In this document: one piece after another, positions 1-64,000 of the stretch
Position numbering within the stretch: position 1 is the first letter of the stretch
Layout: each line of letters begins with the position of its first letter
From: Loxodes magnus
Lineage: Eukaryota; Ciliophora; Karyorelictea; Loxodida; Loxodidae
Assembly: GCA_946699065.1 (NCBI GenBank)
Contig: CAMPDV010000041.1
Span: 62,001-126,000 of the forward strand
DNA: 64,000 bases
Direction: 5' to 3'
Notes under the pieces: generated by a model
The model's database searches: none
The model's input: the letters and a program-made list of their open reading frames with translations, nothing else
Told to the model about the DNA's origin: nothing
Translations under genes and position numbers: made by a program

Positions 1-81
1 GGAGATAAAATGAAGATAGGATTGAAGGTAAATTATGAGATGTAAGAGGTAAGAAATGAAAGGAATAGTGTACAGACTTGA
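1..81 (+). other. Possible 3' tail of a truncated upstream gene
   Basis: The first frame from the window edge is open for 26 codons and ends at TGA (79-81). The stretch is purine-rich and carries Lys, Glu and Asn codons, as a coding tail might, but it is too short to recognise. The next gene begins 92 bases further on. It could equally be purine-rich spacer. Confidence 0.15.
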
Positions 82-173
82 AATGTAGAGAGTAAAGGCT
101 TCCATTATTTTATAATTAAATAAGCTTTAAAATTTAGTCTAAAAGTTAGAATTTTTTGTTAAACTATTAGAAA

Positions 174-1355
174 ATGCTGCTGAGTGCTAAATAAAGAGAA
201 GAACTTCACTTAGCAATTTATGATTATCTAAAATCTTAAAACTTTGTAAAATCGTCCTAAACTTTTTTCGAAGAACTAGGACTTAACGAAAACTAAATCA
301 TAACTCAGGGCATCTTGGAGAAAAGATGACTCACTGTCGTCAGGCAGGCTAAAAAAGTTCTAGAATTATAATAAAAAGTTGATCAACTGACAGAAGAACT
401 TTCTCATTGTGTTCCCACAAAGAAGTTTGCTACTGGCGAAAAATCAATTCTTCCTAAAACTCCAGAAAAATTCAATTTAATAGGTCATAGAAAATCAGTC
501 ACAAGTTTAGCTTTTCATCCTGTTTACAGCTGTGTAGCTTCTGGTAGTGAGGATGGGTCAATTCGATTATGGGATTATGAAAATGGATCCCATGAAAAAA
601 CTCTTAAGGGTCATACTGAAGCTGTTAATGAAATAGATTGGGAACCGAATTAAGGTGAAATCCTGGCTAGCTGTTCTGCAGATCTAACAATTAAATTGTG
701 AAATTTTTAGTAAAAAGAATGCATCAGAACTCTACATGGTCATGATCACAATATCAGCTCTGTGAAATTCTTGGCAACTGGAGATTTTTTATTAAGTTCA
801 TCAAGAGACAAAACAATAAAATTATGGGAAACAGCTACAGGATATAATGTTAAGACATACAATGGCCACGATGCATGGGTTCGTAAAATTACTATTCATC
901 CTAATGGATAAATTTTTGCAAGTGCAGGAAATGATTAAAAAATATTTATTTGGGGATTTGAAACAACAGAACCATCTAATATTTTAGATGCGCATGACAA
1001 TGTAATTGAATGCATCTAATGACTTCCAGTTGCTCCTGTAGAAAGAGAAACTGAGTTTTTAGCTTCTGGCTCTCGTGATTTATCTATTCGATTTTGGGAT
1101 ACAAGAACAGGAGAGCTTGTTTATAAAATATTGGAACATGATAATTGGGTTAGAGGCCTTTAAGTTCATTATGAAAAATACTTGTTATCTGTATCTGACG
1201 ACAAAACACTACGAGTATGGGATTTGACAACGGGCAAGAATTTAAAGAAAATAGAAGCTCATAATCATTTTGTTGTAGCTGTAGCAAGTAATAGGAGAGT
1301 TCCAATGATTGCGACAGGTTCTGTTGATATGACAGTTAAAATTTGGGTGTGTTGA
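174..1355 (+). CDS. LIS1: LIS1/PAFAH1B1-type WD40 protein, dynein regulator
   Basis: This is a 393-residue homologue of LIS1, the cytoplasmic dynein regulator (human protein about 410 residues). Read with TAA/TAG=Gln and TGA=Trp, it has a LisH motif near residues 7-37 ([15 protein letters not shown]), a short helical linker, then seven WD40 blades from about residue 95 to the end. Typical blade residues are present, including [16 protein letters not shown] strands and a C-terminal [15 protein letters not shown] codes Trp in KRWLTVV and IKLWNF, where LIS1 proteins have Trp. The ATG is the natural LisH start, and TGA at 1353-1355 falls two residues after the last conserved Trp. No intron is needed. 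In ciliates it would act with dynein on microtubules; that role is inferred from the family. Confidence 0.95.
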
Positions 1356-1751
1356 TGTAAATTTTTCAAACAATTTTTTACTTTCATTTTTATTAAATTC
1401 TTTAAACGCTTGAAACCAGCTATTACTATAATTTTACCTATTAATACTTAAACCTATATAAATGCTTTCTCAACCATCATCTACATAAAAATAAGCAAAA
1501 CTACCTCTTAACAACTAAAGACTCCCTATTTATTTGACTAAAGTGAGATTTTATAACTCTTCTAGCCAATTAATCTTAAACTTTGGTAAAGAAATAGAGA
1601 ATAATTACTTATCTCAATACTCCATAATTATAAGGAATGGATCAATAATAATAGTAGTAAGAAGCGTTTAAATGATGTAGCGATATTAAGAGAGTGAATT
1701 ATAAGGAATTAAAGATAAATTAAAAAGATTTACCATTTTAAAATCCTTAAA

Positions 1752-2210
1752 ATGGATATTAGAGAATCAGAAGAATTTATTAAGAGAAAAGCTGAATAAG
1801 ATCAAAGATAGTAATAAGAGGAGCTTTCATCTAAGCATATTCTAACAATTATGAATATGAGATAAAATGCCCTTGACGATTTGTATTCTTAAGTCTAGAT
1901 AGGATAATTTGGCTTCTAACTCGGATTTCTTACAGTGGGTATAATAGCTTGCACATTCTTGACATTAAAATAATAAATGAAGATAAGATTCCCTGTTTTC
2001 CAGAGAAGCTATCTTCCTCATGCAATAGTTTGCTTTACTTTGTATACAGCTGGCAGATCAGCTGAAATATACTATTACGAGAATTATGTAGCTCCTGAAA
2101 AATACAAAACCTTTAAAGACTTAGATATATATTGCACTGTCTTGAAAGAGAAAAAAAGTCAATCATTAAGCTATTCCTAGAAAATAAAAGCACTATTAGG
2201 GCTTGAATAA
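1752..2210 (+). CDS. Small two-TM membrane protein, probable TAA stop
   Basis: This frame gives a 152-residue protein that I do not recognise. Residues 1-50 are charged and helical (KRKAEQDQRQQQEELSSK). Two hydrophobic segments follow, about 57-75 (FGFQLGFLTVGIIACTFLTL) and 90-105. The C-terminal region is soluble and mixed-charge (YYYENYVAPEKYKTFKDLD). G-starting codons are about a quarter, as in known genes here, up to residue 152. After TAA at 2208-2210 the frame stays open to TGA at 2448-2450, but that tail is Phe/Tyr/Gln-rich with G-codons below background and looks like spacer. I therefore end the gene at TAA, which would be an exception to the TGA-only rule. Mitochondrial or ER location is possible but not shown. 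Confidence 0.55.
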
Positions 2211-2869
2211 ACATTTTAAATTATATCCTTTTAATTTTTCAGCTTTTACCTCTAATTTATCTATCAATAAGAACAGTCTATCTTATATCAAGCTTGTATA
2301 TTCCCTTATTCCTTTAACAAGTTTGTTTATTGCTAATAAGTACTTATTATGATAATTAAACTACCTACTTTTAAATTAAATTTTAGAACATTAATATATT
2401 AAAGGTTTAAAACTAAAAATATGCCTAAGTCACTATTTAAATAAGACTGAATAAAGACTTTAAGCATAGATAAATATTAAACTGGAAATTAGAAGCTAAT
2501 TAATTAACCAAATAGATGTAGAATAACAAAAGTATTAGTAAGCAATTGGTAATTACTTAATTAATATCTATTATAATGATTAACTAAGTGCAATTAAATG
2601 TAATCTAATAAGCCTAGTTAAGTAGTTGCCTTTAATAGGTCTATAATATTAGGGAAAGATATCTTAATTCCTTCTTTTCTATCTCATTATTTCACTTCTA
2701 ATCCTAATTAATTATTACACTATAAAAATTAGTTTGAATACTATAGAAGTATTGCAAAGTTAATATAGTATCATGTATTTATAGCTAAGTAGATAGTAGA
2801 AGTTAATGCTAGTGAGTTAGATAGTAATTAAAGATTTACTAAGTAAAGTAATTTTATAAGCTAATAAAA

Positions 2870-4444
2870 ATGAGTTAGCCATAAGAATTAATGCATTGTC
2901 CAGTTTGCTACTTAGTTTATAGTCAGGAAGTTGAACCGAGAATGCTGACATGTGGACATACAGTTTGCTTAAAATGTCTAGAAATAATGCTGAAAGATGA
3001 TTTAAAGTGTCCAGAAGATTAATAATCTCTTGCTTTTAAGGATATAAACAATTACCCTAAAAACTACTTGATTATGAAGAAAACTAGAATAATTGCTAGA
3101 AATTTGAGATAAGCAAATCATAATAAAACTAAGAGCTTAAATGACCAGGATTTCGTTTAAAATGATTTCCTAAAGTCTCTTAATAGCATAGTTATTGAGG
3201 GGGAAATAATCGGTAATGTATGCACTATTCACTGTTTATAAAAAACCTACTTCTGCTAGGAAGAAAATAAGTAAATCTGCTAGAGATGCTCACTTGATCA
3301 CTTGAATCACTCAGTCATAACTTGTCAAGAATATCAATAATAAATTAAATCAAAAATTACTTAAATTGAAGCTCTAAGTTAAAGCATTTCGACTAAAGAA
3401 AGCGAAACTTAAAATTCCATTAGTTAGCTTAGCAAAAGTCTAAGAGAGCATAAAATAAGATTAGAGCTAGAAGCTTAGAAATATTTCGAGTTCTTAAAAA
3501 ACTTTGTTATAGATGAAGAAAGGAAAATAAAGAGTTTAATACTGAACAACTAATATATAATTAAGGATAGGATTGTAAACTTAAAAAACTTCGATTTGGC
3601 TAAAGTATAGAACTGAAAAAACTAAGCTAATTCCTTGCTAGATAAATGAAAAATGTGTGTCACTGATTAGATTAACAAATTGGATTAAAGTTAGCCTTAG
3701 CATATTTTAGATTAGGGAAAGGCTATATAAGAGCTTTTGAAATAGCATGAGACTTAAATAAGATTTTGCTAGAATGATATCTAAAATTTCAGAAATTGTG
3801 TAAATTTTCCCTCGTAAGAATCATTGGCAAAGTCAATATAAATTAGGAATTTTAAATAGCTAGAACAGAATGCAGATCCTAGTTTGTAGAATGTTTTTAA
3901 TTAATTTAAGCAATTGTAGGAAATTTAAGAATTTCCTGATTTAGAAGTGCTTAGTCCAAATTTTCCAGGGTAGAGAAAATTAAGTGATAATAATTAACTA
4001 CCAACTTAATAAGATTTAAATGTGATTAATTAAGAAGGAAGCAATAAGCAGCTTATACAGCTATAAAAGTGTTCCATTTAAGAATTTATTACTCTTAAAC
4101 GCTCTAACTCAGGTAAAAACTTAGAAAATGATAAGCTAGAAGAGTTCAAAAATTTAATATCTAATTAAATAAGCCAAACTCCAACCATCCAGCCAAAATC
4201 TTTTGAAAAAGATTCAGTGAAGCAAAAGATTAATTTATCAATGAACAAAAACCCAGATTAAGCTTAGACAAATAAACCTGTAAAATAGCAATCTAATACA
4301 TCAAGTATGCTTAGATTAAGAAAGCCAGGAATGACCGCAAAATTATTAGATATAGAAAAAAATGTTAAAAATAAGGGAAAAGGTATAATTAACCAAAGCG
4401 AAACTACTAAAAGGTCCAATTATGTATTATTGAAGCAATAATGA
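2870..4444 (+). CDS. RING/B-box coiled-coil protein (TRIM-like)
   Basis: The gene encodes 524 residues. An N-terminal RING finger has Cys10, Cys13, Cys28, His30, Cys33, Cys36 and Cys48 (HCPVCYLVY...LTCGHTVCLKC). A B-box-like Cys/His cluster follows near 115-150 (CTIHCLQKTYFC, CQRCSLDHLNHS). A long helical region lies around 160-360 and a polar tail after it. RING plus B-box plus coiled coil is the tripartite arrangement of TRIM-type E3 ubiquitin ligases, so ubiquitin ligase activity is likely, though the substrate is unknown. TGA is read as Trp in VQNWKNQ and DKWKMC. The last sense codon is TAA directly before TGA 4442-4444, so the true terminator could be either codon. No PRY/SPRY domain is seen. 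Confidence 0.8.
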
Positions 4445-4653
4445 AAACTCTTTATCAGCATAATTAGTATTTTATTTTACTTTTCATACTTTAAAATTCT
4501 AATTAAATTAGAGTTGAAAGTATATAATGGTATCCCTCTAAATAAGTAATTAGAATTTCATATGATAAACCAGTTTGCTATAAATAAAAGTAAAAGGTAA
4601 GAGTAAAGATTATAGCATACTAATAGTATAATAAAATAAGCTAATATAAATAA

Positions 4654-5714
4654 TTAAGTTTCCTCCAAAGTTTTTATCATGAAATCCTTTAACTTTTACA
4701 TCTCTTAATGATCTTAAATTTCTGCAAGTATAGATACTTACCTTAATCAAACTGAAAGGCGCTTATTATTTCATTAAAACTTTATGCATTTTCACTAATA
4801 TACTTAGTAATCATTTTATTTTACTTGTAACTATACTTGAAGTAGTAGTAAAGTAACTTAAAGCAGCAATACTTAACTTGCTTCTTTTCTGAAAGCATAA
4901 GGTTTTCTAAAATCAATAGGAAGTCTTTGAAGTTCCTTAGTAATATTTACCCTACATCAAAATGCTGCTATATTAACTCAACGAAGTATTGAAATATAAT
5001 AAGCTTTACTTAATAATTTACTCCACTAACTAGTTCCTTCAAAATTTTCAAAGTTTCTACAGCGTTCTCGTTCAAAAAAACTTTTAAGAAAGGAAACTAA
5101 AACTAAGCTAGAATATCAATTAAAGACTACAAAGAGTCAATATTAATATCAGGTGTATTTTAACGGATGTATTAGTCTAAAGCAGCGATATTCTACATAG
5201 TACATACTATTTCATGAATTTCCTTTATTTTTACCAGATCTCTTAGCAAAGGTCCTAATATTTTGTAATTTGATTGCTGTTAATAGCAGTGTAGACATAT
5301 GTCTAAAAGTTCCTTATTGTTAATAAATATTAGCTTCATTTTTTCGTTCTAGTCTTTAGATAGCATAATACATAATACTTATATCAGAAGACCTTATAAT
5401 TCATAGGAAAATAAGTTAAGTTAAATTATAACTTCATGATATACTTCATCTTACGCTATAGTATCTATGATTTTCTATTAGGCATGACTATGTTTATGCT
5501 TCCCTTCCATTACATTATACATAAGAATTGAATATTTTTAGCACTGATTAAGTAGAACCTACGTAAACTCAAAGTTATTTTAATAGCAGTATAAATAATT
5601 TCTAATTTCATAGCAAAACCTATAAGCTAAATCTACAGCACTTTTATTTCTTTAGAAAGCTCCACTATTATACAACTACTTGCTAAGCTATTTAGAGCTA
5701 TTTAATTCTGTCAT
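4654..5714 (-). CDS. MO25/CAB39-like armadillo scaffold protein
   Basis: About 346 residues in two exons (4742-5714, 4654-4721). The protein is all-helical and resembles MO25/CAB39, the scaffold that activates STE20/LKB1-type and NDR kinases. Matching blocks are ILGPLLRDLVK (family LNCGIMLREC region), SLIDILAQF, and SEKKQVKYCCFKLLYYYFKYS followed by MITKYISE, which parallels the MO25 segment ending IMTKYIS. The C-terminus FQFDQEIQDHQEMQKLKD matches the family's last helix only after removing a 20-nt intron. The start ATG at 5714 begins a run of coding-like residues. The spliced frame meets TAA at 4654-4656; the next in-frame TGA is at 4558-4560 after a hydrophobic spacer-like stretch. Similarity is moderate, so the assignment to MO25 is likely but not certain. 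Confidence 0.65.
4722..4741 (-). other. Intron, 20 nt (MO25-like gene)
   Basis: On the minus strand it begins GTAAGTATC and ends TTGCAG. Removing it changes the C-terminus from an unconserved Lys/Arg-rich tail to the acidic helix expected of MO25 proteins. Confidence 0.6.
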
Positions 5715-6206
5715 TTTTACTTTAACTGTCTAAACTTATTTTTAAAATTGGATTTCTAGATAGTTTATTTAATTAAGTATTATAGATATTGAAAAGTGAT
5801 TTAATACCAATCTATATTGAATAATTTTGCTTAATCAAGAAGCATTTCTTCTATTCTTAGACTAATAAATAATATCCTACATATTTTCCGAATATCACTT
5901 AGCATGATAGATTATTTTTATAATACCATTAAGCATTATAATGATATTATGCCTATAAACAGATACTTAAAATAGTAAGTAACATAAATATAAAAGCTAT
6001 CTTTATTTTATTTACCTACACTTCTAACAGCTAATTACGAAAGCTACATAAAATTCGTTTTCGTTTATTGAAACTAATAAAAATAGCAAATTTTAAATTT
6101 AAGTATATAATTTTATATATTGAAAGAAAGGGTAAGTTTAAATATTAAAATAGAATAAATAAAAATGTTAGAATTTAACACTATGGACATATTTTTTTTT
6201 ATTCTT

Positions 6207-6776
6207 CTAAATCAAATTTTTTATTTTTTCTTTATCTTCTAAACTTATTTCTATCATTTTGCTATTTCTTCTCTTCCTATCGTAATCTTCTTCTTCTTCT
6301 TCTCCTTTTTTCTCACTGTAAGCAGTTCTACTTCTTTCGAAATTTTGCTATTTTTCCTTTATGGTTCTACTTAAAGCAATTAAGTTATTGCTTCCAACAT
6401 TCTAAATTTAGTTACCATAAGCGCTGTCTGTAGACGAAGTAGAAAGATCACTGAACTAATAAGTCTTTTTTTAGTTCGCTATTAGATTATTTTCATATGA
6501 ATGCTGAATAGTCTTTCTATCGCATTAATCAGCTTATTTCTCATGATCTTCTTCATAATCTTTAATACCATCTTCTTCACAGACTGGCTTTTAATAGCGT
6601 ACTTAACTTGTTCTACACTCAATAAGATATTCGCGATTAAGCAAAATCAACCCAACTAGGTTAAAAGATTAAGCTGTTAAAATAAAAGCATCAATTAATG
6701 CTTCCATAAAATTACAGCGGCAGTAAGCAATATCTTCTTACTATAACAGACTAAACTTTTTTATGGCTGTTTTCAT
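6207..6776 (-). CDS. Hypothetical acidic protein
   Basis: About 189 residues on the minus strand, not recognised. It opens with a Cys-containing helical segment (DIAYCRCNFMEALIDAF) with a short hydrophobic stretch, then CRTSQV and a strongly acidic part (EEDGIKDYEEDHEKQAD). A Ser/Thr-rich middle (FSDLSTSSTDSAYG) leads to a Glu/Lys-rich end containing KKGEEEEEDYDRKRR. Composition is clearly coding. Start may be ATG 6776 or an in-frame ATG six codons upstream at 6794. The end is uncertain: TAG 6207-6209 comes first, TAA follows at 6168-6170, and no in-frame TGA appears until about 5895. This is one of the genes suggesting that TAA/TAG sometimes terminate. Confidence 0.5.
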
Positions 6777-7517
6777 TTATATTATAGTAAGCATTTTTAA
6801 TTAACTCAAATAGAACTATTCGAAAAACTATATCAGTTAGTTTCTAAACCTATTATATTCTTTCTTAACTAAAATACTAATAAAAGCTTTCTTTTTCTAA
6901 AATAGAACTAAAACTGGTAAAACGCACTTAGTATATAACAACTGGCACTTTTAGTTATTACTGAAGTCTAGCATTTTTACTAATTTTAATCATTTTAGTA
7001 CCTTTGATAGGTTTGATTTAATATTAGGGATATTAAGACACTATAACTATGTTGTTATAGATATGTTATATAATATTATTAGCCAGCATATAAATAAAGC
7101 TATTCATATCCCTAGAAATATTCTAATATAATAGAAAAGCATATTCAAATAGCTATTTTAAGCTACTTTTTATATTAAACCTATAGTAAAATTGTAGTGG
7201 TTAAAGGTTAGACTCTAAGTGTTATTACCTAATAGAAGGGAAAAGTGGATCAAGTGCATTTTACTTAGTTTGTTTTTCTTCGGTAGATAATAGCTTTATT
7301 AGTAATTTCTAGTTTATTTGAAAAGGTTTATTTACTTATCTAGATTTAATAGCTACCTTAATAATAAGGAATATATTGATGAGTTATGATATAAGACAAA
7401 TATAAAGTCTATAGAGTAGAAAGATATAAATATAAGTAGTTTCAGAGCTAGTAATTAATTTGAAAGGCTATATAAACTAAATTATTTTAATTTAACTAGG
7501 AATTAAAGAATTTTTAA

Positions 7518-10500
7518 ATGGAATATTACACTGAATTAGACCAATGCGAAGAACAGCAAATTTGAAGTAAGTTGGACTAAGAACTTGATTAACTGTCTTT
7601 TAATGAGGATGAAAGTAACTCTTTTGAGGATGTTCCAGTAGAAGAGAAAGTGAAACTTCCTGAAATAAATAGTGTTTAATAGTCTTTCTCAATAAGAGAT
7701 TCTTAAGTATGAAAATAGTATATAGAAGCAAGCAGAAATTTTCAAGATAACTGTAACGCTAGACTTGAAAATATAACTAAGCAGAGCTTAAATGAACTTA
7801 ACACATACATTTAAGATTTAAACTTACCTTCTATAGCTATCAACTAGGGAGTAGGAATGAAAATAATTAACGAGTAGTCATCTGATGAATCCTTTGAAGA
7901 AGTTCATCTTCCTAAGATATAATAGAAAAAGCAGGTAGAATTGTTTGATTAAGCATAAGAAAACTAAAATTAACTAGAAACTTCTGAAAATTCAGTTTTT
8001 GAAGACTTATCAGAATAATAATTAAACGAGCAATACTAAAACATCTAGGACTTTGTTAAGGATTCATTAAAAGAAGAAATGTAAGTAAAGCTGCAATAAG
8101 AAATAGATTAGCAAGTAAATGAAGAACAGTAAAAGTTACAAAACTGAATAGTTTAGTAACAGGAAAAATAGTAGTAGTAGTAAGAATGCTTCTGAATGGA
8201 GCAAGAAGATTAGTTATCTTAAATGTTTAGAGAGGAATACTTTGCTAATAAGTTTGACAGAATCTATGAGTAAATTCCAGATGTTTCAGTCTTAGAACTG
8301 GTTGATAGAATTTAAATTCCTGATCTTGATATTTTTTATAGCCAGGATTTAAATTAGCTTTAGTAAGAACCCAATATAACCGATCTTATAGAAGGAACTT
8401 TATACTTTGAAATTCCTTCTCTTCCTCAGCTTCCTAGTCTTCCTTTAATTTAGCAGTTTGAGACAAAAATAAAAAAAATAGTAGTAGATGAAGATTTTAA
8501 GTTCCAAGATAAAGACTCTTTATCTTAATTAGACAAACAAAAGGAGCAAAGATATCCAATTTAAATCTAGCTTATACCATTTCAAATGAACTTCTCCCTC
8601 AATTTCCCTATAACATACGAAATAAATAAGTAGTCTAATCTATAAAGAGCTTATTAAGTCTTTCAGAAGACTTCATCAAGAATAGAACCTATTGAGATCT
8701 AATAGCTCAATACTTCACAGTTTTAAAATTAGATGGAGATACCTCAATAAGAGCATGATATTTCATTAGATAATTTTATTTAAGGAAACGAAACTTAATT
8801 AAAGCTTTAAATGGAAAACATATCCCATATAGGAGGTCTTCAAAGGACGCCTAATTTATACGATTTAAACCTTTCAATGAACAAAATTAATAAGATAGAT
8901 AATATTTAGTTCGCAACCAACCTCAAATCTCTAGATCTAAGTCAAAACCAAATAATTAGCTTACCTAATTTGAACTTACTAAACTTAACATACTTAAATC
9001 TGGATTTGAACTAGTTACAGTCTTTATAAGGGCTATAGAACTGTATTAATTTGGAGAATTTAAGTGTTAAAAATAATAAGATTAAGTAACTTGAAGGTTT
9101 AGAGCACAATTAAAAGATAACCAAACTTAACTTATACAGGAACTAGATTAACTATATAGATGCTTAAACAATCAAAGCCTTACAATCACTTTAGCATATA
9201 GATTTAGGAAGGAATTAGATTTCAGCTATAGAAGTACTGGAGAATAATTTGCCTATTCTAAGCACGTTGGTTCTATATCACAACTAAATATCTGAAATAC
9301 CTATTTTAAGATTTCCTTTACTGAAGGAACTGTGAATAAATGGGAATAACATAAGAAACCTAAGAGGCTTCTAATACTGTCCTTTATTGTAAGTTCTTCA
9401 TTGTGAAGATAATAAAATAAACACAGTAGAAACTATAAGAAGCCCTCTGCTAGCAGAGTTCTTTATTTCTTTCAACGCTATATAGGAATTTCATTACCTA
9501 ATTAAAAGTATGGAAATGTGCAGGGAATCTGTAACTCATTTCTCCTTTAACAATAATTAACTGGTAGAAAACTTACCTTTGCATTTATAAGAAGAATGCT
9601 AAGGGTTCTTTATTAGTATAATAAAGTAATACTTACCCTTTTTAAAAGAGCTTAATAACTAAACTGTCCATAAAATATCCAAACATGAAACTAAAAGCTT
9701 CTCTAATTTAAACGTTCAGGACTAAAGATTGATAGACCTTTGAAAGAGGTAGTTGTATGAATAATAATTAAGACTTCACGCTTAAAAGTAACTAAGATGG
9801 TTTAAGCATCTTAAGGTTTTAATTCCAACTGATACTAAAAATGTACTTCAATGATGCGAAAATTTAGCAATTGAGCATCACAATAGTTAGTTTCATGGAA
9901 TTCAAAGGAACTAAATAGAAAAAATAAGAGTTTAGAGCTTTAATAAATTCATCACTTTTGAAAAATCAGTCAAAATAATTTGGAGCAACTGACTAAAATA
10001 CAAGTACTTAAGAAAGCAGTAAATAGAAAAACTAAGTCATGAGAAGAGATAACTTAGTGCAGTTTTATTAATTTAACGCTTTTATAGAAAGCATCTAAGC
10101 AAGCAGGTTAACAATTTCTAGTAAATATAATTAAAAGTAGCTAAAATCCAAGCTGTTTGGAAAGGATATATTCTACGTAAGAAAATAAGAGAAGGGCTTA
10201 AAAACATTCATATGGATAGTGATTTAGAAGACTTTTAGGAAATAGACATAGATAAATTTTTAGGAAAGCCTTCTGATATTTTTGATAAAGGACTGGAGTT
10301 TCCAAATGAAATAAATTTATAAATTGAGCAAATGTTCAATTAGTAAACTATAATCCAGCCTCAATTAATTTAGCAGCATAACTAATCTAATTTTGATATT
10401 GAGAAGTTTAGATAATCAGTTGCTATTATATCATAGCAAAATAAATTTACTGGAAAGGAGCAAGTTTCTTAGAGCTAAAAATACAATATTAATAGGCCTT

Positions 10501-11075
10501 TATCAGAACAAAACTAACCAAAGAACCCTAATGAGCTTTCTAAAAAAGAAGATAGAAAAGTTCAAGAAATTGAAGGTTGGGGTTTTCAAAGACAGGATGT
10601 AGCTCTTGCCTTTAGAGAAAGGTTTAGAAAATTATAGAAGAAGAAAGTAGTTCAATTAAACGCAGATCAAAGGTTATAGAAATTTAGAAAATTTGCTTGA
10701 GCATAAGAAACTAAGTAATGTATTTTAAAATTAGAGTTTAAATTCAGTTAATAATTCACTTCTTAAACTAAGCTTAGTCTAAATACTCTGCTTAGGATAT
10801 TTAAGCAATAAAATTTATAAATAGATTTAGAGGAAATACTTATCTATCAATCGAAGAAGGAAATGGAACCTTCTTTCGAATAAAGCAATTATAAAACATA
10901 ATTAGCTTCAAAAGTCTAAGATATTGATTTCAAAGAACCGTAAAGTTAAATATAATGGGATGATAAAGAAGTAGTTTAATTAATTAAATGCGTAGAGTGT
11001 TTTAAAGATAATTAAATAGTTATTAAACTTATAAAATCTAATCGTTTCAAAAACTATCAAAAAAATCAACGTTGA
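7518..11075 (+). CDS. Leucine-rich repeat and IQ-domain protein (LRRIQ1-like)
   Basis: This is the longest uninterrupted reading frame, 1185 residues. Residues 1-400 are acidic and Gln-rich. Leucine-rich repeats of the SDS22 type run from about 435 to 640 (LYDLNLSMNKINKI, KSLDLSQNQIISL, TKLNLYRNQINYI). Tandem IQ motifs lie around 845-895 (VLLIQRFYRKH, KIQAVWKGYILRKK), which should bind calmodulin; a calmodulin gene lies at 60371. Near residue 1020 there is GWGFQRQDVALAFRERFRKL, like the WGF block of animal LRRIQ1. TGA is Trp at several sites, including RKFAWAQE close to the end; the frame closes at TGA 11073-11075. LRRIQ1 relatives are mostly found in ciliated eukaryotes, so a ciliary role is inferred. 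Confidence 0.85.
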
Positions 11076-11094
11076 TAGTCTAAAGGTTATAATA

Positions 11095-12228
11095 ATGAAA
11101 ACACTAAGAGGATTGCTTTTTGCTATTTTGCTAATTTCAGCTCAACAATATACATTTAAACATAGCTCAACTTTACTTTAATACACTGATGTCTCACCTT
11201 TAATTAATAGAGAATTTGATGAAGTTGAAACTGATTTAAGTTATTCTGAAGGATGGAGAAATTTCAATCGTCATTAATATCTCATTATTACTTCTTCTGA
11301 TGCTTGGGGTGGAAGAGTAACATGAATTCCATTAGCAGAACCCTTATATTCTTAGGTTATTCTAATGGGACTTCAAAATCCTAGAGGAATTTGCGTAGAC
11401 AAAGAAAGGAAGTTTATGTATGTTGTAGATGAGGGCTACGAAGGATCTCCTGGCTACGTCTATTAATATTTAGTAGATTATGGAGAAGGTTACTTCTTTG
11501 TCCAAAACAGAGATTATACAGTCGTTTATGTGGGTGATACTCCTTAAGATTGCTTTGTGGATATTACTGGAGATGTTTACATTACGGATAGTTTCCATGA
11601 TATTACAAAGAAGGGAAAAATCTACATGCTAAAACTAGAGTCAATCGTAAAAGGAGAAATAAATCCTAGCATAGTTCTAGATGAAGTTACTAGTCCTTCA
11701 GGCTTACATATTGAAGAAGGTATAATATATTTTGCTTGCCTGTAAGGTTTATATGCTATTTAAGAAGGCGTTGTTGAAAAAATAAGTATATAAGGAACAA
11801 AGGGTAAGTTCGTGTGAAAAGGACATCGTTGGATATTTTGAACCTCAAATGATCGCTATTTAAGAGCATATGATTTAATTGAAAAAGCCAATTATTTAGT
11901 TTCAAATAGATTTAATGAAGCTCGAGGAGGCTGCTCATGTGGATATTCTGAAGAAATCTGAGAACCAGAAAATAGCACTACATCTCAATCTCAAATGTTT
12001 CTATAGACAAATTATTCTGATTACGAAGATCTGTATATTGCTGATGAAGAGAGTCACAGAATAGGAATTATAAGAATTTAGAATGGTAGCGAAGAAGAAT
12101 GGCCTCAAAACATGGAGGAATTCTATTTATATATCACTAATCCTATAGGAATGGAATGCATAGAAACTCCTATTGCATTTGGAGGAATTTTAAAGTTTAT
12201 GGCAATTGCAATGATTTTAATATTCTAA
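11095..12228 (+). CDS. Secreted or surface beta-propeller-like protein
   Basis: 377 residues with a clear signal peptide (MKTLRGLLFAILLISA). The body has repeated strands such as NPRGICVDKERKFMYVVD, DCFVDITGDVYITDS, SPSGLHIEEGIIYFACL and YEDLYIADEESHRIGIIRI, in the style of NHL/SMP-30 propellers. Only 19 bases separate it from the LRR/IQ gene. The C-terminus is a hydrophobic segment (LKFMAIAMILIF) directly followed by TAA at 12226-12228, as expected of a GPI-anchor signal or short tail anchor. If TAA were Gln here, the frame would run to TGA 12754 and cross more than 370 bases of the convergent kelch gene, which is implausible. TGA codes Trp in RVTWIPL and IWEPEN. The ligand or reaction is unknown. 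Confidence 0.7.
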
Positions 12229-12377
12229 CTGTTTTAAATAATTCTGTTATAATTTAATTATAAGCTTTAAATATTTAATTTTTAATGTACTTAAAGCCTA
12301 TTTTTATATTATGCTACAAAATTAGAGATACATAGTAAATATTAATTTTATAAGTATAATCCTATAGCAAAATATTT

Positions 12378-14063
12378 TCAGTTTGATTTTTCTTCTGAAA
12401 TTTTGTCCAGGTATCCTTCATTGTTCACATCTTCCTCTTATTTTTTAAATTCCTCACCAGTCTCTTATAACTTGAACATCATAATAGCAGCATTTTATAT
12501 TTTCATCTTATCTTATATTTCAGTTTCTTAGCTCTAAAACTCTTCATACATTTCTTTCAACTTTACTAAGCATTCCTAATGCTTTTTCTTTTTTTCATTA
12601 ATTTCACTTTCTTTTTCCGAAATTAGTGATTAAATCTTTCCAGTTATTATTTCTCCTAAGGTAGAATCAACTGAAATTAATAATGCTTCCGCTCTTTTTA
12701 TAGTTTCTTCTAGAATATCAATCTTTTAAAAATCTACTTCTGTCTAATTTTATTGAAACTATATTAAATCTTCTTAGCTTTTTTCTCTCTCCATTCAATA
12801 TTTCATTTCGATATTCTTTTTGTAAATTTTTTCTTCTCAACTCCTATCGCTTACTTGCATTCTATTTTCCTTATCTTTAGTTTCAAGATGAGCTTTCTCA
12901 ATTTCCTCTTCTAGTCAGACAGATTTCTATCTAGCTTTATGCAAGCTTTGTTCAAGTTCTGAAATCCTTTTCTTTTATTCCATTATTTATTCACTCGCCA
13001 ATTATACTGATCTCTATGTTTCAGCTATTGATTCTTACTCTTGCATTCATTATGGAATCTTTTCATCTAAGCAGTATACATCCATATTCTTAGAAGAAGT
13101 ATCAAATCCACCTACTAAAAGTATTATTTCTTTTTCTCCTTTTCATCCTGAACTAAATCCCATTCATAATCTAGCAGATGGGATACTCCCTCCTATATAT
13201 GGAGTTGTTCAATGGTTTTCAGACATATCTAAGCAAAAGAAATCTCTTAAAGTGTATTATTTTTCTTATGTTCCTTCTTTTACGGATTCTTAGCCTCCAA
13301 ATATAACAATATGATTTTATATAACTGTCATACTGTGAAAAGCTCTTGCTCCTGGACCTTTTCCAAGAGTTTAGGGTCTAATTCAAGTTTTATTACTTGG
13401 AGAAAAAACCAAAAGTTCTGATGTATATCCCATTTATGTAATTCCACCAAACATCCACATTTAACCTCCATAATTTACTGAGGCCATTCCTTTTCTTGCA
13501 CTTGGAGCTGAACCTTTAGCATTTCTTATTTTGCTTCATATAATACCTCCAATGTCTCCTACTGTATTATTGTCAAGTTAAGAAATATCGAGAGTTCATA
13601 AATCGTCTAGAAGCAAATTCTCTGGAGCACTTGTGCCTCCAAATATGATAATACTAGAGTTTTTAATCCTGACTCCTACTGAGTGTTCTCTACCAGATGG
13701 ACAGTCAAGCATAAAAACATGTCTTCATATCATTCCTTCAAATTCTAAAACATACATATCTTACAAACTGTGCCTCTTGTTGCCTTGTCCCGCATAAATA
13801 AACATTCTTTTTTAATCGTCATCAAGCCATGAAATCTAATAACATCTAGCCGAAGGAATTCTCATTCCTTTTGCTTCTACAAACTATCAATTTTCTGTTT
13901 CAGGATCAAACAAAAAGACTTCATTAACCCTAGTTTAATTAATTCCACCAAAGAGTACAAATCTCTTAAGATAGTTGGAGTATAGTCAAGAATGCCCATT
14001 TCTTGATGTAGGATATTTGGAATTAGAAGGAGTTTAGAGTTTAGTTCAATTTAATGCTTACAT
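12378..14063 (-). CDS. Kelch-repeat protein with C-terminal coiled coil
   Basis: 561 residues. Kelch blades fill residues 1 to about 325, with diagnostic FGG strands (RFVLFGGI, SSIIIFGGT, QMWMFGGIT, NHIVIFGGQ, IILLVGGFD) and GHSW, RKGMA and SARLWMGF connectors. From about 330 to the end it is a highly charged coiled coil (AETQRSVQLASEQIMEQKKR). Kelch propeller plus coiled coil occurs in many protist scaffold proteins; I infer a protein-interaction role. TGA is Trp in LNWTKL, GHSWLY and ENHWTT, all normal Trp positions in kelch repeats. The start ATG 14063 follows an upstream in-frame TGA by two codons. It ends at TGA 12378-12380 and converges on the secreted propeller gene. Confidence 0.88.
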
Positions 14064-14099
14064 TATTATTCAATTAAAAGTAATAAAGTTATATTCTTT

Positions 14100-15052
14100 T
14101 CATTTCACCATCTAATCATTTATCTCATTACTAAGCAGCTTCTCTTAGTTAGGCAATTATCTTATTTTAACACATGGGTCTAAATACGGTGCTATGTAGT
14201 ATTTTGAGAATAGGTATAAATAGTGAGCCATAAGCATTCCAATCACTATATCTCCTGAGTAATGAGATCTCAGAGTTAGCATTGAACTCATCTATAGTAA
14301 AAGTACAGCTATCGAAAAGAAAAATCAGTTTTTTCTTTTTTCTTCTCAATGTTCTAAAGCGATTAGTGTTGCAATACCACAGTGTCCTGAGTACATAAAG
14401 TCATTAGATTTTGCATATGCTACTAATAGTGAAGGAAATCCTGGAAAAAATCATATGTATCCGGAAGGTCAATTAAGCAAAAAAAAGTTCTAAATAAGAG
14501 ACTTACAAGAATGGTTGATCTTATAGAATAAAATAGAATAGCGGCTGCGCCAAGTCTTACGCTTGTAGCTTTCGTGACATAAATTAAAATCATTGAAACT
14601 GCTAAAATATCAATCCCTAGGCTTGAGCTAATAATCATAATAGCAGCTGATTCATTATTTTTCATGAAGTATTAATTTATTCCATCTGTAACTTAAAAAA
14701 AGTAGTCATAAACGCACTCTTCTTAAGAGACTGTCAGTTAACCTAATATGGTTTTAAAAATGAATGTTCCCAGCAAAGCAACAGCAACAAATGCAATTCT
14801 CACAGATAAAATAATTTTTTCAGTCATTTTTGAAAAAAGCTAGAAAATAATAATTGTTAATGCATTTAAACTAATTCACATATTTATTGCTTTTATACTT
14901 ATTAAGTCACTATCTTGCTATATTTGGAAGATTAATTTTAGTGGCCTTCTTTCATATAAAATAATATTAACTGTTGTGCTCAGAGTCATGCTAAAGGTTA
15001 TTTTTTTAATGTTAGTGAGTAATTTATTTAGGTGTCTTAAAGACAAAATCAT
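14100..15052 (-). CDS. Sphingomyelin-synthase-like PAP2_C lipid enzyme
   Basis: 311 residues in two exons (14507-15052, 14100-14489). It is a multi-TM protein of the sphingomyelin synthase / PAP2_C family. The catalytic pieces are both present: SGHCG near residue 217 and RSHYSGDIVIGMLMAHY near 258, supplying the His-His-Asp set used to transfer a phospho-headgroup between lipids. The 17-nt intron joins hydrophobic TILNFFLL to NWPSGYIWFFPGFPS. TGA is Trp in NMWISL, LNWPSG, YIWFF, EHWEE and KNWFF. It starts at ATG 15052 and stops at TGA 14100-14102, 36 bases from the kelch start, head-to-tail. The headgroup (choline, ethanolamine or another) cannot be told from sequence; ciliate ceramide-phosphoethanolamine synthesis is one option. 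Confidence 0.82.
14490..14506 (-). other. Intron, 17 nt (SMS-like gene)
   Basis: GTAAGTCTCTTATTTAG on the minus strand. Phase 0. Its removal joins two otherwise out-of-frame membrane segments and restores the PSGYIWFF block ahead of the catalytic SGHCG. Confidence 0.85.
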
Positions 15053-16571
15053 GTAACAAGATCTTACTTGTAATTTTGAAAAAATATGCAGTAAAGCAAT
15101 GATTCATAAGTCAAAACAAAACCCCTTTTATTTTCTAAAAATATCAGCTATAAAAAGTAAAATAACGAGTAAAAACAATAGGAAATCTAGAAAAATAAAT
15201 AAGAAAAAAAGAGAAATTATTTATGACAAAAATCATACCAATTTTTTTAAAGTGCATAAAAAACTGATTTAAGTCTGGTATACAAAGGAAAATAGAATCT
15301 AGCATATTGAATTTTTAAATAGTACTTTTCTTATCATAATATACATTTATAATGTAAGCTACTAATTTAAAAAAGAAATAGACTTATTTATTTACTTATC
15401 TAATCTTATTTCGTATGACATTCAGATTTTCTGCTTATTTTGGTTAAGCCATTTTTGCTTGAAATTATATGCTTCATTATCACTTTTTCCTATTCCTCTC
15501 AATTGACTAAGTAAAAAGATAGCTTTATATAAGTAAGTTAAAATAAAAGATGATCAAGTTCATTACATCATATGAAGGGTAAATCTGAAGTTCCTCAGAA
15601 AACGATTAACAGGATTAAAATAATAAAATAGATTATGATTTAGTAAACTTTAGATATAGAATAGCTAAGAAAACTATCTAATAGTATTAGTGAGCTTATT
15701 TAAGTAGATTGTTGTTAATTATTCCTAACTATATTTTAAAATTTAATATTAGATGCTTTTAGGAGTAGTTTTAAACCTAATTTTATCAGCTTTTTTATTA
15801 GGCTTAATATACAAAATTCTGAACATTAAAAAAGGCCACTCAAAACGACCATATAATTTTAATTAACTTTGCCTGTTTTAGCTGTGATAAGTATTCTTTA
15901 AATAAATCTTCATTTTATAAATTCAAGCTCTTAAATAACTCTACTTCCTTCATAAAATACTAAAATAGCAATTTATATTTAAGAAGCTGATTATTTTAAA
16001 CTATATTCTTTTAAAGAAAGCAAATTTATTATAAATAAATCATTAATATTATAAATATTCCTGCTTTGCTTTCAATAGTTATTGCATGGTGTAATAATTT
16101 TGCTTATAATGTCATTTTATTAAAAAACGTATATCAAATCTATAAATTTAAGCTGCTTATTGTTTATCCTTAGCAAACTAAAACTTTCTTATCTTTAAAG
16201 CAATGCTTTTATTATCTGCCCTTACTATTTAGTATGTTATTTTAAATAGTAAGTTTGCTTAATTTTTTAATAGTATGTAAGAAAGTTAAAATGTGAGCTA
16301 TTAGCAATTAGAAGATAGCTATCTTTTTATTTCTAATTAACTAAATATAAGCTTACCTTATTTACTAGCAGTATTAGATCAAAATGATATGAATTGACTT
16401 TATCATTTAGTACTATTTTATTTAGATTTGTATTTAGATTAAAGAAAAACTAAGTAAGTATTAAAAACAATAATTATAGACTAGAAACCTAGAAATAATG
16501 GTTTCAATAGTGATATTAGAACTGGAAAGTATAAATCAATTTCAATCAGAAGATGCATTAAAATATTTAAT
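15053..16571. other. Spacer with short doubtful frames
   Basis: Mostly AT-rich spacer. One short plus-strand frame at 15550-15693 (47 residues, starts MIKFITSYEG, one TGA-Trp, ends TGA) has a slightly raised share of G-starting codons and could be a small gene or an exon. Between 15700 and 16000 there are overlapping hydrophobic frames on both strands that I cannot distinguish from chance. No known family is visible. Confidence 0.25.
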
Positions 16572-17727
16572 TCAAGCTTTATTAGATTCTTCTGCATCTT
16601 GGTTTATTTTTTCCTTTGTGCTAATATTTTCAGAATCACTAGTCTTTGTCAGATAATTTTCAATAATAACATGGTGAAGCTCAACAATCTCTTTAGATTA
16701 TTACAAAGAATTGCTATTTTCAAGTTCTATCTTCTCACTTCTAATAGAATCATTCTGCTCACTTTCAAATTTTTGTATTTATGCTTCTTTAGCGCTATTT
16801 TAGAATGATCTATCTTTTCTATTTTTAAACATTATTATAAAGATACCTAAACAACATATAATCGTCCCTAATGGAAAGCAGATTTTAGATTTATCGTTGA
16901 AAGTATCGAACTCCTTTAAAACGATCCCTCCTGTCAAAATATTATAAACAATCATACTTGATTAAACAATAGGAACCATTTACATTGCAGCGTAGTATTT
17001 CAAACCAGCATTTAGGAAAAATAGATGCAAAAACACGGAAATCAATGCTGAAACTGGTAAAAAAAATGCTGTAGGATGGTAATCGAAATTGTGCTAACCT
17101 TAGCATTAAGTTTTAATAAGCTCCACACTTGATTTAATGCATAATCCTGTTATTCCTGATTGAAAACCTGTAAAACTTCCAAAAGTAGCAAGAGGAATTT
17201 TACCTAAATATCGTTCATACAGCAGGCCTTTTGATATGATTTATCTTGAAAGAACGTATAGTGATATGTAAACTATATAGCCTCCTATTATGTAGAGCAT
17301 TGCTTCTGGCTTTGAGAAAAGTAAGTCTATATCCTAAAATAAAAATCCTTACATTGAAATTTAGCTATTTTGTAGTTTTTGTACTGTAGAATTCTGAGAG
17401 AATGGCACCAAAGCACATTAAAGCAACTGCTAAAATATCTTATTTATCTAATGACTCTCCTAGTATTTTCCAAGCTAAAAGGATGTTATAAACCATTGTC
17501 AAAGCGGAAATAGGACTTAAAGTACTTTAATTAGCCATAGAGAAAGAAGCAACAGCCAGCAATGCAGACACAATTTTACTACAAAGCCCTATAATTCATG
17601 GTGCTCTAAGTACAACAATTTTAGGGTTTAATTTATCATTATGAGCTTTCTTCATTAGAACAATCCCCAATGCAGTTAGAAAAGTAGCAATGCACATTAA
17701 AAGAATCGCTGTAGTCCCTTATTGCAT
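16572..17727 (-). CDS. NIPA-type magnesium transporter / DMT superfamily
   Basis: 378 residues, two exons (17353-17727, 16572-17333). About nine hydrophobic segments occupy residues 5-325. Family-typical blocks are VLRAPWIIGLCSKIVSALL, ASFSMANQSTLSPISALTM, ILLAWKILGESLDK and LHLFFLNAGLKYYAAMYMVP, matching NIPA (non-imprinted in Prader-Willi/Angelman) proteins in which TLSPISAL and LGESL recur. NIPA proteins move Mg2+ and related cations. The C-terminal 60 residues are polar and acidic and presumably cytosolic. TGA is Trp in RAPWIIG. Several in-frame codons precede the chosen ATG, but the first TM begins directly after it. It ends at TGA 16572-16574. Confidence 0.8.
17334..17352 (-). other. 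Intron, 19 nt (NIPA-like gene)
   Basis: On the minus strand it runs GTAAGGATTTTTATTTTAG. Splicing joins LNFN to DIDLLFSKPEAMLYIIGG and keeps the transporter frame open; without it the second half is out of frame. Confidence 0.85.
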
Positions 17728-18868
17728 TCTTATAAATTCGTATATTTTTCAATTAATGAAATTAAAATAAGATACTTTGAATAAAGATACTAAGCTTAGG
17801 TAAACTTAAAATTATCTATCTAATTAAAACTAAATTGATAAGAAACTATTTTAAACCAATTATAAATAAAAGAAGGACCCTGAAAAGCTTAAGTAAGGAA
17901 TAGTCTCACTAATGAAGCTAAGCTATATGGAAGTAATCTAAATATAGCATACTTTAGTTTATCTTACGCTTTATTAGCTTTTATTATTTTAGTTGGAAAG
18001 CAAGTTAAAAGATGTTTGATTAATAACTAATAAAGGTATAGGGTTAAACCATAAGAACTAGATTTTAGATAATACTTAAAATCTACCAGTTGAATAAATT
18101 AGAAAGCCTTTAAATAACTTAATAAGCCTTATAAAGCTTGAAGATAAACAGACTAAATAAATTAAATATAATAAGAATATTATTCTGCCTGCAGATCTTA
18201 AACTAATTCTTATAGTTCTAAAACTTATTAAGTTAACTGATTATAATAAATTACAAATGTAAATTTTTATACAGCAAAGCTTAGATCTGTCAGCAGTAAA
18301 ATTATAGGATTATATGATTCTGTATTCAATCATTCTAACGTTAGAACCAGATAGAACCAATACTATAATTTTGATAGCAGGTTGTATTAATTAGATATTT
18401 ATTATATAATATTCAAATTTAGCTCTTTTCACTTTTAGCGATTCTCTTTTATTATTATTCGCTAAGTTTTTCCTAGTATATTCTTCAAAAGTAGATATAA
18501 AGTAAAGTGTGTGATTACCTGTATTGTAGTAATGGTTTTTTGAAAATACTAAGCTTTGAAATACTTATTTCTTACTTTCTATTTATATATAAGCAGTAGT
18601 TCTAACTAACTTATAGTAATCTCATTTTATGTAAATAATAGAATTTAGCTGATTTTATAAGATTTACTACCTTATCATTTCAAAGTCTTATAAATTAAGT
18701 ACTTTGTAATAATATTTAGTTCTGAACAACTTATATTTAGCTTTTATGCTTAATTGAGTAAAGAGTATTACTAGCTTGCTGAGTTAATTAAAGGGAGTAT
18801 AGTGATATAGTGTAGATGTAATTAATCTTGTTAACTAATAGAAAGAAAATTATTTTAAGTTATCTTTA
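17728..18868. other. AT-rich spacer
   Basis: I see no supportable gene. A long minus-strand frame with almost no TGA crosses 17990-18870, but its share of G-starting codons is at background and no domain can be seen, so I treat it as spacer. Confidence 0.4.
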
Positions 18869-20041
18869 TCATTTTCTTTTAGGAACCAAACTCAAAGTTC
18901 TTTCTTTAAGTTCCTATTTTATTAATTGTATCTATTCGTGTAGTTAATCCAATACATCGTGCTTTTCATAAAGTCTACGAAGTAAGTAAGGAACTAATTC
19001 TTAAGTTGGACCCCAAGGCATATACTTAAAATCAGGTAATCCTTTTTAGATAATTTAATGAGCTGCATAATCTCTCATTCCATATACTTAAGCAAAATAG
19101 ACTCCTTTCTTCCAGTTTTCAATACCTAATTTAATTGTGTTTAAGTTATGCGAAGCTAGGAAAAAGGTACCTTTTGAATCGACATTTTCAATTATCTTTA
19201 GCATGCTTGAATTATAGCTATTGTTAGTTAATTCGTAGTTATCCCATATTGGTGATTCATAGTTATGTTCTCCTGCTAATCTTCTTTCCTCCTTCATATA
19301 AGCTCCTCTTACTAATTTAACTCCTAATTTTTCATTATTTTATTTAGCATCTTCTAAGTACTAAGAAAGCTATGAAGGCGTCTTCTTAAGATAAGCTTAA
19401 AATGTAGTAAGTAAAGTTCCTTTATCTTTGTTATATTTTTTTTGGATGGTTCTAGTAATCAACTTAATAGCAGGCTCCAAATAAGTTTATTCAGCATCTA
19501 CTAAAACTTTAACATTTCTTTCGTTCCCTTCATAGGCTATTTATTCAACTAAATCAAATGATACCTTGACTTAGTTTCTATTCAACTCACTTAGATCTGA
19601 GTAATTTTTAATAGAGTATTTGTTTATTTCTTTAGTCAGCTCTTTTAAGTCCTAAGCTAGGAATAACCCTGTTAGCTTTATAGCAACAGCTGTTTCTGCG
19701 TTGACTTGATGTTAAAGCGTTTTTATAGTTTAGACTGTAATTCTTTGGTTTTTTTTCAAATCATCTAGTGATCTGCTATACTCTTCACAGTAATTTAAGC
19801 AGGGAAGTATTTTCTACTTCAGTAATTCATTGCAAGTATCGACTGCTTAAAATAAATCCTTTCCAGCTGAAAAAATACTACCAGCGGATTATTCGACTAA
19901 GTAATTAGTGAAGGTTTATTTGAAGTATTTATTACTAAAAACTAGCAGTTTGTCTACATTTCTAATAAAATAAGGCTTTGTGCATAATTTGTTTACTAAG
20001 AAGGCTTTAAGCAGTCATGAATTACTCTTATACTTCAGCAT
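18869..20041 (-). CDS. Proline dehydrogenase
   Basis: 390 residues. It matches eukaryotic proline dehydrogenase (PRODH), the FAD enzyme that oxidises proline to pyrroline-5-carboxylate in mitochondria. Recognisable blocks are VKVLVDAEQTYLEPAIKLIT (family LVDAEQTY), LVRGAYMKEERR near residue 245, ESPIWDNYELTNNSYN and FLASHNLNTIKLG, and a final GMRDYAAHQI. These carry the FAD- and proline-binding Arg/Asp/Glu residues of the TIM barrel. The N-terminus (MLKYKSNSWLLKAFLVNKL) is basic and hydrophobic and could be a mitochondrial presequence. No intron. It starts at ATG 20041 and ends at TGA 18869-18871. Most Gln residues are TAA/TAG. Confidence 0.9.
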
Positions 20042-22148
20042 TTTTATTAATTTACTTTTAAATATTCCTCTAACTAGCTAAACTATCCCCTCTCACTTAC
20101 TATACTTATTCAGACTCTTAATTTTAATAATATAGTATGCTCTTAGAATTATGACTCTAATTATAGGAGCTTATCAGTATAAATGTATCAATTCTACTAT
20201 AATTTAGATTAGCAGTATCTAGCAACTTTCTAAAGAGCAAATCTATTATTATTTGCTATTTATACATCCATAAGGCTTTTATATCCTTATCTATTATTCC
20301 TATTTTTAGGCTTCTTTAGCATAATCTATTTATTCACTAAATCAATTTTTGCTTTTGATTAATTAGATACTATTTACTAAAGATAATTAAGCAGAATGTA
20401 GACAAAGGTAAGTTTAAAGCAAGTGGAGTAAAGGAAATAAAGCATATGAAGAATAGAAATAAGATAATTAATAGGATTGGTAAGGAAGTTAAATAACCTA
20501 GCAGAAGCACTTTATTGGTTTGCTTATGCTTATTATATTCTTCATTTTGCTTAGTGATTAATATCATTATCTTATATGTTCATTTAGTCAAGTATAAGTA
20601 GTTGGTCCATATAAAATGGGAGTAAGCTACTTAAAGTAAAATTTAAAAGTTAAAGTAATTAAAAAGGAAAGCTTAATGAATTGAATAAAGCGCAATATGT
20701 ATTAAAAGATTACTTTACTATTATTTAACTTTTGTAGAAACTATCTTAATCTATAAAAGGTTTTGAGCTATATAAGCAAATATAATGCATTTATTTATTA
20801 AACCTTCAATAATAATTAGCTAATGAAAATTACTTTTTCTATTTTAGTTAGTTTAGTATTATAGTCTCATTTTTAAACTAAATTAGGTTATTTTTGATAA
20901 TTACATAAATACTAGTTATTTAATAAAATGCTATCATCTATTATAATAATTGATCTTATTATCCGGAGAAAAGCTAGGCTCACAGTTCAAGAAGTTTCTA
21001 GATCTCAATCTTATTTTGGTTAGTTTCTTTTTAAAAGTAATACTTAATATTATCTTCATTCTTAAATACTAAATACAAGTTTAAAATCTTATCTAGCTTT
21101 CTAATTAAGTTCCTTTATAGATAAAATCATTCTATTTATTTCTTAGTTCTTAGTTTTATTAGCAAGCTTATTTTCCAAAGTTACTATAAAGCAATTAGTT
21201 ATATCTTCAATTTCATAGCCGATTTCTCATGATTTATCTTTAGATTTATCAATGATTAGTATAATCATAATATACCTTAACTTTCATAAGGAAATATTAT
21301 GCTCCTTTATTTTATTCTTTTATCAAGTTAAATAATCTATCTCTGAGAGATAATACAAAATATATTAATTGACAAGCTTACTACTTTGTAATATATGCAT
21401 ATAGTGTATCTTAATCCATCTTATATTTAAATTATTCTAATATCTTAATTAAATCTATTAAGCATGGTCTATTTATAGCTAATATACTCTATATGCAGTT
21501 CTATTTAATAGTCTGCTAATAATTACATTTGAGATGTAATTAGCAATACTAATATTATGCTTTGTTAATCCTTAGTTTTGGTCTTAGTTATATAAAGCTG
21601 CTATTAAATAATCGTTTATAAGCTTTCATTTGCTATTTAAATCAAGGAAACTCTTTTTTAACTTATTTTAGTCTCTTTTTATTAAGATTATCTGGCTAAG
21701 TTTTGCAATAATACTCTAAGTGGATTTCTATAAAAAGAGGGATTAATGAACTATATGAGAAACTACCTAGTATTAGCATATCTTAATTATAGAACTTTGT
21801 TGGCATTATTTTCTATTTAATAGTCACTAGATAACAATTTATAAATCCCTTTAGTTATAAATGCTAGCTTAGGAAAAGGCAAACTCTGTACATATTACTA
21901 ACTATCCTAAAAATTAATTAACAATACGTTAATTCTTAATCTCATTAGTAAACATTAATTACTGATTTTCTGGATTTTTAAGATTAGATCTTTAGCGAAA
22001 CTTCTAATGAATGATTAAATAGCCAAGCATATAACCTAGATGATACTAAGAGTAGAAGGATGTGAAGTAGTATAAATAGATATGGATGGGTTTATAGTTG
22101 TCTATACTCTAAATTTTAATTAATTTCTTTTATTTTTCAATCTAATAA
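20042..22148. other. Long spacer with two doubtful minus-strand frames
   Basis: No recognisable gene. Minus-strand 20334-20567 (77 codons, ends TGA) reads as one long hydrophobic segment with a Lys-rich N-terminus. Minus-strand 20987-22030 (347 codons, four TGA) is Ile/Gln/Asn-rich. In both, G-starting codons are near or below the spacer level. The last 120 bases probably hold the promoter of the receptor gene. Confidence 0.3.
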
Positions 22149-25100
22149 ATGTGAATAATAGCTCTAATACTTCTATTACAAACCTTTACTTTAGAATCTT
22201 TGAAGTATATTAGTGTAATCTAAACTGAATACTCTAACTAAACCTTTCTAAGAATGCTGAGGATGTAGCTACGTTCTTAACATGACTAAGAGATAGATTA
22301 CTAGTATAATAAGATATAAAACTTGACTGATATTATTGATATTTTGCAAGGTATATTTGAATAGAAGGATTTGATAGGTATAATAGATGTTACTAACTAG
22401 TACTAGTTTTAATTCTAAATAGGTCTTCTTTGCTAGACTAATCATATTTTGCATTTCCTTGTGAATAGCTAGCATTATAGAGACTAAGTTATCTTTGACT
22501 ATACTATTGATATATAGAACTCAATAAAAGCTGAATATTAAGCACTTAAGATACTTTTAGATTACTTTAGTTGAACTCATATAGGAATCTTCTAAGACTA
22601 ATAGAGTTACTTTACTATCGAATAAATGGAAAGTGACTAAAATATAGTTATTAGATAAAAGTCAATAAAGTATTGGGATGAAATTGATACCTAAGTACTA
22701 TCTCAAACAGAACTGCTTTTATTAAAAACATGTGGAGCTAATATATTTCTATATGAGAGTGAAAATATTCCTTTCCAGCAGTTCTAAGAATAATTAGCTT
22801 TGTTACAGTTAAATGAGATATAGTATCAATGAATCTTAGGTTAGTCTTCCTTCTATAACGTATATACATAGTTTCAATCAGGATTCAGCTAATTTTAAGA
22901 TGGATTTATTTTGATTTCTGTTGGTGGGTTCTAGTCAGAGTTCCATATTCTACTATGATTTTTAAGAATGTACTTATAAAGTCTTAAAGAGATGCTAATG
23001 AGATAAAAAGATATCAATTCTATACACTCTATAAAAAGGAGATTAGAGTAAGAAATTTCTGGGTAGATAACTTTTAAAGTGTATAATACCTAGAGGAATG
23101 ACTTAAAATAAGTAGGAACTATTTATATAAATAATAGTACAATAGAGTGAATAGCTCCTGTTTTATTCGCAGCAGCTTCTGATTTTCCTGTTCTGCAAGA
23201 TACCTTAATGCTTAATATTTCCTACTGGAAATGTGATGAAACTTTGAATTCTGAAAATTAAAATTTGTTCATATAAAAGACAGTTAAAGGTATAGAGCTT
23301 GCTATTTAAGAAGTTAATATAAGAAATGATATCTTGAAGTATTATAAATTATAGCTAAATGCTTTTGAAAACATTCCCACTACTAGTTACAGTAGTTCGC
23401 TTAAAGGTTTACAATCTTTATAGAAATCGTTAGCTTTATTAGATCCTTGTGAATCTTAAGAAACTATAGATCTGCTAGTTGATTTATAGTTTAAAGGATC
23501 TAAAATTCCAGTAATTGGAATCACTTCCACTAACATAAGCTTGTCAAACTTCCACGATTTTCCAAATTTCATGAGGATAATTCCATCAGACAAGCATACA
23601 GCATTGGCAATAATCTAAATAGTTAGATAATTTAAATGAAGTAAGATAGGATTTCTATTCAGCTAGAACTCTAACGATCTGCTAGTTTAAGAAATAATCA
23701 AATTATGTTAATAGTACAATATTCAAATAATCAATCAGAAGCAAGCATGATCTATACCCAATGGAATTCAGGCCTTAAATATCACCCAATGATAACCTTA
23801 AATTAAGCTTTTTTATAAAAGCAAAGCAAAAGTAGCTATTTCTCTAATCGATCATTAAGAGTTAATAGATTACATTTTTCCTTTTCTTTATGATTTAGGC
23901 TGTAGGTCTGGAGAAATTACGTGATTCCTTTATGATTTTATATAAAATGATTATTAAGAATGGAAATAGTTAAGTTAGGCTTCATTTAAATCTAACGAAA
24001 TTTATTAAGGAAGCTTATCTATAAAGTAAACATCCTGAAATGGAATGTACGGACAAGAAATATCCTAAAGATACTATGAAAGTTAAAAAGTATTACCATC
24101 TTGAAATGTAGCATATGGATTTGATTCATTGGTGTTTGTAGCAGTAGCTTTAGATTAAGCAATAAAGTAAGGGAAGGATTATTCTAAATTTGAAGTTTTA
24201 ACAGAAGCAATGAGAAGTTTACATTTTTAAGGAATAACTTAAGAAATAAGTATTTAGTAAGGGAAAAATGATCCATCATCATAAGTATATGATATATTTA
24301 ATGTTTAGTATGATAATGAAACTAATTTATGACAGAAAGTGAAAGTAGGCTATTTTAACTGTTTCTCTTCAGAAATGATATTTAAATAATAAATAATTTG
24401 GGGAGATTAAACTTCCATTATTCCAAATGATGAAATTGACTTGCCAAATTGCCCATTTAGATAAAACCAAATTAAGGATTACTCAACTGGACAAATAATT
24501 TAAGATGCTGTATTTTTTGTTTTGATGTTTATAAGCTGGATTTGTGCTATATATGGCTATAAAAAATGTAAAGAAAAATAAGTTTAAAAACTAAACGAAT
24601 ATAGAAACATGAATTTGCAGGATACTATTTTCATGCTGCTATTTTTTGTAGAGGAATTGTAATATCTGGCATTAGGACCTAAATATGACTTTATTGACTA
24701 AAATTTAAATGATTTCTTCTAGATTTTTATACTTAACATTTATAAAATTTATGGCTGAAGTGAAGATACATTCTGATCTGTTTTGATATTTTGCTCTTCA
24801 TTGTGCATTTTATGAGCTATTTTACTTGCTTTATTGTTTCTAAGACTGGAATAAAAGTTTCCAAAGAGTAACTAAGTATACCAACTTACTAAACTAACTA
24901 TTTACCTTCTTCCTATTTTAAGTTACATAAGCTTTGTTCCTGTAATAAATGTCCTAATGGATGTTTATGATTGCAATTAAGCATTTGATACTGATCTTAA
25001 CAAAAAGTTATAGATGAGTGAGAGTTTTTTTGGCTTAGATTGTAACTAAACTTGTTGGTAAGATAAGCACTTAAATTATACGATATTGTCTTCTATCTGC

Positions 25101-26048
25101 CTTATTATTTTCATACCTTCTATTTCAATTTTCAGGATTTTCTTATAGTAAATTTGACTAGAATTAAACATAAAAATATCAGCAAGTTTAATAATGTTTA
25201 AAACCATATTTTAGATATTTTGAATAGTGCTAAGGAAGAGACTGATAGAAAGCAATGAAAAGGTATACACTTTTATATTCCTATTTTCATTTGCCTTTTA
25301 TATGATACTTGCTTATAAAAGTTAACCTTATAACTACAAAAGAGTTTTTTGCCTGCAAATTACATTCTTTTTATGTGTGCTTTGAATCAGCATTCTTACT
25401 CTTTATAATACCTTTATTAGCTCTAATGGAAATGTCTGAATTGTTATAGTTCTACTGGGATGGCTTGCAATTTTCGCTTACGGAATTTTCTTTTATTTCA
25501 CTAGATTTAAAGCCTTTCTAAAGCTAAAATACACAAAAGTTAGGCCTTTTTTTATGTTTATGGTATGAGGAAGTATTCATAAGAAAATACAAGAGATTAT
25601 AGACAAATAACAGTCTTTTAAGTAGCAGAGCTAAAATGGAAGCTTCTAAGATAACAAAAAAGAAGTGTAGCCAGCTAAGGCAAAATAACTGTAAATTATT
25701 GATTAAATCTAAGAGCTATAATTCTCTTCCAGTGAGAATGAAGGTAATCATGTTGAGTATATGCGATCATAGTTCTTATGAAATTGCAATGAAATACTGT
25801 AGAAAAACTAGAAGGGAATTTATGAAAATAAGCAAATTCTTACCAAAATATAGTAGAATAAATCTATAGAAGAAAGGAGCTATTCCTTTAATTAAAAGGA
25901 GATACTCTCAGTAGCTGGTGATTCTACTACCTTTATTGAAGATATTGGGTATTCAGATAAGACTCTAGAAATTAGCTCTGATTAGTCTAAATAACAGCTG
26001 TAATTTTTTATTTTAGAGACTCTCAAAAGCAAAATATATTTAGTCTGA
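22149..26048 (+). CDS. Receptor with two PBP1 domains and about ten TM segments
   Basis: 1299 residues. A signal peptide (MWIIALILLLQTFTL) precedes two tandem periplasmic-binding-protein type I (ANF-receptor/LIVBP) domains. Domain 1 spans about 25-370 (LKILLDYFSWTHIGIF). Domain 2 spans about 375-720 (VKGIELAIQEVNIRND, FKGSKIPVIGITSTN, LAIIQIVRQFKWSKIGFLF). About ten hydrophobic helices follow between 785 and 1130, with a Cys-rich extracellular loop (FFGLDCNQTCWQDKHLNYT), and then a 170-residue acidic/Ser-rich cytosolic tail. The layout recalls class C GPCRs and other ANF-domain receptors, but the helix count does not fit a plain 7TM. Ligand unknown; a small molecule or amino acid is likely. 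No intron. Many conserved Trp are TGA. Stop TGA 26046-26048. Confidence 0.8.
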
Positions 26049-26388
26049 ATGATGAAGAGGTTAGCGAAACTTAATTGATCATTAACTGTTTAATTACTTA
26101 TATTTGAAAGGATTTTCTAATCAGTAATTACTTTAAGCAAAAGCAGTCTATACAACTACATACAATACATTTCTTCGTCTCAATAAATCATTAAAAGCAA
26201 AAATTTAAGATTTATTACCTTCTAAAATCGCTAAACTCTATTAATTAATTACAGGCTAAATAATTTAAACTATTAGATTAAAGGTAAATAACAATAATAA
26301 ATAACTAGTTGAATATAGTAGCTACTAAATGCTTCGTAGTATAAGAATTAAGATAAGTTAAATATATAATAAGAGTAATTTAATTAAT

Positions 26389-26958
26389 ATGAAACAAGTA
26401 GAATATTTCATCTATTTACCTAAGAAAAATCTAATCATAGATACTTTATCAATCTAAATAAGCTTGCTAATTATACTTTCTTCATTTAAAGCAAAATGAC
26501 TAAAAAGAGTTTTCTTCTGAGTGCTTAAAAGATCTAAGCTGTCTAAAATTAAGAATTTCCTTAATCTCATTATTTCATAATTTTTAAAAGGAATCGTTTA
26601 ATTTAGAATTAAAGGAGAATTTTAAGGATAAAGCTTATTTTAAGATGAAATGCTTGACAAAATGAGAATAAACAAAATTAAGGAGATTAGCTTAGTATAA
26701 ATACAATAAGAGTATGAATATTTAGTCCCTGCTATGATAAATCTCTTTTAAAGCTAAAATATCTAATATTTATTAATCATACTAATGACTAAAATACATA
26801 AACCTAGCAAAATGATTGGCTAACAAAGCTTATAATAAGAAAATAAAGACAATTTGTTAGAATATTCCTAATCAATGCTAGCTTAAAAGGATGAAGGAGT
26901 GAAATTCTAATAAAAGGAATATTTAAATATAAATAAAAAGTTTCTATAAAGTGATTGA
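26389..26958 (+). CDS. Possible hypothetical protein
   Basis: Frame of 189 codons ending in TGA 20 bases before the adenylate kinase ATG. Not recognised. The first half has a hydrophobic stretch and two TGA codons and is spacer-like. The second half (from MLDKMRINKIKEISLV, starting near 26644) has about 20 % G-starting codons, is charged and helical, and includes LLEYSQSMLAQKDEGVKFQQ. A shorter gene starting near 26644 is therefore the more credible reading. Confidence 0.3.
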
Positions 26959-26977
26959 TATTTTAAGTTTTTTAGAA

Positions 26978-27930
26978 ATGAGTAAAAAACCTAAAAAAAT
27001 AAAAATTTGAGCTAAGAGAATTTATTACGCTATGTTTTTCCTGTTTATTGCTTTTACATGTATTTAGTTGATGCTATGAGATAATGGGTTTTATAAAAAT
27101 ATTCTGATTGTGGATCAAACAAGTTTCTTGCATATTAGAAACAATCCTTTAGCAAGTGTAATTGTACCCCAAGATTAAGTTTCGTTTTTAATGGTAGGAC
27201 ATGTAATTTGTTTGCTGGGCTTACCAGGAACAGGTAAAAGTATATACGGTAAAATGTAAGTTTATTCTAATAGCGCAATCATAATACAGGCTAGCTTAAG
27301 ATTTAAACTACACTTACATTTCAATGAGTGAAGAACTTAGAACTTATTTTAGTCTCTTCAAAACTGAAGAGTAATAGAAACAGTAATAGGAGAAGATTAA
27401 AAATGGCTAAATCATATAAGATTTTTAAGTAATACTAGCATTGAAATATAAGCTGAATAAAAGTGATATGCATATGAAAAATATCCTACTCGATGGCTTC
27501 CCTAGAACCCTTTAGCAAGTAAGATTTTATATAAGGCAAACTGACTGGCTGTTAAGATAAAGAGCTGAGAGCTTTTATATTTGAATCTAGAATAAGAGGT
27601 TATAATTAAAAAGATATAAGGAAGAAGAGTTTGTCCAAACTGCAAAAAGGTTTATAACTTGAATGCGATTCATGAAAAAGATATAGATATGCCTGCTATG
27701 CTGCCTATAGTAAATAACATATGTGACTAAGTAATTTATTATTTATATAGTGCCAAGTTGAATTGATTTAAAGAGAAGACGACTAGAATTATGAGGTAAT
27801 TAGAAATAGAATGAATTAAAGCTAGATTGATATAGACTTAATATATGATAGCTTTTAGCATAAGATAATATAGTTTAGACCTAATAAAGGAATTAACAGT
27901 TATCCAGATCTGCTTAAACTTTTCAAGTGA
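26978..27930 (+). CDS. Membrane-anchored adenylate kinase
   Basis: 293 residues in four exons. The first 70 residues hold a basic start (MSKKPKKIKIWAKR) and one TM segment (AMFFLFIAFTCIQLMLW), which ordinary adenylate kinases lack. The kinase follows: P-loop GLPGTGKS near residue 80, AMP-binding MSEELRTYF, LLDGFPRTLQQ, and a LID domain with a Cys4 zinc site (CPNCKKVY ... CDQCQVEL). ATP + AMP = 2 ADP is the expected reaction. Three introns (34, 17, 20 nt) restore each conserved block exactly. The TM would tether the enzyme to a membrane, perhaps a flagellar, organellar or ER one; this is inference. TGA is Trp in KIWAKR and MLWDNG and ends the gene at 27928-27930. Confidence 0.85.
27256..27289 (+). 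other. Intron 1, 34 nt (adenylate kinase)
   Basis: Begins GTAAGTTTATTC and ends ATAATACAG. An internal TAG 18 bases in could be a rival acceptor, but only the full 34 nt gives the reading YGKMLAQDLNYTYISM that adenylate kinases show. Confidence 0.85.
27519..27535 (+). other. Intron 2, 17 nt (adenylate kinase)
   Basis: GTAAGATTTTATATAAG, phase 0, after GFPRTLQQ. The acceptor is AAG. Confidence 0.8.
27731..27750 (+). other. Intron 3, 20 nt (adenylate kinase)
   Basis: Begins GTAATTTATT and ends TTATATAG. Splicing completes the LID Cys4 site (CDQ joined to CQVELIQRE). Confidence 0.85.
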
Positions 27931-28492
27931 AACAGAGATATTTTAGATAAATTATACTAATAAATAAATGCATTCGCATACACTTCAATTATCTTCAAAT
28001 CCTTAATTATTACAGTTAGATTATAAGCTATAAAATATAACTATAGCATTATATTTGGCTTTACTCATAGATAAATCATTCAATCATATTTATAATTTTC
28101 ATTAATAGTCACTCCTTAAGTTAATATATCAAGTAAACGGATAAAATAATGTTATACTTATTCATTTTATTATCAAGAATTTTTCCTTTAAACCCCTAAA
28201 ATTTAATTATTCCTAATTTAACATTACCAGCTTAGCCAGTTTTTTCTAGCTTGGTAAATTATTTAGTTTAACAATTAATCCTCTTTTATCAATGAGTTAT
28301 GCTTAAGTACTCTTACTAATATTTTTCATCGTAAAATACTGATCCATGTTTAGACAACGCTAATTAATATACTGAAATTATATTAGATTGAGATCTTCAT
28401 AAAAAGATACTTATGTACTGCTAAGTTATACTAAATCAAAAAATCTAGGCAAGCTTATAACTGCAAATCTCCAGTTAAAGAGAAATCTAGCT

Positions 28493-28539
28493 AGCTTCTA
28501 CTCGAAAGAGTATATAATTTACCCTTTTGAGTAGAAGCT
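28493..28539. repeat. Inverted repeat, 11-bp arms
   Basis: AGCTTCTACTC at 28493-28503 is repeated as GAGTAGAAGCT at 28529-28539, a perfect 11-bp inverted repeat around a 25-base loop. It lies in spacer. It could fold as a hairpin RNA or mark the end of a small mobile element; no partner copy was noticed in the window. Confidence 0.6.
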
Positions 28540-28599
28540 TATTAATAAATAGAAGATTTAATAAATTACTATTTTCTTAAATTAATACATTAATAATCG

Positions 28600-29300
28600 T
28601 TAATTACCATTGCAATCCCATATCAGGTCTTCATCTTATCATCGTCTTGGTTTTTTAATATGCTAACGTTTTCTTCTAACTCAGCCGAACTTTATTTGTC
28701 TTTTCTCTTATTAAAAAACTTCTTATGAAAACTACATCATCTTTTGGTTATTTCGATTTGTACCTAGCTCAGAAGATAAATTAATTTGTAATAATTAGAT
28801 CATAAGTATTAAGTTGAGCTACTAGGAACGCATACTTTCATATGTCTTTTAAGAAATAAAAGAAGGAAGCTTTCGTAATGAATTATGCGTTTATAATTCT
28901 GTTGATATCTACTCAAATACATCATCCTATGTTTCTATAACTTTTATAAAGCCTCTCAAGCATTTCTCACAGCGTATGCTATACAACTCAATCTTCTTTA
29001 CTTTCTCTAATACCTACCAAATTAATACTAGTCACTCCATCTAATTTGATTGGTTGTAGATTTTATTTTATTACCAATATTGAAAAACTTGTTTAAATAT
29101 GAAATTTTAAAAGAAATCAACATTTCAACTTGCTTGATAATCCTCCTTCTAAGCTATTACAAGTTTTAGCTTATATCTAGACTATGGGTATTTATAAGCT
29201 ATACTTTCAATTTTAAACATGCTAGAAGAGAGTTTTTCAGATATTTTTGCTGTTGTATTATAAGCTAAAAAGTTAGTTTAAGCATGTTAAATTAGAAATA
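28600..29300 (-). CDS. Unresolved gene block, possible Tctex-type dynein light chain
   Basis: Several minus-strand frames here look coding and I cannot choose between them. In 29075-29260 one frame reads AKISEKLSSSMFKIESIAYK then RYKLKLVIAQKEDYQASW, whose spacing resembles the RYK-centred core of Tctex1/DYNLT light chains. A GTAAT...TTAG element at 29041-29074 (34 nt) could be an intron. A second frame, 28600-29040, has about 30 % G-starting codons over its first 40 residues and a CEKC pair, and would end at TAA. Exon structure, start and end are open. Confidence 0.3.
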
Positions 29301-30985
29301 AAAGGCTTTAAAGAAGTCAGAATTTAATAAAGTAGATAAAGGTATGATTTATTATGCCGTTTAAAGATCCTGAACTTTACTACTAAACTACTTAAAATGA
29401 TTGACTATCTCTACATTATTATATGCTCATTTATTAGAGATGGATCATACAAAGATTCAATCTAGCACGAAACTAGAAAGAGGACTCATCTTACTATTTA
29501 ACCTCACCTCGTTATAAAATGTCAATATTTCAATCTCCTAATTAACTTTTGAAAGGAACTGAGCTTTTATATCCAGATTTGAAGTAACTTCAATAAACGA
29601 GAAGATAATATTTTATAAAATAGCTTCAGTCACCTATAAGCAATAGTTGCAATTCACTAATTAAAAATCCCTAAAGTTATATCTCCTATGACAACAATAG
29701 TTCTAATTTAATATAAAGAGTTAATTATTATCTTAGTCTATAGTTATTAGTAGGTAAGCTATAAATATCTCTACTTTTTTCCTTCTTTAATTTCAGTTAC
29801 ATAATTGAGTCAAGTATCAATTTAGAATAGATGTTGTTTATTAAACTTATATTGTACTATAATACTTCAATCATTTAAGTGATTTTATTATATATCTGCT
29901 TGCTGAAAGTTAGTTCAAACTTACTAATTTTTTTATTTATTTAATCAAATAATTTTCTAAAATATCTTAATTAGCATTTTTTAGTATGTTGAAAAATAAG
30001 CTTGCTCAGTTTTGAATCCTTAGATATAATATTTCTGTTAGATTTACATAGTTAAGATTCTTAAGATATCTGAATTTTAAGTTCTAAAGCTGATTACGTT
30101 TAATTATCTTCCTCTATTTACCATTTAGACTATTACTTTACCTTCCTTAATTACTTATCTACAATAGCATTTTTCTAGAAATCCCTATCAATGATAAATC
30201 TAGTAATACATCTGTAGCTTTTACATCTATCAGTTTAAGTAAATCTATAATAGCTTATTTCTTTTTCTTTCTACTAAATATACCAAGTTTATCAAGAATG
30301 GAACGCATCATTTTTATGAAATACAGATATTGATATCTTAATCTAAGTATACTATACCAAACTGCCAATATTTCTTTATACAGACTCAACTAGTAAACTG
30401 AGAGATAGATATAAGTAAATAGTTAGGCCTTCAGAAATATTAGATATATGATACTTTATAAAATCATTTTATCAGAAGAAATTAAAAAAGCTCAAATAGT
30501 AGAAGTAGTTAGATTTTATTTTGCCAGTCAAGCAATTATTCTATATCTAAGTATCCTTTAATAACTACTAGAGCGAATTGAAAAGGTTAAATAGCTTAAT
30601 TAAGTAAGGAAATATTTTATTACTCTATTAAAAGTTGCCCTCCTCTAGTAATTAATTGAACTAACAGACTAACTTTTAAGTTTAATTAAAAACTCTAATT
30701 GTGAAAGTCTTACAGTCGTGAAGCTTAAATGATATTAGTTACACTATAAAACTACTTTATTTAGTTAGGATAGTATTTAATATCCTTTTAACTGGTATCA
30801 GATATTATTAGATTGCTACTTTCTTTTTAGATTTACCTTTTAGCATCTTTAGTTTAACATTTTAATATAGAATACCTAAAATCCTGACTTTGTTTAAAAT
30901 ATATCCAGTGAAGTATGTTAATTTAGATAACCGAGATTAGATATGGAAATTTTTAACTAAAAAGAATAAAAAATTTATTAAATTT

Positions 30986-31444
30986 TCAGTCTTTTCTTAC
31001 ATATTTCCTCCATAAAAAATTAGTAATAACGCAGACCAAAATAACTAGAAGCCAGAATTTCACTTCAGAAAAAATTTGATTTTTTTTCGCTTCCGGCTTA
31101 GTCTAAACATACTCTTCCTTTAGCTTTTTTTAATTTTAGAATGCCTGAAGTTTACCTACGTTCATTGATTATTTTTTGGGTACTAAATTAGTTTTTTATT
31201 ATAAATTAGAAGCTAATTCGACCTTTTAAGAACCAAACACTATAGGAGTCGCTTGAGAGGGTAGCTCAAGCGAATTTTCAGAATTAGCACCTCCAATTTT
31301 ACTAGCTGACATTGGAATTAATTTAAGCTAATTTTATTGATCAGGCCGCACCATACTAGCTTGAGTATAAGGAGAGTTCATAGCATTAGAACCGTTATTA
31401 GAAGGCTATTCAAAGTAATTTTATATGCCTACTGGTTCTTCCAT
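30986..31444 (-). CDS. Tail-anchored membrane protein, hypothetical
   Basis: 152 residues. The first 125 are polar, Asn/Ser/Gln/Pro-rich and probably disordered (EEPVGIQNYFEQPSNNGSNA). One TM helix near 127-145 (FWLLVILVCVITNFLW) is followed by a short basic end (RKYVRKD) and TGA 30986-30988. This is the classic shape of a C-terminally anchored protein such as an adaptor or SNARE-like factor, facing the cytosol; no SNARE motif or other domain is seen. The share of G-starting codons (about 25 %) supports a real gene. Function unknown. Confidence 0.65.
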
Positions 31445-31730
31445 TAGACTTAACAAATTATAATTCCAAAATTAAAGCATTCATTAATTACTCTTACTTA
31501 TATGTCTATTTTCTAACTACATCATGCATCTACTACTCTTCATTTCCTACTTCTACATACTTGATGCCAAAACTGCAAATTAATAGTAAAGAAATTAGCT
31601 AAACTCTATAACTGAGGAGTAGCTATAATAATAAATAAGAATTTGAAGAGTATAGGAAAGTTATGCTTTCTTATTTAAGAAAGAAGGCTTTCATGGGAAT
31701 TTAAATAGAGGGATAATAATTTATTTAGAA

Positions 31731-33929
31731 ATGGATTACTCTTTAATTAAATGCCCTACATGTGACAACTTTTACGATGAAAATCTCCATCTTCCTAAGA
31801 TTTTAAACTGTGGCCATACGATATGCTATTCTTGTCTAGATGTACTAGACTAATATGACATATCTTCCTGCTGTGTTGATCAAGCTAATACTGTTGATAA
31901 AGACTCTCTTAATACCAATTTTTTAGTGCTAGAATATATCCAAAAGATGTAGTAGATGACTACTAATATGAGCTCTGATGATGAAACTGTTTAGCCTTAG
32001 TAGCAAAAAAAATTCACAACTTAATAAAAAAAAAATTATAATTAGGAGACTAAGTATGATAAGCGAAGCGAGTTAACCTAGTCACCTTAGCAGACCAGTA
32101 CTACCTTTAAAAACCAAGGTAAAAATAAAAATGAACCTAAGCCTTTACAAACGGAAAGTATGAAATAAATAACCAAAAACGTTGTTGATTTATAAAAAGA
32201 TCTGGAATCCGAAAAGTAAAATTACATAAACTCAATCGAAAAGCGAATTGTAGAGATCGAATAAATTCTACTCAATAAACGAGAAGAAAGCAGCGAATTA
32301 TCCCTCGTTGTTTAAGAGAAAAATCAGCAAATTTAAATTCTAGAAAATCAAATTTAGCAACTTCAAGCAGAAGTAGAACAAAAAGCGGATAAAAGTAAAG
32401 AACTAAAGGTGATGCTTTAGGAAAAATAAAAAGAACTTGAAGAAATCAAAAAAGAGAACCAAGGCAATGATTAAAAAATAAGTAGTCTTGAGAATGAAAA
32501 TGCAGAGCTAAAGCAACTGCATAACGAAATGAAGTAGTAAATCCAAAAACTAAATTAGGAATTGATCTCTAAAGATTCCAGCTCCTAAAGTCTAGAAATA
32601 AGATTAAAAAACTCTGAAAAAGATGCAAAAAAATGGCAAGAAAAATTGAATTTGTAGAAAGACCAGCAATGACTTGAATTGGAAAAGCATAAAAACATGA
32701 TAGTGGAATAGGATTAATACATATCATAGTTAGAGTTGAAATAGATATAAATGTAAAATGAAATAGACCTTTTAGATTAGAAACTTAAAAACGAAGAAAA
32801 GGAAAGAAAATCAGAAGAAAATCTAAAAATCGCTTAAACTTTCGAAAGAGTTAAAGAATCTTAGAAACAAGAAATTGAAAGGCTATAAAGAGAAAACAAA
32901 GAGAAGAGTGAGCAAATAATAAACACTGATAGAATAATGAGAGGATTGATGCTATAGAAGGAATAAGCTTGTCAGAAGTTTGCTCATTGTGAACTTGAAT
33001 TAAAGAAGCTTAAAGAAATGAATTTAGATCTTACTCAAAAATATCAAGAACTAAACTTAAAGGACTAAAATTCTCATAAATCCCCTTTGAAGGAAGAAAT
33101 CTAATCATTAAAAAGATAACTTCAAGAGATTACGTAGGAAAATAAGTTCCTGAAGCAAGTAACCTAGTAGTATGAAGAAAATAATTAGAAGTAGCAGTAG
33201 TATATAACTAGACTTGAAAAAGAAATTGAAGTCTAGAGAAGACAAAACAAAGAAACTCAAGCCTCGGAGAACTTAGAAAGTTCTCTAATGAAATTGAATT
33301 GCGAAAATAAAGTTCTCAAAGATTAACTTTTATAAGCTGTTGAGAAATGTTAATGCAAATAGATAGATGAAGAGTTCTAGCTACTATTGTAGTATCTTTA
33401 AGAAGTCAAGCAAGTTGTTGCAAAATTATCGCCAAACTCTCTACCAACTGAGTTCTTGCAAGCTGTAAAATCTCAAAACGAAGGAGATTCAATCATTAGC
33501 AATATTCAGCTTGCTATATTGCATTTGAAGTAGATAATTTCCGTTTTGAAGGAAAAACAATTAGGAGAATTCGATTAGGGAAGCCAAAGAAGAGCTTAAC
33601 TCTAGTAAGAGAAACCAAATTTACTAGGTTAAAATCCGTATGAGCAATCTGAAAATTAGCAAAAGTAGTTATAATAACTAAGAAATGAGTATTAACAATT
33701 AGAAAAAGAAACTTTCTAGTCTAGAAACATAAATGGCTTCATACAAAGGAAAAGAGCCTAAAGTCCAATATCCACGTTCAAGAAAGGAGATCTGAGAATC
33801 TAAGGTTACACAAATTAACCTAGTTTTGGAATTGGTCTTCAGCAGCTGGATTATAGTTCTGATTTCTCTGCTAAAATGAGAGAGTTCAATCGTTTAAAAG
33901 AAGAAATAAGAGAAAAAAGACAATTGTGA
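31731..33929 (+). CDS. RING-type protein with very long coiled coil
   Basis: 732 residues. The N-terminus has a RING-like cluster (KCPTCDNFY ... LNCGHTICYSCLDVL ... SCCVDQ) with Cys8, Cys11, Cys28, His30, Cys33 and Cys36. Residues 70-140 are a polar linker. About 150-640 is an almost continuous coiled coil rich in Glu, Lys, Gln and Leu. The C-terminal 90 residues are polar and basic. It is organised like the RING/B-box gene at 2870-4444, but I see no B-box; the two may be distant members of one family. It may be an E3 ligase or a structural scaffold. Stop TGA 33927-33929 is followed at once by TAA. Confidence 0.75.
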
Positions 33930-35623
33930 TAAAGCCAATTTATTTAAATTATTTTTAAACTCTTATAATTATTTTCTCATTCATAATCTAATTTACTTTT
34001 ATCCCTTTTCACTTGCTTCAACTTCTTGCTAAGTCTTTATTTCTCAATATTTTTAAATGTTTATCTCTAAAAATTTTATATCTGTCTAGACTTCTTCTGC
34101 TGATATTTTTAAGCTCAAATATACCAGTTGAATGTTTGAAGATTTAGTTCTATCTTTATGAAGATCTTCTATAATAATTATGCATATTAATATTTAGCCT
34201 CTCCTATCCGCAAAAATAATAGCATATTTACATTTCTACCTTTAAGCTTGATGATTGATTTAAATGATTAATAAGCTTTAATGAAATAAGGCTAATTATA
34301 TAAAGAAACATTCTCTCTACTTATAAACTAATTTAACTAAGTTCTCACATTAACCTTTTAAAAATAAAACCTATTCTTTTCTCTTTTCCTAGTGAGTAAC
34401 TTATACAGACGATTAAAAGTTACCTAGATTCTACGTAAACAGCTATTATATTATATAACAGAATGAAAGTATTTTTTACTTACTTCAAAACTAAAATTTT
34501 AGTAACTTTTAGTTTCTTACCTTCTAGAGCATATTTGCTATCAAATTAAACTTAATTACCCACTTCTCAAATATCTTGACATTTCTTACTTAAAATCCCA
34601 TACACATCTATTTTAAAACTAAGCGCAAGCATTTATAGATACATAATAATATACGGAATATCACTTTACTATTGACTTAGCCCTTAAACCTAGCATAATT
34701 GCATATCTAGTTATAAGTTTCTGTTTGCTATTAATATATAATAATTACTATACATGCTATATGGCTTTAGTTAGGCTATTATCCTATTAAACAATAAGAA
34801 GTATTAAGGTAATAGTATCTCACTTTTTTATCCTTTTATTGCTTTAAAGATTCTCAAGAAACTTTTTTATTTTAGTTTTTCTCTCTACATCAAGCTTAAA
34901 AAAGGCTTTAATAATATATAGATATTGTTTCAAAGCTATAAGATATGGAAGTTAACTAAAGTGAGTGATTAAAACTCACATTATAAGGTTTTATGCTACT
35001 GAATAAAATAAGAGGCCCTAAAGTTAGAATAATGAAGTAGAATTAAGGATTAAATTTAATTTCAAAGCTGTTTTCTTAGATTTGCATTTAAGTGTTTCAA
35101 GTTATATATAAAGAGCAAGGAATGACTATTTAGAGAATAATACTGTAATTATATTTTAATAGATGTACTATGGTTCAAAATGATGCTAGTCTTGTATTCT
35201 CATTTCGCTATATAAGGATATTGCTTTTTCTTTAACCTTTCTATTAAAATTTATCAAATAGGCATATGACTATCTTATATCACTCAATAGAGAACCCATT
35301 AAACATTTCACTATTTATAGTGAAAATTGAAAATTTAAGTCTTTGAGCATACTAAACTAGGGTAACTTAATCAGCTAAACAGAACTAAGCATAAGCAATA
35401 AATGATAGTATCAGTATTTAGTGATTAGAAGTAAAAGTAGACAAATAATAGTCTCTACATACTTAGATTACCTATCACAATTGATATTTAAATTAGGCTT
35501 AACTTCATTATTGAATATATAAAGTAGTGCTTAGCACTTAAGATAAAATTAGGGAAAATAAGTGAGTATTAAAATAGAATTTATAGCGAGTTTATTGATT
35601 GAAAAGTTAATAACGCATTAAAA
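33930..35623. other. AT-rich spacer
   Basis: No gene I can support. The minus-strand frame 33977-34696 (239 codons, three TGA) ends plausibly with KKLKQVKRDKSKLDYE, but its G-codon share is at background. The 35000-35600 part shows nothing. Confidence 0.4.
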
Positions 35624-38227
35624 ATGTCTTTACTTTGCTGCTGTTCAAAATAAAAGAAGAAGAAGAAAATGTTTGGGAAAATGGCCTCTGTGCCAACTTT
35701 TTCGGTGCTAATGAAAAAGTCTTAATGAAGGTTTACTACGCAGGAGTTTGATTCTCTAAGCTAAAAGTATTATAATATGTGTGGAGAGAAGTAAGAAGGT
35801 ATTGATAAATAGTCTTTTCTAGATAGTATGGGCTTACTTGGACTGCCTTCAACAAAGGTATTAGGAGAGAGAATGTTTGATGCTATGGATACAACTGGTA
35901 AAGGAATCATTTTATTAAAGGAATATTTAGATTTCATGGAAATTCTTTTTCATGGTAGTTTAGAGTAGAAAGCAGAGTTCCAGTTTAAACTGATAGACAG
36001 ACATAAATTGAAAAAAGTTTCGTATGCTGATTTTGAAGATTTCATGATATCATTAATATCAATGGGAGCTAATATATATGGAATGAAGTTAAATTTACAG
36101 GAAAAGAAAAAGGAAATAAAGTGCTTATTTAATAAAATAGATGCTAATAAGAATGGAATTATAGAACTGTAAGAGTTTAAGGATTATTGGAGCCAAAACC
36201 CATAATACACCAACTTTATGACTCTTTTGCAAAAAGGAATTCAAATTGACCAGTAGGATTCCTCATTTGAGGCAGTTGATAAGAATTTCACAGACTTTAC
36301 GGAAGAGATTTAAAATCTAATTGACTTCTTAGAACAATAGATTCCTCAAATGAAATATCAGACTAGTAGAAGTAATTATACATAGAATCAAAAATAATAC
36401 AGATTGAACTAATAAAGCTAAGCTTAATTAACAACTGACACTACTTATAGAATTAACAGTGATAGATAAATGCAATTGCAGGAAAACAACTTTTCTCTAA
36501 CTTTCTGTTAGTAAATTAGATAATCTCCTAGTTAATTTCCAAATAGGGTAACAGGTGATATCGATAATCTAGAAATAGAAAGTTAATCCCATATCAATAC
36601 TGCGAAGAAAGAAAGTAAGGTAGATTTGGATAGTATAAAGTTTACTATAAAGAAAAAAGATAAAAAAAGTAGCTTCTCTTTATAGTAAAATTAGTCGAAT
36701 GAAGAAAAATAAGTATAGTAAGTATAGTAAGATGATTTAATTAAGATTGAAGAAGTATAGCCATAAAAAAAAACTTCCAATAATGAATCACAACTGAGAG
36801 ATTTCTGACTTTAGTTTAACAACTAAAATTCGGTCTAAAGTGAGATAGCAAATAACCCTGCAGATTAATTAAATTTAGTAAAGAATAGACTTCAAAAATT
36901 AGAAGAGGCTGCAAGTAGCACAGCTAGGACAATATAAAATCATTAAACGAACTCATAAAATAGTTAAAAGCTTGAAGATTAAGAGAGGCAAAGAAAGATA
37001 GCTTAATTTAATGTTCCTAAGTAGTTACATAAAATTAAAACGTTTTAAAAACATATTTCGAAATAAAAAAAATCGCTTCATACGGCAGGAGAAATAGTTA
37101 CATTTGGTGATGAAAACTGAAACAAAATGGTAAACATTATGCTAGGAATATAAAAAGCAGTACAAAGCGTGGAACATGAGCCTGAGTTTTAATTAACAAA
37201 TTAGCATTATAAAATAAAGTGTAAACAGGATTTATTAACTAAATAGTTTGGAAGTTAGAAGGAATATCAGTCTAAGTTATCTACATTTCAAGATTATGCT
37301 CCAACAGTATTTAATAAGATAAGAAAGCTATATGGAATAGAATCGGAGTAATACATTCATAGCTTAGGATGTCAGAAGATAATAGTAAGTTTTTTTATTC
37401 AGAACTCATTGATAACTATTGACATATCATCACTCAATCAACTAGTATCTTCTGGTAAATCAGGTTCCTTACTCTTCTTTTCGGAAGATGGAAATTTTGT
37501 AATAAAAACAATTTCAAAGAACGAATTCACATTTTTCAGAAGCATACTTCAAAATTACTATCAGTACTTATCAAACAACACTAGTACATTAATTGCTAAA
37601 ATATATGGCTGTCATAAGCTTATATTTAGAAGCTAGCATCAAAAGGATATAATTAGGTTTGTAGTCATGAACAACATTTTTAGTGGTATTTAAGTCCATC
37701 AAAGATTCGACTTAAAAGGTAGTACATATAAAAGATAAGCAAGCTTGGAGGGAAAATAAGACCCTACAATTGCTTTATAAGATCTAGACTTTTTAAATAT
37801 GAAAATTTAAATTAACCTTGAAAATGATAATAAAGCTAGACTACTTGAACAAATCTAAAATGACTCTAAATTTTTCGAAGCTAACTAGATAATAGATTAT
37901 TCACTCTTGCTTGGAATCCATTATGTTGAAAAACAACTGGAGGAAGGAGAAAACTCGCCAATTTTGCCTGAAAGGATAATACCAGTTGACGAAAACGGCT
38001 AATTTATGAATCCTAATGTTTTCAAATCAGCGGATAAAAAGTAATATTATATAATGGGAATAATCGATTTTCTGACACACTGGGGGTAATTTTTTATTTT
38101 TAGTACAAAAAAGAAATTAGAGAGCTTTTCTAAAAAATTAATAGCTGATAAAATGTCTATTTCATGTGTACCTCCTGATTTCTACGCTCGAAGATTTACT
38201 GGATTTATTCAGAAGATTATAATATGA
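35624..38227 (+). CDS. EF-hand / phosphatidylinositol-phosphate kinase fusion
   Basis: 855 residues in three exons. The start MSLLCCCSKQKKKKK carries a Cys cluster and poly-Lys, suiting lipid attachment. An EF-hand module lies at about 30-200, with loops DTTGKGIILLKEYL and DANKNGIIELQEF like neuronal-calcium-sensor/calcineurin-B pairs. A Gln/Ser-rich linker runs to about 430. A PIPK domain (PI4P 5-kinase type) fills about 470-855, with KLYGIESEQYIHSLG, SSGKSGSLLFFSEDGNFVIKTI, FDLKGSTYKR, IIDYSLLLGIHYVEK and VPPDFYARRFTGFI. Two 18-nt introns interrupt the kinase. It should make PI(4,5)P2 at membranes under Ca2+ control; the control is inferred from the fusion. It ends at TGA 38225-38227. Confidence 0.87.
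37385..37402 (+). other. Intron 1, 18 nt (EF-hand PIPK)
   Basis: GTAAGTTTTTTTATTCAG. It is a multiple of three, so the frame is kept either way; its consensus ends and the match to kinases after removal support splicing. Confidence 0.75.
38086..38103 (+). other. Intron 2, 18 nt (EF-hand PIPK)
   Basis: GTAATTTTTTATTTTTAG. Removal turns IIDFLTHWG plus a Phe-rich insert into IIDFLTHWG plus TKKKLESF, the normal continuation of PIP kinases. Confidence 0.8.
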
Positions 38228-38573
38228 CACTTAGATTTAAATTCACAAATACTTCCTTTAATCACTTTATACTTGCTAATTTATCTTTCTAACTACTATA
38301 CTCAAATAGATTATAATACCAAAATTAGCTATTTAATAAATATAATCTATTGCTTAAAAATTTATAAGATAGCCTAGTATAAAGCAGTTCAGGTTTTAAT
38401 ATTATACTACTATTTCAAATTCTATAGACTCTGATGATAAATTAAGAGGAATATAATTTCCATCGGTATCAAAAGACTTAAAAGCAGTAAATTTAACAAT
38501 AAGAATCTCTGCTCTGACTCAGAAGATGACTGAATCTTAATTTATAGTATATTTAATAAGCAAAAAATTATAC
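38228..38573 (+). other. Possible C-terminal extension of the PIP kinase
   Basis: If TGA 38225-38227 is read as Trp, the kinase frame continues to TGA 38530-38532. Most of this tail is AT-rich, but it closes with IKRLKSSKFNNKNLCSDSED plus Asp, an acidic ending that looks coding. It may be a chance, a separate small exon, or a read-through tail. Confidence 0.25.
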
Positions 38574-38927
38574 ATGATGGATGGGTTTAGTTATTTAAGC
38601 TATGAAAATGAAATTTCTAATAAAGAAAGAGATTATCTTATTAGAAATTACTTTCATTACTAAATCACTATTTATAAGGAACTTTCAACACTTTTGAAGA
38701 AAACTACAAGATATTGCTCTATCTTAAATCTAAGCTTTTCATTCTCGTTCAGTTCTTAGTAACTTACAGTTTTTCTTCACTATAAATGCTTAATAATATT
38801 AGTAGGAGAAATATTGAAGAACTTGAAAGTTTCTTTCTCGTTTATCTTCTAATAACTTAAGATAATTAACCATATTTTTTAATATCTTCCAATAGTTTAT
38901 TTATGGTTTAATAACTCCTTAATATGA
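38574..38927 (+). CDS. Possible small hypothetical protein
   Basis: 117 codons, ends TGA. The first 55 residues look coding (MMDGFSYLSYENEISNKERD, with seven G-codons in the first 22). The rest is Phe/Ser/Leu-rich and may be spacer or contain an unseen intron. Not recognised. Confidence 0.3.
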
Positions 38928-39585
38928 TAAGTTGGAATGACTTCTCTTCCATAGTAAAATAGATTAATATATATAGTCATAATTTGTATACTTACAACAT
39001 GATAAAGCTCTGATTCATTAAAGTATCTACATATCTTCTTAATAGTATCTATCCTAGCCAGCTTGTTCATTATACTTTTACTCTATTTCCACCTTTGCTA
39101 GATATATCAACTATGAAATTGTTATTTAGCAAATTGAAAGAAATAAGAGTATCTTAACTTTATTATATATCTGCATACTTCTTGTTTAGTATCTTAGATA
39201 GGGATATCATATCTCATTTGCTAACTTACAGAACTATTATAATTAAGGTTGTTATAAGTTAAAAAATTGATGAAATAACTATCTTAACTGACTGGATTGA
39301 ATTAATAAAAGCAGGGATATTGCTATAAAAGCTTACTAGATCAGTATTAAGATAAAACTAAGCATATATTTACCAAATTAAGGGTCATTGATACACTTAC
39401 TAGCATAAGAGTTTGCTTATAAATAATTAAAGTCTTAAAGGTACTATTTTAGAAGCATCTAGATAGTTAAATGAAGAAAATAGAGACTAATCAGTGGTAT
39501 TAGTTAGGTCTTAGTTTAATGAGAAGATCTAAATAAAAATAGCTTAAACAGCATAAAAATAAAATAAAAGAACTATTGAATAAAA

Positions 39586-40355
39586 ATGTATTCTGATTTT
39601 ACTTCTTAAGCATTTATACTAGAAAGTGAATGATGCTAAACTATAATGAATAAGCAAAACTTAAAGGAGGATTTCCTTTAGCAGTTTCCTATTAACAAAG
39701 ATATCAGATAAAAATGTCTAGAGTTTATGCTCGAAGCAGTAAGTTTTTACTGAACTTAGTCAGAAGAATTAAAATTATCTTCAGACACAATTATCCGGTC
39801 ATTTGTTCTTTTAGACCAGATGTTGAGTTTAAGATAGCTAGCTTAAGAAGCATTAGAAGTGTTAACTTTAGCATGCGTCCTAATTGCAGTAAAACTGGAA
39901 GAAGTCGAGATAATTGCAGTTAAGAGGCTTTTAAATTGGTTTTAAAGTCCTTGGGATAAAAATTTGTAGTCAATGGAATCATTTGTCTGCTTCTAGCTGA
40001 ACTTTAGACTATATGGTCTGACTCCTTTAGATATTATTGAAGTAATAGCTCTTCAGATAAAAGATGCAAGCATCATTAATTCTAGTATAGACTTCGCTTT
40101 ACATGCTTGACTTGGTAAATTTATAAGTTTAGATTATGATTTAAGAATACAAGGCGAAGTTATAGTAGCATTTGCTGCTATTGCATGCGTGAAGGGAGTT
40201 AAAATTCTCCCTTTATAGCAATTTTAAATCTCTTAAGTAAGTTCTAAACATAGGAGCAAGTAACAAAGGCAAGAGAGAGAATAATAACATCATTAGTTTC
40301 CGGTTTAGAAGGTTTAGAAAAAGAATAAATAATCCTGCAGCTAAACAAATCTTGA
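39586..40355 (+). CDS. Cyclin
   Basis: 243 residues, three exons. A cyclin box spans about 30-135: KLSSDTIIRSFVLLDQMLS, LAQEALEVLTLACVLIAVKL with the conserved Lys and Glu of VKLEEVE, and FRLYGLTPLDIIEVIALQI. A second half (SIDFALHAWLGKFISLDYD, IQGEVIVAFAAIACVKGVKI) can form a shortened C-terminal cyclin fold. It is shorter than typical cyclin A/B and has no destruction box that I can see, so it may be a Y- or PHO80-like or divergent ciliate cyclin. Two introns (21, 17 nt). It would activate a CDK. It starts at ATG 39586 and stops at TGA 40353-40355. Confidence 0.8.
39739..39759 (+). other. Intron 1, 21 nt (cyclin)
   Basis: Begins GTAAGTTTTTAC and ends AACTTAG. It joins FMLEA to SEELKLSSDT, keeping the first cyclin-box helix intact. 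Confidence 0.75.
40237..40253 (+). other. Intron 2, 17 nt (cyclin)
   Basis: GTAAGTTCTAAACATAG. Splicing gives the helical ending EQVTKARERIITSLVSGLEG and a TGA stop. Confidence 0.8.
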
Positions 40356-41528
40356 GCTTATTCTATATGGATTTGAGATTTTGGGAAGCTAATATAATCA
40401 AACTTCTTTATTTAAGCTTATTTATTTAAACTACTTGTCTCAGGCTACTTTTTAGCTCTATCGTTACTAACTAAAATCTTCTCATTCTTTGCTATTAATA
40501 ATAATGTGTCTTTATCCTTAGAATCAGAGATATAGTATAAAGAGCTATAGTAGACTTAATTATTCTTTTTAAATAGATAGCCTCACTAATACTAGAGAAC
40601 TAGAGGTTAATTATCAAAACTCTGTTTGCATAACTCTATAAGTTAGCAGATCTATGCATAATAGCTAGATATAAGAATGAAGTTAACCATTTATTATGTA
40701 CCTTGCTATATGTATAAACTAGGTACATTATATTAAGCTTCTATCAAGAAAAGTGCTGAACTATTTTATGAAGGCAGCTCAATAATCTAAATTTATCTAG
40801 TTTGCTTACATTTAATAATCAAAGTCAAAAATAGATTTAATTAGAAGACAAACTAGCAAAATAAGTATAACTAGATATGAAACTTCAACTAACTAAAGAT
40901 TTACTACCACATAATTAAACAAAATACACAGCTAGTAAGTTTAATTAAAGCACTTCTGATACGAAACAATTAGAATCAATTCTATAAGATAAAGATGTTA
41001 ATCCTCTTTACATTTAAATTTATACTTTAAAAGCACAAACTATTAAGAGATAACTAATCTTTGCTAACATTTACTTATTTCATAACTATCTCCTCAAGAT
41101 TTTTAGTTAGTTACTAGGAAAACTAATTTTGTTTAAAGAGTTATCAGTTTCATCCTCGGAATTATTTAAGCTTAGCCTAAATTATAAATTTTATACTTAT
41201 ACTAAATTATTGCTCAGATTCCCAAATATAGCCTTTTTCCACTTTAAAGCTATACATTTGAGAATGATATCTCTAGGTTATACAACATTATAGCCTTTTG
41301 GATATATAAACTTACAAAAATTGCAACGCTTAATGATTTACTTTGCTAAACCCTTAAGTATTAATAACTAGAACTAACTTAAACTTAAGTAATAATGAAA
41401 ATTAATAGAGTGTAAGTTAGCTTATAATGATTTGTTCTCTAGGATATTAGAGGGGGAGTGTAAGGAAGATCCATTTTTCCATATCTATAAATATTTTAGC
41501 CTTTATTTCAATATTAATATACATAAAT
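40356..41528. other. AT-rich spacer
   Basis: I see no gene, repeat or RNA in this stretch. Confidence 0.5.
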
Positions 41529-42428
41529 ATGTAATGGCCATGTGGGGGAAGACCTGGATGTGATAACTGTAATAACTTGCTAAAGAAGTTAGAAGAACTG
41601 ACTGGTTAAATTAAACATATTCAGAAGGAACGAAATGAGCTAATCTAGTTTGTTTAATATCAAAATTAGATTTTAGTGTAGATAGCTAGATAAGAAAGAT
41701 TGTAGCAAGCAGGCTAGCAACATTTAAATATATCATGTCTCTAGTATCCTTAAACTACTAGAGAAAAGACACAGAATATACAAATGTAATTTACCCCTTT
41801 AAATTCTAACAAGAAGGTATTTTAAAAATCAGAGATTGATAGCTTGGTTTAGAAAGTACAAGTTTTAATGAATAATGCTGAGTAAAGAGAGATAAGGTAT
41901 TTGAAGAAGCAGCTAAATGTGGAAAAGAAGAGTAATGAAGAGTTGGTTAAATAGATAAAAGTGTATGCTTCAAAGTAAAAAGAAAAGTAAATACGATAAC
42001 TGGAGTTAAAAACTTTAAGTCTTCAATAAAAGCTTGAAAGTCTGCAAATTGAATTAATAGATATTAAAATATCTAATAAATAGTATCTAAAGCTGATAGA
42101 GTATATGAAGCAAGAGTATCTTCAATAATTATAGGGGATTATACCTAATAATGGATAAGTTTAAGATGTATACATTTTATAAAATGACTAGTAGAAATCA
42201 AAAATTGAACTGTAGGTTTAAAATATTGTTTAAAGTTAAAAAGAAAATTATGTTCTGAAAAGCCAAAAATAGTTTAATGAGTAGGAATAAAAGAATTAGA
42301 AAGATCGAAAAGAGATATCTGAACCTAATTAAAATGAACAAGTTAGTTAAAAGTTATACGATTAATAGGAAGATCAAGTCTAATAAAATTAAAGAATGAG
42401 TGAATTTGTAGGTTGTAATGGATAATGA
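41529..42428 (+). CDS. Coiled-coil protein with N-terminal Cys cluster
   Basis: 299 residues. The start MQWPCGGRPGCDNCNNLL has three Cys in CX5CX2C spacing, perhaps a small metal site. Nearly all the rest is coiled coil rich in Gln, Glu and Lys (RYLKKQLNVEKKSNEELVKQ). More than 40 Gln are written TAA/TAG. The ATG is followed immediately by TAA read as Gln. The last sense codon is TAA before TGA 42426-42428. Not assigned to a family; a centriolar, ciliary or cytoskeletal role would fit such proteins in ciliates, but nothing here proves it. Confidence 0.65.
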
Positions 42429-43860
42429 ATTCTTTATGTTTATTATTCTATACATTTTTCATTTTTATATAATATAATCATTAAAGCCTCTAACAATATT
42501 ATACAAAAACTAGAAAAAAGAATATGCAAAATATCTAGTTAATTAATATACTCACATTCATAAAGCCAATACAAAAACAAAACGCTTTAGCATGGTATTA
42601 CAATAATCTATTGAACTAGAGTTATAGATTTAAATATAAACTAGGTTATATTTATGACTATTAAAAAATATGATACTTCATATTGTTTGTTACTCATACT
42701 TTGAGCTTTAGAATAATAATTAAATAATTAAATGATTGCAAAAAAAATTAAGCTTGTAAAAAATAATTTTTTATCTCTTAGATACATGTAGTTTTAAGTA
42801 ACTTTTTGGAATATGAGGATTATTATTCTCTTTTATAGTTTTTATAATAGCACTTTGAATAGTTCTAGATCCTTTAGTAGAATAATCTTTCTTTATCTAT
42901 TTAATCTTTATATCTTTAAAATAATTCATGCTATTTAGCAATCAATAGAAGGTTTATATATTAGTAAGCTTTCAGTTACCTCTAGATTGGATATCTTTAT
43001 TATATATAATCTTTGCATTTAAAAATATTTGAGTATCTTTAAAATAATCAGCTTGATTAATACTTTATCTAGTCTACTTATATGGTAAAATAATATTATT
43101 TAAGATCTTTTATTCTAAAACATTGATAACAATACCTATTTTTTCTAAATTAAGATTGCTTTTCTTTAGCTTAAGCTAAGTTTAGAGTATATTTGCAATC
43201 CTTATTCTATATTCCTTTCTCACATTAGCTCTTATAATTTCCTCTATTAGCCTTCTTCCTTTTTATATACTCCACTAATATATTTTTAATTCTGCAATAA
43301 TCAAAGCTTCTAAAAGATAAAGTTATACTTTGGTGTTAAAATATGATTTTCAATTTTTAAGTTATATTCAATAGGCTGTAACAAGTAAAATAGGCTTATT
43401 AGATAAATAGAAATTATTACTTCATTAAGAGGCAAATTAAAGGCCAAAAAGAATCTTAATTATAGCTACTTTGAAGCTTGTAGTATTTTTGGTTAAGGCT
43501 TATATTTAAAAGTCATCAGGATGCAAGACTAATATAATTGTAAGATTAGGATATAGGGTAAGGAAATTAGCTATAGTAAGTGTATAAGAAATAAGCCAAA
43601 CAAGTATAAATATAATCAAATCTAATTCTTAAATATAAAAGAAGGGACTTCTAGTCTTATTAATACAATCCCTTCTTATTAGCATTTCTCATAATGTAGG
43701 AGCATTCCTAAGTATATAGAAGCACTAAGGCATTACTAAAAGAAAAAAGAGGATAATTAGCAAGATAGATAAAACATATTGATATAAGGCTATAGAAAAG
43801 CTAATGAATAAAAGCAGTGATTTGTATAATAAATATTAATTTGGTGTAATAAATATTTGA
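42429..43860. other. AT-rich spacer
   Basis: I see no gene. A short phrase ATCTTTAAAATAATYA occurs at about 42911 and 43034, which may be chance. Confidence 0.45.
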
Positions 43861-46669
43861 ATGGAAAATTCTAGTTTTGATAATACATAATTAGAGTTTC
43901 TAGAATTAAGTCCTGTGGCTAGTTTACGAGCTGATAATTTTGCAGTATAAAATAGGAATGTGAAGAGCTAAGAGTTTCCAAACGAAGCCTTAATTTACAA
44001 AAATAAGTTAGAGAAGTTAAAGACTGAATATGCTAATTCTTAGCTTTGATGAGATAATTAAAAGCAAATCTTTGAATAGAAGGAAAAATACTTATTAGCC
44101 TACTTAACAGAAAAGGAACAAGAAGTTTATAGATAAATTAGCTTCGAAACGAAAGTTTAAAGCACTGAATAAGATGTTAATTCCAGTTCTTATTCACTTC
44201 CTATAATTAACGAATGCAGCGAAAACTCGACTTCTCCTGATTAGAATCTTGAATAATAATTAGCTATAAACAGGCATAATCCTATTTTTAAATCAGAGTA
44301 AGCAAAATATACAAATAATTCTTTTGAAAATATCCTAAAAACTCACTAAAAACTGAAGCAGGACCAAAACTAGAGCATACAAAACAACAGTAGAATTATT
44401 AAGGAGCATTCCAAATAATAAAGCTGAACTTAATCTCCTTTGAACTATAAAGATTATGAAGATAACAGCTTCTAAAATGATTAACTACAAGAAGTAATAA
44501 ATAAAGAGTATTCTATGTAAGAAAAATCTTTCAGCTGATGTGAATCCTTAAATGAAACTCAAAAGGACTAAGAAGCAAAAAATCATTTCTTAACAGAAGA
44601 AAATTCAGAATAGAAGACAATAGGAGAGTTTGGTAGTATGTCTGATGAAGAAAACTAAATTGAAGTTATTGACTTTCATCATGCACCTCCATCTCCTAAT
44701 AAATTATGAGATCTAACAGCCTCTATAAACAACTTTAACAGGCTATTAAACTAATCTCATTGGAGCTAATGGAGTTCAACTATAACCGACTCCTTTACTA
44801 ATTAAAATAACAGCAGGACATTTTTTTCTTCTACCTTAAGTTTTAACAATTCATAAAATTAAGGATTAGAAGGACTGAGAAGTTAAAGATCTAGTAATGC
44901 TAATGACAAAAATTAGTTTGAAAATGTGAAGAGAGTTGAAATCAGTTTGCTAGATATAGGCCAAAATCAAGTCAAGTAAAATGAAATATAGAGACAATGA
45001 AAGGAAATAAAGCCAAAGGATTTAATCGATAGTTTTCAGTCAGAAGATACAATTAAAGATAGTAATATGAATATGAACTTAAGTCAAGCTTTATTGACTG
45101 AAAGAAATGAAGAAATAAATGATCCAAAAATTTTTTGAACTCATGACTCAAGACTCGATAAAAAGAATTAGATTGCAATGTTTGAGGAATTCTTTATACT
45201 AGGTGTAGAAAAAAATAGAATCATAGAACAAGAGGAAGCTATTAAAAATTAAGGAAGCCTTTTAAAACCTTAGGTTTTATTTAAATGGCCAAATCTACCG
45301 GAGAATCAAGATTGGTAAGTTAATAAATTTTTATTATAGTCCAAGAAGAAGAATAGTGAGTGATTTCTGCTTTCCAAATGGATGTAGAATAAAACCTTTA
45401 CTTGTCACAAAATCTTAAAGCGAGCTAAAAGAACTTCTATATGGTCAAGAACATTTCCTTAGAGATAGTCAACATTTTGTTTTCACTCTTTCAAATCAAA
45501 ACGAAGTTACTAATCAATTACCATAAAATTACTATAGTTAAAAAATGTATTGCATTGCAATTAAGATGGATGATACAACAGTTCAGGATATAAAAACAGG
45601 ACAATTTGATTTTTAAGGAGAGTAATGGATATATGAAAAAGTCATATGCATAATGTCTCGTTTTCCATTTATCGAGATGCATTTTGAAATTCTCCATAAA
45701 ATAATGACGATGAACAGATGCTTTAAATTGTAATTACTGGCTGAGCATTAGAATCAATAGATAATAGCCTCAAACTCTGAGTCAATCACATAAAAAATTC
45801 TTATTTAATAAGAACAAGAAAAAATCACAAAAGCAGAGAAGTAAATTTTATATGATAATTTTAAAAAGCTTTTGAAGCTTTACTATGAAGCTACACCACC
45901 AACATTAGATAGCTTCATTCAACTAGATACTCCATTAGGCAAAATAAAGTACTAATTTTATGAAAATAGCGATGTTTATTTTTATTGCGGGCCTCTTTTT
46001 TCTGTTCTTACTCTCGAAAATTTCTTTTCTATTTTAATAGCTGTAATGCTTGAAAAATCGGTCGTTTTTATAAGTGAAAATGCAGGCTTGCTAAGTAGTG
46101 CAGTGTAAGTTTAATAATTATATAGATTGGGAATAGAAGCATTAATGAGACCTTTTTTATGACCACATGTAGTTATTTCAATTCTTCCTGAAAACTTAAT
46201 AGATCTACTAGATGCTCCTATTCCTATCTTAATGGGTGTTTAGTAAAAATAGCATTACAAGTAATTCAAATCTATCTTATAAGTAAAGCTCGATGAGTCT
46301 GATCCTTAAAAGCAAATAAAAAATAAGAAGATATTGAAAGATGTAGAAGAGCCCAACGCGAATGACTTGAAGGGTAAAATTTCTAAGTACTATCCTTTCA
46401 TCCATAAAAAAACAAGACAAGTATGTTTCTTACCTGATAAAGCTTAAAAAATAGCTATACAGGAAATTGTAAAGCTCATTTTAAACTACTAAAAGTCTTT
46501 ATAAAGACAATTCGATAAACTTTTACAAACCAATTAAAGTAAAGAATGGGTAGATTTATTGAACCTTAAGCGTAAAATAGTAGATAACTTTACTAATAAT
46601 AAAGACAAACTGTTTATGGAGAAGTTCGTTAGTACTTAGATATTTGTAAGCTATGTATCCTGTCTTTGA
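43861..46669 (+). CDS. DENN-domain protein (probable Rab GEF)
   Basis: 927 residues, two exons. The first 470 residues are acidic, Asn/Gln/Ser-rich and probably disordered. From about 480 a tripartite DENN module appears: uDENN (VSDFCFPNGCRIKP, QHFVFTLSN, YCIAIKMDD, CIMSRFPFIEMHFEIL), then cDENN (YFYCGPLFSVLTLENFFSIL, VMLEKSVVFISENAGLLSSA, MRPFLWPHVVISILPENLID, LDAPIPILMGV), then a helical dDENN part to the end. DENN proteins exchange nucleotide on Rab GTPases in vesicle traffic. A 25-nt intron restores NQDCPRRIVSDFCF. TGA is Trp in RPFLWPH, an invariant position. It stops at TGA 46667-46669, followed by TAA. Confidence 0.87.
45315..45339 (+). other. Intron, 25 nt (DENN gene)
   Basis: Begins GTAAGTTAAT and ends TTATTATAG. 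It shifts the frame into uDENN; without it the DENN domain is out of frame. Confidence 0.85.
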
Positions 46670-48336
46670 TAAGTTGGACTATTAATTGATTATAAATGTT
46701 TAGTATTCAATTCTTTAGTTTCAAAAGCAATATTAATGAGCTTTATTAGCAAAGCATATATTATCTTCTTATTAATAATATATAATGGCTAATAGCCAGT
46801 GGGGTAAAAAAGTTCATTCTAATGTTATTGTATAGAAGCTCTTAGTAAAAATAACTTAAAGAGATAAAGGAATGATAGAGTATCTTTAATACATAAAGAC
46901 TATATTTATAATCTATTATTTCAAAATACAACTACGTTCATATTAAATAGTACTAGACAAATAATTATGAATGATAGATGTAGAAATGGTACATTTTATT
47001 TTTATTTAAAAAGAGAAGTTAAGATCTTATAGCCAATTAATTATAAAAATGCTTATTTTGCTTATGTAAATATATAGAAGATTGGATTTAGGAAATTTAG
47101 CGAATAGTTGTGAAAATTAGAGTTAGCAAGATTCTCATTTCGTTTGTTTTAAACTAATTTAAAAGTTAAGTCGTGTGATTTATTTAGCTTATAAGGAAAT
47201 ATGAGGGAACTATTATGCTAGGATATAGTATTCGTTATAATTTAAATTAGACTATTTATTATAGTTCATTACAACTCTTTATCATTTAAATAAACTAATA
47301 ATACTCTAACTTTAAGCAAAGCCATAAAAGTTACTAGCAAGATAATAGTTGGTACCAATTTTTCTAGCTTGATATATAAATTTTAGATCCAGCACTAATT
47401 TAATTTCTTGACGTAGTCTTCAAAACTACTTAAATATAAATTAATTTAAGTGTTTTAGTGAATTTAATCTTAATAGCATACTTTCTAATTAGTTTATCTT
47501 AAGAAATTAGTTTTTGGCTCATTTTCTCTAATAATAGAGAGAAGATTATCAAGCTAAAAGATAGTGAAATTTCTATCATTTGTAGCTTTATCTATAACTG
47601 AAGTTATAATGAATCCTCCTTTCTTCTTCCATAAGCATTATATTAGAAAGATTAATAAACTTAGCTGTTTTAAAAGCTAATAAGCCAAGTGATTTAGGTA
47701 ATGGATATTAAAGATTTGAATCAATCCTTTAAGTTTGAACTAATGGGATAGTAGTTTATGAAGGTAGTTAATATACAGTCTGTTCTAGTAAATAGAGAAC
47801 TATTCACTACTAGTATAATAATCAAAATATACTCACTGATAGGGTTGGTCTAATACTTTACTATTATCGCTCATTCATGCTGTTTACAGCCTAAATTTAT
47901 AAATGATATAAGTGATTTAAACTGAAAATAAGTATTAGCAATAATTAAAGAGGATTTTGTGTATATTTAGATAAAGATTTGTAGCTTAAATGTATATAAA
48001 GTATTAAAATCTAAGGAGCTTTATGCTAACTACTCTATTAAATAAAACTAATTGCCTCTCTTCATCTCCATTTATACCAGGGAAAGTGTTATCAACTAAC
48101 TAGCGTGTTTATTCCACTTGCTAGCTAAATTAACTTCTATAATTTAAGTCTAAGTCTATTTATAACAACCAGAGTAACAATTGTAAATTACAAGTTTCTC
48201 TCCAATTAGAAAAAGTAGTTGAGTAATATAAAATGAAGCTAGAGGTAAAGCTAGAATGAAGAAAGTAGTTTTGTAAGGGATAGAAGAATAGAGGATTAAT
48301 AAAGTCTGAATTAATGAATTTTAAAATTTAAGAATA
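46670..48336. other. AT-rich spacer with one possible small gene
   Basis: Mostly spacer. A plus-strand frame at 47701-47925 (74 residues, ends TGA, no internal TGA) starts MDIKDLNQSFKFELMGQQF and has about 19 % G-starting codons, so it could be a small gene. Nothing else stands out. Confidence 0.3.
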
Positions 48337-49425
48337 ATGGGTAATTGTAATTGCTTCCGAGGAACTGAAGAAACACAACATCTCAAAAACGAAATTTCCT
48401 TTTCTGGTAGAGAAGGTAAAACTGTCATTACCAAAACCAAATTAACAACTTAACAAAACTCTTTTAGTGACAATATTCTTATTTAAGCCTGTGCAAAATC
48501 CTTTTTGTAAATGATAAAGCATCAGTAATAAAAATAGCAGGCTTATGATTAAATTAAGATAAATTAAGGACTAACTATTTAAGAATTGTAGGGACCTTTA
48601 CCTGATTTTTCTAATAGTGCTACATAGTAAACTGAGGCTAAACTTGGACCCTTTAAATGAGAAGAATTAGAATGTGATAATGTTAAGGTAGAAGTAAAAA
48701 ATCCTGTTGGCTTAGATAATTTTGCTGCTATTTATATAGGTGAATGGTCTGAAGAAGGATTACGACATGGAAAGGGTACATAAATTTGATCTGATGGAAG
48801 TAAATATGAAGGATATTGGAAATGCGACAAAGCAAATGGAAAAGGAAGATTAATCCATGGAGATGGTGATGTGTATGAAGGGTAGTGACTTGATGATAAA
48901 GCAGATGGACATGGAATTTACACTCACATGGATGGAGCCTAATATAAAGGATAATGAAAAGAAGATAAATAACATGGCTTTGGAGTTGAAACATGACCAG
49001 ATGGAGCAAAATATGAAGGAAATTATGAATCGGGAAAAAAGCATGGAAAAGGAAAATTTCATTGGGCTGATGGAAGTATGTATGAAGGTGAATTTGATGA
49101 TAATAACATACATGGATAAGGTACTTATTCATGGGCAGATGGTAGAAAATATGTAGGAGAATGAAAAAATAATAAAATGGATGGCAAAGGAGTTTTTACT
49201 TGGATGGATGGACGTTGTTATAGTGGAGATTATATAGATGATAAAAAACATGGATTTGGAATATTTAAATGACCAGATGGCAGATAGTACGAAGGAATGT
49301 GGCGAGATGGAAAATAGCATGGAAAAGGAGTGTACATTACAGCAAACAATGAAAGAAAAGAAGGAGAATGGAAAGAAGGCAGAAGAGTAAAATGGAATAT
49401 AAAGGAAAATGATGATCATTCATGA
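48337..49425 (+). CDS. MORN-repeat protein, predicted N-myristoylated
   Basis: 362 residues. The start MGNCNCF has Gly2 for N-myristoylation and Cys4/Cys6 for possible palmitoylation. About residues 130-350 hold nine MORN repeats of the form YEGQWxxxKxHGxGxxxWxDG. TGA codes the repeat Trp many times (EGQWLDDK, KGQWKEDK, VETWPDG, VGEWKNNK, IFKWPDG), some repeats using TGG, which is the cleanest proof of TGA=Trp in the window. MORN proteins bind membranes and act in ciliary, basal-body and cortical structures; lipid anchoring fits. No intron. It ends at TGA 49423-49425 just after DDHS, so the same codon is sense and stop in one gene. Confidence 0.92.
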
Positions 49426-50852
49426 ATTAATATTATTTTAATATTTAATGTCCACTAATTCATTAAAAGATTCCTCCAATATCTCTACAATATACTTACT
49501 CTTATATCTGAATTATCAAGCTTTACTATTTCATAAAATGACACAACTATGTTGATTTAAAGTTAAATAGTTGTTTATCATCCTATTTTTAACACTTTAG
49601 ATTCTTTTAATTTATATAATATAAAAGAAGCAATAAGATCTATAAAAAGTATTATAGAACATTATATATACATCTTTAAGCTATTTCTTATAGGATTAAT
49701 ATTTTGTTAGATTTAAGCCATTCATCTTATTTAGACGTAATTAAGTCATTACTTCCACTTCAAAATATTAATTTACTTTCTTGCTTAATTATATGATTTC
49801 TTTCAAAACTGCTCAAATCTTAATTTTAATAATATAAAAACTAATATTTTGTTCCTTAGTTTCTTTAAGGAGAGTAGATATGAGATATCTGCTATATATA
49901 ATATAATTCCAAAGTAACTTTCAAAAAAGAATAGCTCTGATTATATAATCACTTTATCATACTGACTACTTTCTATTTCAGCAGTTTACTTATTGAAAGT
50001 TAGCAAGATCATCTATATTATGGACTTTAGTTTGTTAAATAAGTATTTTAATAGACTAGCAATACAAGATTAGTTTAGGACTTATCTAGTTAGTATGATG
50101 ATATGTTATTTTATGAATCTATTCTCATTTTATTTCTCATAAGCCTCTTCTCTTCATTTGCCATCTTTTATTAGATATCCATTATTTTTTAAGGCTTTAG
50201 TTTTTGGATTACTTTAGCTACAATCTTTTAAATAAAAGGACTTAGATAAATTTTATAGCATTTACTTAAAATGAAAGAACAAGCTTTGAACACTAAATTC
50301 CAACTCCACAGAAACTGCCTCTAAGTCTCTTTAGAATAATCTATAAAAGGCTAAAATAGATATAATAAGCAAGCCTAGAATCACATCATAGAAAGGCAAC
50401 TATCAGAAGTAGTTTTAACAATTAGCGTTATCCATATTTAAAGTATCAAATGAGTAATCAATTATTGAAATGTAAAAATATGCTAATTTATTTTAGAAAA
50501 TAAGCTATAGAAAGAAAGTTTGGCAAATATTCTTATTACTATATTACTTATGAAAGATAATTCCAAATTTATCTCTAAATATGATTTTAAGAAAAGTGGG
50601 ATTAGATATTATTAGCTAAATACTAAGTAAGAATCACTACCATATTACAAGAAATACACTCGCTATAAGGTATAAAATAGCTTTATTAAAGCAAGCTGGA
50701 AGTTTAATTTCTTAAATAGTAAAAGTAAGTTGTATAGTTGAAAGTAATTACTTTGTTTATATACATGCAGCTTAAATATAAAGTAAACTCAATTTGATAG
50801 GCATATTTATCAAAGTATTAGCTTTTAATCAATTTTTATTAGTTAAATAATA
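49426..50852. other. AT-rich spacer with one possible gene
   Basis: No recognisable gene. The plus-strand frame 50271-50741 (156 codons, two TGA inside) has a coding-like beginning (MKEQALNTKFQLHRN, IIERQLSEVVL) and a basic middle; it could be one gene with TGA=Trp or a 60-residue gene ending at TGA 50451-50453. G-starting codons are only slightly above background. Confidence 0.3.
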
Positions 50853-51620
50853 ATGCAAAAACCTTAGAGCAAATTGAGAGTTTACAGCACGCACCCTGAT
50901 TAAGAAATCCTATCTCCTTATGAAATCAGGATCAGCAATATCTAAAAATTTAAACCGAAGTAACTAACTTAATTCACTTTATACGAGCACGAGCAGTGGA
51001 TATGAATTATTACCTTGATTGGCTTGTTAACTATTATCATTTTTTTGTGCATTTCAGTACTAGTTCCAGTTTGAATAGGCCATGCATTGATAACTGATAA
51101 TTTGGAGGGAAGAGTTATTTAATATGGAGGCTTATTAAGAGCCAATGTTACAAGTATAGCTTATTATAACTTATATTATGAACTGAATTGCTAAGATAAA
51201 GATAACTGGTAGTGCAGTCTGGTGTATGATTTGTTTGTCACCAGTGCTGTTTTTATTTCGTTTGATATAATAAGCTTATTTATCATCGTAGCTTGAATAA
51301 TGAAAGTTCTAGCCTTAATACTCAAAATTCCCTTATGGAATAATAAAAGATGGATCGCATATGTCTGACCTATTACTGTAGTGCTTATGCACATTTTTGG
51401 CATGCTTTTTTATATTTTTATGCTAGATCTTAAATACTAAACGGATGATTGTACAGACGCTGATAACTATAAGTAAATACTTCACGGCAACAGCAAAGAT
51501 TATGGTCCTGTGTGTGCTGAAGAAGGCCCGAAAATTGCGTTGTTTAATACATTTATCATCTGCATACAAGCTGTAATCTTCTTGAGATTCTACTATATCT
51601 ACCAAGAGGGTGCAGAATGA
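50853..51620 (+). CDS. Four-TM membrane protein
   Basis: 255 residues. After a polar cytosolic start there are four hydrophobic segments near 53-75 (ITLIGLLTIIIFLCISVLVP), 130-155, 175-200 and 225-245. The first extracellular loop (residues 80-125) has Asn-Val-Thr and two Cys (ELNCQDKDNWQCSLVYD); the second has Cys pairs (TDDCTDADNY ... YGPVCAEEG). Four helices with a Cys-containing large first loop resemble claudin/tetraspan-like topology, but I see no signature motif of either family. TGA is Trp in WIWIIT, VPVWIGH, VAWIM and YVWPIT. It ends at TGA 51618-51620. Function unknown; it may belong to a ciliate surface-membrane family. Confidence 0.7.
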
Positions 51621-51997
51621 TTTTAGTTTATTTTTATAATTTATAACCTCATTCTAAACCTTTCTTTCTACTAACTTAACCATTAAACTAAAATCCCATT
51701 CTATTATTTTAACCTTCAAAGTTTGCAGCAACCTAAATTTATATCAGTTGAATTGCAAAACTTTATTCTTTTCTCTCCAGATATTTTCAAATAATCTTTA
51801 TCATTAGCATTTGATAAAATATTACTCAGATTTAAGCAAAACTTACAAATTAAAAGCAAACTGCTAATACAATATTTTATTATAAATTGCTTATTCATTA
51901 TTAACTTAAAGTAGCATTCTATTTAGACTTTAAAGAGTAAAACAGTTGTAAGATTAACTTATAAAGTAGTTTATTTATTAAATATTTTTTAAGCTTA
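51621..51997. other. Spacer with possible short secreted frame
   Basis: On the minus strand 51716-51898 encodes 60 residues without any TAA, TAG or TGA. They start with a hydrophobic leader (MNKQFIIKYCISSLLLICKF) and have several Cys near the end (GCCKL). The frame is the same as that of the PTPS-like gene upstream. It may be a separate small secreted protein or chance. Confidence 0.3.
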
Positions 51998-52591
51998 TTA
52001 TGTGAAGATATGACAGTAGGATGCTTCCTATCCTTTAGATTCAGCTACAGTTACACATAACTTGCTTATATTTCTTTCTTCTATAAGATTTTTCAATTCA
52101 TTTATAAAATGCTCAACTAAATATTTTGCTAGACATTCTGCTGAACTTTAATCAATAGGCAATAAAATGCAATCTTAAGCTGGAAATTTAAATTCACTGT
52201 TGTCACATTTGCAAAAAATGCCTATACTTTTACTAGTTTCTTCCAAAATAATATGCTAGTTAAGCTTAGGAATTATCAACTTAGAGTTAAACTCCTTACA
52301 CTTCTATCTCACTTTTTCCTTTATAATTCCAAAGTCAACTACATAAAAATCCTATCCTAATTGAGAAGTTTCCAGTTATACTCCTACTTAATAGTTATGA
52401 CCATGTAGAGTTTCTCTCTCCTTCTCGTTTACAACGAAATGAGCACAATTGAACTTAAAATCCTATTTCTTTACATTAAGCTAATACATTTTATACCTTA
52501 TTTATTCTTCACTTCTACACTAAACTAAGAATACCCTAATTTAAATTTTCTATTCGTATATTAATTCAAATCCTTATTTAGCTATGAACAT
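51998..52591 (-). CDS. 6-pyruvoyl-tetrahydropterin synthase / QueD family
   Basis: About 197 residues. The pterin-synthase fold is marked by FKFNCAHFVVNE (first zinc His) and LHGHNYQVGVQL (two more zinc His), DFYVVDFGIIKE, SSAECLAKYLVEHFINELK and CVTVAESKGQEASY with the late substrate-binding Glu. The usual catalytic Cys just before HGHNY is absent; the segment reads NEKERETLHGH with Glu residues instead, as described for apicomplexan PTPS-III enzymes in the folate pathway. The start may be ATG 52591 or 52489. The domain ends just before two TAA codons (51995-52000), while in-frame TGA comes only at 51716-51718, so TAA probably stops it. The substrate is a dihydroneopterin-type compound by family. 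Confidence 0.72.
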
Positions 52592-53000
52592 ACATTTCCC
52601 CTTTTAATTCAAAAGTATGCTTATTTATAGCCAATTGAAAGAGATAAGATAAGGTAATTATAAGTCTAAATAGCATACTAAAAGAGTTAAATAGCAAAGA
52701 TAGTAAGAATTATTATTCATGTATCAAGCACTTAATCACATATATACTTAGCGTTAACACTCCAGTTATATAGCCTATATACTTAAGATGCTCTAAATAA
52801 GATATAAATTTTGATTGATAAAGAATAGGAAAATTATAATTAATTAACTAAAGCTTAAATATAATTACTCTAATATAGCATTTCTTATTCATATTAAGGA
52901 TAACTTCATTTCTTAATAAAATACCATCTCTATAATATGCATATTACATTAGATAGTCGTATAGTAGCAAGTTTAAGTAACTGGTAATCATAAATACTTA

Positions 53001-53156
53001 ATGTATGAAGATTATAGGAAGCAACTTTGTAAAATTAGTAAAGGATTAAAAAAGCTTGCTTATTAGCATAAAATCATTGATATGAAATATATGGCTAAAG
53101 GCAAGTGCATGTAAGCACCTAAAGGAAGAAGGATGGATTAATAATCTTAAATATGA
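53001..53156 (+). CDS. Small basic protein
   Basis: 51 residues (starting MYEDYRKQLCKISKGLKKLA, later MKYMAKGKC and PKGRRMDQQ), ending TGA 53154-53156. About 20 % of codons begin with G, there is no internal TGA, and the composition (Lys/Arg-rich with Gly) suits a real small nucleic-acid- or ribosome-associated protein. Not recognised. It converges on the DOMON gene 48 bases away. Confidence 0.45.
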
Positions 53157-53203
53157 ATTAGATTTTAGAAATAATTAATTTTTAATTAAGTTAATTAATT
53201 TGC

Positions 53204-55678
53204 TCAAGTGAAACGAACCTTGTCCTATATGCCTAACTTTTCACAAACCTTCGAAATGCCTCTTTCGAAACGTTCCGGTCCTGTAATATAAATTCTATCA
53301 AAGTTAGCTATTTCAGGCTCAAATTTAGTAACAAAATCAGAAGTAAATCTTTTATTGTTTGCTCTCTCCAACTAAGTCTTACTTGCACTGAAGTAAAGTG
53401 CAAGCTTGAAATCCCTTGGATATTTTCTTGCTGTTTCTTACATTAGTTTTAAACCTATGCATTCTTCCTCGCTAGGACATGCAGCAAACAATGTTAGCTT
53501 GATATTATAAGTCAACTACTTATAATTTTACCCCAATATGTAGAAAACTAAATCAGTGTATTCATCAATACCAGTACCTGCACAAAATACTACGATTTTA
53601 GGCTTTTATCTTAAGAAGTGATCTGTAAACTATAATCCGCATCCAATCGGTCCAATTATTCTCAAAGATTTATTTACCTGAACCTTATCTAGATAGTTGC
53701 TAACAAGTCCATCGTTGCGGTAAGCTTTAATATAAAAGTCCAAAAATTCATAAGGATTTTTATTTTCTCCTTTGATTTGCTTAGCATAAGTTTCATTAAG
53801 CCACTTTTGATTTGTGCAATATAGGTCTTTCCAGTGAACTCCTAGAATTTCTCCTGCTAACATGCAATTCTAAGGAGTTAAAGCTCTAACTACAGTATAG
53901 TATCTGTCAGTTCCAGTGAATGTACTTGTGAATCTTTCATTGTCTCCTATTTCTTTATGCAATTCTTCGTAATCAAAGAGTATTTTAAAATGCTTTCCAA
54001 CATCAAAGAGCCAATCAGCTTCTGACTTTTCAAATTCATTTACCATTGAGAGATTTGGACACTATAACGTTAGTTTAAACACAGATTCTCCTAAATCAGC
54101 TCGTCCAATAGTATTCCAAACATAATTTTTTGTAAAATCTTGGATCAAAAGGCCTTGCTCCATATTATTTTCTTTCTCAGCCTATCCATGTGCTTGCAAA
54201 AGAGAAGATTATACATCTAATTTCGCTACTGCAAGTTGAGCTGCAATTTCGTAAGCTTTTACTGAATGCTACCATCTTTCAAATCCTCCCTCTTCTATTT
54301 CAGCTTCTGAACCATTAAGATAGCCTCCAATTTCTCTCTTATTACATTTCTCTAATACTTATCTTCCTCCAGGATGTGATCCCTACATATATTCAGTAAT
54401 ATCAAGGACTAAATCATCCAAAAGTACTAGGAACCTTTTACTATCTAAAAACTCATTCATAGTCATTTTATTAAGTCTACTATTAGTTTACTAGGTAACT
54501 ACTTCATGTCCTTATTTTTTGTTCAAAGCGCGAGTTAAGAACATAATTCCAGAGCTATTTTTGATTAACTCTAGTAAGAGGCAGGAGACTATGATTGCTC
54601 CGATTAATCCATAAGAAACATGTGTATAAATACTTGATTCTTCCTACCACATAATTGACCCTGTGGTGAATTATACGAAAGATAAACATAAAGCTGAATA
54701 TCCTGCCATTTTGTGAATTAGAGCTGCTTCTACTACACTACCTCTTCCTTCTGAATTTTGGTTTCCGTATCTTGCAATATATCCTGCTGTAATACTTATA
54801 ATTAAAAAGCCAAAAGTTGTTATTCCTATCAGCTTATGGAATATTTCATAGTTTCCGACAGTACCTGTCAAGAACACTTAGGTAGCAAACATTAGTTCTA
54901 AAGATTCGGCCAGAGTAAGAACAGCAATAATCCAAAATCCGATCTAATGAATCCAGAACCAAACTGATATCTTATGCTTAAAATGTCTGACCAATAAGAT
55001 AAGCAAAGGTGCCAAGAGTCCCCAGCAGGCAAATAGAATCCAAGTATGATACGTGTAGATTGGTACTGTTGCCTTACTAATATTCTATTTAAAGACGTCT
55101 CCTTTAAATACGCTTAAAAGCTAGAAGGTTATAATCCAGAATTTATGGTATAGTTTTACTTCTTTGGTATTTAGATTCCACATAAACATCACATCTACAG
55201 TAGAATCGTTTTAAAAGACAAAGTCCAAATGATCGGATGTATTCAATTTTCTAGTCCAAGTGTAAGTCTTCCAATTAATAAATTTGATTTTACTCCATAT
55301 GTTAGGATTGGGAACCTCTTAAATTGAGAACTTAGAATCCAAAATATCATTCTATCCTCCCTATTCAGTATCAGGAATTGGAAGTGGAGCTAGTTATCCA
55401 TAGAAGTTATTGGTATATGAATCCAAAATATCAAAGGTATGTGAGTCGTTTGTAACTTCACTAAAGAGGAAATAGGTATCTCCTTGCCATTTTCCAAAGG
55501 TAAGGCCAATCCATCCAATATAGGTAGTTTGAACTTGAAGAACAATATTTTCACCTTGTACTTTATACGAAAAAATGAAATCATTGTTCACATGAACGAA
55601 ATTATCTAGAGTATCATCCCAAACAGAGTAATTATTTCCTTGGACTGCAACTAATAAAAGGGTTACTAACAAAAACAT
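53204..55678 (-). CDS. DOMON / cytochrome b561 / cytochrome b5 / reductase fusion
   Basis: 824 residues, no intron. A signal peptide (MFLLVTLLLVAVQG) leads to a DOMON haem- or sugar-binding domain (about 20-150, QTTYIGWIGLTFGKW). A cytochrome b561 core follows, about 215-400, with paired His on its helices (TYHTWILFA, HQIGFW, HKLIGIT, IHKMAGYS). A cytochrome b5 domain near 420-490 has the haem motif SHPGG and a second His in ERWQHSV. A flavin/NAD(P)H reductase lies at about 500-824 (YYTVVRALTP, IGPIGCG, VVFCAGTGIDEY, YITGPERF). This is a complete trans-membrane electron chain in one chain: cytosolic NAD(P)H to flavin, b5, b561 and then luminal or outside acceptor. Ferric, copper or ascorbate-radical reduction is inferred. 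It ends at TGA 53204-53206. Confidence 0.88.
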
Positions 55679-56443
55679 TATAATGGCTGACTTTTAAAAT
55701 CCTTTAAACTTATAATATTAAACTCATTAAAACGAGCAGTCATGACATATTAGTGCCTTTGTTGAAAAATGATTAAACTCTTTTTAAACGAACTTTGCTA
55801 TTTAACTGTCTTTAAAGTGATCTTAAATTGAAAGTTCCCTCAATTGTCTAAATAATGAACTCAAATCACATGTAAGCAAAAGTAATTGTTTTATAAGTAA
55901 AAATATAGTATAAGTAATCATACATAGCTATAGGACTACTAGGCTGCTGTAAAATATTACTAAGGAATTAAAAGCAATACCTTATTACTTTTCCTAGCTT
56001 ATCAATCCCTTTATTTACCACACTAAATAAGGTAGATATCATATTAAGCATCAATTGTAATTAAAGCTCTTTACTTAAGCCATAAGTTACAACTGTTGAA
56101 GCTTTATTAAAGTTAGCTATAGAACTTTATTATATTTGTAATTCAAAAGGAATGCAAATTGCTAGGCTTTAGTGGCTATTTAATTAGGAGCTTCTTTATA
56201 AACAAGATATCTTTAAAGTCAAAGGCAATCTGTTCTTAAGTTAAATAGCTAAGAGTTATAAATAGCTCTAAGTAAGGTAAAGGTGATATTATATTGAATT
56301 AAACTATATACATTGAAATATTTTCTGAAGTAGAAGAATAAAAGAAAAGGTTATGTAAGATACAAATAGAGGTACTATTTTCCAATATAAAAAAGGTAGC
56401 TTATCTATATTAGTTGATCTATCTTAAATAATTAATACTAAAA
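55679..56443. other. Intergenic region, divergent promoters
   Basis: Spacer between the divergent DOMON fusion and RBR genes. Nothing else is recognisable. Confidence 0.5.
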
Positions 56444-57990
56444 ATGTCAGAAGAGGATATGTAAAATTCTAATGAATGGAATGAAGAAGAATTTGAAGAA
56501 TCTGATTAAGATTAGTATTAAGAGAGTCCTGTTACTAATATTGTAACCAGTTCAAGCAAGACTAAAACACTTAAGAGGGAAGAAGTGGAAAAATTAATGA
56601 AATAAATGGTCTAAAAAGTATAAGAAGTGTTGTATATTGAGTAAGATGAGGTGTTTTTATTACTTTAGTATTACAACTGGAGTGATTAAAGGCTTTTAGA
56701 TAATTATTACTTATAAACTGACTAAATAAGAATAGAAGCTGGAGTCATTCCTACTACTGTTTCTAAGAAGAAGGAAAGAGTTAAACTAATTATAAATGTA
56801 GAACATAAGTAGATCTGTCCAATTTGCTATTCTAATTAGTGTACTGAATGCCTTAACTGTAATCACTTATTCTGTAAAGAATGCTGAACTTAATATTTGA
56901 TATCTTAAGTAAAAAAAGGTCCATAATGTGTTAGATCATATTGTCCAACTTGACAGTGCACTGTTTATGTTCCTGATACGATGTGAAATTCTTATTTGAT
57001 AGACCATTAAGAATACTTGGAAAAGTATAATTAATTTAGAATTCAATCATTTATAAGCTTCAATAAAGCTATGCGACCTTGTCCTGCACCTGGGTGTGAA
57101 ATCACTAGTATAAATCCTGATCTTAATGCAAAGGAAATAGATTGCTCTTGTGGGTTAGTGTATTGCTTCTAATGCTTACAAGAATCCCATAGACCTACAA
57201 GTTGCTAAACGATAGCAATATGAAATTAGAAAAACAGCATTGAAAGTGAAAATATACTATGAATCGCTGCTAATACAAAAGTATGTCCAAAATGTAGAAA
57301 ACCAATTGAAAAAAATTAGGGCTGCAATCACATGACTTGTTAAAAAGCTGCAAACGGATGTGGGCATGAATTTTGCTGACTTTGCTTAGGAGATTGGACT
57401 GAACATGGATCTAAAACAGGAGGTTATTATTAGTGCAATAAATTTGAATAATAGGAAAAAGAAAAGGTTAAAAGCCAAGTAAAATATGAAGGGCAGAATT
57501 AAAATACAAAGAGTGAAATGGAGAGATATTTGTGATACTATGAAAGATATAATAACCATAATAAAGCTCAAAATTGTGCAACTAAATAATTAACGGAAAT
57601 TGATTAAAAGATACAAAATCTTCATGACTTAAAGAATTTTCCAATTGACGAAGTAGAGTTTTTAAAGGAGGCTTAAAAATAAGTAATTACTTGCCGTAGA
57701 GTGTTAAAGTCTACATATGCTTATGGATTCTATTTGCAGAATGAAAAAGAAAAGAATATGTTTGAATTTACTTAAGCAATGCTAGAAGAATATACTGATG
57801 CATTACATGAGTTACTCGAAAAAGATTTTAGTGTATTTTTAAATGTCAATGATCCTGACAAAAAACCATTTTATCATTATAAATCAGAGTTAACAAATTA
57901 CTATACAGTCACCAAAGTGGTAAGTTTTTCTATATGTAGTATTTCAAAAAAATGGTAGAAGGAATAGAAGATGGCCTTACTGAATAGTGA
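56444..57990 (+). CDS. Ariadne-type RBR E3 ubiquitin ligase
   Basis: 508 residues, two exons. Acidic N-terminus (residues 1-40), a UBA-like helical part, then the RING-IBR-RING unit. RING1 is at about 125 (CPICYSNQCTECLNCNHLFC). IBR is at about 200-260 (RPCPAPGCE, CSCGLVYCFQC). RING2 is at about 285 ([20 protein letters not shown] ... CGHEFCWLCLGDWTEHGSKT). The Cys in HMTC is the catalytic one that takes ubiquitin from the E2. A helical Ariadne domain follows (YYERYNNHNKAQN, ASTYAYGFYL-like KSTYAYGFYL). TGA is Trp in KECWTQYL and EFCWLCLGDW, with other Trp as TGG. A 20-nt intron restores the last helix. The last sense codon is TAG before TGA 57988-57990. Confidence 0.92.
57920..57939 (+). other. 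Intron, 20 nt (RBR gene)
   Basis: Begins GTAAGTTTTTC and ends TATATGTAG. Splicing gives the acidic end YFKKMVEGIEDGLTEQ and a TGA stop; unspliced, the frame runs on into spacer. Confidence 0.85.
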
Positions 57991-58486
57991 CATAATAATT
58001 TTAAAACAATTGAATATTAAATATTAAGGTTTATCATTCAGCCATTCTAATATCGTTAAGATATTTACATTTTATAGTTTGAATAGGCAATAGAAGCTAA
58101 AAGTATAAAGATGTTAGAAATCTATATGATCAATAGCAAATACCCAGTTCTCTGTAATTCCAAAACTTTCTATATATTAAAGACTGCATCAGATAATCTT
58201 TCAGTTCAATTCAATGATGAGATAAACATTATTTTTTATGCTTTACTATTTATGTATCTATGAAAAATGCTTTTATATGGTTAAATACACTAAGATTATA
58301 ACTGCTGCTATATAAATAAATCAATAGACTACTCTTATTGTATATTCCTTACTGTCTGACTTGATATATTCTTAATAATATCTCTATTAGCTAGTTTGTA
58401 GAAACTACTTATAGTTTGAAGGTTAGAGTTTTACTTCATTACTTGCAATATTTATTTAATAGTTAACTGTTGACTTATAAAAATAA
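57991..58486. other. AT-rich spacer
   Basis: No gene, repeat or RNA seen. Confidence 0.5.
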
Positions 58487-59670
58487 ATGTCTCAAGAAGG
58501 TTAGTAAATCGTTCAAATGCCAGAATCTTTTGATGCTTCTTCACCTAAGTAAGAATCACTTCATAGTGAATCACCTAAAGTTATTTCGAAGAATTAAGAC
58601 CAAGAACAAACACAAACTCCTCCTGGAAAGTAAATTCTGACAACATCATCGGATAGTCCATAAGATTTTCTTGCTAACTAACCTTAAACTCAAAACACAG
58701 AAAGGCCACTTTAAAGACGCTTGACATTATAATTAAAGTTAAACTAGCACAACGATGAACTATTAGACTTGCTAGAAGATGAGTTAGTAGTATTATAAAC
58801 GATAAAATAAAAGCTAGACAAAAGTATAGAAAAGGAGGATAAAATTAAGTATGATATTTATCTAGCGGAGTACTGCAGCATCATTCAAAGATCAACTCAA
58901 AGTTTGAGAATTTTAACCTAGAGAAAGATAAACATTTAAGATATCCAATAGCTGAATAACCAGTAAACTGAAAGACTAAATAATTTTTGCAAGTAGTTTA
59001 ATAAAGATTTTAAAGAATACTATTAAACTTGGTCATAACAGATGAAGAATGACTTTAATAGCTTTATGGAAGAAAATTCTCCTAGACGCTATGAAAAATT
59101 CCAACTGAGCGAAGAGATTAACCAAATTGAAAATTATAGTATCAAGGTTTTGCGTAGTTACAATGAACCTGATCAAAATAGTGTTATTAACGAAGAACAA
59201 AACAATCAATAAGATCCAGAAACAACTCAAAGCAATAAGGAAAAGGAATAGTCTTATTAGTAGTAAATACCGTCAAGTTAAATGGATTTTTAAAAAAGGC
59301 CTGTTTAGCGAAAAAAAATTGAAGAGCAAAACGATCTGAAAGAGGTAAAGAAGTGCCAATGCTTATTATTTTAACACTTATCCTTAACTTTAGTCTCCTT
59401 ATTTTAGCTAGTTTAAGTTTTACAATTTAATTAGTTATTAAAACTGATCTTAAAAGGCTTTTCACGAGAGTTTTATTTAAAAACTTAATTTCTACTCTGA
59501 ATTTACTTAATTTAGCTAAATACTTTATGTTCATATATATTATCTCCATTATTGTAGTTATCCAGAAGTTCTAATAGCCAAACTTTAACTAGACTATTAA
59601 ATGGTTTTTTATGGAAATTTTAATTTAAAATATTGCAATTTTTCTTAATAAGTATTAGGAAAGCGATTGA
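58487..59670 (+). CDS. Coiled-coil protein with C-terminal membrane segments
   Basis: About 383 residues if one intron is assumed. Residues 1-85 are polar, Ser/Pro/Gln-rich. About 90-250 are helical (LLDLLEDELVVLQTIKQKLD, RLNNFCKQFNKDFKEYY). A basic stretch precedes two hydrophobic segments near 275-300 (MLIILTLILNFSLLILASLS) and 325-345 (YFMFIYIISIIVVI), then TGA 59668-59670. The helical part and the membrane part are in different frames; a 32-nt GT-AG element at 59277-59308 would join them. Without splicing the first frame ends in TGA near 59499. The layout (helical bundle then membrane anchor) recalls syntaxin-like proteins, but no SNARE zero-layer is evident. Confidence 0.5.
59277..59308 (+). 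other. Candidate intron, 32 nt
   Basis: Starts GTTAAATGG and ends CTGTTTAG. The donor lacks the usual GTAAG, so this is the weakest intron call. It was chosen because its length (two modulo three) connects the coiled-coil and membrane frames through a basic linker. Confidence 0.35.
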
Positions 59671-60370
59671 CTCAAGTCCAATGGTAAACGCTAAAGTATC
59701 TAACCAAATTTCAAGTGGTAATTAAATTAATCATCTTTCTTTTAAAGCCTTACCAATTATTCAGGTAGGTAACAATAATATTGATCATTTAGTTACTAAG
59801 AAGGAAGTTTTCTTCCTAAAGTAACTTGAAATTCATCTAAATTTAGGCTTATAAGGATTTATTTATTTTCTATGGATTTATTAATACTTTAACTTATAAG
59901 TGTTAATTACCCTTTGATTTGTACATTGATAATTATTACTAAATAAGAATCTTAAAAGCAAAAATAATATATAAATTGGTATAATCTCATTATCATTAAG
60001 TTTAAGATAAATCTGCTTATAATCAATTTTGAGACATTACTTAAGGACAATTTTGATAATTAAGACTTAGCAACATAATTTATACTATGGCTACGATGTT
60101 AAGATTCTGCTATCATTGCATTTTTCTTTAAGAAGCTTAATGCTTTAGCACTGATATTTTAAGTATTTAGATGCATATAGTTTTACTAGTTATTGATATA
60201 GTTCAATATCATTATCCCTATATTTAGTAATTGACTCTTCATTTAAAAAGCTATTGTTCTATTTTATTTATTTAATATTGAATGCTTAGTTGAGTAAGGA
60301 TGCATAATTGAGAAAATATATAAAACTAAATCAGAAATTTGAATAAATTTTTAAAGATAAAAGCAAAGAA
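59671..60370. other. AT-rich spacer
   Basis: No supportable gene. The membrane frame of the preceding gene could continue if TGA 59668-59670 were Trp, but the sequence turns spacer-like. Confidence 0.4.
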
Positions 60371-60820
60371 TCACTTGGCTGTCATCACTCTCACAAACTC
60401 TTCGTAATTTAAGCATCCATCTCCATCTAAATCTGCTTCTCTTATCATTTCTTCTACTTCTGTCATTGTTAAATTATCTCCCAAAGTATTTAGAACATGC
60501 TTTAACTCTTTTGCTGATATTAGTCCATTATTGTCTCTGTCAAACACTTTAAACTCTTCTTTTAGTTCTTCTTCCTAGTCGCATTCTTTAATTTTCTTTC
60601 CCATTAAGCTCAAAAATTCTTGGAAGTCAATATTTCCATTACCATCAGCATCTACTTCATTAATCATATCTTCAAGTTCTTTTTCTGAAATGTTCAATCC
60701 TAAAGGATGCATTACAGTACCTAACTTTTTGGTAGTGATAGTTCCATCTCCATCCTTATCAAACAAATTGAAAGCTTCTTTGAATTATTCTATCTACTGT
60801 TCTGTTAATTAATCTGCCAT
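60371..60820 (-). CDS. Calmodulin
   Basis: 149 residues, the canonical calmodulin length, starting [20 protein letters not shown]. All four EF-hand loops are intact: [39 protein letters not shown] and DLDGDGCINYEEF. The C-terminus FVRVMTAK is normal. Differences from textbook calmodulin include MHPLGLN after loop 1 and [11 protein letters not shown] in the central linker. Many Gln are TAA/TAG. It should bind four Ca2+ and regulate targets; the IQ motifs of the LRRIQ1-like protein at 7518-11075 are one possible partner. It ends at TGA 60371-60373. Confidence 0.95.
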
Positions 60821-62080
60821 AAATTATTTTACAAGCCCTCTATAAATTAATTCAAATCTAGCCCTTTTAAGTAAATTTCAACTACTTAATTAAGAAATTT
60901 AAGTGTTCCTAGTAGATGCAAATACTATATAAAAGCTGAGTAAAAGAGTAAAAGCTATAACTTCTCCTTTAATTTAGCGCTTTAGATATATAAGCTAAAT
61001 GAATCCTATATAGTAAGGTATTTGCTATAGTTATATAATTGAAGTATAGAAGCACTCAAGTGATCTTTACTTAATTCCTGTTTCCTATTTCAATTCTCTT
61101 TTGGTGCTTTAAGAATGTGATCATCATTCTAAGTACTTTAATTCACTTTTTATCTTCTACTACTATGTCTACCCTTAAAAATTAGTAATACCTTAAGTCT
61201 TTTTAGTTAAAATCAAAATCTCATAAATAAGACAGTCAAATATAAATACTAGCTAGCTAATTAATCTTATGTATTTTTGACTAGCTCCAAAGCAAACTAG
61301 AATGGTAGATAGCTATAATATAAGAATATTAAGAAAGAAGCTTATCAGAGGTATTAGCTAGAAACAGGATAGTAACATTTAGCGCTATTAATTCTTCTTT
61401 TTCTAGCTTCAAACTTATATATAAGCTTTGCTATTTTTAAGGTTAATCGGTTATTCATCGAAACCTAGAAATGCGAAACCCTAGATCTTTGATTCAACTG
61501 TTTATATTATAAATGCTGAATGGATAATGCTAGCTTTTAATTAGATACTAGTATTGGTAGCTATAGTAGAGACGATAAACCTTACATTTAATCTTACTTA
61601 AGAAAAATCTATTTGGCAGTAGTTAAAAATCCTATTGAAAGGCTAAATAATCATGAAGCAAATTAAATAATCAGCAGGATTTAAAAAGGATAAAGATGGA
61701 CCAAGACTGTCTATTAGACAAGTCTCAATTATAAATACATTCAATGCTTAAAAAAGATCTAAGGAAAATTCTAAAATAGGTAAGAAGATAGATTTTCCCT
61801 TATAAGATAAGTACCTTTAATACACCTTCTAGCTTATTATATATTAATACAAAAGGGATAATTATATCCGTTAGAAATGCTAAATAACTATCAAAAATAG
61901 AATAAGTAAAGAGATACTCAAGTAGGTTTAACCAGTTAACATAAGTAAATTTCATAGAACAAGTTAGGAAAGATTTCTAACGGTAGAATTAGTTTGAAGA
62001 TGATAGTTTTGAATAAATTTAGCAAGTATTAAATAGAAGGAAAATAGAAATTAAAAGAATTAATTAATTTAAATAAAATC
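60821..62080 (+). other. Spacer with a possible membrane-protein gene
   Basis: Apart from 61302-61997 I see nothing here. That frame has 231 codons and no internal TGA, ending TGA 61995-61997. It has a basic start (MVDSYNIRILRKKL), a hydrophobic segment (WIMLAFNQILVLVAIVETIN) and a basic C-terminal half (AGFKKDKDGPRLSIRQVSII). G-codons are about 16 %, only a little above background, so it is a candidate rather than a call. Confidence 0.35.
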
Positions 62081-62890
62081 ATGGACAAATACACTCGAAG
62101 GAGATAGCTGGAATAAGACTAAATATTGGATAATGAAATAAGGTTATCTAAGATTTCGTCTATTAGCAGAAATGTTGAAATTGCTTATGATAAATTTAAA
62201 AATCATTAGTCCATATGTTTGAGAGCTGCTGGTCAAGCTATTCCAAAGGCTGTTTAACTTGCAGAGGTTCTTAGAAGGAGAATCAAAGGACTTCATCAAA
62301 ATACCAGTATTTAGAAGGTTGAAATTGAAGATGTTTATGATCCTCTTGAAGAGGGACTAGATTAAGTAAAAATTTAGAAGAAGTTATCTATTCTATTGAT
62401 AGAACTCAGCAAAAACTAACTTGATCCTTAACTACCTGGCTATTAGGCTCCACTTCCAGATGAATAAGTTTAAGAACTTACTGAGTAGTAAATAAAAGAA
62501 CGCCAATTTAGACCTTATAGAGGAGGATAAGGATAATACTTCTAGAGAAAAAATGAAGAGGGATATAATGAAAGTCAAGAAGGAAGATTTTAAAGAAGAG
62601 GCTTTAGAGGAGGAAGGGGAAGAGGAAGAGGAAGATTCTAGGGAGGAGAAGGGGGAAGAGGGAGAGGAAGAGGAAGATTCTAGAGAGGAAATTTCTAAGG
62701 ACAAAGAGGATATGGAGAATCAAGAGGACAAAGAGGATATGGAGAATCAAGAGGACAAAGAGGATATGGAGAATCAAGGGGACAAAGAGGATATGGAGAA
62801 TCAAGGGGACAAAGAGGATATGGAGAATCAAGGGGACAAAGAGGATATGGAGAATCAAGAGGAAGATATCCACAAAGATTAGAGTCTTGA
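62081..62890 (+). CDS. Alba-domain protein with RGG repeats
   Basis: 269 residues. An Alba fold (Rpp20/Mdp2-like) spans about 20-115, with ISSISRNVEIAYDKFKNHQS, CLRAAGQAIPKAVQLAEVLR and NTSIQKVEIEDVYDP. The Gly-Gln-Ala-Ile/Lys stretch is where Alba proteins contact nucleic acid. From about 155 the tail is Arg/Gly-rich (FRGGRGRGRGRFQGG), ending in six copies of GQRGYGESR. Alba with RGG tail is typical of protist RNA-binding proteins in translation control and RNP granules. The tail offers sites for arginine methylation. It starts at ATG 62081 and ends at TGA 62888-62890. The reverse strand of the repeat also looks open, which is a shadow. Confidence 0.88.
62699..62860 (+). repeat. Six tandem 27-bp units inside the Alba gene
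   Basis: Unit GGACAAAGAGGATATGGAGA plus ATCAAGR, repeated six times without gaps (6 x 27 = 162 bp). Units differ only at the wobble base of the final Arg codon (AGA or AGG). Each encodes GQRGYGESR. Confidence 0.95.
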
Positions 62891-63647
62891 CAGCCTTACT
62901 TTTAACATTATAACTAATAATCATAATCATTTTTCGTAACTTAATAAAGAATTAAAGAGCATTAAATTAATTCTTCACTTTATTCATATGTCAAAAGGTA
63001 TTCAATTAGTTGTAGATAAATATATAAATGAAAGTATTATTAAATCTAAATAAAAAAGACCGTTAATTATATAATCCTCTTGAAGCCTATTAAAATAGCA
63101 CTTGATACTAATAAAACATAAATAGAGATTAAATGACAAGATATTTTTAATAAGCAGAACCAATTTGAATTAAAAGTAGTAAACAAAACTTAGCTTTAAT
63201 AATTAAGCAATAATGATATTTAAGCTTATAAGCATATACTACATGCTTATTTATTTATCTATCCTTATTCTTTATAAATGATTAGATAAAATATCTTGTA
63301 ACCATAATTTGATAGCTTTAGAGAAATTATTAAGTGCCTTCTACTTTATTTTCTAAAGCTTAGATTAATAATTCTACTGTACATCTAATCCCCAAACTCT
63401 ATCCTTTTCATTCTTCTATTACTATTACATCAACCTTCATTTTCTAGACTTTGAGCAACCAATCAGACTGTAAATCTTATATTAATCTAAAATCCAAGAG
63501 TAGAAATATAAACTACAAAAAGTGGGTAAAAAGAGGTTAAATAGAAGTATTTTCAAAAGGAATAGTTGAAAGAGAGATGAAAAAAGAAGAGTAAAAGGGG
63601 GTAAAGAAATGATTTAAAGATTTAAATAAATTTCATATAATTGTTAA
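62891..63647. other. Spacer
   Basis: No firm gene. A 31-codon frame from about 62988 starts MSKGIQLVVDKYINESI and could be a fragment. A purine-rich run lies at 63500-63610 just upstream of the last gene. A short imperfect palindrome (ATAAGCAT / ATGCTTAT) lies near 63228-63250. Confidence 0.35.
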
Positions 63648-64000
63648 ATGTCTAGGTATAAGCTAACCACAGAAGATTTAGAACTTTCTACTTCTTTGCA
63701 GAACAAAATAGAATAAGATACCATTTTGTAGCAGATGAAGGAAGACGATGCTAGTCTTCCTTTCGTTTAGATGCGCATTAAAGAAATTATGGAAGAAGGA
63801 ATTGGTAGTCATTAATAGAAGTTGCTATAAGCATCTTAATTGGAAAATGGTAATTTAAAATAAGAAAATTACTAGCTTTAGTAAAGTCTTAGAGAAGCTT
63901 ATGGTTAGATTAAAGAACTGGATGAGGCTAAGTTTAGAGAGGAAGCAAGAGTTGAGTTGATAATGAGAGAAAATTAAGATTTGAAAAAGAGTTTTCAGGA
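63648..64000 (+). CDS. Coiled-coil protein, 3' truncated by the window edge
   Basis: The first 117 residues are visible: MSRYKLTTEDLELSTSLQNK, then a charged helical stretch with heptad-like Leu spacing (AKFREEARVELIMRENQDLK). No domain can be named from this part. G-starting codons are as in real genes and no TGA occurs in frame. The rest lies beyond 64000. Confidence 0.65.

Follow-up and report, generated by a model that had tools for sequence, protein, structure and literature searches.

The reading frame of 363 codons at positions 48337 to 49425 of a 64,000-nucleotide (nt) stretch of DNA (referred to here as the window; positions 62001 to 126000 of contig 41 in an assembly of 705,730,643 bases and 7,843 contigs that was also searched as a whole) encodes a MORN-repeat protein and contains TGA at residues 108, 151, 184, 207, 220, 276, and 312 as well as at its terminal codon, 363. 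This raises the question of whether one codon can specify an amino acid within a gene and also end it. A codon with both meanings shows that whether translation terminates can hinge on closeness to the end of the mRNA. The reading that we put forward, with a probability of about 0.94, is that the window is macronuclear DNA of Loxodes magnus translated with the homonymous genetic code of table 27, in which UAA and UAG stand for glutamine and UGA stands for tryptophan inside genes and for stop at their ends. This code has already been published for L. magnus (PMC11441545), and the additions made here are modest: genes that seem to end at UAA, arrays of tRNA-Trp(CCA) genes, and gene-to-gene differences in the use of UGA.

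TGA in the MORN gene

When ten MORN repeats are set out, six of the seven sense TGA codons lie on the two tryptophan positions of the repeat, one of them with an offset of one residue, and TGG occupies these positions in other repeats; W108, also encoded by TGA, lies outside the repeats. The initial annotation, which held that the repeat tryptophan is written TGA at least five times and TGG elsewhere, is borne out by this layout. Pfam family PF02493 matches nine stretches of the protein, and MORN1 structures were the first match (2.2e-43) when every TAA, TAG, and TGA in the repeats was masked as X. Termination at TGA, as claimed earlier for this gene, agrees with a fall in both GC content (from 0.31 to 0.20) and codon score (from 11.8 to −5.3) past the terminal TGA. 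Across the assembly, many MORN matches lack stop-type codons and others contain TGA; those without may be DNA of other organisms or genes with little UGA.

Sense meanings of TAA, TAG, and TGA in conserved domains

The residues standing opposite each stop-type codon were tabulated for LIS1 and the RBR/Ariadne E3 ligase (Table 1), as the initial annotation had proposed. For each protein, 120 homologs (the best listed of 3,877 for LIS1 and of 303 for RBR) were aligned without the query, which was then added with all of its TAA, TAG, and TGA codons masked as X; the homolog searches used a query translated with table 27, and the choice of homologs thus depends partly on that code. Summed log-odds over the 854 columns of the two proteins returned glutamine as the best residue for TAA (35 columns) and TAG (8 columns) and tryptophan for TGA (10 columns, 7 of them mainly Trp). 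As a control, the standard meaning was returned for 49 of the 51 sense codons with at least three columns; CAG, one of the two failures, had no clear best residue. Seen from the side of the conserved columns, 21 were at least 70% Trp, with TGG in 10, TGA in 7, and other codons in 4, and 7 were at least 70% Gln, with TAA in 4, TAG in 1, other codons in 2, and CAA or CAG in none.

The claim that TGA stands at invariant tryptophans in LIS1 and RBR holds fully for the former and in part for the latter. The three sense TGA columns of LIS1 are 100, 100, and 77% Trp among the 120 homologs, and four of the seven in RBR are 100, 100, 100, and 96% Trp, whereas the remaining three fall in columns that are mainly other residues (H 44%, F 62%, and F 62%). 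Substitution at less conserved sites would account for these three, and tryptophan is still the best residue in total. The claim that TAA and TAG encode glutamine within conserved domains stands: RBR has TAG292 (98% Q), TAA444 (100% Q), and TAA413 (76%) in glutamine columns, and the LIS1 piece has TAA2 (81%) and TAA250 (78%), with the other TAA and TAG columns of the two proteins not being glutamine columns. For the kelch gene, the homolog search gave no match at a strict E-value of 1e-30. When X-masked proteins were aligned with structures of ARIH1 and of kelch proteins, tryptophan likewise stood opposite several masked codons.

In 18 genes of the window, several of them counted from a convenient in-frame point rather than a proven start, TGA makes up 53 of 113 Trp codons and TAA or TAG makes up 538 of 747 Gln codons; TGA accounts for 0.66% of all coding codons in these genes. 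The DENN gene has only one of its eight sense TGA codons in the second coding segment, which carries the DENN domain.

Table 1. Coding sequences and termination sites located in the window
Feature	Position	Strand	Remarks
LIS1 CDS	174..1352	+	TGA at 3 conserved Trp positions; terminal TGA 1353-1355
RING-finger gene	2870..4438	+	Ends TAATGA 4439-4444
NHL gene	11095..12225	+	One NHL repeat match (E 0.00021); 4 sense TGA, 7 TAA, 3 TAG
TAA, probable NHL stop	12226..12228	+	Next in-frame TGA 176 codons further
Kelch-repeat gene	12381..14063	-	14 sense TGA, 2 TGG; stop TGA 12380-12378
PAP2_C-type gene, last part	14103..14468	-	3 sense TGA; stop TGA 14102-14100
NIPA-like transporter (part)	16575..17213	-	Stop TGA 16574-16572
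Proline dehydrogenase (part)	18872..19894	-	Stop TGA 18871-18869
EF-hand + PIP5K gene	35777..38224	+	Stop TGA 38225-38227
DENN gene	43861..46666	+	Putative 25-nt intron 45315-45339; 8 sense TGA; stop TGA 46667-46669
MORN-repeat protein CDS	48337..49422	+	362 aa; 7 sense TGA (Trp), 8 TGG, 14 TAA + 6 TAG (Gln)
MORN stop TGA	49423..49425	+	GC and codon-score fall; next in-frame TGA 180 codons further
TAATAA, probable PTPS stop	51995..52000	-	Solved relatives end there; no TGA near
6-Pyruvoyl tetrahydropterin synthase (PTPS)	52001..52489	-	4 TAA + 6 TAG sense, 0 TGA
Reductase-type gene, 824 codons	53207..55678	-	19 TGG, 0 sense TGA; stop is first TGA, 53206-53204
RBR/Ariadne E3 ligase	56444..57984	+	20-nt intron 57920-57939; 7 sense TGA; ends TAGTGA 57985-57990
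Calmodulin-like EF-hand gene (part)	60374..60838	-	Ends MTAK, then TGA 60373-60371
Alba-domain gene (part)	61850..62887	+	27-bp repeats; stop TGA 62888-62890

Gene ends in the window

Twenty segments were scanned for the first stop-type codons past their coding part, and two were dropped because no homology fixes their ends, which left the 18 genes. TGA comes first at the end of 13 (LIS1, the IQ gene, the NIPA-like gene, proline dehydrogenase, the gene at 31575, PIP5K, DENN, MORN, the reductase-type gene, EF-hand, Alba, PAP2, and kelch), and TAA or TAG directly precedes TGA in 3 (RING, the gene at 41529, and RBR; two TAATGA and one TAGTGA). Together with the sense meanings given above, TGA at the end of 16 of 18 genes upholds the earlier assignment of the window to the karyorelict table 27. 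The two others, NHL and PTPS, have TAA without a nearby TGA; TAG without an adjoining TGA was found at the end of none of the 18. The two dropped segments reach TAA at 59372 (+ strand) and 6170 (− strand) with no TGA for a further 42 and 91 codons, respectively, so that 4 of the 20 segments have TAA and then no TGA for 42 to 176 codons. Homologs agree with the ends of LIS1 and RBR: 119 of 120 LIS1 homologs end within five residues of its TGA, and 44 of 120 RBR homologs end within five residues of the spliced RBR end, with the RBR of Stentor ending at the identical residue, after which TAGTGA follows here.

Codon use changes ahead of the stops. In the last 20 codons of the 18 genes (360 in total), TGA was found 0 times versus 2.5 expected (P = 0.175), TAA 8 times versus 16.3 expected (P = 0.035), and TAG 6 times versus 8.4 expected (P = 0.586); in these counts the TAA or TAG before TGA in RING, the gene at 41529, and RBR was taken as part of the stop, and otherwise TAA rises by two and TAG by one. 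The published account of L. magnus describes UAA, like UGA, as depleted over roughly 20 codons ahead of stops and UAG as not depleted (PMC11441545); the depletion seen here has the same direction, with only TAA below a P value of 0.05. GC content drops from 30.5% in coding sequence to 16.8% over the first 50 nt past the stop (18 genes), similar to the published L. magnus values of 33.5 for coding sequence and 18.6 for the 3′ part (PMC11441545).

A wider scan of 274 kb found an in-frame TGA between 12 codons before and 15 codons past the coding end in 33 of 52 coding segments. It was rejected as a count of TAA stops, because at least 4 of the 19 other ends were set too far upstream: a TGA follows further on in PIP5K, RBR, the IQ gene, and a mitochondrial-carrier-like gene.

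Probable TAA stops of the PTPS and NHL genes

PTPS was identified by comparison with solved structures and has a Pfam match to PF01242 (4.4e-17). The X-masked protein aligned with 2a0s (E = 1.2e-32), which we take to be the Plasmodium enzyme, up to chain residue 175 of 180. Six residues separate the end of this alignment from the TAATAA, and the matched chains, of 180 and 181 residues, have five to six residues left at that point, although the end of a chain in a solved structure need not be the natural one. All frames are free of TGA for 34 codons; the first in-frame TGA lies 94 codons further, and a GT-AG intron of 15 to 40 nt placed close to the end would in no case bring a TGA to within 25 codons. 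GC content is 0.15 in the 60 nt downstream, inside the range of the other 3′ flanks (0.12 to 0.27). The NHL protein, by inspection, begins with a signal-like sequence and has a hydrophobic tail at its C terminus, and its gene, too, seems to stop at TAA; an indel inside the tail would bring a TGA within about 10 codons. Each of the two genes has one match in the whole assembly, so that PTPS has no second copy for comparison.

These ends suggest that TAA is probably also a minority stop, which would make its assignment to glutamine incomplete. A limited literature search for stop-UAA in karyorelicts found no paper. Seah et al. 2022 are said to mention a small minority of karyorelict transcripts with a UAA stop. 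A passing remark that karyorelicts use all stop codons both ways appears in PMC12153298 and PMC11687900, and the published UAA depletion before stops would fit residual UAA termination.

Uneven use of UGA among genes

The share of TGA among Trp codons ranges from 14 of 16 in the kelch gene to 0 of 19 in the reductase-type gene. When codons were permuted among the 14 genes with Trp, the observed spread was never reached in 20,000 trials, and without the reductase-type gene the same permutation gave a P value of 0.010. If the reductase-type gene used TGA as often as the others, 0 of 19 would arise with a probability of 1.4e-7, a value for a gene that was picked after looking. Base composition does not explain its lack of TGA, because TAA or TAG supplies 28 of its 41 Gln codons and its share of G at third positions is ordinary (0.21). 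A bias in third-position G was also considered as a cause of TGG use in general and was rejected (Spearman 0.04). In Blastocrithidia, highly expressed genes avoid reassigned codons (PMC12153298), and by analogy we favor the explanation that the reductase-type gene may avoid UGA through high expression.

tRNA-Trp(CCA) genes and the proposed decoding of UGA

A motif for the tRNA-Trp anticodon (CCA or UCA) had 125 matches in the genome, with a reversed control giving none. The 100 matches listed are all CCA: an array on contig 67 accounts for 48 and another on contig 148 for 51, and the one other match, on contig 12, was not recognized as a tRNA by ARAGORN. The motif restricted to UCA had no match in the whole genome, so that the 25 unlisted matches are CCA as well; a diverged tRNA-Trp(UCA) gene would escape this motif. 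This search had been proposed in the initial annotation together with one for suppressor tRNAs of glutamine, for which a single pattern was run with no match, so that the tRNA part of the proposal is covered in part. No tRNA was found in the window and 210 kb of flanking sequence.

The two arrays (contig 67:482323-491202 and contig 148:155464-169180) are tandem, with spacings of about 187 and 241 bp. ARAGORN confirmed tRNA-Trp(CCA) in the five copies that were fetched and read. Their anticodon stem is shortened to 4 bp, since its uppermost bases do not pair: these are A and C in one array, U and C in the other. The remaining copies were seen from the anticodon loop onward. The minimum free energy fold is not a cloverleaf, though ARAGORN accepts the tRNA. 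A tRNA-Trp with a 4-bp stem has been reported for Loxodes (PMC13092985), and in Blastocrithidia and Condylostoma the 4-bp stem lets tRNA-Trp(CCA) read UGA (PMC13092985, PMC12153298). UGA would accordingly be read as tryptophan in L. magnus by tRNA-Trp(CCA) with the shortened stem and not by a UCA tRNA, a step that is partly deduced. According to a published model (PMC4967479), UGA would stop translation close to the poly(A) tail, where the release factor prevails. In a minority of genes, such as PTPS, UAA also appears to be accepted as a stop near the end of the transcript.

A more far-reaching version of this scheme, which we regard as tentative and as having somewhat less than even odds, is that UGA and UAA are both homonymous, with UAA as the working stop of specific single-copy genes (e.g., PTPS) and UAG as sense only, that the reading of UGA depends on a high dosage of tRNA-Trp(CCA) with the short stem, supplied by the two tandem arrays of approximately 100 genes, and that some genes purge UGA as tryptophan completely (0 of 19) as its reading costs translation. 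The genes ending at UAA, the uneven use of UGA, and the tRNA-Trp arrays offer concrete sites at which competition between release factor and tRNA can be studied, and RNA-seq data already exist for L. magnus (PMC11441545).

Source of the DNA and comparison with known codes

Circumstantial evidence from intron length and a tree of RBR supports a karyorelict ciliate as the source. The RBR intron of 20 nt is backed by homology, the spliced end agreeing with homologs, and the DENN intron of 25 nt is deduced from frame continuity; with two introns in all, these lengths fit L. magnus, whose introns average 19.3 nt with 93% of at most 25 nt, unlike the 15 to 16 nt of heterotrichs (PMC11441545). A self-trained codon model for finding introns was rejected, as decoy splice signals gave two to four introns versus three for GT-AG. 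The named best matches of LIS1, and likewise of RBR, include Stentor and Blepharisma. In a tree of RBR built from 47 chosen rows, the window's protein lies in the half with Stentor, Blepharisma, and Tetrahymena, apart from Symbiodinium and Durusdinium, and outside the 17-row clade that holds Stentor and Blepharisma, on a long branch that leaves its exact place unsure.

The window shares with table 27, described for Parduczia and Loxodes, the sense meanings of UAA and UAG (Gln), both meanings of UGA (Trp and stop), short introns, and short AT-rich 3′ flanks, and it tends toward the same scarcity of UGA and UAA before stops. It differs in the apparent UAA stops of PTPS and NHL, which table 27 does not list, and in the share of TGA among coding codons, which is 0.120% in Parduczia transcripts (PMC4967479) and 0.66% in the 18 genes here. 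Condylostoma magnum (table 28) also has sense meanings for all three codons and no tRNA-Trp(UCA) found; there, however, all three codons are stops, and coding UGA is at 0.042% (PMC4967479). Blastocrithidia likewise reads UGA with a 4-bp-stem tRNA-Trp(CCA) and has a homonymous stop, but its UAR codons mean Glu and UAA is its sole stop (PMC12153298). All three stops are reassigned in Amoebophrya sp. ex Karlodinium veneficum. A 4-bp-stem tRNA-Trp is known there too (PMC13092985); that organism is a dinoflagellate, whereas the RBR of the window clusters with the named ciliates.

Alternative explanations

One reading, in which the in-frame stop codons are marks of pseudogenes or sequencing errors under the standard code, has nothing in its favor beyond the presence of the codons; with 538 of 747 Gln and 53 of 113 Trp codons being of the stop type, with these codons on conserved Gln and Trp columns, and with domains recognizable over their length, its chance is negligible. 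A Condylostoma-type code (table 28) in a heterotrich, with all three codons as sense codons and regular stops, has identical sense assignments and could draw on the two genes of 18 that seem to stop at TAA, on the two TAATGA and the one TAGTGA, and on the Stentor RBR homolog ending at the residue just before the TAG of RBR. It is nevertheless very improbable, since the commonest end is TGA, the two introns located (20 nt, backed by homology, and a putative 25 nt) are longer than the 15 to 16 nt of heterotrichs (PMC11441545), and RBR falls outside the Stentor and Blepharisma clade (Condylostoma has no named row in the tree). Slightly less remote, and still improbable, is the decoding of UGA by a dedicated nuclear or mitochondrial tRNA-Trp(UCA), by anticodon editing, or its removal by mRNA editing. 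A cognate tRNA commonly serves this purpose in other codes, and a tRNA-Trp(UCA) is encoded by ciliate mitochondria (PMC4967479); against this stand the absence of a UCA motif match versus 125 for CCA, in a search that a diverged, mitochondrial, or edited tRNA would escape, and the case of C. magnum, which has no nuclear UCA gene and no significant anticodon editing (PMC4967479).

Another alternative accepts table 27 and holds that UGA is the sole stop, with the TAA ends of PTPS and NHL explained by an overlooked intron, an indel in the assembly, or a C terminus that extends further. The L. magnus paper, in the passage that bears on this point, names UGA as the only stop (PMC11441545), and the corresponding passage of PMC10553269 names only UGA as a karyorelict stop. 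Indels are possible in the assembly, as with the frame switch beside a run of eight T in the PAP2_C-type gene, where no intron fits; the NHL frame would meet TGA shortly after an indel in its tail, and the single match of each gene in the assembly provides no confirming second copy. We nonetheless consider a sole UGA stop unlikely, because the TAATAA of PTPS stands where the chains of its relatives end, no intron of 15 to 40 nt or other frame supplies a nearby TGA, and the GC content downstream is like that of other 3′ flanks.

Other genes of the window

Pfam scans under code 27, which covered part of the stretches of the window, some of them in a frame other than the coding one, found LIS1-like WD40, RING, IQ, NHL, kelch, proline dehydrogenase, ANF-type receptor, PIP5K, DENN, RBR/Ariadne ligase, reductase-type, Alba-domain, and EF-hand matches as well as NIPA, LRR, and PAP2_C pieces. 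The reductase-type gene matches FAD_binding_6, NAD_binding_1 (below the cutoff), and, weakly, Cyt-b5, and we take it to carry DOMON and b561 regions as well. The EF-hand gene at 60374 to 60838 is presumably a calmodulin, MTAK being, as we assume, the usual end of that protein. Upstream of the last part of the PAP2_C-type gene, the frame is broken or shifted, and counts were limited to that last part; the frame changes beside a run of eight T at about 14470 to 14500 (− strand), no GT-AG intron joins the frames, and an assembly indel is possible at this site. Between 22320 and 25250 (+ strand), the ANF ligand-binding domain of a receptor precedes hydrophobic stretches that contain several TGA codons in frame. 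The end of the Alba-domain gene contains a 27-bp repeat (62698 to 62863; 6.1 copies with a 98% match) that encodes repeats of GQRGYGESR.
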